A stretch of DNA of 48,638 bases from a virus: the IMG/VR virus record IMGVR_UViG_3300031631_000005, positions 1 to 48,638 of that record. One strand, 5' to 3'. The translations under genes were made by a program, and so were the position numbers. The notes below the pieces were generated by a model. The model was not told the DNA's origin. It saw nothing but the letters and a program-made list of their open reading frames with translations, and ran no database searches. Below, piece by piece: positions 1-48,638 of the stretch; position 1 is the stretch's first letter, and each line of letters begins with the position of its first letter.

Positions 1-526
1 ATCTGATCCATTTGTAGGATTAGGTAATAAAAAGGGAAAAAGTACTGGTTTAAGAAAATTATATTATAAAAATAACCCTAAAGATCAAGATGCTAAAAAA
101 GATAAAGATGAAGAGATAAGGTATTTGTATTATAAAAATAATCCAGATGATCAAGATGCTAAAAATGACATATCTGATAGAATTAGAAAACTATATTATA
201 AAAATAATCCAGATGATGAAGATGCTAAGAAAGATAAAGATTATAGAATTAGAAAACTATATTATAAAAATAATCCTAAAGATCAAGATGCTAAAAAAGA
301 TAAAGACTCTGATGTAAGAGAATTATATTATAAAAATAATCCAGATGATGAAGATGCTAAGAAAGATAAAGATGAAGAGATAAGATTAAATTATTATAAA
401 AATAACCCTAAAGATCAAGATTCTAAAAAAGATAGAGACTCTGATGTAAGGGAATTATATTATAATAATAATCCTAAAGATCAAGATGCTAAAAAAGATA
501 AACATTTAGAAGATATGTTTGATTAA
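1..526 (+). CDS. 22-residue-repeat protein, C-terminal part (cut by left edge)
   Basis: The frame is open from base 2 to the TAA at 524-526 with no stop, so this is the 3' end of a gene that starts outside the window. It encodes seven tandem repeats of about 22 residues with the pattern YYKNNPxDxDAKKDKDxxIR, ending in DMFD. Bases 1-99 are identical to 3995-4093 in the gene at 3258-4460, so the missing N-terminus is probably a paralogue of that protein. The repeat (acidic turn, then Ile/Val-Arg, then a Tyr-Tyr helix and an Asn-Pro) resembles the logic of leucine-rich-variant or HEAT-type helical repeats, but I cannot assign a family. Function is unknown. The related copies carry a class A leader, so it may be a packaged virion protein (inference). 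Confidence 0.8.
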   Translation, partial: SDPFVGLGNKKGKSTGLRKLYYKNNPKDQDAKKDKDEEIRYLYYKNNPDDQDAKNDISDRIRKLYYKNNPDDEDAKKDKDYRIRKLYYKNNPKDQDAKKDKDSDVRELYYKNNPDDEDAKKDKDEEIRLNYYKNNPKDQDSKKDRDSDVRELYYNNNPKDQDAKKDKHLEDMFD

Positions 527-543
527 ATACTGGGAATAATATA

Positions 544-990
544 ATGGAATATATTACTATAGCTATTAAGTCTACTAAGGATACTGCTTTAGATAAACTG
601 AATAAGAATATAACTAGTATAGTTAAAATAAATCCTTTAAAATTACTAAATAGTAAAAAGAAGTTTAGACAATTTCATCCTTATAACTCATTACAGAAGG
701 TTATTGATTATAACATAGATCCTGAACCAACATTTAACCAGAATAACTTATGTTTTAGACTTGTCAGTACTAATATTGATAAGGTACCTGATAATTATAA
801 AGTGAGACTAATAGGTAAAGGTTTACTATTTCCGCATGGATATATAGTAGATAATAATGGCAAAGTATATACACCTCCAGGTCAAGGCCCTCATACTTAT
901 GATGTAAAAGGTTCTGATACTATATATGAAATATCTATTAAAGATATAAAAAAGTTAATCAAACGCATTAAAACTAATAATAAGGGGTAA
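544..990 (+). CDS. Unknown 148-aa protein with class A leader
   Basis: ATG at 544 lies 17 bases after the preceding stop. The protein begins MEYITIAIKST, which matches the short hydrophobic-alternating leader shared by many proteins here (M, E/K, Y, I/V, then alternating residues). No family is recognised. The C-terminal half contains a GYIVDNNGKVYTPPGQGPHT stretch rich in Gly and Pro, then a Lys-rich helix. The leader and the neighbours, all of the same class, suggest a virion-packaged protein, but nothing indicates a catalytic activity. Confidence 0.7.
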   Translation: MEYITIAIKSTKDTALDKLNKNITSIVKINPLKLLNSKKKFRQFHPYNSLQKVIDYNIDPEPTFNQNNLCFRLVSTNIDKVPDNYKVRLIGKGLLFPHGYIVDNNGKVYTPPGQGPHTYDVKGSDTIYEISIKDIKKLIKRIKTNNKG

Positions 991-994
991 TATT

Positions 995-1183
995 ATGAAA
1001 TATGTAAATGTAAATGTCAATTCTATTTTAGGTGCAGAAGAAGATAAAGGTGATTCAGAAATATGAGATCTTATGTCAAAGATTTCTAAGGGTGAAAAAC
1101 TATCTAAAAAAGAAAGAAACCAGCTTAGTATACTATTAGATCAATCAAGAACTAGTAAAGAAGAACTAGCAAAGAAGAAATAG
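995..1183 (+). pseudogene. Small leader-bearing gene interrupted by an in-frame TGA
   Basis: ATG 995 opens MKYVNVNVNSILGAEED, a clear class A leader, and reads 23 codons to TGA at 1064-1066. The same frame then continues without another stop to TAG at 1181-1183 as a charged, Lys-rich segment (DLMSKISKGEKLSKKE and onward). A 62-codon gene with one TGA is the simplest reading. TGG to TGA is a one-base change, so a recent nonsense mutation or readthrough are both possible. The ATG overlaps the region just after the preceding gene's TAA at 990. Function unknown. Confidence 0.5.
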
Positions 1184-1216
1184 TAGTGAACTTTATATAG
1201 TACGAGGAGCAAAATA

Positions 1217-2173
1217 ATGGTTATGAGATTAAAAAAGTTAACATCTATCTTAATTAGTTATATTAAAAATAGTACAATAGAATCTGCTATACCTGTGTAT
1301 AAGAAAGGTGTTAGGGTTATTGTTAACTTTGATACTGTTAAGAATCCTGAGTATTATGTAGGAACTGTAACTGCTATTCGTAATGGTTTAGTCTACGTAA
1401 CCTTTGATGATGGTGATCGGGGAAACTATAAACCTACTAGAAGTCTTGTAGGTCTTGTTGGTATTACTGAATCTAAAAAGAAACGTAAATCAGAAATTCC
1501 TAAAAAAGATATTGATAAATGGCTTTATATTGGTATTGGAAGGGCTGCACCAACCAGGACTCCTGTCCCTAACGCAGTTGAAAAGAAATCAAAATCATTG
1601 TCTTATGAAGAGTTATTGACTAAATATACTGATATGATAAATGTTCCTGAAGGATTTAGTTTAAAAATTGCTCATAGAAAGACTTATAGTAAAGTAGTAT
1701 TAGATTCTAAAGATATAAAAATAAAGATTCGTTTCAAGAAAGTAATAAATAAAGCAAAATATAAATTATTTTGGGATGGATCTACAGAGTTTAAAAATGA
1801 AAATGATAAGTGGACAGACTTTGATTTTGATGGCGATTTTACTTCATTTTCAGGAAATGAAATTAGATTAAAAAATATAAATAATCAAATCTTTAAACAA
1901 CTAAGACAAGTTAAACGATATTTGGAAAGAAAAAAGAAGGATGTTATAATTCCTGATATTGGAGTCTCAATATCTAATAAAAGAAAAGAAGAAATTATAA
2001 AAGATTTAGATGAAGGTAAATCTGTTACTATTACACCCTCTAAATATGCTACATCCTATAGACTAGTTACTAAACTTAGAGATACATCAGCTAGACTTCC
2101 TATAGCATCCAGTGAGCTGGCTTTCTTCTTTGAACAAGATAGTTTATTTGTAGAAAAAATAAATAAGAATTAA
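1217..2173 (+). CDS. Tudor/SH3-like module protein with variant leader
   Basis: A GAGGAG ribosome site lies at 1204-1209 before the ATG at 1217. The first 24 residues are a Lys/Ile-rich leader unlike the usual class A one, but the junction TIESAIPVYKKG is retained. Residues about 30-110 form the shared module: KKG.RVIVNF, then PEYYVGTV, then VYVTFDDGD, which looks like a small Tudor/SH3-type beta barrel. The last two thirds (about 120-318) are unrecognised, basic and mostly polar. A nearly identical module occurs in the proteins at 2192, 4480, 19733 and 23895. Inferred role: cargo protein carried in the capsid, with the module as a possible nucleic-acid or protein-binding adaptor. Confidence 0.75.
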   Translation: MVMRLKKLTSILISYIKNSTIESAIPVYKKGVRVIVNFDTVKNPEYYVGTVTAIRNGLVYVTFDDGDRGNYKPTRSLVGLVGITESKKKRKSEIPKKDIDKWLYIGIGRAAPTRTPVPNAVEKKSKSLSYEELLTKYTDMINVPEGFSLKIAHRKTYSKVVLDSKDIKIKIRFKKVINKAKYKLFWDGSTEFKNENDKWTDFDFDGDFTSFSGNEIRLKNINNQIFKQLRQVKRYLERKKKDVIIPDIGVSISNKRKEEIIKDLDEGKSVTITPSKYATSYRLVTKLRDTSARLPIASSELAFFFEQDSLFVEKINKN

Positions 2174-2191
2174 TATTAAGGGGTAATAATT

Positions 2192-3253
2192 ATGAAATAC
2201 GTTAATATTTCTGTAGATATACTATCAGCTTCACCACAATATAAGAAAGGTGATAGAGTTATAGCTAACTTCAATACTTCTAAAGATCCTGAATATTACG
2301 TGGGGACTGTGACTGGTATTAGAAAAGGTTTAGTATACATCGTCTTTGACGATGGGGATAAACATAGTTTTAAACCCACTAGAAGTCTTGTGGGATTAGT
2401 TGGTATAACTAAGTCTAAGAAGAAAAGAAAATCTGAGATACTATCTAAGGATATTAATAAGTGGTTAGATATTGATATCGGAAAAGCTAAGCCTAAGAGA
2501 ACTACTAAAACTAATATGGAAATTCCAAGTGGTTTAGTAAGTTGGGTTAAGGATTATAAAGAAGCTCGTAAAACAGGAAATATATCTTTAGCTAAAGGTT
2601 TAAAGAAACAAATTGATAAAAAGATTAAAGAACTTAAACTTAATCCAGATGATGTGTATGGTGTAAAGGATTATTTTGAAAAGAAAAAGTTTTTCTTTAA
2701 TACTATGGAATTTATAATTCATAATGAGGACTTAGACTTCGTATTAAATCCAAGGAATAAACCTAAAAAATTGACAGAAAGTATTTATCCATTAACACCA
2801 CTTGGTCGTAAAATATCTACAGGTAGAGCTAATGAACCTTTCGCTATTACAATAGCTATTAATGGCAGATACAGAATGGTTGGTTTAACTCCTATATCGA
2901 ATAAAATATTGAGTTTCAACGCATATATAGATGATAGAGAAGTAGCATCGTTAATGCAGAATAAGCAAGTAAGCTGGTCCGAGTATTTAAAATATTATAA
3001 AAAAGCTTATGAAGCTGCTTCTAAGTATACTAAGAAAGTAAGTGAGAGAGAAAAAGAATCACTTGAAAAAGAAAAAAAGTTTAAATTGGGATGGAGTACA
3101 GTTGGCAAAGAAGCTAAAATTTTATGGTCTGATGGAAAAACAAGTTGGAAAGAAGTTCTAGATATATCAAGAAATCAAAAATTTGCTGTTAGTGGTTCTG
3201 GGAAAAAGAGAAGATGGTTGCCTTATTCAATGATTATTGATATTAGGGATTAA
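2192..3253 (+). CDS. Tudor/SH3-like module protein with class A leader
   Basis: AAGGGG precedes the ATG at 2192. The protein opens MKYVNISVDILSASPQYKKG and continues with the shared module (PEYYVGTVTGIRKG and FDDGDKHSFKPTR) to about residue 95. The remaining 250 residues are unrecognised. They include a basic helical stretch (about 110-150), a central region of mixed alpha/beta appearance and a C-terminal segment rich in Lys and Trp. The end overlaps the ribosome site of the next gene, so the two are translationally close. I cannot assign an activity. Inferred to be packaged cargo from leader and module. Confidence 0.75.
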   Translation: MKYVNISVDILSASPQYKKGDRVIANFNTSKDPEYYVGTVTGIRKGLVYIVFDDGDKHSFKPTRSLVGLVGITKSKKKRKSEILSKDINKWLDIDIGKAKPKRTTKTNMEIPSGLVSWVKDYKEARKTGNISLAKGLKKQIDKKIKELKLNPDDVYGVKDYFEKKKFFFNTMEFIIHNEDLDFVLNPRNKPKKLTESIYPLTPLGRKISTGRANEPFAITIAINGRYRMVGLTPISNKILSFNAYIDDREVASLMQNKQVSWSEYLKYYKKAYEAASKYTKKVSEREKESLEKEKKFKLGWSTVGKEAKILWSDGKTSWKEVLDISRNQKFAVSGSGKKRRWLPYSMIIDIRD

Positions 3254-3257
3254 CATT

Positions 3258-4460
3258 ATGGAATACATAAAATTTAAAGTTATTAAAGTTATATCAGCAT
3301 TAACATTAGAACAAATAAAACCATTCAAAAAAGCTATAATGGAAAAGAAGTTTAAATCCTATCTTAATAATGTTTTTAAAGATAAAGATAGACTATATAT
3401 AGATTTTAAAACTAAAAAATCAGTAAAGAAACCACCTGCTAAACTAACTAAGTTCTTAAAAGATAGTGGTTATGATATAGTTGATTATAGTAAAGGTTTA
3501 GCTAAGTCTAATAAGAGTGATAAATCTAACTTGGTTAAGATAGGTAAGATTCTAACTAAGAATAAAGAATCATTACTCTTAAAGAAATTTAATGAAGATA
3601 AAAACAGGACTGCTTCTAAAAAAGAAAACTTGCTTATAGTAGTATCAAGGCATCCTTATGATATAGCAGGTATGTCTACTGGCCGTGGGTGGACTTCTTG
3701 CATGAACATAGATAATGGTCAATATAGAGAGTATGTAACTAAAGATATTGAAAATGGGACTCTAGTAGCTTACATAATAGATTCTACTGACAAGAATATA
3801 AATAAGCCTATATCTAGATTACTTATAAAACCTTATATAAATATGGAAGATAAGAATGATATTTTCTTATATCCGGAAAAGAAAGTATATGGAGCTGGTG
3901 TAGAAGGTTTTAGAGATAGGGTTATAAAATGGTTGAAAACATTCCAAAAACTTGAAGGTACTTATAAGTTTAGCAAAGAGGTGTATGAAGATGAATCTGA
4001 TCCATTTGTAGGATTAGGTAATAAAAAGGGAAAAAGTACTGGTTTAAGAAAATTATATTATAAAAATAACCCTAAAGATCAAGATGCTAAAAATGACAGA
4101 TCTGATAGTATAAGAGAAACATATTATAGAAATAATCCTAAAGATCAAGATGCTAAAAAAGATAAAGATGCGGATATAAGAAAAATTTATTATAAAAATA
4201 ATCCAGATGATAAAGATGCTAAGACTGATGAAGATAAAGTAATAAGAGCTATATATTACATGAAGAACATAGATGATGAAGATGCAAAAAATTCAGATAG
4301 TGATGGTATTAGAGAATTTTATTATAAAAAACACCCAGAAGATGAAGATGCTAAAAATGACAAATCTGATAGTATAAGAAGAATTTATTATAGGAATAAT
4401 CCGGAAGATCAAGATGGTAAAAAAGACAAGGATTCAATAGTAAGAGAAATGTTTGAATAA
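3258..4460 (+). CDS. Class A leader protein with STGRGWTSCM domain and six 22-residue repeats
   Basis: The best start is ATG 3258, behind AGGGA at 3244-3248, giving MEYIKFKVIKVISAL as leader. An upstream in-frame start at 3237 lacks a ribosome site. Residues about 20-240 form a domain with VVSRHPYDIAGMSTGRGWTS and CMN, conserved with the protein at 25682-27010. Residues about 262-398 are six tandem 22-residue repeats (YYxNNPxDxDAKxDxDxxIR). The protein ends VREMFE. The conserved His, Arg, Trp and Cys in the N-terminal domain suggest a real binding or catalytic site, but I do not recognise the family. Function unknown, probable virion cargo. Confidence 0.75.
   Translation: MEYIKFKVIKVISALTLEQIKPFKKAIMEKKFKSYLNNVFKDKDRLYIDFKTKKSVKKPPAKLTKFLKDSGYDIVDYSKGLAKSNKSDKSNLVKIGKILTKNKESLLLKKFNEDKNRTASKKENLLIVVSRHPYDIAGMSTGRGWTSCMNIDNGQYREYVTKDIENGTLVAYIIDSTDKNINKPISRLLIKPYINMEDKNDIFLYPEKKVYGAGVEGFRDRVIKWLKTFQKLEGTYKFSKEVYEDESDPFVGLGNKKGKSTGLRKLYYKNNPKDQDAKNDRSDSIRETYYRNNPKDQDAKKDKDADIRKIYYKNNPDDKDAKTDEDKVIRAIYYMKNIDDEDAKNSDSDGIREFYYKKHPEDEDAKNDKSDSIRRIYYRNNPEDQDGKKDKDSIVREMFE
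4045..4455 (+). repeat. Six tandem 66-bp (22-residue) coding repeats
   Basis: Repeat units recur every 66 bases with core YYxNNPxDxDAK. The same repeat family occupies 47-520 (seven units) and 26461-27005 (eight units). Unit number differs between copies, which points to expansion and contraction by recombination. Confidence 0.85.
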
Positions 4461-4479
4461 GCATAGGACAATTATAACT

Positions 4480-6663
4480 ATGGAATATATAATTATAGCT
4501 GCATTAGCAAAGTATAATAAAACTGACAGAGTTGTTATACAATTTGATAAAAATGAGTATTATATTGGTACTGTATCTTCTGTAAGAAACAATAGGGTAT
4601 ACGTTTTATTTGATGATGGTGATAAAGACAATATGCCTATTAAGTCTAAGCGTATAATGGGTATAGGTGTAAATAAAAAAAGAAAGTTAGCTATAAAGAA
4701 AAAAGACTTGGAGCAATGGATTAAAGATGATACTATGAAAGAAAAACCTATTAATTTAGCTAATCTTAAAAAGAATCCTAAAAAATATGTCAAAACACTT
4801 GTTATCAAACAGCTTGTTAAGCTTCTAGATAAGTTTGCTGATACTTATTATAATACAGGAAATAGTCTTGTTAGTGACTCAGTCTATGATATAGTAGAGG
4901 ATGAGTTGAGAACTAAAGATCCTTCTAATATACGCTTAAAACAAATAGGGGCTCCTGTTAAGAAGGGTAAAGGAAAAATTCGGTTGCCATATCACATGCC
5001 ATCATTGGATAAAATTAAAAGTGCAGATGGTACAGCAGACAAATGGCTTGCAACTCATGAAGGACCATATGTTACAAGTGATAAGATGGATGGTGCATCA
5101 TTAATGTTAGTTGGTCTTACTAATAAATGGAATATGTTTACTAGGGGTGATGGTACTTATGGTGGAGATTTATCTGTTATTAGTCCTTATCTTAAACTTC
5201 CTAAACCAAAAAAAGGTGTTGTAGTAAGAGTTGAAGGTCTTATGAAGAGCAATGTCTTTGATAAATACTATAAAGATGAAGCTGAAAATCCTAGAAATTT
5301 TACTAATGGATTCTTTAATCCAAGTAGAACAAGTGTACCCGCTGGTATAAGAAATGCTGACATTATGGGTTTTGAAGTGATTAAACCAAAACTTAAACCA
5401 AGTGATCAGTTCAAGTTGTTAAAGACACTAGGGTTTAAAGTAGCACCCCATAAGATATATAAAACTATTGATCCTTCTAAATTAACTAAGATACTTATTG
5501 AACGTAAAAAGAAATCAGGATATGATATTGATGGAATTGTTGTTGCACAGGATATTGTAGCTAATAGAACTTCAAGCAACCCTGACCATAAGAAAGCTTT
5601 TAAATCCCCTAGTGATGATCAAATGGCTACAGTCACTGTAACTAAAGTGGATTGGACATTAAGTAAATATGGATTTTGGAAACCGCGGGTATGGTTCGAG
5701 GGCGTTAGAATAGGCGGTGTTACAGTTAAGAAAGCTACAGGATTTAATGCTTATTTTATAAAATATGGCCATAGAAAAGATCAAACTGATAAACCTAATA
5801 GACCAATTGGTAAAGGTTCTGTAATAAAAATTATCCGGAGTGGTGATGTTATACCTCACATTGTTGAAGTATTAAAGAAAGGCAAACTTGAATTGCCGAA
5901 GGGTAAATTTGAATGGACTGACTCTGGTATTGATATTTTTAAAACAGATAAGAAGGGTATGGAGTCTGTAGAGATTAAAATGCTTAATCACTTTTTTAGA
6001 AATATAGGTGTTGAGTATTTCTCTGAGAAGCTAGTTGCCAGATGTTATAATGATGGTCTTAATACTATAATGAAAATAGTTAAAGCTAGTCCTAAAAGAT
6101 TATTAAAGATAGATGGTATTCAAGATACTATGGCTAATAAGATTAGAGATGGTATTGATAATCAATTAGAGGGTATAACGATATCTGACTTAATGTTTGC
6201 AAGTGGATCATTTGGTAAGGATATGGGTTCTCGTAGAATAAAATTAATCATGGATAAATATCCTAAAATACTTAGTAATGATTATGACGATATAGTAGAG
6301 AAATCTGAAAGCGTTGCTGGTATTCAAACAACATTAGCAGAACTATTTGCAATTGGTGTACCTAAGTTTAATAAATTTATGACTAAGATTGATCCTTATG
6401 TTAGTATAGTTAAACCTAAGAAATTAAAACTTAGTTCAACAAAGCTTAGTGGTATAACAGTAGCATTTACTGGTGTCCGGTCGGCCGAACTTGAGTCTAA
6501 GATAGTTAAGAATGGCGGAACAATAGGTTCTGGTGTGAGTAAGAATACCACACATTTGATAGTTAAAGATCTTGATAGTGGTAGTGCCAAGCTCAACAAA
6601 GCAAAAGATTTAGGTATAAAGATAATGACAATTGAGAAGTTTAAAAAATCGTTTAAGTTATAG
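4480..6663 (+). CDS. ligA: NAD+-dependent DNA ligase with N-terminal leader and Tudor-like module
   Basis: This is a LigA-type ligase, sealing nicks with NAD+ as cofactor. I place the start at ATG 4480 (AGGA at 4465-4468), giving MEYIIIAALAKYNK. Residues about 10-85 are the shared Tudor-like module. Next come an Ia-like segment (VSDSVYDIVEDEL), the HMPSLDK motif, the adenylation lysine K202 in DKMDGAS, an OB-fold region and helix-hairpin-helix segments (LLKIDGIQDTMANKI). A C-terminal BRCT domain (GITVAFTG to the end) closes it. The four-cysteine zinc finger usual in bacterial LigA is not visible. Fusion to leader and module is unusual for a ligase and suggests it is packaged and delivered with the genome (inference). 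Confidence 0.93.
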   Translation: MEYIIIAALAKYNKTDRVVIQFDKNEYYIGTVSSVRNNRVYVLFDDGDKDNMPIKSKRIMGIGVNKKRKLAIKKKDLEQWIKDDTMKEKPINLANLKKNPKKYVKTLVIKQLVKLLDKFADTYYNTGNSLVSDSVYDIVEDELRTKDPSNIRLKQIGAPVKKGKGKIRLPYHMPSLDKIKSADGTADKWLATHEGPYVTSDKMDGASLMLVGLTNKWNMFTRGDGTYGGDLSVISPYLKLPKPKKGVVVRVEGLMKSNVFDKYYKDEAENPRNFTNGFFNPSRTSVPAGIRNADIMGFEVIKPKLKPSDQFKLLKTLGFKVAPHKIYKTIDPSKLTKILIERKKKSGYDIDGIVVAQDIVANRTSSNPDHKKAFKSPSDDQMATVTVTKVDWTLSKYGFWKPRVWFEGVRIGGVTVKKATGFNAYFIKYGHRKDQTDKPNRPIGKGSVIKIIRSGDVIPHIVEVLKKGKLELPKGKFEWTDSGIDIFKTDKKGMESVEIKMLNHFFRNIGVEYFSEKLVARCYNDGLNTIMKIVKASPKRLLKIDGIQDTMANKIRDGIDNQLEGITISDLMFASGSFGKDMGSRRIKLIMDKYPKILSNDYDDIVEKSESVAGIQTTLAELFAIGVPKFNKFMTKIDPYVSIVKPKKLKLSSTKLSGITVAFTGVRSAELESKIVKNGGTIGSGVSKNTTHLIVKDLDSGSAKLNKAKDLGIKIMTIEKFKKSFKL

Positions 6664-6709
6664 TAGAGAATTATTATGGTAAATTATAGTAAAGGACAGG
6701 GTTGTTATT

Positions 6710-7687
6710 ATGAAAGTCAAGAAAACTAAGTATGTTAATGTAAAAGGTTATGATAAGGAACCGTCAGTAGTTGACAGAACTTCTAAAAGAAAAGTAGATC
6801 CTACATATACCCAGTATAGTGATGGGGGATCAGTAATAAGACCAGCTCCTACTCTTAAATTTATTAAAGAATTACAATCTAATATATATAAGTTGAGTTC
6901 TGATATGCAGGGGTTTTTCTTTATTCCTCATGAAGTAAAGACTGATGACTTGTTAAAGTTTGAAGACAAAAGACAAAACATTGTTACTAGTGAGATTAAT
7001 AAATTTTGGAAAATGAAATCTAACTTTAATGATTTAGGGTTTGTTCATAAACGTGGAATGCTCCTATATGGTAGTCCAGGTACTGGTAAATCTTGCATAT
7101 TAAAGATTGTTATGAATAATATTATGGCTGAGGGTGATATAGTATTAATTGTTAAACAACCCCATTTATTAACTATAGCTATGAATGTTATTAGACAGAT
7201 AGAACCTAGTAGACGGGTATTAGCAATTTTGGAGGACGTGGATGAGCTAGTAAGGTACAACGAACACGAACTTTTAGGTTTATTTGATGGTGACTCACAA
7301 CAAGATGGTATGGTATTATTAGGTACTACTAATTATGTTGATAAACTTCCACCAAGAATGTTAAGAACGGGTAGATTTGATAGGGTTATAGAAATTTCTA
7401 ATCCAGGTTCAAAAGGTAGGCTTGCTTACTTTAATATGAAACTTAAAGGTAAAGAAACAAAGAAAGTTATTAGTACCTTAGTTAAAGTAACGAAAGGATT
7501 TAATTTCAGTCAGATGAAAGAGATTATAGTTTCATGTTATTGTTTGAATTATAATCTTAGTGATGCTCTTAATAGAATTAAGAGCGGTCTTGAAGTTGCA
7601 AAACCTGGCAGAGATAAATATTTAGAATCTAAAATAAATTCAATTACAGCAAAAGAAATTATTAAAGCTAATGTAGGAGTTAAATAA
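6710..7687 (+). CDS. AAA-family ATPase
   Basis: A 325-residue ATPase. Walker A is GSPGTGKS (121-128), Walker B is LAILEDVDEL (171-180), sensor 1 lies in LLGTTNY and the arginine-finger region is LPPRMLRTGRFDRVIEI. These match the classical AAA clade (FtsH, katanin and Cdc48-like cores). The first Walker B acidic residue is Glu. The N-terminal 110 residues have no recognised domain. MKVKKTKYVNVKG at the start is only loosely leader-like. A remodelling or unfolding role is likely from the family, but the substrate is unknown. A structured RNA element (7691-7757) follows directly. Confidence 0.88.
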   Translation: MKVKKTKYVNVKGYDKEPSVVDRTSKRKVDPTYTQYSDGGSVIRPAPTLKFIKELQSNIYKLSSDMQGFFFIPHEVKTDDLLKFEDKRQNIVTSEINKFWKMKSNFNDLGFVHKRGMLLYGSPGTGKSCILKIVMNNIMAEGDIVLIVKQPHLLTIAMNVIRQIEPSRRVLAILEDVDELVRYNEHELLGLFDGDSQQDGMVLLGTTNYVDKLPPRMLRTGRFDRVIEISNPGSKGRLAYFNMKLKGKETKKVISTLVKVTKGFNFSQMKEIIVSCYCLNYNLSDALNRIKSGLEVAKPGRDKYLESKINSITAKEIIKANVGVK

Positions 7688-7690
7688 TTT

Positions 7691-7757
7691 ATGAGGGACA
7701 GGGTTTGATCACCTTGGAAGTGCCATGAACACTTCCTAACCTCTTCATATCTTTCAT
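7691..7757 (+). ncRNA. Structured RNA element E1 (three-way junction candidate)
   Basis: Outer arms ATGAGGGA (7691-7698) and TCTTTCAT (7750-7757) pair with two G-U wobbles. Inside are AGG/CCT (7700-7702 with 7712-7714) closing a loop containing TTTGATCA, and a perfect 7-bp hairpin GGAAGTG/CACTTCC (7716-7722 with 7730-7736). The first hairpin resembles those of elements at 40001-40077 and 41915-41984. It ends at the HNH gene start, so it could also act as a 5' UTR. Confidence 0.4.
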
Positions 7758-7767
7758 GGAGATAAAA

Positions 7768-8400
7768 ATGAATAAGAAGTGTAAAGTAAAAGATTGTACT
7801 AAAGATGTTTATACTAAAGGTTATTGTAATAGACATTATAGACAAATTAAAGCTCGAGGTTATACTTGGGGTAATCCATTAAGAACATTTTATGATCCTA
7901 ATGAATTTATATTAAAAGGTGATATCTGTACTATTAAACTTTATGATTTACAGGGATGGAAAGTAGCTAATTGTATTATAGATAAGAAATATTATAAATA
8001 TGCTAAGAAATATAAATGGGGATTAATAAGTGGTTATTGTAGAAATAAAAAGATAGGTTTAATACATAGAAAAATTATAAAGCCTGTTGAAGGAATGGAA
8101 GTAGATCATATAGATGGAGATACTCTTAATTGTAGAAAGTATAATTTAAGAGTATGTAGTCATGCTGAAAATAGTTGTAATAGAAAGATACCTAAAAATA
8201 GTAGTACTGGAGTTAAGGGAGTAACTTTTATTAAACACATTAATAAATATCAAGCCCGTATAAGAATTGGTAAAAAAGAAATTGTTATAGGTTACTTTAA
8301 AAAATTAATTAATGCAGCTAAAGCATATAACAAGGCAGCCCTTGAATATCATGGCGAGTTTTCTAGATTAAATGATTTAGATGAAGTAAGAAAATTGTAA
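7768..8400 (+). CDS. HNH-AP2 homing endonuclease
   Basis: A free-standing homing endonuclease. An N-terminal Cys/His cluster (CKVKDCTKDVYTKGYCNRHY) looks like a small zinc knuckle. The HNH core is HRKIIKPVEGMEVDHIDGD, then LNCRKYNLR. A C-terminal AP2-type DNA-binding segment runs from STGVKGVTFIKH to AAKAYNKAALEYHGEFS. I prefer ATG 7768, with GGAG at 7758-7761, over ATG 7756, which falls inside the preceding RNA stem. Such genes spread by cutting cognate sites and are typical intergenic passengers in T4-like genomes. It appears intact. Confidence 0.9.
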   Translation: MNKKCKVKDCTKDVYTKGYCNRHYRQIKARGYTWGNPLRTFYDPNEFILKGDICTIKLYDLQGWKVANCIIDKKYYKYAKKYKWGLISGYCRNKKIGLIHRKIIKPVEGMEVDHIDGDTLNCRKYNLRVCSHAENSCNRKIPKNSSTGVKGVTFIKHINKYQARIRIGKKEIVIGYFKKLINAAKAYNKAALEYHGEFSRLNDLDEVRKL

Positions 8401-8432
8401 TAAACAAATAAACAAATAAAGGAATAAAAATT

Positions 8433-8843
8433 ATGAAAATTGTAAAAGTAAATGTTGATAATATAGAAATTGATTCTGCTACTACTGTTGAAACTCTAAA
8501 ATCATTAAAAACTCTTACTAAAAAATATTTAAAAGTGGTATTAAAAGAAGGTGAAACTGATAAAGGTAGAACTATTTACAGTGTAACAAAAAGAGTTAAT
8601 CTAAAAGCATCATATCCTATGGGTGTAATACTTTATTTATGGGTAAGTGCGACTAAAAAAGGTAATATTAAAGATAGTGGATATTCTATTAGTTTATCAC
8701 AAAAAGGTCAAGATGGAAAACTTCAAACAATAGTTCTTAAACAAGGTCAGAATGTATCAAGATTTAATTTTAACGATCATTTTTTAATTAAGACAAGTCT
8801 TATAAAAACTATTTCTAATGGTATTAAAAATAGTATTAAATAA
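8433..8843 (+). CDS. Unknown 136-aa protein, MKIVKV leader
   Basis: AAAGGAATAAAAATTATG gives a good ribosome site. It starts MKIVKVNVDNIEIDSATT, similar at the N-terminus to the protein at 25109 (MKIIKVSTQSIKAL). The rest is a basic, beta-rich sequence (YPMGVILYLWVSATKKG, then SISLSQKGQDG) of unknown family. The next gene starts three bases after its stop, so they are co-transcribed. A leader-bearing packaged protein is possible but weakly supported. Confidence 0.65.
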   Translation: MKIVKVNVDNIEIDSATTVETLKSLKTLTKKYLKVVLKEGETDKGRTIYSVTKRVNLKASYPMGVILYLWVSATKKGNIKDSGYSISLSQKGQDGKLQTIVLKQGQNVSRFNFNDHFLIKTSLIKTISNGIKNSIK

Positions 8844-8845
8844 TT

Positions 8846-9331
8846 ATGACCATTAAACACACTGAGAAATCAATACAAGATATTTTATTTAATTATTATT
8901 GCTATGATAAACATCACTCTCTTATAGTACCTAATGTTTCATTATTTAGTAAACGTTGGGAAGCTGATCTTGTTACTGTTACTAAATCAAACTTAACTAC
9001 AGAACTAGAAATAAAAACTTCTAGAGGAGACTATTTAAACGACTTCCGTAACAAAGTAAATAAACACAAAGCTTTAAAATTACGATATAAAAAGATTCCT
9101 AATTACTTTTACTTTTGTGTTGGTTCTCAATTTGTTAAGCTCTCAGAGATTCCAGAGTACTCAGGATTACTTTTTATAAAGAAAGATAATACTGTCAAAG
9201 TAATTAAAAAAGCTCCTCTATTACATAGTGTTAAGATACCAGTAAGACAAAGAAACTATTTAGAGCGTGGTCTTGTATATCGCTATTGGTCGCTTAGATT
9301 AAAGAATAATAAAACAGAAATGGGATTATAA
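8846..9331 (+). CDS. PD-(D/E)XK-type nuclease, MmcB-like
   Basis: The core motif is EADLVTV followed by TTELEIKTSRGDYLNDF (Glu-x-Lys). Then comes KHKALKLRYKKIPNYFYFCV and a PEYSGLLFI strand, the order of PD-(D/E)XK restriction-like folds found in MmcB-like repair nucleases and many phage proteins. Predicted role: metal-dependent DNA endonuclease in repair, recombination or genome processing. It is packed between two unknown genes with gaps of 2-3 bases, so it is part of a short operon. No leader is present. Confidence 0.75.
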   Translation: MTIKHTEKSIQDILFNYYCYDKHHSLIVPNVSLFSKRWEADLVTVTKSNLTTELEIKTSRGDYLNDFRNKVNKHKALKLRYKKIPNYFYFCVGSQFVKLSEIPEYSGLLFIKKDNTVKVIKKAPLLHSVKIPVRQRNYLERGLVYRYWSLRLKNNKTEMGL

Positions 9332-9334
9332 ATA

Positions 9335-9703
9335 ATGGAAAGAAAGATAGTGTTAGCAGAGAAAGATAGTAAGCTTTATTTAGAAATGGGTGGTTGTAAA
9401 CTATCTATAGAAATTGTAGATAATAATATTAACATAGCTATTGATGGTGATATTAATATTGGTATTAATGGAGAGTTTGGTTTAGCTACTAAAAATAATA
9501 AAATATGTTTTGACACTATTAATAGTTCTATTCATATGAATAGTAGAGTATCTAAAGCCTTAAAAGATTTACCGGAGAGTAAAGAATATTTAAAATCATT
9601 AGAGACTGAAAGAAAACTTAATACTAAGAAACAACAAGAATATGGATTAACGCTAAAGACTTTAAAACAAAGAATATCTAAAATTGAAAAACACTATGTT
9701 TAA
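9335..9703 (+). CDS. Unknown 122-aa protein
   Basis: Starts three bases after the nuclease gene. The N-terminal half is a hydrophobic-alternating beta-like stretch (LEMGGCKLSIEIVDNNINIA, then GDINIGINGEFG). The C-terminal third is a basic coiled-coil-like helix (LKSLETERKLNTKKQQEYG). No family is recognised. Operon context with the PD-(D/E)XK nuclease is the only hint of function. Confidence 0.65.
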   Translation: MERKIVLAEKDSKLYLEMGGCKLSIEIVDNNINIAIDGDINIGINGEFGLATKNNKICFDTINSSIHMNSRVSKALKDLPESKEYLKSLETERKLNTKKQQEYGLTLKTLKQRISKIEKHYV

Positions 9704-9732
9704 ATAATAGTAATAAAGAACCCAAAAAGAAA

Positions 9733-10453
9733 ATAGAATGTAGTTTACCTGAACATAAATATAATACTAAGAAAAAAGAATTTTATGTTTATATTCTTTT
9801 AGATACACGCAAACAAAAGAAAAGATATAGTAGATGGGTATTTGAACATGAACCTTTTTATGTTGGAAAAGGGAGTGGGGATAGAGCTTATCATCATTTA
9901 TGTTCTGGTGCTATCACTAATAGAACAAGTAGGAATGATTTTAAATCTAATATAATACAAAAAATAGTTAAACAAACTAAAGATGTTCCAAAAATTAGGT
10001 TCATTAACAACTTAACAGAAAAACAAGCCCATGAATTAGAAATAAAATTAATAAGTATAATTGGTAGGCGAGATAAAAAAGAAGGCCCACTTACTAATCT
10101 TACTAATGGTGGGGGAAGGAATAACTGGCAGGGTATGGACTGAAAAGATGAAAAAAGATCAGTCTAAGAGAGTATTAAAATATTATGCTTCTTTATCGAA
10201 AGAAGAAAAAGCTTCTAAATCTAAACTTATGATTGAGTCCCGACACAAATATGATACTAATGATTATATTAATAGAGTCTATGAATTATATGGTGATTCT
10301 TTAAAAGTTGTTGGAAAGTATAATAGTTGTGATGAGTATATTAAACATATCTGCAAAAAGTGTAATTTTATTTGGAACGCTAAGTCTTCATATATAAAGT
10401 ATAGAGTTCCTTCTTGTCCAAATTGTAAAAAATTAAAAAAAGGAGGTGATTGA
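9733..10453 (+). pseudogene. GIY-YIG homing endonuclease, frameshifted and lacking an ATG start
   Basis: The first frame reads EFYVYILLDTRK, then PFYVGKGSGDRAYHHL, then GPLTNLTNGGG, the GIY-YIG nuclease core. It has no ATG upstream; ATA 9733 is the first plausible non-canonical start. At 10111-10115 a run of five G shifts the frame. With four G the protein would read TNGGEGITGRVWTEKMKKDQ, the usual continuation of the family. The remainder (to TGA 10451-10453) ends in a Cys-rich zinc-ribbon-like segment (HICKKCNFIW and PSCPNCKK), like that in the endonuclease at 40105. It abuts the PAAR gene, whose ribosome site lies in its last codons. Confidence 0.75.
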
Positions 10454-10454
10454 T

Positions 10455-10745
10455 ATGGCTGGCGTCGTTCGTAAAGGAGATGTCTGCTCTTGAGTGTCAG
10501 GACATGGGTGCTATCCACCACGACCATCATCTTCATGGAGTCCTGATGTATTTGCCAATGGTCTAGAAGTAGAAAGGCGAACTGATACTATGGAAAGTCA
10601 CTGCTGAGGAATCCCGTGCCATTCTGGGACTCATGATGGTGTGCATAATGTATATGCAAACGGGCTTGATATACAAATTATAGATGATCCTATCAGTTGC
10701 GGGTCTACTTGCTCTGGAGGTTCAGGAGATGTACTTGATAATTAA
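10455..10745 (+). pseudogene. PAAR-type spike-tip protein with two in-frame TGA codons
   Basis: A strong AAGGAGGTGATTGAT ribosome site precedes ATG 10455. The frame reads MAGVVRKGDVCS, TGA (10491-10493), VSGHGCYPPRPSSS, SPDVFANG, MESHC, TGA (10605-10607), GIPCHSG, VYANGLDIQIIDDPIS, CGSTCSGG, then TAA 10743-10745. This is the PAAR-repeat pattern of the cone that caps the membrane-piercing spike of contractile tails (T4 gp5.4 family). Apart from the two TGAs the gene is full length (96 codons) and keeps its Cys/His metal ligands. In relatives I recall Cys or Gly near the second TGA. It may be decayed, or read through. Confidence 0.75.
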
Positions 10746-10778
10746 GATAAGTTAATACGGTAGGGGGTTAATAAAATT

Positions 10779-11135
10779 ATGTTTAAATCTAAAAGGTCAA
10801 TGTCTTCTATAATTGGTTCTAATATATCTAAAAGTATTATTATAGCAGGTCCTGCTGGAGAAGCATTAGCGCAAGTAGTTCCTGCATTACAAATATTTAT
10901 GTCACTATTAGAAGGAGAAGATGCCCCACTTAGTAATGCACCACCTGATATAAAAGATAAAACTAAAGAGATTATTATTGAAATTAAAGACTTAGTTTCT
11001 AAGATAAATGCTATGGTTGGTGAGGGTATATTAGTAAAGAAAGAAGATACAAATATAAAAGATGCTAATGATGATAATAAGAAAAAAGCAGAGACCAAGA
11101 CTAAAAAGATTAATAAGAAGAAAAATAAGGATTAA
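10779..11135 (+). CDS. Unknown 118-aa protein, hydrophobic centre and basic tail
   Basis: AGGGGG lies before ATG 10779. Residues about 15-50 are a hydrophobic Gly/Ala-rich segment (IIIAGPAGEALAQVVPALQI) that may be membrane-seeking or an amphipathic helix. Next comes an acidic stretch and a strongly Lys-rich C-terminus. Located directly after the PAAR tip gene, it could be a small tail or baseplate-associated protein, but no family is recognised. Confidence 0.6.
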   Translation: MFKSKRSMSSIIGSNISKSIIIAGPAGEALAQVVPALQIFMSLLEGEDAPLSNAPPDIKDKTKEIIIEIKDLVSKINAMVGEGILVKKEDTNIKDANDDNKKKAETKTKKINKKKNKD

Positions 11136-11140
11136 TAAAT

Positions 11141-11194
11141 ATGATACTTATTACTAAAGATGATATCTATAAGTATTTGAAACCAAAAGTATAA
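11141..11194 (+). CDS. Possible 17-aa micro-ORF
   Basis: ATG 11141 follows AAGG at 11127-11130 and encodes MILITKDDIYKYLKPKV before TAA. Spacing is acceptable and it fills the gap between two genes, but it is too short to judge. It may be a remnant. Confidence 0.25.
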   Translation: MILITKDDIYKYLKPKV

Positions 11195-11207
11195 GAGTGG
11201 TATATTT

Positions 11208-11744
11208 ATGGAATATTCAAAAGTAACTATTAAAGCAATGTCTAATATACAAAAACCGACTACTGCAATGATTAATTATTTTCTTAAAAGGAACGCCGAG
11301 CATATTGAAGGTGTTAGGCTTGCTATTAAAGAAATAAATAAGTTAGATATAAATATTAATCAAGTTAATTTGTCTAAAAGGGGTATTAAACATGATGCTT
11401 CTAAAACAGCAAGTGACATAGAATATTTACCCTATGTATGGATAACAGAATCACATAGGCCGGGGTCTAAGTATAGTAAATTACCAGAATCTATAACCAA
11501 GTATACTGATAAAGCCTGGCAACATCATTGTAGGCATAATAGACACCATCCTGGTTATTATAAATCACCAAGTCTTATGACTAATGAAGATATTGGCGAG
11601 TGTTGCGCGGATTTAATTTCTGTAGGACATGAAATGGGTAATAAAGCTAGTGATTATTTCAAACAGAAATTATCTAAAGAGCATAAGTTCGATAGTGAAC
11701 AACTAAAACTCATTAATAAGATATTTAAAGAATTGGAAGAATAG
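11208..11744 (+). CDS. DUF5662-like HD-motif protein with class A leader
   Basis: Begins MEYSKVTIKAMSN, a class A-like leader. The body has H62-D63-x-x-K66 (KHDASK), H106-H107, then N-R-H-H-P (HNRHHPGYY, 110-118) and a following D-x-x-E/C helix. This arrangement resembles DUF5662, a phage and bacterial family with conserved His/Asp residues whose activity is, as far as I know, not established. A truncated near-identical copy of its last 53 codons lies at 12296-12457. It is followed after two bases by the Nudix gene. Probably packaged, from the leader (inference). Confidence 0.7.
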   Translation: MEYSKVTIKAMSNIQKPTTAMINYFLKRNAEHIEGVRLAIKEINKLDININQVNLSKRGIKHDASKTASDIEYLPYVWITESHRPGSKYSKLPESITKYTDKAWQHHCRHNRHHPGYYKSPSLMTNEDIGECCADLISVGHEMGNKASDYFKQKLSKEHKFDSEQLKLINKIFKELEE

Positions 11745-11746
11745 TT

Positions 11747-12235
11747 ATGACTATAGAATATGTAAATATAACTGTAAAAGCAGATGACTATGATAACAAA
11801 GCTGGTAAACCTTTTTGGGGTGATTTAGGTGCTGGAATATTATGTATATCCAAGAAAACTAAAAAAATATTAGTTAGTTATAGATCTAAATATGTTAATA
11901 ACCCCCATACTTGGGGTACAGTTGGTGGCGCAGTAGATGATACAGATAAGTCTAATATACAAAAAGCAGCCTCAAGAGAATTTAAAGAAGAAACAGGGTA
12001 TTCTAAGAAAATGAAATTGTATTCTGCTTTTGTATTTAAGACAGAAGGATTTGAGTATAATAATTTTATCGGTTTAATTGATAATGAATTTAAACCAGTT
12101 CTAGATTGGGAAACAGAAAAGTTTAAGTGGGTTACTTATGACGAGTTAGTAAAATTAAAGCCTAAACATCACGGTTTAAAATCATTATTAAATGATAAAA
12201 AAACAGTAAAACTTATTAAAAAGATACTTAAATAG
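11747..12235 (+). CDS. Nudix hydrolase with class A leader
   Basis: The Nudix box is GGAVDDTDKSN followed by ASREFKEETGY (about residues 60-85), including the R77-E78 and E81-E82 catalytic pairs. The first box Glu is replaced by Asp/Ser, and the box is slightly longer than GX5EX7REUXEEXGU. The N-terminus MTIEYVNITVKADD matches the class A leader. Nudix enzymes hydrolyse nucleoside diphosphates linked to another group (ADP-ribose, NADH, NTPs). In T4 NudE acts on ADP-ribose and Ap-nA compounds. Beside ADP-ribosyltransferase-like genes, an ADP-ribose-related role is a reasonable guess. Confidence 0.85.
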   Translation: MTIEYVNITVKADDYDNKAGKPFWGDLGAGILCISKKTKKILVSYRSKYVNNPHTWGTVGGAVDDTDKSNIQKAASREFKEETGYSKKMKLYSAFVFKTEGFEYNNFIGLIDNEFKPVLDWETEKFKWVTYDELVKLKPKHHGLKSLLNDKKTVKLIKKILK

Positions 12236-12295
12236 AGTACAGTTAGACACCAGTAGTTAATAATAACAGATAGATAAACTAAGGAGAACAACAAC

Positions 12296-12457
12296 AATGA
12301 AGATATTGGTGAAATGGCTGCTGACTTAATTGCTGTTGGTAGAGAAATGGGTAATAAAGCTAGTGATTATTTTAAGTCTAATTTATCTAAAGAGCATAAG
12401 TTCGATAGTGAGCAACTAAAACTCATTAATAAGATATTTAAAGAGTTAGAAGGATAA
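12296..12457 (+). pseudogene. Truncated duplicate of the DUF5662-like gene
   Basis: The frame from 12296 encodes NEDIGEMAADLIAVGREMGN onward to KELEG, TAA 12455-12457, matching the last 53 codons of 11208-11744. The 3' half is almost identical in DNA sequence. It has no start codon in frame; ATG 12298 opens another frame of only ten codons. It is a recent partial duplication, and its stop supplies the upstream context (GAAGGATAACA) for the next gene. The remaining bases 12236-12295 show no gene. Confidence 0.8.
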
Positions 12458-12459
12458 CA

Positions 12460-12945
12460 ATGAAATATATTAAAATAAAAGCAATTAAGAAAATATCTAT
12501 AAGTTTGATAGAAAAACAAATAAAAGAATTTTCTAAACAACCTTTAAAGTTTGAACCTTTTGAAGATGCACCAAAGTATAATCAATATAGTAAATATAAA
12601 ACACCTAATGATTTTGCAGGTCAGTGTGGTAATCTTATAGAAGCTTTTGGTAATTTTCTAAAAGATAAAAAGATATTTGAAGATGATACCTTTTTTCAGT
12701 CTGTTCATCTAAAAAAAGATATACTAAAACATGCTAAGAAAAACTCTAAAGATGTATGTCTAAATCATGTTATTTTAAAGATAGGAGACTATTATGTAGA
12801 TTTATCTCCTATGCAGTTTTACTTTACAAAAAAGAAATATCTTATATTAACAAAAAGTGAGGCTAAAAAATACTATACAGATTTTGAGAGATTAATAAGT
12901 TTTAAGACACGTAAACCAGTTAAAGATAGTAAAAATTTGTATTAA
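12460..12945 (+). CDS. Papain-like Cys-His-Asp protein with class A leader
   Basis: Starts MKYIKIKAIKKIS (class A leader). The body shows GQC56GN, LNH103VILKIG and YYVD114LSPMQF. A Cys at a helix start, a His at the head of a strand and an Asp in the next strand is the arrangement of papain-like and transglutaminase-like cysteine enzymes, including several toxin effectors (proteases, deamidases, amidases). I cannot name the substrate. As leader-bearing cargo it would be delivered into the host at infection, which suits an effector (inference). The start is supported by AAGGATAACAATG. Confidence 0.6.
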   Translation: MKYIKIKAIKKISISLIEKQIKEFSKQPLKFEPFEDAPKYNQYSKYKTPNDFAGQCGNLIEAFGNFLKDKKIFEDDTFFQSVHLKKDILKHAKKNSKDVCLNHVILKIGDYYVDLSPMQFYFTKKKYLILTKSEAKKYYTDFERLISFKTRKPVKDSKNLY

Positions 12946-13004
12946 ATAATAGACAAATAGTTAGATAATCAATAAATTAATAATAATTATAAGAGATCAA
13001 AGAC

Positions 13005-13304
13005 ATGAAGGTTAAAATTAACACTATATTAAAGAACTTGGATGGTTTGGACATTACTGTAAATGATAATAGTAAAGTAGCTATTGTAGACATTAAGTAT
13101 GTATGTATTAATTCGCTGCTTAACAATTATAAGGATTAAGAAAACTCAGTAGCAGATATTAAATTGAAGAGATTTGATTTAGCATTAAGATTACAGAAAA
13201 CAGAAGAAATTGTAGAACTTAAAAAACTTATTAATCTATCATAGGGTATATTAATTACAGGTCAGCTATTTAACATTATTGAAGGAAAAGAGGTTAAACT
13301 ATAA
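13005..13304 (+). pseudogene. Conserved small phage gene with in-frame TAA and TAG
   Basis: ATG 13005 opens MKVKINTILKNLDGLDI and reads to TAA at 13137-13139. The same frame continues (ENSVADIKLKRFDLALRLQK) to TAG 13242-13244 and again (GILITGQLFNIIEG) to TAA 13302-13304. In phage genomes this arrangement, a K.LDG N-terminus, then K.KRFDLA.K, then a GQ....IE end, is familiar to me as a roughly 100-residue protein of unknown function. Frame and length are conserved but two stops interrupt it, so it is either decayed or recoded. Confidence 0.55.
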
Positions 13305-13308
13305 TATT

Positions 13309-13593
13309 ATGAAATACATAGAACTTGATATTAATTTGAAAGAAAGGCTCAAGTTCTTATTTTTTGGATTAATTAGAGAAGATGTAATTCTAAGATATTC
13401 AGGAAAACATTATAGTAAAACATCGGAAGATACATATGTTCCAAAAAGTAAACATAAAATTAAAAAGGAGGATACAAATGGCCCCGACATAGATAATGTT
13501 ATAGTAGTAGAAGATGATACAGAGGGTATAATGGGAGATATACCTTTTTTTGATTTAAACCCAGCTAATGTTAAATCAAATATAAAGGAATAA
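13309..13593 (+). CDS. Small conserved protein upstream of portal module
   Basis: I choose ATG 13309 (MKYIELDINLKERLKFLFFG) rather than an upstream TTG at 13279. The first 35 residues are hydrophobic and amphipathic (LKFLFFGLIREDVILRYSG), followed by an acidic, low-complexity tail. It begins 5 bases after the preceding interrupted gene and ends 3 bases before the actin-like gene. The N-terminus superficially resembles class A leaders but lacks the Glu-Ser junction. Function unknown; location suggests head or neck assembly. Confidence 0.6.
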   Translation: MKYIELDINLKERLKFLFFGLIREDVILRYSGKHYSKTSEDTYVPKSKHKIKKEDTNGPDIDNVIVVEDDTEGIMGDIPFFDLNPANVKSNIKE

Positions 13594-13596
13594 ACA

Positions 13597-14823
13597 ATGA
13601 GTATTCCTAAATTAACAGATTTCTTGCCTAACATAGGGATCGAAATAGAAAACGAATTGGAGATAGATATGGAAAATACACAGATACAAACACAATCAGT
13701 AGGAAAAGAAGATAATAGTATTAAAACCATGACAAATAAAAATATCAAATCAGAAGACACTATAGTAGTTGATAAAAATAAAGAAGAAGATAATAGTATT
13801 AGATATGGTGTAGGACTAGATGTTGGTACAGGATTTCTCGTTAGTGCAAGTTTTGGAACTTCAATGACATATAAGACTATAAGAAACGCATTTCTAGAAA
13901 TAGATAAGAAAAAGTTTAATCCTGCTTTATTTGATAAAAATAAAATATCTTATATGGATATGAATGATAAGATACTTGTAGTTGGTGAAGATGCTCTTGA
14001 GTTTGCTAAAGTAAGTAATCAAGCTGCACAAAGACCTTTAAGTGATGGTATAATTAATCCTAAAGAAAAAAACTCAGGACCTATACTTAAAGAAATGTTT
14101 GATTACATTATTAAAAAATCTATTAAGAAAGATAATGAACACCTAGTTTTCTCTATTCCGGGTAATCAACTTAATAATCCTGACTTTGATACGTTCTATC
14201 ACAGTATGTCTATAGAAAGTTTATGTGCAAGTTTTGGTGTTCAAGCTAGTCCTATCAATGAAGGTTATGCTGTAGCTATTTCTGAATTAGGTGTTAAAGA
14301 ATCATTAACAGCTCTAAGCTTTAGCTTCGGAGCCGGGCTCGTAAATACCTGCCTTACTTATAAAGGGATTAATATATTTGAATTTAGTATTGATAAATCT
14401 GGTGACTTTATTGATATTCAAAGTGCTAAGGCTGTAGGAGAATCAGTATCACTTATTTCTAGTATTAAAGAAAAAGAATTAGATTTATCTATGGATGAGT
14501 TTAGTATTCCCCCAGAAGAAAGAGCATTACTCTATAGTTATAGATTTGTAATTCAAAATGTATTAACTACTGTAAAGAAAGCCTTCTCATCAAAAGATGT
14601 TAATGTTAGAATACTAGAACCCATACCAGTTATAATTAGTGGTGGTACATCAAAACCAGCAGGCTTTATTGATTTATTTAAGAAACAACTTAATACAACT
14701 AAACTTCCTTTTGAAGTTAGTGAAGTTATACATGCAAGTGACCCATTAAAATCAGTGGCTCGCGGTTGCTGTCTGTACGCTCAAATGCTAGAAGAAAGTG
14801 AAAATGAAGATGATAATAATTAA
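13597..14823 (+). CDS. Actin-like ATPase (ParM/MreB/Hsp70 fold) in the head module
   Basis: After a 68-residue acidic, low-complexity N-terminal extension, the actin-fold nucleotide motifs appear in order: phosphate-1 GVGLDVGTGFLVSA (71-84), phosphate-2 LSFSFGAGLVNTC (about 243) and the adenosine motif PVIISGGTSKPAGF (about 345). The connecting region PIPVIISGG and the late SDPLKSVARGCCLYA helix also fit. In the phosphate-2 motif Asp is replaced by Ser (SFGAG). Actin-like proteins move plasmids and position phage DNA, but this one sits immediately upstream of the portal genes, so an assembly or positioning role is possible. It ends 15 bases before the next gene. Confidence 0.75.
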   Translation: MSIPKLTDFLPNIGIEIENELEIDMENTQIQTQSVGKEDNSIKTMTNKNIKSEDTIVVDKNKEEDNSIRYGVGLDVGTGFLVSASFGTSMTYKTIRNAFLEIDKKKFNPALFDKNKISYMDMNDKILVVGEDALEFAKVSNQAAQRPLSDGIINPKEKNSGPILKEMFDYIIKKSIKKDNEHLVFSIPGNQLNNPDFDTFYHSMSIESLCASFGVQASPINEGYAVAISELGVKESLTALSFSFGAGLVNTCLTYKGINIFEFSIDKSGDFIDIQSAKAVGESVSLISSIKEKELDLSMDEFSIPPEERALLYSYRFVIQNVLTTVKKAFSSKDVNVRILEPIPVIISGGTSKPAGFIDLFKKQLNTTKLPFEVSEVIHASDPLKSVARGCCLYAQMLEESENEDDNN

Positions 14824-14838
14824 TATAGGAGTATTATA

Positions 14839-15255
14839 ATGTCAATAGCTCTATTTAGTAGTAAGAAAAAGATAAGTGGTAAATCAAGTGATAGAAATAA
14901 TACATATTGGGAATACACATTTCAAGCACCTTCTATATTAAAAGCTGATACATCAGATGTTATAGAATTTCCTCTATCTAGTTTCTTTACATTAGAAAGG
15001 TTTAAAATTGTATGTGGTTCATTAGATTTCAGTGTTTCTATTAGAACTAAAAAAGACTTATCATTACCTTCCTTATATGAAGTATTAACATACGATAATC
15101 TAAATCTTAAAAATCCTAATAATGTTGCTGTAAATGAATACATGATAAATTCAGACTATCCTGAAACATCTAATTTGTACATGGTTATTACTAATACAGA
15201 TGCAGTTAATCATACTGGGGTTATTTGGTTTCAGTTCCTAATATCACAAGGCTAA
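14839..15255 (+). CDS. Unknown 138-aa protein between actin-like gene and portal
   Basis: A good ribosome site (TAGGAGTATTATAATG) precedes ATG 14839. The sequence is beta-rich with few charged residues (TYWEYTFQAPSILKAD, VIEFPLSSFFTLE, HTGVIWFQFLISQ), as in small virion or decoration-type proteins. No family is recognised. Position between the actin-like gene and the portal suggests a head or neck component (inference). Confidence 0.6.
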   Translation: MSIALFSSKKKISGKSSDRNNTYWEYTFQAPSILKADTSDVIEFPLSSFFTLERFKIVCGSLDFSVSIRTKKDLSLPSLYEVLTYDNLNLKNPNNVAVNEYMINSDYPETSNLYMVITNTDAVNHTGVIWFQFLISQG

Positions 15256-15273
15256 TAATACTAAGAGGCAAAT

Positions 15274-18200
15274 ATGTTTAAATTAAACACTGCTAAAATG
15301 TTGGGATCAGGATCTACAGGATCTAATAATACAACACCCATGGTAGGATCTGCAAGTTTAAATACAAGTGTTAACACTACTTATACTAATTTTAATACTA
15401 GTCTATTAGAGAATATGGTAGATGACTTTAGTGAAAAAAGTTTAAATGACTTGTATAGAGAGATTTATTTATATGATACAGTTAGTGGTCCTACTGTTGA
15501 TCTAATGGCTAATTTGCCCTGGTCAACATTTACATTGACTGGAGTTAAAGATAAATCAATAATTAATATCTTTGAAGATTCAATAGCTGAATTAGGTGTA
15601 GTAGACTTAATGAGACAACTATCTGTTAGTTATTTAGTTCTTGGTAAGGTTATTGGATCTTTATTATTTAATGAGGATAGAGGTATCTTCACAGATATAA
15701 TTATGCAGAACCCTGATAACTGCACCTTGACAGAAATTCCATTAAAAGGTTATGATCCTAAAATTGATGTTATTGTTAGTCCCGAATTGAAACAATTTTT
15801 AAGATCAAAAGATCAAAGAGATAAAGAAGCACTAAAAGAAATTCCTAATGCACTAATGGTTAAACTATTAAAACAAAATAAAATAGAACTTGAACCACTG
15901 AGTACTCTGTATCTTAATAGAACTTCTATACCAGGAATAAAGAGCCTGAGTTATTACACAAGACTCTTACCTATATGGTTAATAGAAAAAGCATTAATGC
16001 GTGGAACTATTATAGCATCTTGGAAAAGACAAAGGTCCATATTGCATGTGACTTGTTTAACAGGCGATACTTTAGTAAGTACAGAGAAAGGTCTTATTAG
16101 AATTGATGAAATTATACCCCATAATCCTAAAGAATTTAGAGGAAAAACTACTAGTTTTCCTACCGATCTTAAAGTAAAAGGCTATGATGGTAAGTTTCAT
16201 AGTGCTAAGTACTGGCATTATAGAGGGTGTAAAGATACTATATCTATAACAACAGAACAAGGAAGAACTTTATCTTGTACACCTGACCATAAAATTTTAA
16301 TTTTGAATAGTAGCAAAAAGTTAGAATGGGTTGAAGCAAAAGACCTTGAAAATAAATTTATATGCATTGTAAATGATAATGAAAATTATTTACACGAAAA
16401 AGTTATTAAAATAGATAAAGGTAAAGAAGAACATGTTTATGATTTGACTATGGGTTATGGAACTAAGCCTGCTTTTATAGCTAATGGTATCATTTCCCAC
16501 AATTGCGGGAGTGACGATTGGGATGCTACGGACTCCCAGCTTGATTCTATATTATCATTATTTACTAACGCAGATCAAGACCCGCAAGGTGCCATAATTG
16601 CAACTCGTCCTGGTATAGAAACCAATGATGTAAGATCAGGCTCAGATTTCTGGAAAATAACAGATGAGTGGGATACTTTTAGTAATGCAAAAATGAGAGC
16701 TCTTGGTGTTAATGATAGCTTCCTTTGTCTATCGGGTGATACTACTATTTCAACAGATAGAGGCCTAATTACATTAACTGATCTTAGTAAAGATTTAGGA
16801 TTAAAAACTATTGAGAAAGATACTGGTATTGATATTGATTTAACTATTAAAGGTAAAACTGGTAAACCCGTTAAAGCTACTAAGTTTTGGTATAGAGGAG
16901 AAGATACTGTATATAAAATACTTACTAATAAGGGTTATAATGTTAGAACAACAAAAGATCATAAGATTCTTACACTTGGAGAAGAATTAAAACCGATTTG
17001 GGTCAAGACTAAAGACCTAACTACTAATTCTACATTATGTATAGATCAAAATGGTATTGATATAGTTAAAAATAAATTAAAATTAAACCTAGAAGATCCT
17101 ATTAAAGAAACTCATACTATAACTAAACCCGAGTACATGACACCTGAATTAGCTTATTTATTGGGTATAATAGTAACAGATAGAGTAATAGGTAAATATG
17201 GAATATCTCTAATTAACGCAGATGCATCGGTGCTATCAAAATTTAAAAGAAATATTAAGAAAGTTTTTAATACTGATATATCTTATACAGAGTTGAGTAG
17301 TATTAAAGGGGATAAATATGATATATTAGGTATTACAGGAACTTGCAAACAAAATACTTATGCTATAACAGTTAATAGTATACATATTGGGCAATGGTTT
17401 GCTCAACTTGGTGCAAGTCCTTATAAAAGAATTGAAGGAGAAGTAGGAGCTTATTATAAAGATGTTCCTTGGTCAATATTACAAGCTGACTTAGAAAGTA
17501 AACATGCTTTTATAGCAGGGTTTATTGACGGTGATGGTGGTGGTTCTGTAAACTATAATAGTGGGACTGATATAGGATTAATCTTTTATTCATCTTCATT
17601 TAGAATGATAAAACATTTACGAGTTCTTCTATTAGATATGGGGTATCCTTCATATACTATGGATGATTATTCAGGACTAAGTGTTAATAGTGCAGTTGGT
17701 TCTCATTTATATAAAAATATTCAGAAACAACTAGTACATGGTAGTAAATCTCAGTATGAAGCTACTGGTTCTACAATACAAAGAACTATAGGAATACCAA
17801 TTGAATCTATTAATATGTTTCTTAGGTCTAGATATATTGGAAGACAACAAAATGTAGGTGAATGGTTTGAAAATGATAAGGGTAAGCTCGTTTCAATTAA
17901 AACTTATGGTCGTAGAGTTAGTCCCTTTTTAGGATCTACTTTAAATGTAGACTCTAAGACTAAAAGAGGTGTACTTCCTTATGGTGTATATGAACAAGGT
18001 ACTTATGATGATTTATTACAAGTATTAAAACAAATAAGTGTTTCCTTTTACAAAAGAGTACTTAGTTTATTTGATATTAAATACTTCTTTGATAATGTTT
18101 CTTATGTTAAAGAAACTAATATTGTAAAATTATATGATCTAACTATTGAAAAGACAGAATCTCCTGCATTTGTAGCTAATGGAATAATAGTTCATAATAG

Positions 18201-18837
18201 TGGTGATAGTAACTTCAATACCCAAGAAATGGCATTATCAAGTTTTATGGAAAATCTAAAATCTTTTAGAGAGTATATGACTACTAGTATCCTTTATGAT
18301 AAAATATTTTTATTAACTTCTAAGTATCATGGATTTAAACAAAAAACTCAGGCAGAGCTAGATCACAAGGTTAACACTAGTGGATATTCTAAATCACATA
18401 GAATATTAGGTGCTAAGAATTTAGCTAGTTCTAAGAATTATATTATACCAAAGGTTCAATGGACAAAAGATTTATCAGCTAGATCAGATTCAACTTACAT
18501 GGATATGTTAACTACAGCAGAAGAAAAGGGAATACCTGTAACTATAGCAATGTTTGCAGCAGCAGCAGGTGTTGATATGGACGAAGTTATGGACTCACTA
18601 GAATCTGATGCTAAGTTAAGAAAACAAATAAAAGAATATAAAGACAAATTAAAGACAGAAGGTGTTAGTGGTGGTGGCGATGAAGATGGGGATGGTGACA
18701 TGTTTGGTAGTGTATCTATAGATAATAATACAGATAATGATATAAAGAAACTAGCAGAATCATTACCAGATGAAACTATACTTAATGATAGTGAATTAGC
18801 AAATATAGTAAATCTTAATAGTACTAAAATTCAGTAG
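15274..18837 (+). CDS. Portal protein (gp20-like) containing two inteins
   Basis: Exteins: residues 1-260, 411-484 and 976-1187, about 546 residues after splicing, close to T4 gp20 (524). They contain SEKSLNDLYREIYLYDTVSG, SLSYYTRLLPIWLIEKALMR, GSDDWDATDSQLDSILSLF and LGVNDSFL joined to SGDSNFNTQEMALSSFME, a typical portal motif. The portal forms the ring at the capsid vertex for DNA entry and exit. The two inteins lie at conserved sites: before CGSDDWD and at FL/SGDSNF. The C-terminus is acidic (DEDGDGDMFG). AGAGGCAAATATG provides the start. Active portal requires both splicing events (known for inteins). Confidence 0.93.
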   Translation: MFKLNTAKMLGSGSTGSNNTTPMVGSASLNTSVNTTYTNFNTSLLENMVDDFSEKSLNDLYREIYLYDTVSGPTVDLMANLPWSTFTLTGVKDKSIINIFEDSIAELGVVDLMRQLSVSYLVLGKVIGSLLFNEDRGIFTDIIMQNPDNCTLTEIPLKGYDPKIDVIVSPELKQFLRSKDQRDKEALKEIPNALMVKLLKQNKIELEPLSTLYLNRTSIPGIKSLSYYTRLLPIWLIEKALMRGTIIASWKRQRSILHVTCLTGDTLVSTEKGLIRIDEIIPHNPKEFRGKTTSFPTDLKVKGYDGKFHSAKYWHYRGCKDTISITTEQGRTLSCTPDHKILILNSSKKLEWVEAKDLENKFICIVNDNENYLHEKVIKIDKGKEEHVYDLTMGYGTKPAFIANGIISHNCGSDDWDATDSQLDSILSLFTNADQDPQGAIIATRPGIETNDVRSGSDFWKITDEWDTFSNAKMRALGVNDSFLCLSGDTTISTDRGLITLTDLSKDLGLKTIEKDTGIDIDLTIKGKTGKPVKATKFWYRGEDTVYKILTNKGYNVRTTKDHKILTLGEELKPIWVKTKDLTTNSTLCIDQNGIDIVKNKLKLNLEDPIKETHTITKPEYMTPELAYLLGIIVTDRVIGKYGISLINADASVLSKFKRNIKKVFNTDISYTELSSIKGDKYDILGITGTCKQNTYAITVNSIHIGQWFAQLGASPYKRIEGEVGAYYKDVPWSILQADLESKHAFIAGFIDGDGGGSVNYNSGTDIGLIFYSSSFRMIKHLRVLLLDMGYPSYTMDDYSGLSVNSAVGSHLYKNIQKQLVHGSKSQYEATGSTIQRTIGIPIESINMFLRSRYIGRQQNVGEWFENDKGKLVSIKTYGRRVSPFLGSTLNVDSKTKRGVLPYGVYEQGTYDDLLQVLKQISVSFYKRVLSLFDIKYFFDNVSYVKETNIVKLYDLTIEKTESPAFVANGIIVHNSGDSNFNTQEMALSSFMENLKSFREYMTTSILYDKIFLLTSKYHGFKQKTQAELDHKVNTSGYSKSHRILGAKNLASSKNYIIPKVQWTKDLSARSDSTYMDMLTTAEEKGIPVTIAMFAAAAGVDMDEVMDSLESDAKLRKQIKEYKDKLKTEGVSGGGDEDGDGDMFGSVSIDNNTDNDIKKLAESLPDETILNDSELANIVNLNSTKIQ
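16054..16503 (+). mobile_element. Intein 1: 150-aa mini-intein in portal
   Basis: Begins at Cys261 (CLTGDTLVSTEKGLIRIDE, block A) and ends ANGIISHN, followed by Cys of the extein. Blocks A, B (CTPDHKILI), F and G are present. No LAGLIDADG endonuclease is inserted, so it is a splicing-only mini-intein of 150 residues. Flanking extein residues are VT and CGSD. Confidence 0.9.
16726..18198 (+). mobile_element. Intein 2: 491-aa LAGLIDADG intein in portal
   Basis: Begins at Cys485 (CLSGDTTISTDRGLITLTDL) and ends VANGIIVHN, followed by Ser of the extein. Block B is RTTKDHKIL. The endonuclease signatures are LAYLLGIIVTDRV and FIAGFIDGDGGG, a LAGLIDADG-type homing enzyme between the splicing halves. 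It can home into the conserved portal motif FLSGD. Confidence 0.92.
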
Positions 18838-18846
18838 GGGGTTGAT

Positions 18847-19593
18847 ATGGAATACGTTAACATAAATATAGAATCTGCTGTACCTAAATACAAGAAAAAG
18901 CTTAATAAAGTTAAAAAAATTTCTAAAGATGTATGTTTTGAGTGGTTTGAAAAATATTTATTTGGAGATCAATTTAAGAAAAAAGAAAAAAATACTATTA
19001 TAGAAGATAATATATGGAAAACTTTAAGTAATTTTATAGATGGAAATTCTACATCTAAAGAAGGAATAAATAATTTTAAAAAATTAAAACAATGTAAAGA
19101 TGTTTTTAAAGATTACTTAACACCAAAAGAAAAAGTATTATATAGGGGTTTTACTATTAATAATAGTAAATTATTAAAATCAACAAAAAATAAACCTAAA
19201 AAAATTATAACACATAAAAGTGCACCTAAACAAGGTATGTATATCTTTGATTATGTTTATACTCCATATAAGGAAGTTGAAAGTTGGACTACAGAAGAAA
19301 GTATTGCTGTAAGATTTGCAGCAAATTTTAAAGGAGGAAAAGAAAAGTTTGTAAATTTAGAAAAAATAGTTTCAGAGTATTACTTTGAGACTTCTGCAAT
19401 TATAAGAACAAAGACAGACGATTCATTTTTTGGTAATCCTAAGTTAACTAATTTCATATTTAAGGATGTAAATGAACTAAAACATGGAAAAGGAGAATCT
19501 GAAATATTTAGATTAGGTAAAAAGATAAAAGTAGAATTATTAATTCCCAAACTTTTATATGATGAATTAATGATACCCCAAACTTTTATATGA
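18847..19593 (+). CDS. ADP-ribosyltransferase-like protein, 3' end altered by 31-bp duplication
   Basis: Starts MEYVNINIESAVPKYKK (class A leader with IESA junction) after GGGGG at 18836-18840. ART signatures: LYR100GF, ESW-TT (S146-T149) and E217-S-E219 (GESEIFRLG). This is the R-S-ExE arrangement of arginine-specific mono-ADP-ribosyltransferases such as T4 Alt and ModB, which modify host proteins with NAD+. A 31-bp tandem duplication (19546-19607) shifts the frame and gives the end LMIPQTFI at TGA. With one copy it would read LMIPPSYFDNLNKD and stop at 19640-19642. The Tudor-like module is absent here. Inferred as injected virion effector. Confidence 0.75.
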   Translation: MEYVNINIESAVPKYKKKLNKVKKISKDVCFEWFEKYLFGDQFKKKEKNTIIEDNIWKTLSNFIDGNSTSKEGINNFKKLKQCKDVFKDYLTPKEKVLYRGFTINNSKLLKSTKNKPKKIITHKSAPKQGMYIFDYVYTPYKEVESWTTEESIAVRFAANFKGGKEKFVNLEKIVSEYYFETSAIIRTKTDDSFFGNPKLTNFIFKDVNELKHGKGESEIFRLGKKIKVELLIPKLLYDELMIPQTFI

Positions 19594-19607
19594 TGAATTA
19601 ATGATAC
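19546..19607 (+). repeat. 31-bp direct tandem duplication causing a frameshift
   Basis: Two perfect 31-bp copies, 19546-19576 and 19577-19607, each starting CCCAAACTTTTATATGATG. 31 is not a multiple of three, so the end of the ADP-ribosyltransferase-like gene is shifted. Slippage or unequal recombination is likely. Confidence 0.9.
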
Positions 19608-19649
19608 CTCCAAGTTATTTTGATAATTTAAATAAAGATTAGTGTTATC

Positions 19650-19691
19650 ATGAAATATATAAGTATTAGCAGAAATTATAGAAGCAATTTT
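19650..19691 (+). other. Orphan class A leader fragment
   Basis: ATG 19650 encodes MKYISISRN then loses similarity. It lies just after the first ADP-ribosyltransferase-like gene and out of frame with the next one. It looks like the stump of another leader-bearing gene. Confidence 0.3.
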
Positions 19692-19732
19692 AGATCTTTA
19701 GCAAAATTGATAATAATAGAAGGAAATTTAAC

Positions 19733-20752
19733 ATGGAATATGTTAATATTAATGTTAATATAGAAGCTGCTATACCTAAGTACAAGAAAGGTGATAGGGT
19801 TATAGTTAATCTTAATACATCTAAAGCCCCTGAATACTATGTAGGTACTGTGACTGGCATTAGAAAAGGTCTAGTTTACGTTGTCTTTGATGATGGTGAT
19901 AAAGATAAATTTAAACCTACCTTAAGTAGAGTTGGTCTAGTTGGTATTACTAAAAAGAAAACAGCTAGAAAATCTCAAATACCTGTTAAAGATATTGGTA
20001 AGTGGTTAGAAATAGGTATTGGTAAAGCAAGCCCTAAATCTAATAAAGTCTCTAATGATGTATGTTATGAATGGTTTGAAAAGTTTATTTTTGGGGATAA
20101 TTTAAATTTACCAAACAGAAGCAACAAAGAAAAAAATACTATTATTGAAAAAAAGATATTTAATACACTTTCTCGTTATGTTGATGGTAGATTTATAAGT
20201 AAATCTATAGATAAACCTTCCTTGAATAATTTAAAAAAATTATATAAATGTAAAGATTATTTTAAGAAATACTTAGTTCCTGATAATAAAACTTCATATA
20301 GAGGTTTTAGTATGGATAGCAAGATGTTATTAAAACTTGTAAAAAGTAAATCTAAAAAACTTGTAAAAAGTCCATATGCTCCTAAATACGGGATGTATGT
20401 ATATGATACTATATATAAATCTAGAGTAGAGATAGAAAGCTGGACATCTAATAAAAATATAGCTAACATGTTTACAGTTAGAGAAATTGCTAATCCTTTG
20501 ATTGTAAATAAAGTTTTAAATATAGAAAAAATAAATCCTATTATATTTGATCCTAAAGATAATAATAAAAAAGAATTACCTGTTATGATTGAATCGAAAA
20601 CTAATAATTCATTCTTTGTTAATCCTAAATTATCTGAAAAGATATCTGATTTTGAAGGTATTAATCCTGAGTGGGAAATTCTCAGAATAGGTAAAGAAGG
20701 TATAAAGTGTAAAATGTATATACCTAAAAAGTTTATTGATGATTTGAAATAA
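19733..20752 (+). CDS. ADP-ribosyltransferase-like protein with leader and Tudor-like module
   Basis: Layout: class A leader MEYVNINVNIEAAIPKYKKG, Tudor-like module (about 18-95, PEYYVGTVTGIRKG and VFDDGDKDKFKPT), then an ART domain (about 105-339). ART signatures are YR190GF, ESW-TS (S236-T238-S239) and E313-W-E315 (NPEWEILRIG), the full R-S-ExE set. The C-terminus IPKKFIDDLK matches the ends of the neighbouring paralogue. Catalysis would transfer ADP-ribose from NAD+ to a host protein, as T4 Alt does on RNA polymerase. Target unknown. This is the most intact of the three copies. Confidence 0.8.
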   Translation: MEYVNINVNIEAAIPKYKKGDRVIVNLNTSKAPEYYVGTVTGIRKGLVYVVFDDGDKDKFKPTLSRVGLVGITKKKTARKSQIPVKDIGKWLEIGIGKASPKSNKVSNDVCYEWFEKFIFGDNLNLPNRSNKEKNTIIEKKIFNTLSRYVDGRFISKSIDKPSLNNLKKLYKCKDYFKKYLVPDNKTSYRGFSMDSKMLLKLVKSKSKKLVKSPYAPKYGMYVYDTIYKSRVEIESWTSNKNIANMFTVREIANPLIVNKVLNIEKINPIIFDPKDNNKKELPVMIESKTNNSFFVNPKLSEKISDFEGINPEWEILRIGKEGIKCKMYIPKKFIDDLK

Positions 20753-20771
20753 AAATAAGGATAACATTACT

Positions 20772-21227
20772 ATGCCCACTAAATCTAAACCTAAATTTAA
20801 TTCCTGGTCAAAACCTTCAAAAGAAAATATTCTTCAAGAATATAATGTTGAATATAAAAATCACATGAAGTATAATTTTGGAAATATATTTCCTTCATTT
20901 AAATCATGGAATGAGGCTATAAAGAGTGGGAAAGTAAAAAGTATTCCTAAATCTAAAAAAGGAATATTAAATAATTTTAGTGATTCTATTTCTATTAAAA
21001 GTTTAATTTCTTTAATTAAAACTTATAATTCATACCCAGAATTTAGAAATGAAACTACTATCAAAGAATTACAGAATAGATTCTTAAATAACAAAAAGAT
21101 ATTTATGCCACTCATATATAAAGATAAAGATGGATCACTACATGTTGTAGCAGGAAATACGAGATTAAGTATTGCGTATATTTTAGGCATAACTCCAAAA
21201 GTAATAATATTTACTTTAAAACAATAA
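20772..21227 (+). CDS. ParB/Srx-like nucleotide-binding-fold protein
   Basis: The C-terminal third carries IFMPLIYKDKDGSLHVVAGN, then TRLSIAYILGITPKVIIF, the strand-GNxR-helix pattern of ParB/sulfiredoxin-like domains. The N-terminal 90 residues are basic (KPKFNSWSKPSKENIL, then KSKKGILNNFSDSIS). No leader. ParB-like domains act as CTP-dependent DNA clamps or nucleases in other systems, but the family alone does not fix a role. It sits between an ART-like gene and the prohead protease. Confidence 0.65.
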   Translation: MPTKSKPKFNSWSKPSKENILQEYNVEYKNHMKYNFGNIFPSFKSWNEAIKSGKVKSIPKSKKGILNNFSDSISIKSLISLIKTYNSYPEFRNETTIKELQNRFLNNKKIFMPLIYKDKDGSLHVVAGNTRLSIAYILGITPKVIIFTLKQ

Positions 21228-21238
21228 GGATAACAATC

Positions 21239-21994
21239 ATGACTAAGAAAGTTAAAATTTATGGATCAGCAGTATACAGTACAAGTAAACCAGTTTCAAT
21301 GCACAAGAGAGAAATAGTTAAAGCAACTGTTGAGGGTAAGAGAAAAGATATTGTAGATGTATCTGATATATATGGTAAAAAATCTTTTATTGACGTATCC
21401 TGGCTCAAAGCAGCTTCAACTAAGTATCATATCAGTCCTAATCTTAATGATTATGTAGTAGAGTCTGTACCAGTACTAACAGCAGGTATTCCTAATATTA
21501 ATATGCAAGGTTTTTCTGTTAAAGCACTAACAGAGTTTGATCCTGATCAAGGCTGTGTTCGATACAAAACTTTTGTCGGAAAGCCGACGTTTGAGGAACA
21601 CCAAAACACTGATATAACTAAAGCTAAAGGTGTTAACTTAGATGCCTCATTAGTTTCAATACCTAAATTTAAAATTGGTAAAGTGGTAGTACTATCAGCA
21701 TTTGATAGAACTAAAGATGAGAAACTAGTATCTGCTATTTTTAAAAGAGAACGTAAATCATACTCAATGGGAGCTATAGCTTCTTATTTTAATTGTAGTA
21801 TATGTAGTGGGATTCTTGGGCCAGGTGTTGATAGAACTTGTAGTTGTGTAGGTACTGACTATACTAATCTTCGAAGTTACGGTCAAGTTATTAATGGTAA
21901 ACTTCATTACATTGAAGGTGCTGATCCTGTATTCATAGAAAATAGCTCGGTTGCAAGCCCGGCGGATGTATCTGCGGTAGGTACACAAGTATAA
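21239..21994 (+). CDS. Prohead (head-maturation) serine protease, gp21-like
   Basis: The core motifs are H121 (PTFEEHQNTD) and S176 in KSYSMGAIASYF, followed by a Cys cluster (C186-x-x-C189, C201-x-C203) often seen after the SMGA serine in T4-like head proteases. An Asp after the central strand (D156 or D159) may complete the triad. T4 gp21 cuts core and internal proteins after Glu. Here it would process the leader-bearing cargo with Glu-Ser/Ala junctions (inference). Length 251 is close to gp21 (212). The gene lies 12 bases after the ParB-like gene. Confidence 0.85.
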   Translation: MTKKVKIYGSAVYSTSKPVSMHKREIVKATVEGKRKDIVDVSDIYGKKSFIDVSWLKAASTKYHISPNLNDYVVESVPVLTAGIPNINMQGFSVKALTEFDPDQGCVRYKTFVGKPTFEEHQNTDITKAKGVNLDASLVSIPKFKIGKVVVLSAFDRTKDEKLVSAIFKRERKSYSMGAIASYFNCSICSGILGPGVDRTCSCVGTDYTNLRSYGQVINGKLHYIEGADPVFIENSSVASPADVSAVGTQV

Positions 21995-22064
21995 AAAATA
22001 ACATGATTGTTGTGAGTAGTCATCAGTTTTGTGTTAGTCAAAAATAGAAAATAAGGAGACTACT

Positions 22065-22872
22065 ATGAAACTAAAACTTGAGAACTAAGAAAAGTATGCA
22101 CTAGTATCAAAGAAAGACTATGATAGGGTTGTGAAATATGAGTGGAGTCTAAAATTTGGAGGTAAGAAAGTACCTTATGTTGTTGGATGCAATATAGACA
22201 AGTCATTACATACATGCATTTATAATGAATCCACCAAAAGGAAAGGTAGTAGATCACAAAGACCATGACACTCTTAACTGTAAACGTAATAACTTAAGAG
22301 TTTGTACTTATGCCCAAAACTCTGCTAATATGCTACCTAAAGAAGGTGGTAAATCTAAGTATAAGGGTGTGACTATCAATGCTTCTGGAGCTTACCAAAC
22401 ATCTATAACACACCATTATGTACCTATGTATTTAGGAAGTTTTAAATCAGAGAAAAAAGCTGCTCGTTTCTATGATAAAGCAGCACTACACCTTAAGGGT
22501 GAGTTTGCATACACTAATTTTGATTACACTATTAAGAAGAATAGGGATAAATTAAAGAAGATTGTAGTACCTTATGTAGATTGTGATCCTCCAAGAGCAG
22601 AGGGTACTCCAAGTAGACAATATAAAAGAAAGAAAAACCCTTTTGAAGATGCTTGGAAAGCTAGAAGAGAATCTATTAAACCTACCGTTAAACTCAAAAC
22701 TCTTAAGAGTGGTAAAACTATTGTTAAGATAGCTATACAAGGTAAACATGGTAAGGATGAAGATGGAAAACAAATATATGCCAAGACAGATAAAAAATAT
22801 TATGATTTAATAAAAGATTATAAATGGTATGGGAAAGTACCCTACAGATATACAGATAAGTTTATACATTAA
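22065..22872 (+). pseudogene. HNH/AP2 homing endonuclease with early stop and frameshift
   Basis: ATG 22065 (AAGGAGACTACT) reads MKLKLEN to TAA 22086-22088 and continues in frame as EKYALVSKKDYDRVVKYEWS to about 22220. It then shifts +1 into MNPPKGKVVDHKDHDTLNC, the HNH core, and NNLRVCTYAQNSANM. An AP2-like segment follows (SKYKGVTIN and KAARFYDKAALHLKGEFAYT). Relatives read through as one 200-300-residue homing endonuclease. Codon 8 (TAA) differs by one base from AAA or GAA. A decayed selfish gene. Confidence 0.8.
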
Positions 22873-22986
22873 AGTTTAGTATCTGTACTATTTACTATTA
22901 AAAAAGGACATTGTATTAGGTATAAAGATAATAATTCTCTTAATTTAAAAAAGAAGAATGTTTCAATTGGTACTAAGTCACAAGTT

Positions 22987-23532
22987 ATGAATCAACCTGT
23001 AATTAAGGGTGTTATCAAAGGTGTTAGAAAGACTGATTCTGAAAAGTACAGAGTTACTCTATTTATTGATAATAAAGGTATAAATATAGGTACATTTAAT
23101 AATGAGTATGGTGCTACTTTAGCTTATGATAGGGCTGCTATTCATTATAGAGGTGAATTTGCAGTTACTAATTTAGATCCTACTATTGATAAATCCCATA
23201 TTAAGATTAAAGGTATTGATAATGATTATATTGAATACCCTACTTTTTATGAACCAAGAACTAACAATCATAAGTATAAAGGATATAACTGGAATAATTC
23301 AAAAAAGAAATACGAAACTTATTGTTATAGGACTTATATAGGTACTTATAAACATGAAAAGAAAGCTGCTTTAGTTTATGATATGTGTATTTATAAGTTA
23401 GGTTGGCACAAAAATGATAAAAGGTGGCTAAACTTTAGTAATAAAGAATTTAAGTCACTATCTAAGAAAATAGGTTCTAAGACTAAAAATATTATTAATG
23501 CTAAAGTTAAAACTATACAAGGATCATTATAG
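22987..23532 (+). CDS. AP2-domain protein, likely C-terminal part of the decayed endonuclease
   Basis: Two AP2-like segments can be seen: GVIKGVRKTDSEKYRVTL with ATLAYDRAAIHYRGEFAVTN, and HKYKGYNWNNSKKKYETY with KKAALVYDMCIYKLG. No nuclease core is present. It follows the frameshifted HNH gene after a short open but interrupted stretch, so the two were probably one protein. The last 100 bases are duplicated at about 24990-25107, upstream of the gene at 25109. Expression is uncertain. Confidence 0.6.
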   Translation: MNQPVIKGVIKGVRKTDSEKYRVTLFIDNKGINIGTFNNEYGATLAYDRAAIHYRGEFAVTNLDPTIDKSHIKIKGIDNDYIEYPTFYEPRTNNHKYKGYNWNNSKKKYETYCYRTYIGTYKHEKKAALVYDMCIYKLGWHKNDKRWLNFSNKEFKSLSKKIGSKTKNIINAKVKTIQGSL

Positions 23533-23551
23533 TAACTAAGGGGCTATAAAA

Positions 23552-23767
23552 ATGAAAACAGTTATGATAACTTCGGGATTTAAACTTCATACTTTTAAAA
23601 AAGATTTGTTAATTGCTATTTCTAAAGTCAAGAAAGAGGTAAAAGGACTTTCAGGAGATAACCCATAAGTTATACCCATTAGAAACTATGCAGAAGCTAA
23701 ATTGGAAACATTAGAAGCAATTTCAAGTTATTTAAAAGGTAATTCTGTAATGTTCAAATTATTATAA
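23552..23767 (+). pseudogene. Unknown 71-codon gene with one in-frame TAA
   Basis: ATG 23552 (AAGGGGCTATAAAAATG) encodes MKTVMITSGFKLHTFKKDLL onward to TAA 23666-23668. The frame continues VIPIRNYAEAKLETLEAISS to TAA 23765-23767. The upstream ribosome site and the in-frame continuation suggest one gene with a single stop. No family is recognised. Confidence 0.45.
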
Positions 23768-23772
23768 TAATA

Positions 23773-23812
23773 AAATTACCACTGTATCTAACAAATATAG
23801 TAGTTTTTTACC
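23773..23812 (+). terminator. Weak intrinsic terminator
   Basis: ACCACTGTA pairs with TATAGTAGT (one mismatch, one G-U), followed by TTTTTT. It is a degenerate version of the hairpin at 27036-27068 and sits between the interrupted gene at 23552 and the ADP-ribosyltransferase-like gene. Confidence 0.45.
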
Positions 23813-23894
23813 TTCAAAACGTGGTATTCGAGCTGTAACAACAGGTTTCAATCAATCTGTAGATAATACTAGCAGATACACAAATAAGGATAAT

Positions 23895-24818
23895 ATGGAA
23901 TATATAAATATAATAGTAGAATCAGCTTTACCAAAATATAAGAAGGGTGTGAGGGTTATAGTTAATCTTAATACCTCTAAAAAGCCTGAGTACTACGTAG
24001 GAACAGTTACATCTATTAGAAAAGGTATAGTTAAGGTTATATTCGATGATGGAGAAAAAGGTAATTATAAACCTACTTCTTCTAATGTAGGATTAGTTGG
24101 TATTACTGAATCTAAGAAAAAAAGAAAAACACAGATACCAACTGTAAATATAAGTAAATGGATAGATTTACCTAGTAAAAAATTAATAAAGAAAACAATT
24201 CATAAAGGTAGATTATCTAAAGAAGAGAAAAATAAAATTATAAGTAAGGATAAACAATTTGTTTACAATCTCATGACTGCTGCGTACAAAGCAACACCGG
24301 CTGTAGTTTTTCTTAAAAAAATACTTAAATTTAATTTTCTATGGATGGAAGGAAAAATTAAGATATATAGGGGGGTATCTGGTAACTCTAACAGTAGTAA
24401 TTTAATTTCACTTATACGTAAATTTGAGAAAGGTAAAGTATTACTAGGGTCTAAAGGTAAAGATGTTATGAGCTGGACTACTTCTAAAATACGTGCCGGA
24501 AAGTATGCAAATCGAACAGATAGTGGAGGTATAGTATTTGATTTTAATTATGTAGGTAAGTATCTTGACCTAGGACAATTAATTTTGGACTTTGAAGAAG
24601 AAATTCTTGAAATTAAGGAAAAGCAACTCAAATCAAAAAGAGGTAAAAATTCGTGGGGTTACCAATTAGCTGTATTTGCTTTAAAATATTCGTCACTTAA
24701 ATCTACTAATTCTCATAGAGAAATATTACTTCCTTCTGTTAAGGTATCTTCAGTTGTACAACCGGGTGATTATGATAAAATTAGGTCAAGTAAAATTACT
24801 TTAATTCTAAAACAGTAG
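23895..24818 (+). CDS. ADP-ribosyltransferase-like protein, divergent copy
   Basis: Leader MEYINIIVESALPKYKKG (junction VESA), then the Tudor-like module (18-70), then an ART-like region. It shows IYR159GV, a SWTT motif at 193-196 (VMSWTTSKIRAGKYA) and HREILLP at 274-280. The last aligns with the ExE loop but has His in place of the first Glu/Gln, so only E276 remains of the pair. It may be a different ART subtype or catalytically impaired. A 21-codon C-terminal remnant of yet another copy lies at 24874-24939. Start context AAGGATAATATG. Likely packaged effector (inference). Confidence 0.65.
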   Translation: MEYINIIVESALPKYKKGVRVIVNLNTSKKPEYYVGTVTSIRKGIVKVIFDDGEKGNYKPTSSNVGLVGITESKKKRKTQIPTVNISKWIDLPSKKLIKKTIHKGRLSKEEKNKIISKDKQFVYNLMTAAYKATPAVVFLKKILKFNFLWMEGKIKIYRGVSGNSNSSNLISLIRKFEKGKVLLGSKGKDVMSWTTSKIRAGKYANRTDSGGIVFDFNYVGKYLDLGQLILDFEEEILEIKEKQLKSKRGKNSWGYQLAVFALKYSSLKSTNSHREILLPSVKVSSVVQPGDYDKIRSSKITLILKQ

Positions 24819-24873
24819 TATAGATATAAGCATATAATGAAAATAATATGTATTTCAAAGAAAAAATTTAAGA

Positions 24874-24939
24874 ATGGGTAGTTCTATAAAAGTTGATTTA
24901 ATAGTACCTAAAGTTATTTTTGATGGATTAAAATTATAG
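24874..24939 (+). pseudogene. C-terminal remnant of an ADP-ribosyltransferase-like gene
   Basis: The frame MGSSIKVDLIVPKVIFDGLK, TAG 24937-24939, matches the C-terminal strand-helix of the ART-like proteins (KVELLIPKLLYDELM and KCKMYIPKKFIDDLK). The remainder is missing. Bases 24990-25107 hold a second duplicated fragment, from the end of the AP2 gene. Confidence 0.6.
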
Positions 24940-24989
24940 GATATAATTAGTAACATGTTAACTAGTTAGTAAATTACCACTATCAGCTA

Positions 24990-25107
24990 TATTAAAAGAG
25001 GTGGCTAAACTTTAGTAATAAAGAATTTAAGTCTTTGTCTAAGAAAATAGGTTCTAAGACTAAAAATATTGTTGATGCTAAAGTTAAAATTATACAAGAA
25101 TCAATAT
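24990..25107 (+). repeat. Duplicated 3' fragment of the AP2 gene
   Basis: Bases here repeat 23420-23532 with a few changes (GGCTAAACTTTAGTAATAAA onward). The copy lacks a start and ends in the ATG context of the gene at 25109, indicating that 25109 was moved or duplicated next to this fragment. Confidence 0.75.
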
Positions 25108-25108
25108 A

Positions 25109-25618
25109 ATGAAAATTATTAAAGTTTCAACACAATCAATAAAAGCTTTAGGAATGGATACTATTACTGTTAAAGATGATAAATCTTTTAATGAATTAAA
25201 AGAGATTAGTAAAAATGGGTTTGCTATACCTAAGAAAATAACAATACATTTTGAAATAGCTAATAAAGATACAAAAGTACAAACTATGGAAGGTGAAGAG
25301 GTAGCAAAGAAAGGTGGGTTTATCATAACAGGAACAGTTGGTGAGAAATATGTTATTTCTCCTGATAAATTTCCAAAAAAGTATACTAATATAAAATACC
25401 TAAATAAAGAAAAAACTAAAGGTAAGGCAACAAAAGTTATTGATAATAAAAAATATGAATATCTTGATCCAATGACAAATTTTAAAGCTACTACATGGGC
25501 AGGTACTATTAAAGGTGATAGTAATGATATTTTAATTAGATATGGTGATAATGACTACGGTATAATCAAAAAGAAGGTAAATGGTAAAAACTTTTTTATA
25601 TCTTTATATAAAGTATAA
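25109..25618 (+). CDS. Unknown 169-aa protein, MKIIKV leader
   Basis: Begins MKIIKVSTQSIKALGMDT, related at the N-terminus to the protein at 8433 (MKIVKVNVDN). The rest is beta-rich and basic (IPKKITIHFEIANK, KKGGFIITGTVGEKYVIS, ILIRYGDNDYGIIKKK). No family is recognised. No clear ribosome site precedes ATG 25109, because the preceding bases belong to a duplicated fragment. Possibly packaged (weak inference from the leader). Confidence 0.6.
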   Translation: MKIIKVSTQSIKALGMDTITVKDDKSFNELKEISKNGFAIPKKITIHFEIANKDTKVQTMEGEEVAKKGGFIITGTVGEKYVISPDKFPKKYTNIKYLNKEKTKGKATKVIDNKKYEYLDPMTNFKATTWAGTIKGDSNDILIRYGDNDYGIIKKKVNGKNFFISLYKV

Positions 25619-25638
25619 CATATTGCTATAAAAACCAC

Positions 25639-25668
25639 TACAGGGTTTTACTACTATTATTATAAATA
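25639..25668 (+). promoter_or_regulatory. 30-bp repeat ending in TATAAATA (copy 1)
   Basis: A 30-base block is identical to 27099-27128 and ends in TATAAATA, the T4 late-promoter core. Here it lies only 13 bases before ATG 25682, so a transcript from it would have almost no 5' leader. Promoter function is plausible but unproven. Confidence 0.4.
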
Positions 25669-25681
25669 TAGGTATATAAAA

Positions 25682-27010
25682 ATGGAATATATAAAATTAC
25701 CAATAACTAAAATTCTTTCATCCTTAACTTTAAATCAAATAAAGCCCTTTAAAAAGGCTATAATGGAAAAGAAATTTAAGTCTTATCTTAATAATGTATT
25801 TAAAGATAAAGATAGATTATACTTAGATTTTAAAACTAAGAATGTTGTTAATAAACCTCCAATTAAATTAAGTAACTTCTTAGAAAAAACAGGTTACTAT
25901 GTAGTTGACTATAATAAAGGCCTAGCTAAAAATAATAAAAGTGATAAAGCTAATCTAATAAAAATAGGTAAATTACTGAATAAAAATAAAGAATTAAAGT
26001 TATTAAAGGAATTTAATGAAGATAAAAGTAGAACAGCAGGTAAGAAATCAGACTTACTTATAGTTGTATCTAGGCATCCTTATGATATAGCAGGAATGTC
26101 AACAGGTAGGGGCTGGACTTCCTGTATGAATCTTGATAAAAATGAAATGAAACATTATATAACTAGAGATATAGAAAATGGTACATTAGTAGCTTATATT
26201 ATAAATATAAAAGATAAAAATATTAATAAGCCTATATCTAGACTATTAATAAAACCTTATATAAATATAGAAGATGAAAAGGATATATTTTTGTATCCTG
26301 AAAAGAAAGTATATGGTACTAATATTAATGGTTTTAGAACTAGAATAATAAAGTGGTTAAAAACTTTTCAAAAGTTAAAAGGGGTATACAAGTTTAATAA
26401 AAAATTGTATGATGATAATTCAGATCCTTTTATAGCAGCAGCTGATAAAGAAAGTAGTAACTATCTATCAAGAATAGCTTATTATGAAAAGAATCCAAAA
26501 GATAAAGATGCTAAAAAAGATGAAGATAGAGAAGTAAGAAAATTTTACTATAGGAATAACCTTAACGATAAAGATTCTAAGAATGATAAAGATAAGGGTT
26601 TAAGGATGATGTATTATTATGACAACCCTAATGATAAAGATGCTAAGAAAAATGAAGATATAAATATAAGATATGCATATTATGAAAAGAATCCTATTGA
26701 TGGCGATGCTAAGACTGATGAAGACGGAGATATAAGAGAATTATATTATAAAAACAACCCTATTGATGGTGATGCTAAGACTGATAAATCTCCATCTATA
26801 AGAAAACTGTACTATAAAAATCATCCTATTGATAAAGATGCTAAAACTGATAAATTTAAATTTATAAGAAAATTGTATTATAGAAATAATCCAGATGATG
26901 AAGATGCTAAGAAAGATAAAGATTCTGGTATTAGAAGATTATATTATAAAAATAATTTAAATGATAAAGATTATAAAAAAGACAGAGTTTTAGATGATAT
27001 GTTTGATTGA
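25682..27010 (+). CDS. Class A leader protein with STGRGWTSCM domain and eight 22-residue repeats
   Basis: A full-length paralogue of 3258-4460: leader MEYIKLPITKILSSL, then the same N-terminal domain (VVSRHPYDIAGMSTGRGWTS, CMNLD), then eight 22-residue repeats (26461-27005) and the end DDMFD with TGA 27008-27010. Domain identity with the 3258 protein is high, but the repeats differ in number and sequence. The conserved RGWTSCM core suggests a binding or enzymatic domain; the repeats suggest an extended helical surface. Function unknown. It is followed by a terminator at 27036-27068. Confidence 0.75.
   Translation: MEYIKLPITKILSSLTLNQIKPFKKAIMEKKFKSYLNNVFKDKDRLYLDFKTKNVVNKPPIKLSNFLEKTGYYVVDYNKGLAKNNKSDKANLIKIGKLLNKNKELKLLKEFNEDKSRTAGKKSDLLIVVSRHPYDIAGMSTGRGWTSCMNLDKNEMKHYITRDIENGTLVAYIINIKDKNINKPISRLLIKPYINIEDEKDIFLYPEKKVYGTNINGFRTRIIKWLKTFQKLKGVYKFNKKLYDDNSDPFIAAADKESSNYLSRIAYYEKNPKDKDAKKDEDREVRKFYYRNNLNDKDSKNDKDKGLRMMYYYDNPNDKDAKKNEDINIRYAYYEKNPIDGDAKTDEDGDIRELYYKNNPIDGDAKTDKSPSIRKLYYKNHPIDKDAKTDKFKFIRKLYYRNNPDDEDAKKDKDSGIRRLYYKNNLNDKDYKKDRVLDDMFD
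26461..27005 (+). repeat. Eight tandem 66-bp coding repeats
   Basis: Units of YYxxNPxDxDAKxDxDxxIR repeat eight times, some with IDGDAKTDE variants. Same family as 47-520 and 4045-4455. Confidence 0.85.
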
Positions 27011-27035
27011 TTTATTAAGTATAAAAATATTAATT

Positions 27036-27068
27036 AACCACTGTAATTAAACTTATAGTGGTTTTTTT
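27036..27068 (+). terminator. Intrinsic terminator before the capsid operon
   Basis: AACCACT (27036-27042) pairs with AGTGGTT (27057-27063), with a loop containing a further TAA/TTA pair, followed by seven T (27062-27068). It separates the repeat-protein gene from the capsid module. Confidence 0.75.
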
Positions 27069-27098
27069 ACCTGCAAATACTAGCTAATAACGCTACAA

Positions 27099-27323
27099 TA
27101 CAGGGTTTTACTACTATTATTATAAATAATAGACTCTACTAAAATAACAATAAAGTAGTGAGTCCCCACCAGTTTAATATTGTAAACGTATGATGACTAT
27201 AATATATGTACCTATCTAAACCCAAATCTAAGACAATGAGGAGGTTTCTAAGTATGCTTTAAAGTCGATAGTTAGGCTATAATTGTAGGTTAATTAATTT
27301 TAATAAGGAGGTTTAAAATAAAA
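27099..27323 (+). promoter_or_regulatory. Upstream region of capsid operon: TATAAATA promoter candidate, hairpin and leader peptide
   Basis: The 30-bp repeat copy 2 (27099-27128) ends in TATAAATA at 27121-27128. A hairpin GACTC...GAGTC follows (about 27131-27161). A tiny ORF MRRFLSML lies at 27236-27262. AAGGAGGTTTAAAATAAAAATG then starts the first operon gene. A long 5' leader (about 190 bases) before the most highly expressed virion genes suggests late-promoter-driven, possibly post-transcriptionally regulated expression (inference). Confidence 0.5.
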
Positions 27324-28541
27324 ATGGCTAAGAAAAAAGTATTTCTATTTTCTACCTTAGAAAAGGGTCCTTATCAGTTGTTTAAGTGTACTGAATGTGA
27401 AGAGAAAGTAGTTGCGTCTGTAGATGACGAATTTTGTCCACATTGCTACTCTAGATTGCCTGATACTGGAACTCCTTTAAAAGCAACTGTACAAGCTAGT
27501 TTAGACTCAACTAAACCTAGATTAGTTTGTTCTACTTGTGAAAAATCAATTTATTCCAGCTCAAGTCTTACAAATGCGGAATTAGTAAATCTTATGTATT
27601 GCCCCGCATGTGGTAGCGCTGAACTAGATAGTTGTGATGATCAAGATCAAAATGTTGTTTCTAAGGAAGAAGAAGACAAAGAAGTCGTTGATATTGATGA
27701 AGAAGAAGTAGTTGATGTTGATGAGGATGACAAAGAAGTTGAAGATGACAAAGAAGTTGAAGAGGGAGAAAAGTCTGTAGAGGGTGAGTTGAAAGAAAAA
27801 ATTTCCTCATTAGAAGCTAAATTAGTAGCTAACCCGGAACCGGCTTGGTTTTTCTTTGATAAAGGTGTTCCTTCATTTAAGATAACGGAGTCTAAAGTAC
27901 ATCCAGAAGCCATGTCTGTATTTAGTACTGATCAGTTTGTATCAGCATTTAAAGATACCGCTAGAGCGACTAGTCTTACAGCTGCTATCAAAGACTTTAA
28001 TGGTGAAATCATTGACAAAACACCTATTTTAGATTCTTTAGATCTAGAAAGTTTGGCTTTTGAGAAACTTCAGTCCCATGTAGTTCCTAAATTTCTTGAT
28101 TGCCTAGCATTATCTGTAGAAGGTGCTACAAAAGGTATTTATCCTAATCTTAATAAAGAACTTAAAGCATGTTTCTTTGATGAGCTAGTAGCACGAGGTG
28201 TTCCAAAAGCTAAAGCAAGTGATGCTATTGAAGCTAGTTTTAGTAGTGCGGGTACTGATGTATTTGCAGCATTGATTGCAAAAGCTACAGAACTTATGTA
28301 TAAGTCAACAGAAGCTTATAAAGAAATTAAAGCTACTGTACTTAGCGCTGGTTACATGACTGGGTCTGCTAAAATTACTAATGAATCTGATTTAGAAGAA
28401 CAAGAAGTAAAGACTTTGTTAAAAGCTGGTAATTTTCCAGTTCAAAATGCAGAGCCACTGACTATTCTGTCATCTAAGACAGCATTATCTAAATCAGCAG
28501 TGACTAATTACAGAGATCGTCTTTCTTTTGGAAGAAAATAA
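27324..28541 (+). CDS. Zinc-ribbon acidic protein, first gene of capsid operon
   Basis: Two CxxC/CxxC zinc ribbons: KCTECEEK with FCPHCYSR (about 21-43), and CSTCEKS with YCPACGS (about 72-102). Then comes a very acidic, low-complexity stretch (about 110-155), a short coiled coil, and about 230 residues of Ala-rich helical character (KAKASDAIEASFSSAG). An acidic core region is typical of prohead scaffold proteins; zinc ribbons at the front are not. Likely a head-assembly or internal core protein. Strong ribosome site (AAGGAGGT). It is co-transcribed with the capsid genes. Confidence 0.7.
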   Translation: MAKKKVFLFSTLEKGPYQLFKCTECEEKVVASVDDEFCPHCYSRLPDTGTPLKATVQASLDSTKPRLVCSTCEKSIYSSSSLTNAELVNLMYCPACGSAELDSCDDQDQNVVSKEEEDKEVVDIDEEEVVDVDEDDKEVEDDKEVEEGEKSVEGELKEKISSLEAKLVANPEPAWFFFDKGVPSFKITESKVHPEAMSVFSTDQFVSAFKDTARATSLTAAIKDFNGEIIDKTPILDSLDLESLAFEKLQSHVVPKFLDCLALSVEGATKGIYPNLNKELKACFFDELVARGVPKAKASDAIEASFSSAGTDVFAALIAKATELMYKSTEAYKEIKATVLSAGYMTGSAKITNESDLEEQEVKTLLKAGNFPVQNAEPLTILSSKTALSKSAVTNYRDRLSFGRK

Positions 28542-28579
28542 ACAATTTTTAATGATAAATGAATTATGGAGGTTAAGTT

Positions 28580-29287
28580 ATGCTGCAACTTTTAGGTAAT
28601 ACTAGAATTATTCAGAGTAAAGAGTTTCCTGTAGTAGCAGGGAATACAGTGACCGCTGAGGGTCAAGCTATTATTCAGACTATGGTAAGTGGTGTAGAAC
28701 AATGTGTTATCAGTGCAGGTGCTACTGATTCTGTATTCTTGGGTTTTAGTTATGGTGAAGTTTTTACTCCCCTGACTAAAAGTATCGTAGAGACTGTTAC
28801 AGTACCCGCAGCCGGGGCAGCTACAGTAACTCTTAAACATGCACCACTAACAAACACACAGTGTTGGGCTTACGACAGTACTAATGCAGTTAATCAGACT
28901 ATTGGTAATCCTGTAAATGCTAATGAATATACAATTGTGTCTACATTACTTACTTTTAATGTTCTTAAAGCAGGTGCTGTAATGGATATTACTTATCGTT
29001 ATACACCAACAGCTCTCGAACTTGGATCTTTTGAAGATAACATTAGTGTTACTAGTTATAGTGGTAGTGATTATATTGGAAGTATTGGTGTTATTCAGCA
29101 GGGCGAAGTATTTACAGATCAGTTTGATGCTAGTGTAGATTGGGATTCGTATACATCTGTTAAGGTTATCGCTGGTGGGTTACTTTCAACTAATGCAGGT
29201 ACGGGTACTGAAATTACTGGTGCTGTTATTACTCACTTCCCGACAGTTGACTTGCCTTATGTAGGTATTCGTTTTAACGCTGCTTAA
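28580..29287 (+). CDS. Capsid decoration- or head-fibre-like protein
   Basis: A Gly/Thr/Val-rich all-beta sequence (VVAGNTVTAEGQAIIQTMVS, AAGAATVTLKHAPLT, TGAVITHFPTVDLPYVGIRF) with few charged residues. Genes of this composition and size are often found directly upstream of major capsid genes in contractile phages, and encode decoration proteins. Ribosome site TGGAGGT precedes ATG 28580. Spacing to the capsid gene is 27 bases. Function is inferred from position and composition. Confidence 0.65.
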   Translation: MLQLLGNTRIIQSKEFPVVAGNTVTAEGQAIIQTMVSGVEQCVISAGATDSVFLGFSYGEVFTPLTKSIVETVTVPAAGAATVTLKHAPLTNTQCWAYDSTNAVNQTIGNPVNANEYTIVSTLLTFNVLKAGAVMDITYRYTPTALELGSFEDNISVTSYSGSDYIGSIGVIQQGEVFTDQFDASVDWDSYTSVKVIAGGLLSTNAGTGTEITGAVITHFPTVDLPYVGIRFNAA

Positions 29288-29314
29288 TATATTAATATAA
29301 TTGGAGGATAAGAA

Positions 29315-30376
29315 ATGTTAAACCCTTATAGAAAAGCACTCAAAAGTACTCCGTTTAAACTTCCGGGGCAATCCAATCAGTTCACAGATAACAAAGGTGA
29401 AATTAATGCAAGTTCCACTGCTGATCTTCTAGTGCAGATTGGTAATGCAATGAAAGCACCTCAGACTGTTACTGCTAGTAAAGCTCAGACTAATGTGGGT
29501 GTTCACAAAGAACGCAGGAAAATCCTTGTAGAAGCAATGGGTGATCAGTCCGGTAGATTAAGTGCAGTTCTTGGTGAAGCTCTTGCAGCAGAAATCAATG
29601 AAACCACTAATCGTGAAGGTTTTACTCGTAGGATTATGCAGTATAATGAAATTGGCCAAGGCGAAACTAATGAAGTCGTGTTGAAAGAGAAAGATGTTAT
29701 TGCTTTCCTAGCAACTAGTCCTTCTAGTGTTAATCCTGTAGAGATTCGTCAGAAAAGACAGTATCCACCTGAGTTCCATATCAATGGTTATATTCTTATT
29801 GATACAGGCGAATTGGCTCGTTCCTCGGGAGATTTGCTTGGTGACAAGTACGAAGAGGGTCTTGAGGCTGTTATGGTAAAAGAAGATGTACTGTGGAGAA
29901 CAATGGCTGTTCAGGCCGCTACTGTTAGAAATACTCTTCAGAACTTTGCTACATTTACACCATCTGTATTTGCTAGACTTATTAATCAGGTATCTCGTTG
30001 GGGTATCCCCGCAACATCTTGTCTGTTTGCTAGTGATCTGTGGCAAGACGTTATTAGTAATGGCGATTTTGCTGGTGTTTTTGATCCGGTCACCCAATGG
30101 GAACTTCTCCAGGAAGGATATCTTGGATCTATGTACGGTGTATCCATGTTGACTGATAATTTCCGTCAGCCCAACTTGAAAGTACTAGATGTTGGAGAAA
30201 TTTTTATTACTGGCGCTCCTATTAATCATGGTGTATTCACTCTACGTGGTTCAGTTACAGCAGAACCCATTAACAAGTTTGCAGAAGGCGAAGCTAAGAA
30301 AGGTTGGTTCCTTGACGAGATTTGCTCAATGGTTCTTGGTAATACTAAGAGTGTAAGTCGTGGTCAGAAAATATAG
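29315..30376 (+). CDS. Major capsid protein (HK97-fold, gp23-like role)
   Basis: A 353-residue protein with the features of HK97-type capsid subunits: N-terminal disordered segment (KALKSTPFKLPGQSNQFTD), helical linker, then RRIMQYNEIGQGETN, an E-loop-like region, LARSSGDLLGDKYEEGLEAV and a C-terminal P-domain-like region (GVSMLTDNFRQPN, EIFITGAPINHGVFTLRGSV). Codon choice is visibly richer in G/C than its neighbours, as expected for a highly expressed gene. Ribosome site TTGGAGGATAAGAAATG. Assembles with the portal and core; maturation is by the protease at 21239. Confidence 0.85.
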   Translation: MLNPYRKALKSTPFKLPGQSNQFTDNKGEINASSTADLLVQIGNAMKAPQTVTASKAQTNVGVHKERRKILVEAMGDQSGRLSAVLGEALAAEINETTNREGFTRRIMQYNEIGQGETNEVVLKEKDVIAFLATSPSSVNPVEIRQKRQYPPEFHINGYILIDTGELARSSGDLLGDKYEEGLEAVMVKEDVLWRTMAVQAATVRNTLQNFATFTPSVFARLINQVSRWGIPATSCLFASDLWQDVISNGDFAGVFDPVTQWELLQEGYLGSMYGVSMLTDNFRQPNLKVLDVGEIFITGAPINHGVFTLRGSVTAEPINKFAEGEAKKGWFLDEICSMVLGNTKSVSRGQKI

Positions 30377-30412
30377 ATAGTTGTATAGATAAATTAAAAT
30401 AGGAGAATAAAA

Positions 30413-31048
30413 ATGAGTATCAATAGAACAATTTCAGCAGGGAAAAGCATTTTAAAAGCTTTTGTTCTTGCTAAAAGTGGTCAAACAAAAAAAGCAGGTC
30501 GTATCTTTGCTGAGTTAACTGAAGATATGGCAATCGATCCAATCATGGATGGTATTGCTAAATCAGTTCAGGAGCTCGAAGCTGAGGGTGATGTGGATGA
30601 TCTTAGTATGGGTGACGATGACTACGAAATAAATCAAATGGATGAGGATGAGGATGGTGATGATGATGATGATACCTCTGTTGATCTAGATGATCCTGCT
30701 GTCGAAGCTAAGATTCTTGCTTATTATCGTAAAAAACGTAGAATCGAAGCTATGGATGACGAAGATGATGATGAAGATGACGAAGATGAAGATATGGAAG
30801 AAGAAGATTACGACATGGACGACGAGGATTATGATGATGGTGATACCTCCGTTGATCTAGATGATCCTGCTGTCGAAGCTAAGATTCTTGCTTATTATCG
30901 TAAAAAACGTAGAATCGAAGCTATGGATGATGACGAAGATGATGAAGATATGGAAGAAGAAGATTACGACATGGACGACGAGGATGAGGATGATGATGAA
31001 ATTGAAATTCCCACTAGTGTGGCCAGTGTTTTAAATTTAGAATATTGA
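30413..31048 (+). CDS. Acidic prohead-core protein with internal duplication and leader-like C-terminus
   Basis: A 211-residue, very acidic protein: a helical N-terminus (SINRTISAGKSILKAFVLAK) followed by Asp/Glu-rich blocks. Two near-identical units (VDLDDPAVEAKILAYYRKKR) encode a duplicated segment. The C-terminus EIEIPTSVASVLNLEY is strikingly similar to the class B leader (IKIPASVAKALNINIES) found at the N-termini of five small proteins nearby. Acidic composition and operon position fit a prohead core or scaffold protein. The shared peptide could be a docking signal to shell or portal (inference). Ends with TGA 31046-31048. Confidence 0.75.
   Translation: MSINRTISAGKSILKAFVLAKSGQTKKAGRIFAELTEDMAIDPIMDGIAKSVQELEAEGDVDDLSMGDDDYEINQMDEDEDGDDDDDTSVDLDDPAVEAKILAYYRKKRRIEAMDDEDDDEDDEDEDMEEEDYDMDDEDYDDGDTSVDLDDPAVEAKILAYYRKKRRIEAMDDDEDDEDMEEEDYDMDDEDEDDDEIEIPTSVASVLNLEY
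30671..30930 (+). repeat. Internal duplication in core-protein gene
   Basis: 30671-30759 and 30842-30930 are 89-base copies with one difference, offset 171 bases (57 codons). A second shared block (ATGGAAGAAGAAGATTACGA at 30791 and 30950) continues with offset 159. Confidence 0.9.
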
Positions 31049-31064
31049 TCATTTAAGAAAAGAG

Positions 31065-31140
31065 GGGGGACAGCATTGATAAATGTTGGAAAATACTTTT
31101 ACTATTTTTCTAACCCTCCATTCTTATATTTCCTGTAAAA
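31065..31140 (+). other. Structured 3' untranslated stretch after the core gene
   Basis: GAGGG pairs with CCCTC around two inner hairpins: CATT-gata-AATG, and GAAAATA/TATTTTTC. This lies between the core gene stop and the terminator at 31181. Confidence 0.35.
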
Positions 31141-31153
31141 TGGGGTATATAAG

Positions 31154-31180
31154 ATGAAAATTTGTAAAGTAAATATTATT
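31154..31180 (+). other. Orphan leader-like start overlapping the terminator
   Basis: ATG 31154 encodes MKICKVNII, similar to the MKIVKV/MKIIKV leaders at 8433 and 25109. It continues in frame through the terminator stem into the leader of the next gene, with no matching body. It is probably a leftover leader. Confidence 0.3.
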
Positions 31181-31217
31181 AAAAGGAGGTGCTATTATTT
31201 TATAGTACCCCTTTTTT
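31181..31217 (+). terminator. Intrinsic terminator after the capsid operon
   Basis: AAAAGG-A-GGTGCTAT (31181-31195) pairs with ATAGTACCCCTTTT (31202-31215) around a 6-base loop, with one bulged A and one G-U pair, followed by a T run (31212-31217). It ends the capsid operon. The AGGAGGT inside it is a stem arm, not a ribosome site. Confidence 0.8.
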
Positions 31218-31258
31218 GTATAAACATTGTGACCATAGTAATTAATAAGGATAATAAA

Positions 31259-31642
31259 ATGAAAACTATCAAAATACCTGCAAGTGTAGCTAAAGCTTTA
31301 AATATTAATATTGAAAGCAAAAGTAAACCTAAAGATGTTACAAAAAATGTTTTAAGTGCCTTTAATACATCCTTAAAAAAATCAATAGAAGAAGGAAAGA
31401 AAGGTATTAAAGCTAGAAAAAATGCTGTATTATGGATGACAGATTTATGGGAAAGAAAGGCTGCCCCTATTGCACTAAGGTATGCTGCAATAACTAGAAA
31501 TGCAGAAATTGCCCTTGAAAAAAATAAAAAAGTTAAATTCTTTGTTAGTAAATTACACTCAGGTCAGGGTAATAGTAAGATAGTACATTTAAAAGATGAT
31601 AAAGAATTAAAAGAAGAATACTATGAAGATGGGCCCTCTTAA
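31259..31642 (+). CDS. Class B leader protein, 127 aa
   Basis: The start is ATG 31259 (AAGGATAATAAAATG), not the upstream ATG 31154. It opens MKTIKIPASVAKALNINIES, the class B leader, with a NIES junction suitable for cleavage after Glu. The remaining 107 residues are a basic helical domain (VTKNVLSAFNTSLKKSIEEG, KARKNAVLWMTDLWERKAAP) with a conserved KKVKFFVSKLHSGQGNSKIV segment. Family not recognised. Probably packaged. Confidence 0.7.
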   Translation: MKTIKIPASVAKALNINIESKSKPKDVTKNVLSAFNTSLKKSIEEGKKGIKARKNAVLWMTDLWERKAAPIALRYAAITRNAEIALEKNKKVKFFVSKLHSGQGNSKIVHLKDDKELKEEYYEDGPS

Positions 31643-31726
31643 TAAGGTTAATAAAAGTAGGTAAAGATTTTGATAAATCTACAGGTAAATATACAAAAAT
31701 AAATAGTAAATAGAAGGATAATAATT

Positions 31727-32080
31727 ATGCCTACCTTTGGAGTTAAAACAGATATTACTATGAGTACTAAAACTAGTAGGATAAATTATAATTCTTTCTA
31801 TAAAAGTTTTGAACAGAATAATATAAAGATGGAAAGTCCTGTTACTATTGTTTTTACCGAATCAGAAACATTTGATCTCTCAAATTCTAGTTTTGTAATT
31901 GTAGTGGCAGATGATTATGGTCTAGAAAATGAAGTTCTTAATATTACATTCACTGATAGTGATGCTAATGAGTTTACTCTAGAAAATGTAGGCTTCCTGA
32001 GTCTAAATTTTAGTAACTTAGTATCCATGAGTATATTAAATAGTAGTGATACTAATGTTTCTATAAATATTGTGTACTAA
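31727..32080 (+). CDS. Unknown beta-rich 117-aa protein (paralogue pair A)
   Basis: Starts MPTFGVKTDITMSTKTSRIN after AGAAGGATAATAATTATG. The protein is 117 residues, with a beta-sheet pattern (SSFVIVVADDYGLENEVLNI). It is about 85% identical to the protein at 32386-32742, including the upstream bases, so the pair is a recent tandem duplication. No leader. Perhaps a virion decoration or structural protein; no family is recognised. Confidence 0.7.
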   Translation: MPTFGVKTDITMSTKTSRINYNSFYKSFEQNNIKMESPVTIVFTESETFDLSNSSFVIVVADDYGLENEVLNITFTDSDANEFTLENVGFLSLNFSNLVSMSILNSSDTNVSINIVY

Positions 32081-32112
32081 AATACTATAAATAATAATAA
32101 GGTTAATATATA

Positions 32113-32349
32113 ATGGAATCAATTAAAATACCTGCAAGTGTAGCTAAAGAATTGAATATAAACATTGAATCAATACCTACCGCAAAAAATAAAAATAAAC
32201 CTAAAGTAACTATGATTGTTAATTTAAATATTCCTGGTGCTAATGGGGCTGTAGAATATGACGAGGAATTTAATTTTAGTTTTAAAAAGTCTGATTGGAA
32301 GAAAGCTCAAAAAACAATATTAAAACAATTAGATAAAGTAATTAAATAA
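32113..32349 (+). CDS. Class B leader protein, 78 aa
   Basis: Begins MESIKIPASVAKELNINIES, a class B leader with NIES junction. The remaining 58 residues are basic (KNKNKPKVTMIVNLNIPG, FSFKKSDWKKAQKTILKQLD) and unrecognised. It lies between the two copies of the 117-residue paralogue. Likely a small packaged protein. Confidence 0.7.
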   Translation: MESIKIPASVAKELNINIESIPTAKNKNKPKVTMIVNLNIPGANGAVEYDEEFNFSFKKSDWKKAQKTILKQLDKVIK

Positions 32350-32385
32350 AATCAAGTAATAATAGTAAATAGAAGGATAATAATT

Positions 32386-32742
32386 ATGCCTACTTTTGGT
32401 ATCAGAACAGATATAACTATGAGTACTACAAATAGTAGGATCAATTATAATTCATTCTACAAGAGTTTTGAACAATCTAGTATAAAGATGGATAGTCCTA
32501 TTACTATTGTTTTTACCGAATCAGAAACATTTGATCTCTCAAATTCTAGTTTTGTAATTGTAGTGGCAGATGACTATGGCCTAGAAAATGAAGTTCTTAA
32601 TATTACATTCACTGATAGTGATGCTAATGAGTTTACTCTAGAAAATGTAGGCTTCCTGAGTCTAAATTTTAGTAACATAGTATCTATGAGTATACTTAAT
32701 ACAAGTAGTGATACTAATGTTTCTGTTAATATTGTGTACTAA
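32386..32742 (+). CDS. Unknown beta-rich 118-aa protein (paralogue pair B)
   Basis: Duplicate of 31727-32080 (MPTFGIRTDITMSTTNSRIN, then the same SSFVIVVADDYGLENEVLNI core). The upstream bases (GTAAATAGAAGGATAATAAT) are identical as well. Differences are scattered, several synonymous, and one extra residue lies near the C-terminus. Function unknown. Confidence 0.7.
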   Translation: MPTFGIRTDITMSTTNSRINYNSFYKSFEQSSIKMDSPITIVFTESETFDLSNSSFVIVVADDYGLENEVLNITFTDSDANEFTLENVGFLSLNFSNIVSMSILNTSSDTNVSVNIVY

Positions 32743-32771
32743 AATACTATAAATAATAAAGGAATAATAAA

Positions 32772-33089
32772 ATGGAAACAATTAAAATACCCGCAAGTGT
32801 AGCTTCTGTATTAAAGATTGATATTGAAAGTAAAAAAATGAAAACACCTACTAAAGAAGAATTAGCTAATAATCCTGAACTTAAAGAAAAATGGGAAAAA
32901 GAAAAAATTAAACGTAAAAAAGCTAAAAGATCTATGACAGATTTTGATAATGCTGTAGTAGTTGTTTGGGATGGTAAACCCCAAATTTCAAGTCATATTA
33001 GAGAAGCTGTAAAAAAAGTTTTAAAAAAACGAAATATAGAAGATTTTAAAACAAGTCATTTTACGGCTAATAACTTAGATATGTTTTAG
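32772..33089 (+). CDS. Class B leader protein, 105 aa
   Basis: METIKIPASVASVLKIDIES is the class B leader. The body is strongly basic (KEKWEKEKIKRKKAKRSMTD) with an acidic/hydrophobic strand (NAVVVVWDGKPQIS) and a helix (IREAVKKVLKKRN). The family is unknown. Ribosome site AAAGGAATAATAAAATG. Likely small packaged basic protein. Confidence 0.7.
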   Translation: METIKIPASVASVLKIDIESKKMKTPTKEELANNPELKEKWEKEKIKRKKAKRSMTDFDNAVVVVWDGKPQISSHIREAVKKVLKKRNIEDFKTSHFTANNLDMF

Positions 33090-33167
33090 TAATATAATAA
33101 TATAATTTAAAAACTTTGGTTAATAAAGTAAAAAATCAAAAAAGTTGAAAATAAAGAAAAATGAAAA

Positions 33168-33437
33168 ATGAAATCAATTCAAATCCCAGCAAGTGTGGCA
33201 GAAGCTTTAAATATTAATGTTGAAAGCAAATATTCCACAAAAGATATAAAAGATGAAACTCATATTAAAGTTAAATCACCTAAAGAATTTGAACAAGCTG
33301 TAAAAGATATGGGTTTTGATGATTTAAAAGATTTTCTTAAAGATACAGGAATTGATTTTAAAACTGTTAAAGGTAAATGGTGGTTATTAATTAATAACCA
33401 CCATTTACTCATGAAGGAAAATAAATGTTTAATATAA
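33168..33437 (+). CDS. Class B leader protein, 89 aa, 3' end overlapped by a palindrome
   Basis: MKSIQIPASVAEALNINVES (class B leader, NVES junction) then a short body (KSPKEFEQAVKDMGFDDLKD). A perfect 36-bp palindrome (33373-33408) encodes the last segment (GKWWLLINNHHLL). The original gene may have been longer. No strong ribosome site precedes ATG 33168. Confidence 0.6.
   Translation: MKSIQIPASVAEALNINVESKYSTKDIKDETHIKVKSPKEFEQAVKDMGFDDLKDFLKDTGIDFKTVKGKWWLLINNHHLLMKENKCLI
33373..33408. repeat. Perfect 36-bp palindrome, centre TTAATTAA
   Basis: Arms 33373-33390 and 33391-33408 are exact reverse complements with no spacer. It lies inside a coding frame and gives a similar peptide (KWWLLINNHH) on the opposite strand. 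Candidates are a replication or packaging landmark, a protein-binding site or a fold-back replication scar. Confidence 0.9.
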
Positions 33438-33446
33438 GGAGGTGTT

Positions 33447-34058
33447 ATTATCATAGAAACCTCACTTGCACATCTTGGAATCTTCCTTTCTACAACATTT
33501 GAAATAGATAAAAAGCAAGTTGTACTAGCAGCTAAAGATAGTGTGTTCAGGAAATTGTCTGAAAAGAGATTACCCTTAAAGCTTCCAGCAATAACATTCT
33601 ATCCTTCAAATATAGGTCAGGTTGGTATTGCTATTAAAAATAGAAGGGGTGCGATATCAATAGAATCTAATTTAAATAATACAGTAGAATCTATGTATGA
33701 AGTAATGCCGGTAAAATTAGATATAGAGATTGGTCTTATAGCATCAAATATTAATGATTATTTTAATTTATCATCTAGTTATTTTAAATTATATAAGGCT
33801 AGTACTTTTACAGTAGTTCTAGATGATTTAAAATCAAAACCTGAGCTTAACTTATCATTATTTGATATAGGTGAGCTGTCTACCCCACCCGCAGGTAAAG
33901 AAAGTAATGACTTTGAATCTAGAGGTGCTTTTTATACATATGAAGGAAGATTTAGTTTGAATACATTTATCTTTTATTCTAGTGAATATAAGATTATCAG
34001 GGACTTGAATGTTACGTGGGATTTAGGTCTTGTAGAAGATTTCAATACAACAAAATAA
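33447..34058 (+). CDS. Neck or tail-terminator-type protein, ATT start candidate
   Basis: The frame is open from 33438. A very strong AAGGAGGTG (33436-33444) lies upstream of the first codons, but no ATG follows. ATT 33447 or ATC 33450 is at normal spacing, giving IIIETSLAHLGIFLS with the initiator. The GTG at 33543 is too far from any ribosome site. The 203-residue protein is beta-rich (VMPVKLDIEIGLIASNIND, ASTFTVVLDDLKSK). Lying between the core module and the sheath, it fits a neck or tail-completion protein. Family not recognised. Confidence 0.6.
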   Translation: MIIETSLAHLGIFLSTTFEIDKKQVVLAAKDSVFRKLSEKRLPLKLPAITFYPSNIGQVGIAIKNRRGAISIESNLNNTVESMYEVMPVKLDIEIGLIASNINDYFNLSSSYFKLYKASTFTVVLDDLKSKPELNLSLFDIGELSTPPAGKESNDFESRGAFYTYEGRFSLNTFIFYSSEYKIIRDLNVTWDLGLVEDFNTTK

Positions 34059-34082
34059 TTAATAAAGAAGAGGAGTTAAATT

Positions 34083-34247
34083 ATGGCTATAGAACTAGTA
34101 AGACTAATTTCTAGAGTTAATTACAATGTAAAATTTGTTTATGAGGGTGTTACTTTTGTACTCAGCCCTAAACAAAAAACAAAGAAAGAATTTCTTAGAG
34201 AAAAATTGGTTGACATCGACACTAACGAGATAATGATTGTTAGATAG
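34083..34247 (+). CDS. Small 54-aa protein upstream of sheath
   Basis: GAGGAG before ATG 34083. It encodes MAIELVRLISRVNYNVKFVY to EIMIVR, TAG 34245-34247. It is a compact beta-strand-rich protein with a SPKQKTKKEFLREKL helix. Spacing, ribosome site and clean codon use support a real gene; no family is recognised. Confidence 0.55.
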   Translation: MAIELVRLISRVNYNVKFVYEGVTFVLSPKQKTKKEFLREKLVDIDTNEIMIVR

Positions 34248-34249
34248 AC

Positions 34250-34503
34250 AAGTAATTATAGATGGTAGAATACCCGACTTTTGTACATAATGGGCTCAAT
34301 AGGATAGTTGAATTATTTTGGTGATTACTAAAATGGTTCTGGAAAGACGGGTCAAACTAAGAGCTACCATGCAGAACAAAGAAAACTACATTATGCTCGG
34401 AATGGTTACAAAATGGTAGTTATATGGGAACATGAGCTACTTAAAGGCGAAGAATACATTAAAAATAAGCTTATTAAAGGGTTCAAGCGAACCTATAACG
34501 TAT
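34250..34503 (+). pseudogene. Vsr/EDxHD-like endonuclease remnant with several frameshifts
   Basis: Fragments in different frames read IPDF, then VHNGLNRIVELF, then GSGKTGQTKSYHAEQRKLHY and ARNGYKMVVIWEHELLKGEE. The order PDF, RIVELFGDYW, KLHYARNGYKVVVIWEHEL is that of Vsr-like homing nucleases found in phages. Several frameshifts and stops separate the parts, so it is a decayed selfish gene between the small protein gene and the sheath gene. Between 34503 and 34560 lies only the sheath ribosome site. Confidence 0.6.
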
Positions 34504-34560
34504 AATGGAGGGCAACTATGTATTTTATGACTAAGGGTATTAATATAGGAGGGTATAATC

Positions 34561-37500
34561 ATGGGCAGAGCTAGAGTTATTATAAAGGAACTTGACCTCA
34601 GCACCCGGGTTCCCTCATTTCCAGGAATTTATGCAGGTATAGTTATACCGGCGTTGAAGGGTGAAGTAGATGTTGCTACACTTGTTACTAATGAAACAGA
34701 TCTTTTGACATGGTTTACTCCTGATGAAACTGTTAAAGTAGGAATGAGTAATGCTTATTATAGTGCAGTATCATACCTAATTAAAGCAAATAAACTGTGG
34801 GTTGTTAGAGCTGCTAATGATCCCAAATACGGTGGTTGTTATTTAACCTGTGCTAATCCATTGCCTTCTGGTATTGTGATTACCGCAAGTGCTGCAAGTG
34901 ATTTACTAACACTCACTACAGATTCAGAAACATTTTTTAATATTGCTTCTACTACTGACAAAGTTAAAGTTACAGCGTCAGCAGGAGCAGTATTACCTGC
35001 AGGTATTACGAGTGCTACATATTATCTTATTAAGATTAGTGAAACTGATAGTACTGTAAGACTTGCTTTAACAGCAACAGATGCTATAGCAGGTACATAT
35101 GTTGATTTTACAACTAATGGATCTGGTACATTGACATTAACACTTGAAGGCGTTACAAGTAATGGTAGTGCTGAATATGCTATTACTACACCGGCTTCAT
35201 ATTCACTAGATAGTAGTGATGGTAAACCTGCAGGTTTGACTTCTGAGTTTACTGTAGATGTATTGAGAGATGCTTTCAATGTTAGTGCATCTTTTTATGC
35301 TATGTGTGCTATACAAGATACTATAACATTAACTGCTGCTGTATTTCCTACAGTGGAATCTGGATTAGCTCTTGATGCACTTACTACATACTATGTAATT
35401 AAACAAACAGCTTTTCAAGAAATTCAACTTGCTAGAAGTTCAGTAGAAGCAAGTCAGGGTGTATATATCCCAATTAGTGATTTGGGTTCAACTATTGTAG
35501 GTACTCTTGGTAATAAAGATTATACTAGTGCTGCCGTAGCAGACGATGCTACAGATCTTGTTACAGTTACTCCAGCATTTTTTGATGCTGCTGTTGATAA
35601 TGATATTGTTAATTTTACAACAACAGGTGTATTGCCTGCAGGTATTGGTATAGCAGAAATTACTGATATTGATTGTCTTGCAGGTTCAGCAATTACTAAT
35701 GGATCATACTTTAAACTTAGTAGTCCTTCAACTGAGTACTTATGTTGGTTTAATGTAGATGCATCAGCTATTGATCCTACTACACCCACATCAGAAATAA
35801 CATCAGTTACTTGTGTAGCAGATGTTGATAATAGTTTACATGGAACATATTTTACTCTCAATTCAACAACTATTGATTATTATGTTTGGCTTAATACAAG
35901 TGGGACTGTCGGTTATGGTGATCCTGCACTATCTGGTAAGACAGGTATTGAAGTTGCTATTACTACAGGGTCATCCTCTACTGTTATTGCTGTAGCAGTT
36001 GCGGCTGCAATAGATCTTCTTACTGCTTTTGCTGCTCCAGTACCAGGTTTAAATGTTATTGCTATTACTAATGCAGTTACAGGTTTGGTAGATGATGCAG
36101 GTGCTGCAACATCAACATTTACAATTTCTGTTACAACTCACGGTCATGGGATTATTTCTGGTACATCTACTACTATCGCCGTGCTTAGTACAGATAATGC
36201 TGAAACTATCGCAGATAAAGTACAAGGTGTTATTAATGGCTTAGCAGATTTTAGTGCTACTGCTGCTGATAGTAGTAGTGAAGAAACAGTAACAGTTACT
36301 AATGCTAATCTAGGAATTTGTACTTCACCAGCTGATGGTGATTATGATTTGGAAACAGGATTTACTTTTGTTGTAGTAACTACTGGTAGAGGTGTTGGAA
36401 CAGATTATTATGTTATTCTTGGTGTCACCCCAACAATTCAGATTGCATTAACAAGTGGCGGAACTGCTATTGATATTACTGATGCAGGTACTGGTACTCA
36501 TACAGCTACTTTTAAATCTAAGATTGATACTTCTGCAATGGTAACAGATCTTAGTAATGATACACTAACTATTAGTGCTACATTGTATACTTTTATTGAT
36601 GATAAAGATTTAGTTCAGGTATCATCAGCAGGTACACTTCCATCAGGACTTGTAGCATCAACTAATTATTATGTCATTAAAACAAGTACATCTAATCAGA
36701 TTAAATTGGCATCATCTACTGCTAATGTAGATCTAGATGTTTCAATGGATCTTCTTGATGCAGGTCTCGGTATTCACACTCTGTATGATTTACATAACCA
36801 AGAGCTGTATGGTTTGGAACAGAAGTGTATATTAGTTTATGGTGCTAATCAGGGTGCATGGAATAGTGATATTTATATTGAAACTCTTCACTATCCATAT
36901 GGAGATAGCACTGGTTGGACTAGCGATCAACAGGATGATGCAGATACAGTAAAAGAAACAAATAGTTTTATCATCTACGTGTATAAAGTTAATAGTGATC
37001 AGACTTTTACACTTGTGGAGCAGTACACTTGTTCCAGAGATGAAAATAAAAAAGATGGGTACGGTACTAATATTTATGTTGAAGATGTACTGGAAGCATC
37101 TAATTATATTAGAGCAATTGATAATACTGCTGTATATAAAACAGTGTTGCCTACTAACCAGTCACAAGTATTGAAACTTGATAAAGGTGATGATGGTAGT
37201 ACTGTAAGTGATACATATATGTTAACAGCACTAGATGCTCTTGCTTCAAAGAGAGATATCTTTGTTACATTGCTTCTTGATGGTGATTGGACAACTCCAG
37301 CTTACCAGAAACAAGGTCTATTGAGTTTAGCTGAAACTCGTAAGGATTGTTTTGCACTTCTTGGTATTCCGATTAGTGATGAAACAGCATCATCTTACAT
37401 GAACGCAGTACTTGAATACAGAAAAGAAGAGCTTAATGCTAATTCCAGTTATGGTGCTTTGTATACTGCACATCTTTATATTCAAGACAAGTACAATGAT

Positions 37501-38073
37501 AGAAAGATTTATGTAGGTTGTGATGGTTATGTTGGTGCTGCAATATCTGAAACAGCATCTAATTATGAAATTTGGTATCCTGTAGCAGGCCCAAGACGTG
37601 GTGTGTTGAAGGTACTAGATGTAGCCAGACGTTATACAGAAGGTGATCAAGACGTATTATATGATAATGGAATTAATCCTATTGACTTCTATCCAGGTAA
37701 GGGTATTAGGATTTGGGGTCAAAAAACACTATTGGCAAGACCGTCTGCATTAGATAGAATTAATGTTAGGCTATTGTTGATTACTATTGAACCTGCTATT
37801 GCTGAATTTCTTGAAGATTTCTTGTTTGAGTTTAATGATGCAATTACAAGAGCATTAATTGTTTCTGGTATAGAATCTTATATGCAGAATATTAAATCCA
37901 GACGAGGTGTTTACGATTTCACAGTTGTATGCTCGGAAGAGAATAATCCCCCATCCGTTATTGACGCAAATAAAATGTCTGTCTATTTATATTTGCAACC
38001 TGTAAAAAGCGCCGAGTGGATAACGCTGACTACAATAATCACTTCTACTGGCAGCACGATCAGTATAGGTTAA
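34561..38073 (+). CDS. Contractile tail sheath protein, gp18-like, with giant insertion
   Basis: N-terminal 100 residues (RARVIIKELDLSTRVPSFPG, YSAVSYLIKANKLWVVRAAN) and C-terminal about 420 residues (NPIDFYPGKGIRIWGQKTLL, ALDRINVRLLLITIEPAIAE, GVYDFTVVCSEENNPPSVID) are classical gp18-type sheath. Between them, residues about 105-745 are tandem beta modules with LPAGI...TYYVIK and DAGTGTHT-like motifs, as found in many phage surface proteins. The protein is 1170 residues against 659 in T4 gp18. The insert would face outward on the sheath. TAGGAGGG before ATG 34561. Confidence 0.92.
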   Translation: MGRARVIIKELDLSTRVPSFPGIYAGIVIPALKGEVDVATLVTNETDLLTWFTPDETVKVGMSNAYYSAVSYLIKANKLWVVRAANDPKYGGCYLTCANPLPSGIVITASAASDLLTLTTDSETFFNIASTTDKVKVTASAGAVLPAGITSATYYLIKISETDSTVRLALTATDAIAGTYVDFTTNGSGTLTLTLEGVTSNGSAEYAITTPASYSLDSSDGKPAGLTSEFTVDVLRDAFNVSASFYAMCAIQDTITLTAAVFPTVESGLALDALTTYYVIKQTAFQEIQLARSSVEASQGVYIPISDLGSTIVGTLGNKDYTSAAVADDATDLVTVTPAFFDAAVDNDIVNFTTTGVLPAGIGIAEITDIDCLAGSAITNGSYFKLSSPSTEYLCWFNVDASAIDPTTPTSEITSVTCVADVDNSLHGTYFTLNSTTIDYYVWLNTSGTVGYGDPALSGKTGIEVAITTGSSSTVIAVAVAAAIDLLTAFAAPVPGLNVIAITNAVTGLVDDAGAATSTFTISVTTHGHGIISGTSTTIAVLSTDNAETIADKVQGVINGLADFSATAADSSSEETVTVTNANLGICTSPADGDYDLETGFTFVVVTTGRGVGTDYYVILGVTPTIQIALTSGGTAIDITDAGTGTHTATFKSKIDTSAMVTDLSNDTLTISATLYTFIDDKDLVQVSSAGTLPSGLVASTNYYVIKTSTSNQIKLASSTANVDLDVSMDLLDAGLGIHTLYDLHNQELYGLEQKCILVYGANQGAWNSDIYIETLHYPYGDSTGWTSDQQDDADTVKETNSFIIYVYKVNSDQTFTLVEQYTCSRDENKKDGYGTNIYVEDVLEASNYIRAIDNTAVYKTVLPTNQSQVLKLDKGDDGSTVSDTYMLTALDALASKRDIFVTLLLDGDWTTPAYQKQGLLSLAETRKDCFALLGIPISDETASSYMNAVLEYRKEELNANSSYGALYTAHLYIQDKYNDRKIYVGCDGYVGAAISETASNYEIWYPVAGPRRGVLKVLDVARRYTEGDQDVLYDNGINPIDFYPGKGIRIWGQKTLLARPSALDRINVRLLLITIEPAIAEFLEDFLFEFNDAITRALIVSGIESYMQNIKSRRGVYDFTVVCSEENNPPSVIDANKMSVYLYLQPVKSAEWITLTTIITSTGSTISIG

Positions 38074-38104
38074 TAATGATATCAGTTTAATGTTATAAAA
38101 CATA

Positions 38105-38173
38105 ATGGCTAGGTTTGAATTAATTACTCAAGCTGAACAGGATAAACCTAATCCCTTCCATTATGACTTTTAA
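38105..38173 (+). pseudogene. 22-codon gene stump
   Basis: ATG 38105 reads MARFELITQAEQDKPNPFHY and DF to TAA 38171-38173. It has no good ribosome site and lies between sheath and methyltransferase genes. It is probably the remnant of a displaced gene; the methyltransferase insertion is a possible cause. Confidence 0.3.
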
Positions 38174-38206
38174 CAGGTATATTTACTATGGTGGTTATAA
38201 TTAATT

Positions 38207-39076
38207 ATGAAAGCTATTAAAACACAGATGGAGCTATATGAGAAAGCTACAATATTAGACGCAAAAAATACTTATGAAAATGAATTAATAGCAAATCAAT
38301 TTTATTCAGAAGAAAATGAAGAACTAGAAGCTTTAGCTAATACAATGCTAGATCTTTATATTAAGATTAATAGTATAAAATCTGATACAGATATAAAAGT
38401 TGTTGAAACTTTTGCGGGTGCTTGCCCTGTCTTGAAGGGTGTTATTAAAAATAGTCATGGACATAAAAATATTAAAACAATAGCTATTGATTATTCAGAT
38501 TATGCTTCTAAACTGGTTGAAACAAAATATCCTTATATTGATTTTATAAATAAAGATGTTTGCGATAAATCTATTATTAAGGACATTGGTAAGAACACTG
38601 TTGATATGATAATGAGTGGGCACTGTTCTTTTGGATATCTTAATATGTATAATGCTAAAGAACATTTAAAGTTAATGTCTAAGATCCTAAAACCTGGAGG
38701 TATTTATTTTATATGTTTAGGTGATATGCTGCAATGCGATGATGGTGTATCTAGAGATAATTACTTAGAATGGAATCTAGAAGAGGAAGAGAATAAATTC
38801 TTAAACTGTAAACTGGTTAGTACCGATTTTGTTAAGGATGAAGATTTTAATAGTAGTACAAAGACTCATGTTTATGCTTGGGCCTTGCAAGATTTTAGTA
38901 AAGTTTGGTTGTCAGAACATATATTTACTATTCATAATCCTATTTACTATGATGTTTGGAAGTCTGAACTTGGATTCAGTGAAGTTGTTAGTGTCTGTAA
39001 AGACTACAATGAAGATATCTGTACTGTTGATATTAAAGATTTAGATGATTTAGGTGTAATTGGTTTAATTAAATAA
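38207..39076 (+). CDS. SAM-dependent methyltransferase (class I)
   Basis: Rossmann-type order: VVETFAGACPVLKG (motif I), KTIAIDYSDYASKLV, DFINKDVCD, VDMIMSGHCSFGYLNMYN, then LKLMSKILKPGGIYFICLGD. It is a class I SAM methyltransferase. The substrate is not evident: no DNA methyltransferase NPPY/DPPY motif is seen. Inserted between sheath and AT-hook-like gene, it is an accessory gene. The first 60 residues are a helical extension. Confidence 0.8.
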   Translation: MKAIKTQMELYEKATILDAKNTYENELIANQFYSEENEELEALANTMLDLYIKINSIKSDTDIKVVETFAGACPVLKGVIKNSHGHKNIKTIAIDYSDYASKLVETKYPYIDFINKDVCDKSIIKDIGKNTVDMIMSGHCSFGYLNMYNAKEHLKLMSKILKPGGIYFICLGDMLQCDDGVSRDNYLEWNLEEEENKFLNCKLVSTDFVKDEDFNSSTKTHVYAWALQDFSKVWLSEHIFTIHNPIYYDVWKSELGFSEVVSVCKDYNEDICTVDIKDLDDLGVIGLIK

Positions 39077-39107
39077 TTTATAAATTTAAAAATAAAGGAA
39101 TATTATT

Positions 39108-39353
39108 ATGTCTACTAAAGTTAAAGTAAGTGGTAAGAAGGTTAAAGTTACTGGAGCGCCTGGAACGATGACTAAAACGGGTAGAATGAATAAAACTAGA
39201 GGTACTATGATGGTAGGTCGCCCTAAAGGTATTATGAATGCTATGATGGGTCAGAAGAAAATGAAAACGCAAATGATGACTACAGCAACTATGATGGTAG
39301 GTCGCCCTAAAGGTAGTATGAATGCTATGATGAGTAAGGGTCAGAAGAGATGA
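39108..39353 (+). CDS. Small basic protein with two AT-hook-like GRPKG motifs
   Basis: An 81-residue, strongly basic, Met-rich protein. Two VGRPKGxMNAMM units (about residues 37-45 and 64-75) resemble AT-hook cores (GRPKG), which bind the minor groove of AT-rich DNA. Such a protein could compact or mark this AT-rich genome, possibly inside the capsid. It has a good ribosome site (AAAGGAATATTATTATG). The two motifs are duplicated at DNA level (39207-39245 and 39291-39330). Confidence 0.6.
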   Translation: MSTKVKVSGKKVKVTGAPGTMTKTGRMNKTRGTMMVGRPKGIMNAMMGQKKMKTQMMTTATMMVGRPKGSMNAMMSKGQKR

Positions 39354-39432
39354 GATAATTATTGTTATAGTCCTTTCCTTACAATAACATAATAGTAAAT
39401 AGGTTTTAATAATAAATATAGAGGTATAAATT

Positions 39433-39984
39433 ATGACAACAAGACCTGATATAGAACAGATAAGAAACATCGGCAACGCTACACAATTGTTCCGATGGAG
39501 TGTCCAATTTGAGAAGTTCCCTAAATTAGTCCCTGGTCCAGGCAGCGATGCAATTAACTGGAGAGCTGAGTCAGTTACTATCCCTAAACTAGATCCAATG
39601 GCTACAGAGATACTTATTAGAGGCCATAAGATTAAACAACCCGGTAAAGCTGAGTATGATAATCAGATTACTTTGACTTGTATTGAAACAGTTGATAATG
39701 TTATTTCACAGTTTATTCATGACTGGCGTGAAGTGTGTTGGCAATCAGCTAATGGCAGTACTGGTCTAACCCATTATAAATCTGAATTAGAGGCTACTAT
39801 AATAATTACTCGACTTGACAATCTTGATCAGCCCATATGGATTTATAAATTAATAGGTTGTTTTCTCGAAACTAGTGAAGCTGGAGGAGAACTGGGTGCA
39901 GACAGCTCCGATCCACTACGCCCGGTTTTGGTCTTAAGCTATGACTATTTCTCTGACACACCAGTAGTAGCTAGTGTAGCATAA
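39433..39984 (+). CDS. Tail tube protein (gp19-like)
   Basis: A 183-residue protein with the layout of gp19-type tube subunits: LFRWSVQFEKFPKLVPGPG, then WRAESVTIPKLDP, RGHKIKQPGKAEYDNQITLT, and FIHDWREVCWQ, ending in a hydrophobic strand LRPVLVLSYDYFSDTPVV. It follows the sheath at the place expected for the inner tube that is driven through the cell envelope. AGAGG lies upstream at 39420-39424. Intact. Confidence 0.85.
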   Translation: MTTRPDIEQIRNIGNATQLFRWSVQFEKFPKLVPGPGSDAINWRAESVTIPKLDPMATEILIRGHKIKQPGKAEYDNQITLTCIETVDNVISQFIHDWREVCWQSANGSTGLTHYKSELEATIIITRLDNLDQPIWIYKLIGCFLETSEAGGELGADSSDPLRPVLVLSYDYFSDTPVVASVA

Positions 39985-40000
39985 TAGTATTAGTAATAAT

Positions 40001-40077
40001 AATTTCTTGGCATAATATAACAGGGTTGCTCCTTAGTTTAGGTACTATTTTACTTAAACAATATTATGTCAGGAATT
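40001..40077 (+). ncRNA. Structured RNA element E3 (three-way junction)
   Basis: Outer arms 40001-40018 and 40061-40077 pair over about 15 bp with two wobbles (core CATAATAT/ATATTATG). The 42-base interior forms AGG...CCT and GTTTA/TAAAC (40036-40040 with 40055-40059) closing a 14-base loop GGTACTATTTTACT. Layout and loop match element E2 at 41915-41984. Confidence 0.55.
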
Positions 40078-40104
40078 TTTATTCTTAAATAGGAGAGTAA
40101 AATA

Positions 40105-41133
40105 ATGCCAAGAATGAAAACAGATAATCAATTTAAAAAAGAGTTAGATAATGCATTTAATGGAAGAATAATTAGTTTAGAAAAGTATAAAGGTGCTTTA
40201 ACAGCTATAATAGTTAAGTGTAATGTTTGTGATAAGCAACATAAAGCTCACCCAACTAATTTATTACGGGGACATTTTGGTTGTAGTTGTTCAGAAAAAC
40301 TTAGAGCTCCAACAAGATATAAAAAATCTAATAAACAATTTAAGTTTGAATTAAAAGAAATGTTTGATGGTAGAATAATTCTTTTAGAGAAGTATAAATT
40401 AGGTAAGCTTCCTATCTTAGCAAAATGTACTGTTTGTAATACTGAAAAAAGAGTATTGTCTTCTGATTTAGTATATGGTAGTTTTGGGTGTAAATGTTCC
40501 GAAAAGGCAAGAATAAAGAAAATATCACAAACTTTAATGGATTCTGACAAACAGATACAAGATAAGATAAATAAAATAAATGATAAGATTATTTTATTAG
40601 GTAGAAATAAAGATAATTATTTAAAAGGTGATTTTACTTGTATTAAATGTGGGCATAAATGGACTACCCAACTAAGTAGTGTAGTATTTACAGCTAGTTG
40701 TAAAAATTGTAGTAAATATAAAGTAAAACCATTCAAATTAGGTAATAAAACTGTTTACATACAAGGCTACGAACCACAAGCACTGAGGTGGTTAAAACAC
40801 AACACAAATTTAAAGCCAAGTCAAATTATTGCTGGTGAAATGGGTAAAATTCCAAGAATTGATTACTATTATGACAACAAGTGGAGATTTTATTATCCTG
40901 ACTTCTATATACCTAAGAAGAAAATAATAGTGGAAGTTAAAAGTACTTGGACACTACTTATGAATGAATGGGTATTCAATTCTATTAAAGCCAAACGTGA
41001 AGCTGTTAAAGAAGAGCAATACAAATTCAGTTTAATGTTAATGAACGATAGTGAAAAGATTAAACTAAATAAGTGGTACAAAATGGATTATAGTGAAGCT
41101 TGTGAATCTGTTAATATACTAATAGCAGCATAA
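40105..41133 (+). CDS. Free-standing homing endonuclease, zinc-ribbon repeats plus PD-(D/E)XK domain
   Basis: The N-terminal 130 residues contain two repeats with Cys pairs (KCNVCDKQHKAHPTNLLRG with CSCSEKLRAP, and KCTVCNTEKRVLS with GCKCSEKARIK), each after a GRIISLEKYKG/GRIILLEKYKL strand. A third Cys set (CIKCGHKW, CKNC) follows. The C-terminal domain has RIDYYYDNKWRFYYPDFYIP followed by KKKIIVEVKSTWTL, the PD-x-E-V-K pattern of PD-(D/E)XK homing nucleases found in T4-like phages. Appears intact. Similar Cys modules end the GIY-YIG gene at 9733. Confidence 0.8.
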   Translation: MPRMKTDNQFKKELDNAFNGRIISLEKYKGALTAIIVKCNVCDKQHKAHPTNLLRGHFGCSCSEKLRAPTRYKKSNKQFKFELKEMFDGRIILLEKYKLGKLPILAKCTVCNTEKRVLSSDLVYGSFGCKCSEKARIKKISQTLMDSDKQIQDKINKINDKIILLGRNKDNYLKGDFTCIKCGHKWTTQLSSVVFTASCKNCSKYKVKPFKLGNKTVYIQGYEPQALRWLKHNTNLKPSQIIAGEMGKIPRIDYYYDNKWRFYYPDFYIPKKKIIVEVKSTWTLLMNEWVFNSIKAKREAVKEEQYKFSLMLMNDSEKIKLNKWYKMDYSEACESVNILIAA

Positions 41134-41156
41134 GAAAAAGGAGAGTAAAGATAACA

Positions 41157-41528
41157 ATGATTGTTAAAATACCCGGATCTGTAGCTTCTGCTTTAAACAT
41201 AAACATTAATTCAGATGCTAAGAGTGATAAAAAGAAAATAGCTAAATCAATTAAAACTGCTTTGGGTAAAAGAATTACGACTACTCTAATTATAAAAGAT
41301 ATTAGTGTTGATCCTAAAGATTTTCATGTAAAGATTAAATGTGAGAATCCAAATAAAATTTTATTTTTTAGTGAGATAGCAGAGATTAAAAAAATAATAA
41401 AAACTAAGATTCCCGGTATATCTAAAAACTTTGCAATAAGTGGTGGTAGTGTTAATAAACCTATAATATCTTTTATTAATCCAAAGTTTTTTAAACAGTT
41501 TGATGCTAAATCTAAATCTAAAAAATAA
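41157..41528 (+). CDS. Class B leader protein, 123 aa
   Basis: MIVKIPGSVASALNININSD is a class B leader variant with Asn-Ser instead of Glu-Ser at the junction, so it may not be cleaved. The body (KKKIAKSIKTALGKRITTTL, EIAEIKKIIKTKIPGIS) is basic and helical. Family unknown. It is away from the other class B genes, following a homing endonuclease. GGAGAG lies at 41141-41146. Confidence 0.65.
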   Translation: MIVKIPGSVASALNININSDAKSDKKKIAKSIKTALGKRITTTLIIKDISVDPKDFHVKIKCENPNKILFFSEIAEIKKIIKTKIPGISKNFAISGGSVNKPIISFINPKFFKQFDAKSKSKK

Positions 41529-41540
41529 TAATAACGAATA

Positions 41541-41680
41541 CGCTGGGGTGGCGGGGGGGCAGGGTACTACTTTAGTTTACATAACAATAATTTCTAAAGG
41601 GCATACTATATTAATGTTGAACTCACGGCAGTATTAATATACTTATAGCCATATTAACTAGGGTAGTACCCATCCACCAC
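41541..41680 (+). ncRNA. Large structured RNA element E4 with G-rich start
   Basis: A perfect 16-bp stem, 41562-41577 with 41656-41671 (GGGTACTACTTTAGTT and its partner, two G-U pairs), extended by GGTGG/CCACC (about 41546-41550 and 41673-41678). Inside is a perfect 9-bp hairpin TATATTAAT/ATTAATATA (41607-41615 with 41633-41641) with a 17-base loop. A run of seven G at 41553-41559 is exceptional in this AT-rich genome. There is no ORF. Likely an expressed RNA or a strong structural element between cargo gene and zinc-finger gene. Confidence 0.6.
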
Positions 41681-41714
41681 AATAATTATTATTTAAAAGG
41701 ATAACAATACTTAT

Positions 41715-41909
41715 ATGAAAGATATTTTAATAATGGAAAAATGTATTTGCTGTAATGCAAATTTAACGCTAATGGAATCTTGTAGAGGTGAAGATAAAGA
41801 TGACGAAGTATTAACTAATTCCTACTTAGTTACGAGATGTTTACAATGCGAGGCTCATGAAGTTAAAGAAGTAGCTAGACTCAATGATAATCAATCTGAT
41901 TTACAATAG
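41715..41909 (+). CDS. Small CxxC zinc-binding protein
   Basis: 64 residues, or 58 from Met at 41733 (MEKCICCNANLTLMESCRGE). Two Cys pairs: CICC and C-LQC (TRCLQCEAHE), suggesting a small zinc ribbon. It is bracketed by structured RNA elements at 41541-41680 and 41915-41984. Start uncertain: AAGGATAACAATACTTATATG supports 41715. Function unknown. Confidence 0.6.
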   Translation: MKDILIMEKCICCNANLTLMESCRGEDKDDEVLTNSYLVTRCLQCEAHEVKEVARLNDNQSDLQ

Positions 41910-41914
41910 TGTAT

Positions 41915-41984
41915 CTTAATACAGTATGTTGGGCTTGATCACCCTTGTTTAGATGCTACCTCATTTAAACCATACTGTGTTAAG
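41915..41984 (+). ncRNA. Structured RNA element E2 (three-way junction)
   Basis: A 14-bp outer stem, CTTAATACAGTATG (41915-41928) with CATACTGTGTTAAG (41971-41984), one U-G pair. Inside are GGG...CCC (41931-41944, loop CTTGATCA) and GTTTA/TAAAC (41947-41951 with 41966-41970), with loop GATGCTACCTCATT, the same length as in E3. The loop differs from E3 only by transitions. Confidence 0.6.
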
Positions 41985-42053
41985 TTATTATTTCAGGTAG
42001 GAGATAAGAATAGGGGAACAAAGAAAAGCCATTAAAGAAGAAGATTATTAGTA

Positions 42054-42137
42054 ATGACTAAAGATGGTTTCAAACTTGATATCCCTATAGGATGGTATAA
42101 TATGAAATACAATATAGTTTATGATGAGGTGATGTGA
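42054..42137 (+). CDS. 27-aa ORF overlapping tube-like gene
   Basis: ATG 42054 encodes MTKDGFKLDIPIGWYNMKYN to VYDEVM, with TGA 42135-42137 overlapping the ATG of the next gene (TGATG). The tight overlap suggests translational coupling, and it carries the GAGGTG ribosome site of that gene. Too short to classify. Confidence 0.35.
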   Translation: MTKDGFKLDIPIGWYNMKYNIVYDEVM

Positions 42138-42691
42138 TGGGGATTTGGCTTCGTAACTTGGAGCAAATGAGGTCCGGTATTGAGTTCTCAAAATCGTGGC
42201 TTTGGGACATTCAGTTTAAACCAGGCCCAGTTGCTACAGAATTACCAGCTAACTTTCAATCTTGGTTCCCTGCCACTAATGTTGAAGAAAATCTAACTAC
42301 TCTAGAAACACATGACTTTAAGGGTGGGTTCTCTACATTATCAATTCCAAAGGGTACTACTCTATTTGATTTGAAGATTACGTTTATTGATGACATATTT
42401 TTATCTATACAAAAATGGGTAGATAATTGGGTTAATATAGAAATATTAGGAGGTGGAGAACACATAGCATGTCTAGAATCCTCAGTAAAGATAGTTAACA
42501 TAGCTAAATATACAGGTACTAATGAGTTAGTAAGTCTGCATAGCTACTATGTTTTTCCAAAAGGCGCGCTGTTCTACAGTGGTAACTCAGAAAATAATTT
42601 TCATAGCTCTGAACTTGAATTTGTGATAGCAGGAACTAAGAGTAAAAAACAATATGCTGCATCTAAAACAGAAACAGGTAGAAATAGATAG
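42137..42691 (+). CDS. Second tail-tube-fold protein (tube-baseplate junction or tube paralogue)
   Basis: I prefer ATG 42137 (MGIWLRNLEQMRSGIEFSKS) to the GTG at 42134; GAGGTG lies at 42126-42131. The sequence has the pattern of tube-fold proteins (FKPGPVATELPANFQSWFPA, LSIPKGTTLFDLKITFID, SLHSYYVFPKGALFYSGN). In contractile phages a second gp19-like protein often forms the baseplate-tube initiator or tail terminator (gp48/54 or gp3 roles). Position between tube and tape measure supports that. Exact role unresolved. Confidence 0.65.
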   Translation: MGIWLRNLEQMRSGIEFSKSWLWDIQFKPGPVATELPANFQSWFPATNVEENLTTLETHDFKGGFSTLSIPKGTTLFDLKITFIDDIFLSIQKWVDNWVNIEILGGGEHIACLESSVKIVNIAKYTGTNELVSLHSYYVFPKGALFYSGNSENNFHSSELEFVIAGTKSKKQYAASKTETGRNR

Positions 42692-42729
42692 ATAGATAGA
42701 TAATTATAGTGTTCTTAATAACAAAGCAT

Positions 42730-42775
42730 GTGAACTACCACGAAGCTAAAGACTTCGTAGTTTTCTCTGACAAAA
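42730..42775 (+). repeat. Hairpin repeat, intact copy
   Basis: AACTA-CCA-CGAAG (42733-42745) pairs with CTTCG-TAGTT (42753-42762). The block GTGAACTACCACGAA with CTAAAGACTTC and TTTTCT recurs in degraded form at 46882-46928. The form (GTGAACTAC, inverted repeat, GTAGTTTTC) resembles the end hairpins of IS200/IS605-type elements, but no transposase is nearby. The rest of the gap 42692-42889 shows nothing else. Confidence 0.5.
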
Positions 42776-42889
42776 GGCTATAAAGAAATCAGATATCATA
42801 AAAGCAATAATTAACACGGTGAAAGAAAAACAAAAATAATGTTCTTAATATACCTATTAATATAATATAATAGGTGAAGGATACGGGCG

Positions 42890-43969
42890 ATGAATATGAA
42901 ATTCACTCCTAAAACTAATAATGAAAATAATGTAAAGAATAAAACAGTTAAAACAATACCTAAAAAAGTAGAATCTTCTATTGTTAATGATAATGCAAAA
43001 AAAGTACTATCTGAAACAATTATAAAAGAAAATTTACCTCTTTTCGAGAGAGTAAAGAATAAAACCTCGCAATTTCAAATCAATAAGCTTCCCTCAGGCT
43101 TCCTTCCTTATCCAGAAAATTCTAGAATAATAGCCGATACCTATAGTTACGGTGAGATCAAAAGATTAAGTGATTCTAAGATACCTTTAGATATTCAGTA
43201 TGAAATACTTCTAGAGGGTATACATGTCACTGGTTTTGATAAAAAAGATATCACATTTTTTGATTTTATTTTTATAGGAGTATTAAGAAAGTTATCATCT
43301 ATTAAAGATAAAGGATTTTCTGTCCCCTTCGTATGTCCTCGATGTAAAAAACAAAACAATCCAAAACTAATGCTATCAGATCTAGGCTTTTCTGATCTTG
43401 AAGTACCAAAGTTACCTGTTAATCTTACCTTAACTGATAGTAATGATGGCAATGATAGCAATAATACCGTCTTGTCCTTTAATCCTTTAACAATTGGTGG
43501 GTTTATTGAGATATTTAAAAAGGACATGTTGTATCAAAAAAATGATAACAATGAATATATCAGAGATACCGATGGGAATTATACAAACAACTTAACATCC
43601 TTAATGGCAAGTCAGTGTACTCTAGATTTTGATGAGGCATATAAGCTTATCTTTAATATAACAGATTATGATGATATAGCACTATTAAATGAAGTAGATC
43701 TACTGTTAGGCCATGGCCTAGAAGCTATACCAGTAACCTGCAATCAGAAAATAGGTAAGCCATCACCACCACCACAACTGTCAACAGAAGATAAGCTAGC
43801 TGGAAAGAAACAAACTCAGTTTATTAATGATAATCGAAAACCATGTGGTTATATAGTTAATATTAAATTAGACGGAGGAGAGGCATTAATACGCCCGTTT
43901 CGTGCAGATTCAAAGCCTACTGAACATAGAATTGATTTTGGCAATGAAGGGAATAGTAAATCTATATGA
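42890..43969 (+). CDS. Baseplate hub/assembly protein with zinc motif (gp26-like candidate)
   Basis: After a 50-residue disordered basic N-terminus, a domain (LPSGFLPYPENSRIIADTYS, YGEIKRLSDSKIPLDIQYEI, ITFFDFIFIGVLRKLSSIK) matches the pattern of the T4 base-plate family that includes gp26. Then comes a zinc knuckle (FVCPRCKKQ), a long insertion and a C-terminal NRKPCGYIVNIKLDGGEALI. The T4 counterpart helps assemble the hub. Located just upstream of the tape-measure-like gene. Similarity is at motif level only. Confidence 0.6.
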   Translation: MNMKFTPKTNNENNVKNKTVKTIPKKVESSIVNDNAKKVLSETIIKENLPLFERVKNKTSQFQINKLPSGFLPYPENSRIIADTYSYGEIKRLSDSKIPLDIQYEILLEGIHVTGFDKKDITFFDFIFIGVLRKLSSIKDKGFSVPFVCPRCKKQNNPKLMLSDLGFSDLEVPKLPVNLTLTDSNDGNDSNNTVLSFNPLTIGGFIEIFKKDMLYQKNDNNEYIRDTDGNYTNNLTSLMASQCTLDFDEAYKLIFNITDYDDIALLNEVDLLLGHGLEAIPVTCNQKIGKPSPPPQLSTEDKLAGKKQTQFINDNRKPCGYIVNIKLDGGEALIRPFRADSKPTEHRIDFGNEGNSKSI

Positions 43970-44036
43970 TATACATTACCTAGATTTTGGACATATTATG
44001 AAACAATTTGAAATAATAGAAAAATTAGGAACTTAA
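43944..44036 (+). CDS. Overlapping 30-aa ORF between hub and tape-measure genes
   Basis: ATG 43944 (MKGIVNLYDIHYLDFGHIMK to FEIIEKLGT) overlaps the previous gene by 26 bases in another frame and stops at TAA 44034-44036. A small overlapping ORF just before the tape-measure gene recalls frameshifted tail chaperones, but this is weak. Confidence 0.3.
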   Translation: MKGIVNLYDIHYLDFGHIMKQFEIIEKLGT

Positions 44037-44061
44037 CGAGGATTAATTAAGGAGGATTACA

Positions 44062-46839
44062 ATGGCAAATGCAACTAATTTTAATTTCTCCTCGTTAATG
44101 GGTATGGGTATGCCCAAGTTATTTGGTGTAGATAGAGGCAGCGCTGCTAATGCTAATAATAATAGTGGCAGCAGTAGAAGGGATAATGGTATTAGTGATG
44201 GTGGTGTTGATAGAGCTAAAGAACTTAATTATGACAAAATATTTAGTTTACCTAATGTAGGTAAATTACTAAAGATGTCTAAAGATGGGGGTATTAAGAA
44301 TAGTTTACAGCAGGTTACTAAAGAATTTCTTAATACAAAAACAAGTGGTTTAGGTGAAAAGTTTAAATCAACAGAGATACCTTTATTTGAGAGAATGGCA
44401 ACTAAATTAGATTCTTCATTTAATACTCTTAATACTATTAATGAGACTGCAGAAAAAGATAGCAAAGATTCTGATTCTGCTAATAATGAAAATAAAGATC
44501 AAATGGAGGAGAGTTCTAAAGATTCTAAAAAGACTTCTTCTTTATTAAAAGAAAATGTAGAAACTAATAATAGTACTTTACTAGTTTTAAAATCTAAATT
44601 AGATAAAATTGAAGTAAATACAAAAGTTATAGGAAATTTAATGGGGGATTCTTTAAAATCAGATCCCACAAAAGATTTAGCTGCCAATGAAAAAGAAGAT
44701 AGAATGAAGTCTTCTAATAACTTTGATAATTTAGGCAATATAATAATTAGTAGTCAGCAAAACTCTACAAATCAACTTGTTGATATATTGGAAGAAAATA
44801 ATAAGAATGGGGGCAGTGGAGGTGGCGGGGGTGGTGGCCCTAGTACTACTAAAGGTCTTATTACCAAAATTGGTGGATTCTTAACTGGTGGTATGGGTCT
44901 TTCGGGTTTATTAACCTCTAGTATGACAGGAATAGCAACTGCGGGTGCAGGTGCAATGATAGGAGCAGCGGGTTTGGTTGCTGCTGCGGGTGCTGCTGGT
45001 TATGCTGTAGGTACAGTTATAAATAAATATGTTGTAGACCCTCTAGTAGATGATTTACATAAAGAACAGGATGGAAAAATAAGAGAATCCTCAACATTAG
45101 CTTTAACAGCTCAACAAACATCTTTAAAGAAGGTGGGTGATGAAAGTCTTTCTATGAAAGAAAGGGCTAAAGAGAAACGTAAGGTTAAACTTGGTGCTAT
45201 GGGTTCTTTCAATAAAGATTTTGGTGCTATACTTAGTACTAATGATATAGAAATTGCAGCAAAAGTTAAAAAACTTGATGCTGATAATATGGATTTATAT
45301 TCTGAGTACAGTGTAGCAGAAGTTAAAAAGAAAAGAGAGAATTTTAATTATAGACCTGTTTCAATGTTTGATACTAATGAAACTTATGCTAAAGAATATG
45401 TTGATGCTTTTACAGAATTTTTAAAGAAAACAGGTACACCATTAACAGAGGTCCAAAAAGATAATGAAGCTAAAAACTTAAAGAACCAGTTTGCTACAGC
45501 TAAAGTAAATAAAGTTTTACAAGAAAAAGAAAAAGCTAAAGCTGATAAATTAGCAGAGCCTGTAGATTCTAATGTTTCTATTGGTGATAAAAGTTATGAT
45601 GCTTCAAAAAAATTGGGTCGTAGTAGAGAAAGAATATCTGGCAGTGATGGTTATTATAATTTTGAATCTTATAAATTAGGCCAAGGCAAAGATTCAAAAT
45701 TACTAATGAACGAGCAGACTAAACAAGGTAAATTAGAGTATTTAAATAAGAAAATAGCAAATGCAAAAGAAGATATAAAAAGCTATGATAAACAAGATGA
45801 TTTCTTTAAATCTGATAGAGAAGAAAGTAAGTTAGATTCAAAATTAAATAAAGCTATTAAAGAGTATGACAGAATATCTAAAGTAGAAGCTCTTAGCAAA
45901 GAAGAATATGTAAAAACAATAACAGCTATTAAAGAAAAAAAGAGAGAAATATCAAAAAAAGAAGAACCATCGTCTAAAAAAGTAGCAAAAGCTTTAGAAA
46001 AACCCACTACTACTGCTACTAAAGATGAAGTTAAAGATAAGAATAAAAATTTAGAAACTAGTGATGCTCAATCTTCAAAAGTAGCTGAAATTAAAGCTGA
46101 AATGAGTGAAGAAATTAAATCTAGATCAGGTCTAAATAATTTTGATAGAAGAGCAGCTAATATCCATAAGAGTAAACAAGAAGCAGGTGAGACTTTATCA
46201 AAAAGAAATAAGATAAGAATTGGAAAAGTTGATAGAGAAAAGAAAGAACTTTCAGATGTTAAAGCACTGATCTTACCTCAAATTATAGCTATGAAAGAAA
46301 AAGAATTATCTGAAGCTGCTAAGTCAATAACCAGTAAGGATATGACTGAGAAAGAATGGAATAAATTTCAGCAAAGTCGTGATTATGTAAGTTTGGTTAA
46401 TGCTGATTCATATGAAGAATATAAAGAAAGAGAAAGTTATAAAAAGGAAGGAAATAAAAAGAAAGCTGTAGAATTACAAACAACACTAGCTACTATTAGG
46501 CCAAAGAAAACTAAGAGTAGTGATGCCCTCACAGTTAAGCCCACGCCTAAATCAGTACCTATGGCTTTAGCTACTAGTCATGATAGTACAGTTAAGTCTA
46601 CACCACAAGTTAAACCTATTAATATAGCAAATACGAGTTTAAAGAAAATAAATGAAAAAGAAAAAGCAGGAACAATGATGGATAATAATACTTTAAGTGG
46701 TAAATCTCAACAACCCCTAATAATAAAACAACAAACTCCACAACCTATGCAAGCAAATAATCAGAAGAAACCAACAGAGAGAGGAATAACCTCGGTTGGG
46801 GATTATGGAGTTGAACTGCTCAGGAGCCTTTTGACTTGA
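44062..46839 (+). CDS. Tape-measure-like protein
   Basis: 925 residues. The N-terminal 250 are low-complexity Ser/Asn/Lys helices (LLKMSKDGGIKNSLQQVTKE and FERMATKLDSSFNTLNTINE). A hydrophobic Gly/Ala segment at about 250-320 (GLITKIGGFLTGGMGLSGLL, AGAGAMIGAAGLVAAAG) is followed by long charged coiled-coil helices to about residue 840. This layout, with a large helical protein holding a central hydrophobic segment between tube and baseplate genes, fits a tape-measure protein that fixes tail length. No enzymatic domain is seen. Good ribosome site AAGGAGGATTACAATG. Confidence 0.75.
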   Translation: MANATNFNFSSLMGMGMPKLFGVDRGSAANANNNSGSSRRDNGISDGGVDRAKELNYDKIFSLPNVGKLLKMSKDGGIKNSLQQVTKEFLNTKTSGLGEKFKSTEIPLFERMATKLDSSFNTLNTINETAEKDSKDSDSANNENKDQMEESSKDSKKTSSLLKENVETNNSTLLVLKSKLDKIEVNTKVIGNLMGDSLKSDPTKDLAANEKEDRMKSSNNFDNLGNIIISSQQNSTNQLVDILEENNKNGGSGGGGGGGPSTTKGLITKIGGFLTGGMGLSGLLTSSMTGIATAGAGAMIGAAGLVAAAGAAGYAVGTVINKYVVDPLVDDLHKEQDGKIRESSTLALTAQQTSLKKVGDESLSMKERAKEKRKVKLGAMGSFNKDFGAILSTNDIEIAAKVKKLDADNMDLYSEYSVAEVKKKRENFNYRPVSMFDTNETYAKEYVDAFTEFLKKTGTPLTEVQKDNEAKNLKNQFATAKVNKVLQEKEKAKADKLAEPVDSNVSIGDKSYDASKKLGRSRERISGSDGYYNFESYKLGQGKDSKLLMNEQTKQGKLEYLNKKIANAKEDIKSYDKQDDFFKSDREESKLDSKLNKAIKEYDRISKVEALSKEEYVKTITAIKEKKREISKKEEPSSKKVAKALEKPTTTATKDEVKDKNKNLETSDAQSSKVAEIKAEMSEEIKSRSGLNNFDRRAANIHKSKQEAGETLSKRNKIRIGKVDREKKELSDVKALILPQIIAMKEKELSEAAKSITSKDMTEKEWNKFQQSRDYVSLVNADSYEEYKERESYKKEGNKKKAVELQTTLATIRPKKTKSSDALTVKPTPKSVPMALATSHDSTVKSTPQVKPINIANTSLKKINEKEKAGTMMDNNTLSGKSQQPLIIKQQTPQPMQANNQKKPTERGITSVGDYGVELLRSLLT

Positions 46840-46881
46840 TTTTATAAAAAAATAACTTTGCGGCCTGTAGTTAGTACCGAG

Positions 46882-46928
46882 GTGAACTACCACGAAACTA
46901 AAGACTTCATAATTTTCTTTGACAAACA
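46882..46928 (+). repeat. Hairpin repeat, degraded copy
   Basis: GTGAACTACCACGAAACTAA with GACTTCATAATTTTC, the counterpart of 42730-42775. The 3' arm carries changes that break pairing. It lies in the 143-base gap before the next gene, which otherwise shows only the ribosome site AAGGGGGG. Confidence 0.5.
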
Positions 46929-46982
46929 CTATAAATTAAAATTTAATACTATCATTCAGGCTATGGATGAAAGGGGGGTGCT

Positions 46983-47588
46983 ATTTTAAACTTTGATGTG
47001 GATGCTGTACGAAGTAATAAGAACACGCTAATCACTATAGCATTACCAGATGGACCCGTAACTGCTTATATGATAGATGAGACTTTTAGTATTACTGGTA
47101 GTAATAATTGGGAATCTCCTTTTGATATTGAAGAACAGCTAAGCGGCAGGGCAGCTACAAGTGTTAAAGTTACTAAAAGAGTATTAGGTCTAGGTAAACA
47201 TCAGTCTGCATCTGTATTGTCTTGGGTAGGTTCTCAAAAACCAGATTTTAAACTTGGTATGGTATTTACTGCTATCAGGGAATCAGAAGATCCAAGAATA
47301 CAAGTTAATAAACTGATGAGAGCAGTATATCCCACAGGTAGCGCAGGATTTATGAAAGCTCCATTAGGTTATAAATTAGTTAAGAGTAAAGGAACTGGTT
47401 TGTTTGCGGTTTCTATCGGGTCTTGGTTTAAAGCTTTGTCGATGGTAATGCTTAGTGTAGAATTTAATTTATCAAAGGAAACTATTGAAACAGGCGTACC
47501 ACTATATGCTGAAGGTTCTATAACTTTTACACCCTATCAAGCTATATATGCCAATGACATGGCAGAATATTTTCCTGGGGCGGAATGA
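46983..47588 (+). CDS. Baseplate or tube-cap protein, ATT start candidate
   Basis: The frame opens after a TGA at 46968. AAGGGGGG (46971-46978) lies just before ATT 46983, giving ILNFDVDAVRSN with initiator Met. The next start, GTG 46998, is 19 bases from the ribosome site. The protein (201 residues) has GPVTAYMIDETFSITGSNNW, SPFDIEEQLSGRAATSVKVT and KALSMVMLSVEFNLSKETIE. Position between tape measure and the gp53-like gene suggests a baseplate or tube-junction protein (gp48/54 type). Its TGA overlaps the next ATG (ATGA). Confidence 0.65.
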   Translation: MLNFDVDAVRSNKNTLITIALPDGPVTAYMIDETFSITGSNNWESPFDIEEQLSGRAATSVKVTKRVLGLGKHQSASVLSWVGSQKPDFKLGMVFTAIRESEDPRIQVNKLMRAVYPTGSAGFMKAPLGYKLVKSKGTGLFAVSIGSWFKALSMVMLSVEFNLSKETIETGVPLYAEGSITFTPYQAIYANDMAEYFPGAE

Positions 47589-47867
47589 CATATATTACAT
47601 AGATTTGACTAAATCAGTTTCAGAAAGATATGACTTATCTAAGTTTAAACCTGTAGGTGTGTATATGAAGTAATAGCAGAAGCTCGGAAACCTGATTTAA
47701 TTAGTTATAATATATTTGGAACTACTAATTACTGGGCATTGATAATGCTTTATAACAATATTATATCTGCTTTAGATATTAATATAGGAGATAAATTAAG
47801 TTTCCCTTCAATACAAAGTATGGAAAACCTATATTTTAGTTTAAAAGCTAAGGAATTAGATAAATAA
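47585..47867 (+). pseudogene. gp53-like baseplate wedge gene, frame-disrupted
   Basis: Fragments: a frame with DLTKSVSERYDLSKFKPVG, then, one frame back, YEVIAEARKPDLISYNIFGT, NYWALIMLYNNIISALDINI and GDKLSFPSIQSMENLYFSLK, ending TAA 47865-47867. This is the LysM-containing gp53-like pattern (a Tyr-Trp motif, then DxKIGDKLxxPS). ATG 47585 needs a -1 shift near 47590-47600 and a second -1 shift near 47652-47658. Both points are short TATAT runs with two extra bases. ATA 47590 as start would remove the first. Removing TA at each site gives 93 codons. Confidence 0.75.
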
Positions 47868-47892
47868 TAATATAAATGAAGGAGTCTCAGTT

Positions 47893-48638
47893 ATGGCTAT
47901 CAGTGTGGACGGCCAGTATTATTATAGGTTTAATATAGGTGGCTTTGAAGACTTTATAGACAATGATGATTTTGATAGCTTTACGCTTATAGAAGAAGCT
48001 GGTAATATGTTACCAACCTGGAAAATAAGTTTTAAAACTAGTGATCCTGATGTACCTAAAGTATGGAATGAGGGTAATGACTTAGAAGTTAGTTATGGTA
48101 TTGATCAAGATAATCTAGTAGATGCTAAGTTATTAATAACTAAGTCTACTATAAGTGGTGCAGGAGATCAGAAGTATCAGATAACAGGTCTAGGTATATA
48201 TAGTGCTATTAATTACATAACAAAAGCTAAGACACTAATAAGTGATAAGAAATCTGGTGTTGCTATAGTTAAGGATGTTGCAGCTAAACATTTTTTATGT
48301 GATTTTAATATAGATGTCAGTGAAGACTCACAATACTGGATACAACCTAATATAACGGATAAGAAATATATTGATAATGTGTGTCTACATAGTTATCTTA
48401 GTAAATCATTTATAGGTACAGGTATTACAAGTGATGGTACATTCAGACTTCTAGATATTAGTCAGGTTATTAGTGAGCCCTATGCTTTTAAGTTTACTAA
48501 TACTTCAGAAGAAGATGGGAAAGATATATCATATAGCTCAAACCCAGAACTAATTAGTAACTCAGGTTTCATTAACTGTTGGGTTGGTTATGGCAGAGAA
48601 AAACCAGTATATACTATTGAAGATGACTCTCTAAATAA
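47893..48638 (+). CDS. Baseplate hub protein, gp27-like (cut by right edge)
   Basis: ATG 47893 follows AAGGAGTCTCAGTT. The open frame continues to the window end: MAISVDGQYYYRFNIGGFED, then a beta domain (LPTWKISFKTSDPDVPKVWN, EGNDLEVSYGIDQDNLVDAK) and LGIYSAINYITKAKTLISDK with IVKDVAAKHFLCDFNIDVSE. The order (domain with SFKTS, then EGNDLEVSYG, then a helical VKDVAAKHF segment) is that of hub proteins of the gp27/late-control D class. It connects tube and spike. 248 codons are present; the C-terminus lies beyond 48638. Confidence 0.7.
   Translation, partial: MAISVDGQYYYRFNIGGFEDFIDNDDFDSFTLIEEAGNMLPTWKISFKTSDPDVPKVWNEGNDLEVSYGIDQDNLVDAKLLITKSTISGAGDQKYQITGLGIYSAINYITKAKTLISDKKSGVAIVKDVAAKHFLCDFNIDVSEDSQYWIQPNITDKKYIDNVCLHSYLSKSFIGTGITSDGTFRLLDISQVISEPYAFKFTNTSEEDGKDISYSSNPELISNSGFINCWVGYGREKPVYTIEDDSLN

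Follow-up and report, generated by a model that had tools for sequence, protein, structure and literature searches.

What do structured RNA elements do at either end of a nuclease-bearing insertion in a phage tail gene cluster, and do they occur elsewhere? The window analysed here, which is an entire virus record of 48,638 bases, represents a tailed phage with a T4-like contractile tail (sheath and tube genes), whose main genes all lie on the plus strand. In a preliminary description made from the letters alone, two stretches, E2 and E3, were proposed to be three-way-junction RNAs, and a third, E1, was listed as a weaker member. Our analysis leads us to regard these elements and a fourth, E4, as phage cis-acting leader RNAs that mask the Shine-Dalgarno (SD) sequence by a pseudoknot and control the translation of selfish nucleases, a reading to which we assign a probability of roughly 0.8. 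In it, repression and its direction are inferred, in the absence of transcript or probing data.

Two diverged copies in a tail-gene insertion

When both strands of the window were scanned with a descriptor for three-way junctions, the two best matches were E2 and E3 (Table 1), in agreement with the preliminary description. In the alignment of the two elements, 45 of 67 positions are identical, and the 22 differences over the whole elements consist of 18 transitions and 4 transversions. None of the 22 shared pairs is disrupted in either copy, five of them having been altered on both sides, and both copies contain G-U pairs, as expected from the earlier claim that pairing is kept while the arms vary. 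When the same number of transitions was placed at random on E2/E3, all of the pairs survived in 0.6% of the trials. These results indicate that the outer arms, previously called unrelated, are homologous. The second hairpin, previously drawn as 5 bp closing a 14-nt loop, is instead a 9-bp helix closing a 6-nt loop (consensus CUAYYU), and the differences described there as loop transitions are in part misplaced, two of them being compensatory pairs within the 9-bp stem. The minus strand folds worse for both elements, markedly so for E2, and U-rich stretches lie 3' of both.

In L007 and L009, the nearest relatives, the two tail-tube-type genes found on either side of the E2–E3 segment are separated by only 21–33 nt, and the intervening segment of the window is therefore considered to be inserted. 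These relatives were found by tail-sheath alignment; scans with single proteins yielded no close relatives. The insertion contains, in order, E2, a nuclease gene, a small ORF, a structured stretch, a small ORF and E3. An intergenic sequence at 41529–41714 is strongly folded (-42.8 kcal/mol), in that GGGUACUACUUUAGUU and AACUAGGGUAGUACCC pair and enclose a 13-bp inner hairpin; it lies outside the E family and has no Rfam match. A tandem array of paralogous small genes (KIPASVAKALNI...) is present at 31256–33245, an extra copy of which is located at 41164 inside the insertion. No Rfam match to a group I intron catalytic core was found in the window.

Table 1. Positions of the E elements, their putative pseudoknot halves and the associated genes in the window.
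Feature	Position	Strand	Description	Basis
E1	7689..7747	+	Canonical; P1 7690-7697 region, J GAC	R2 (no window sequence in model) 53.4 bits, E 1.1e-11
E1 helices			P2 AGGGU<UUGAUC>ACCUU; P3 GGAAGUG<CCAUGAA>CACUUCC; J UAA	
E1 P3 loop	7723..7729	+	CCAUGAA, 5' half of pseudoknot	Complement located
E1 pseudoknot partner	7753..7759	+	UUCAUGG(AGA), leads into SD (UCAUGGAGA)	7 bp with P3 loop
Gene behind E1	7768..8400	+	HNH_3/AP2 homing endonuclease; ATG at 7768, 8 nt past pseudoknot	PHROGs/Pfam HNH; spacing
E4	31061..31121	+		R2 30.0 bits, E 1.4e-5
E4 P3 loop	31097..31102	+	UUUUAC	
E4 pseudoknot partner	31135..31140	+	GUAAAA, 5' of a GGGG	
Gene behind E4	31154..31258	+	Probable homing endonuclease start remnant (MKICKV...), then next gene	Translation; inference
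Insertion	39985..42133	+	Between two tail-tube-type genes	L007, L009
E2	40004..40075	+	Divergent member; P1 15 bp, P2 loop UUGCU, P3 9 bp	R2 17.0 bits, E 0.035
E2 P3 loop	40045..40050	+	CUAUUU	
E2 pseudoknot partner	40087..40092	+	AAAUAG(GAG), leads into SD AGGAGA	
Gene behind E2	40105..41133	+	DUF7487 / HNH-type homing endonuclease	PHROG 559 3.8e-20; Pfam DUF7487 2.1e-15
E3	41915..41984	+	Divergent member; P1 14 bp, P2 loop CUUGAUCA, P3 9 bp	R2 20.1 bits, E 0.0053; pair count
E3 P3 loop	41956..41961	+	CUACCU	
E3 pseudoknot partner	41995..42000	+	AGGUAG(GAG), leads into SD AGGAGA; no start codon downstream (decayed gene)	

An RNA family with a conserved three-way core

A covariance model built from E2 and E3 only (R1) had no match in the tail-gene relatives of the window phage. 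Its match in L084 (E 7e-5), a locus retrieved for a different purpose, lies immediately 5' of a further homing endonuclease and was the entry point to the family. The core ACAGGGNUUGRYCNCCUU was then scanned through 2.9 million viral contigs, giving 63 loci, of which about 26 were clear members and the remainder were chance matches, mostly in coding sequence. A second model (R2), built from 22 members of other viral contigs and containing no window sequence, gave E1, E4, E3 and E2, in this order, as its top four matches in the window, and, across 0.9 Mb of loci retrieved for different purposes, matched the L084 element alone. In total, uncultivated phages supplied about 70 members, and cultured Enterocloster bolteae phages one more. 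Whole records contain up to six copies, this number being reached in one 33-kb contig, and the record of the window's nearest relative also carries one element, at another place.

The covariation score of the paired columns was 0.615 for 22 independent sequences, compared to 0.165 with shuffled partners, and 0.598 compared to 0.184 for 44 sequences; it collapsed when the partners were slid by 1–3 columns. The proposal that the family is under structural constraint is thus borne out, and the loss of pairing in relatives, which would have refuted it, was not seen. The search patterns account for part of the P2 letter conservation but not for P1, P3, J3/1, the pseudoknot or the gene context; since P1, P3 and J3/1 lie outside the patterns, their conservation is independent of the search. 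A descriptor covering all parts of the element (P1, P2, P3, a loop complementary to a downstream site, and an ATG) retrieved exactly E1, E4 and E2 from the window, against 0.125 chance matches per dinucleotide-shuffled window, and E3 was missed only because no ATG follows it.

No match to Rfam 15 at the gathering thresholds was found in the window or in 11 member loci, consistent with the earlier statement that no known family fitted, and a permissive Rfam search of E1, E2-E3 and L111 returned chance-level matches or none. No description of an E-family RNA was found in open-access papers (subscription papers were outside the search), and the family is apparently undescribed. Two other candidates were set aside: a scan with the hp2 pattern otherwise returned chance matches, and a match in Ruminococcus plasmids is antisense inside an IS3 gene, without R2 support.

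The elements are about 60–75 nt long, in the order P1, J1/2, P2, P3, J3/1 and P1'. P1 comprises 4–15 bp of any sequence, J1/2 is GAC and J3/1 is U-W-A. In P2 (AGGGN..N'CCUU), the first pair is A-U in 43/43 sequences and the second is G.U in 41/43, never G-C or A-U; the base order is A-U, G.U, G-C in class I, and class II has A-U beside the G.U. The P2 loop is UUG(AU|GC)C in class I and U[AUC]GCU in class II, and some of the loop classes are exchanged between copies within one phage. In a wider scan with two loop letters left free, no class-I members other than those with GAUC or GGCC were found. P3 is a freely covarying helix of 7–9 bp with an apical loop of 6–7 nt. A P3 sub-variant with the common letters CCYGAAACC...KAGUAKGG occurs in L245, L227, L215, L272, L270 and L217, some members of which precede non-nuclease or unassigned genes.

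By these features E1, previously ranked as the weaker member, is the most typical element of the window and folds as a three-way junction; its second hairpin differs from those of E2 and E3 because P3 covaries freely across the family. All three of the originally proposed elements are real, and the fourth copy, E4, had been overlooked. A hairpin followed by a T run, resembling an intrinsic terminator, is present at 31184–31219, right behind E4 and its nuclease stub. The junction letters GAC and UWA are present in E1 and E4 and absent from E2 and E3, suggesting that the latter two may be degraded or altered. The P2 loop of E2 is of class II, as in L138 and L193. E2 and E3 are individually weak in R2, and they are assigned to the family on the combined evidence of model, pseudoknot and gene context.

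Downstream genes and the P3 loop/Shine-Dalgarno complementarity

The nuclease genes are intact behind E1 and E2, decayed behind E3 and probably decayed behind E4. The SD of E3 without a start codon, together with the nuclease-stub frame of E4, suggests that the RNA also marks dead insertions. Among 30 downstream proteins, Pfam matches were obtained to NUMOD3 (11), HNH (7) and MTES_1575 (3), and further to DUF7487, DUF723, GIY-YIG, zf-His_Me and LAGLIDADG_3, and PHROGs assigned downstream proteins to homing or HNH endonucleases. A few members precede replication-initiator-like genes (RepA_N in L210, HTH_36 in L216 and L270), and the family is therefore not exclusive to nucleases. Conversely, a third HNH gene of the window (22225–22872, after the head protease) has no E-family element.

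In the cultured Enterocloster bolteae phages CB457P1 and CB473P3, the element (R3, 1.4e-6; loop CUGCAA / UUGCAG) precedes a GIY-YIG/NUMOD3 gene annotated ITEVIR. Model searches of whole records of cultured phages were uninformative, because the known CB457P1 element, positive with R3 in its locus, was missed; a direct unfiltered search of 11 cultured-phage loci, most of them around nuclease genes, found no element.

Some nuclease-related features were noted on the side. A nuclease gene in L084 has an in-frame TAG at 6840 (minus strand) where its orthologue in L121 has glutamine, possibly reflecting TAG recoding or a dead gene, and a group-I-intron-like sequence lies just upstream. In the window, a GIY-YIG-like frame (FYVYILLDTR...FYVGKG) at 9704–10453 is apparently broken by a frameshift, and the portal-type protein encoded at 15274–18837 (1187 aa) has an endonuclease-family match in its middle part, at residues 623–759, which may reflect an intein that carries a homing endonuclease.

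The bases running into the SD are complementary to the P3 apical loop, in most members along its full 6–7 nt. The complementarity extends over 7 bp in E1 and 6 bp in each of E2, E3 and E4 (sequences in Table 1). For 45 members, the mean score of each loop with its own site was 15.7, compared to 10.5 for permuted pairs, with a maximum of 11.7 in 20,000 permutations. In a held-out test on class-II members fetched afterwards, a strong match was observed in 22/23, compared to 14% of swapped pairs, and none of 20,000 permutations did as well. The start codon follows 6–13 nt past the pseudoknot in nearly all members. The preliminary description of the elements missed both this loop/SD pseudoknot and the link to homing endonucleases, and its limits were too narrow, since the functional unit extends about 15–30 nt further 3', to the SD site.

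Control of nuclease translation and competing readings

Sequence comparison establishes the family, its covariation-supported helices, the complementarity of loop and SD flank, and the gene context. In the mechanism proposed from them, the leader would fold as a three-way junction of P1, P2 and P3 directly 5' of the homing endonuclease start codon, and the P3 apical loop would pair with a stretch that leads up to the SD and overlaps it. Such a pseudoknot would hide the ribosome entry site, so that little or no nuclease would be made from the folded RNA, and the enzyme would presumably be kept off until a late phase or a signal. The conserved core would most likely stabilise the pseudoknot or respond to a factor that changes during infection, and the module would travel with unrelated selfish nucleases, which make repeated use of it.

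A repressing role of the pseudoknot, as opposed to one in positioning the ribosome, is inferred from the precedent of the T-even phages, in which the SDs of homing endonuclease genes (I-TevI/II/III, segB and Aeh1 mobE) are hidden in plain RNA hairpins (PMC2988022). Whereas those hairpins are individual and hold the SD inside a stem, the E family is one RNA with a three-way core that spans unrelated nucleases and phages, and its SD flank pairs with the P3 loop, so that the T-even arrangement of an SD in a simple-hairpin stem is not met. A phage pseudoknot that controls translation is known from the T4/T2 gene 32 leader (PMC3014915), but it is bound by gp32, lies about 67 nt upstream of the start, and has neither a three-way junction nor an SD within it, unlike the E family. 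The manA and wcaG motifs are likewise phage-carried structured RNAs (PMC2864571); they differ in motif, genes and hosts, and the E family has no Rfam match to them.

The layout of the family, a conserved core with an expression platform on the SD, is of the riboswitch type. Translational riboswitches such as preQ1-II and SAM-II have a pseudoknot that includes the SD. The E family resembles them in its small conserved core, its SD pseudoknot and its place directly upstream of the start codon, and differs in having no known ligand or Rfam match and in regulating selfish nucleases rather than metabolic genes. A specific form of our reading is accordingly a switch responsive to a ligand or protein, in which an aptamer composed of the P2 loop, the A-U/G.U pairs and the junction would, depending on its occupancy, form or disrupt the SD pseudoknot, timing the translation of nucleases and replication initiators to a phase of infection. 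Ligand binding is hypothetical here, and we hold this form only tentatively, at somewhat below even odds. It would explain why letter conservation is highest in J1/2, P2 and J3/1, outside the SD pairing, why the second P2 pair is nearly always G.U, with E4 retaining it though the next two pairs are changed, and why one core serves unrelated genes. Nevertheless, the conservation may serve the fold alone, no ligand or protein partner is indicated, and the P2 loop falls into at least two classes, exchanged in some cases between copies in one phage.

The pairing of loop and SD requires no ligand, and the element may instead be a constitutive attenuator, keeping a toxic nuclease low, or restricting its synthesis to shorter transcripts that begin within the element, as with I-TevI in T4; RNA structure and late promoters serve the homing endonucleases of T-even phages in this manner (PMC2988022). 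This remains possible, though we lean against it, as a plain hairpin would suffice and the conserved three-way core across many phages would be left unexplained. The self-complementary P2 loops (GAUC, GGCC, AGCU and UGCA) also raise the idea of a kissing dimer, in which copies on one or two mRNAs act jointly. A palindromic loop tetramer is found in 38/45 members, and class I is entirely GAUC or GGCC although the patterns allowed GACC/GGUC or any NN; however, only four pairs would form, the UUGCU (including E2) and UCGCU loops are not self-complementary, and the search patterns supply part of the enrichment, so that we consider such joint action unlikely.

Control of the phage gene by ribosomal protein S15 through a mimic of its binding site was suggested by the three-way junction, the SD pseudoknot and the class-I invariant G.U beside G-C, which resemble those of some rpsO leaders (PMC4684408), where the SD is controlled by a three-way junction or pseudoknot. 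The rRNA GU/GC motif, however, lies about one helical turn from a three-way junction with a GGC triple, unlike in the E family, where the G.U occupies the second position of P2. In class II an A-U pair adjoins the G.U, the gene context differs from that of rpsO, and no Rfam S15 match was obtained, which together make this reading very improbable. Least credible of all is that the elements are RNase III- or terminator-type intergenic hairpins or DNA cruciforms unconnected with the genes behind them. While the long P1 stems and the U-rich stretches after E2 and E3 could be read in this way, the fixed place before start codons and the loop/SD matching refute it as the main account, and G-U pairs are kept, with a much weaker minus-strand fold for E2. 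A self-cleaving ribozyme, an IS605/IStron end, a terminator and a cruciform were also rejected, as there is no matching core and no transposase, and the start codon sets the position.

Returning to leader RNAs that mask the SD, the invariant G.U, the junction letters and the re-use by unrelated genes would favour a sensor over a scaffold, with no partner known. A portable sensor-switch can be conjectured, at somewhat below an even chance, in which an aptamer-like three-way RNA senses an infection signal and toggles the SD pseudoknot, possibly as a kissing dimer, in the service of unrelated nucleases and some replication initiators.

In the papers searched, translational control of phage homing endonucleases was previously represented only by the one-off T-even hairpins. 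The recruitment of one RNA family by HNH, GIY-YIG, LAGLIDADG, DUF7487 and other nucleases suggests that quieting these enzymes is a general need, met by an interchangeable part. The element also provides a sequence tag for homing endonuclease genes, including dead ones as at E3 and E4, and the family is a ready system for exploring what may be a new class of riboswitch, with a member carried by a cultured Enterocloster phage.

Two further kinds of repeat were observed in the window. Near-identical 30-nt intergenic copies (ACAGGGTTTTACTACTATTATTATAAATA) at 25640–25668 and 27100–27128 end in the T4-late-promoter-like TATAAATA; the promoter-like motif ACAGGGTT at these places (25640 and 27100) is not part of the E family. 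Arrays of a 66-bp (22-codon) repeat are common to three separate genes, at 52–549, 3914–4543 and 26404–27099.
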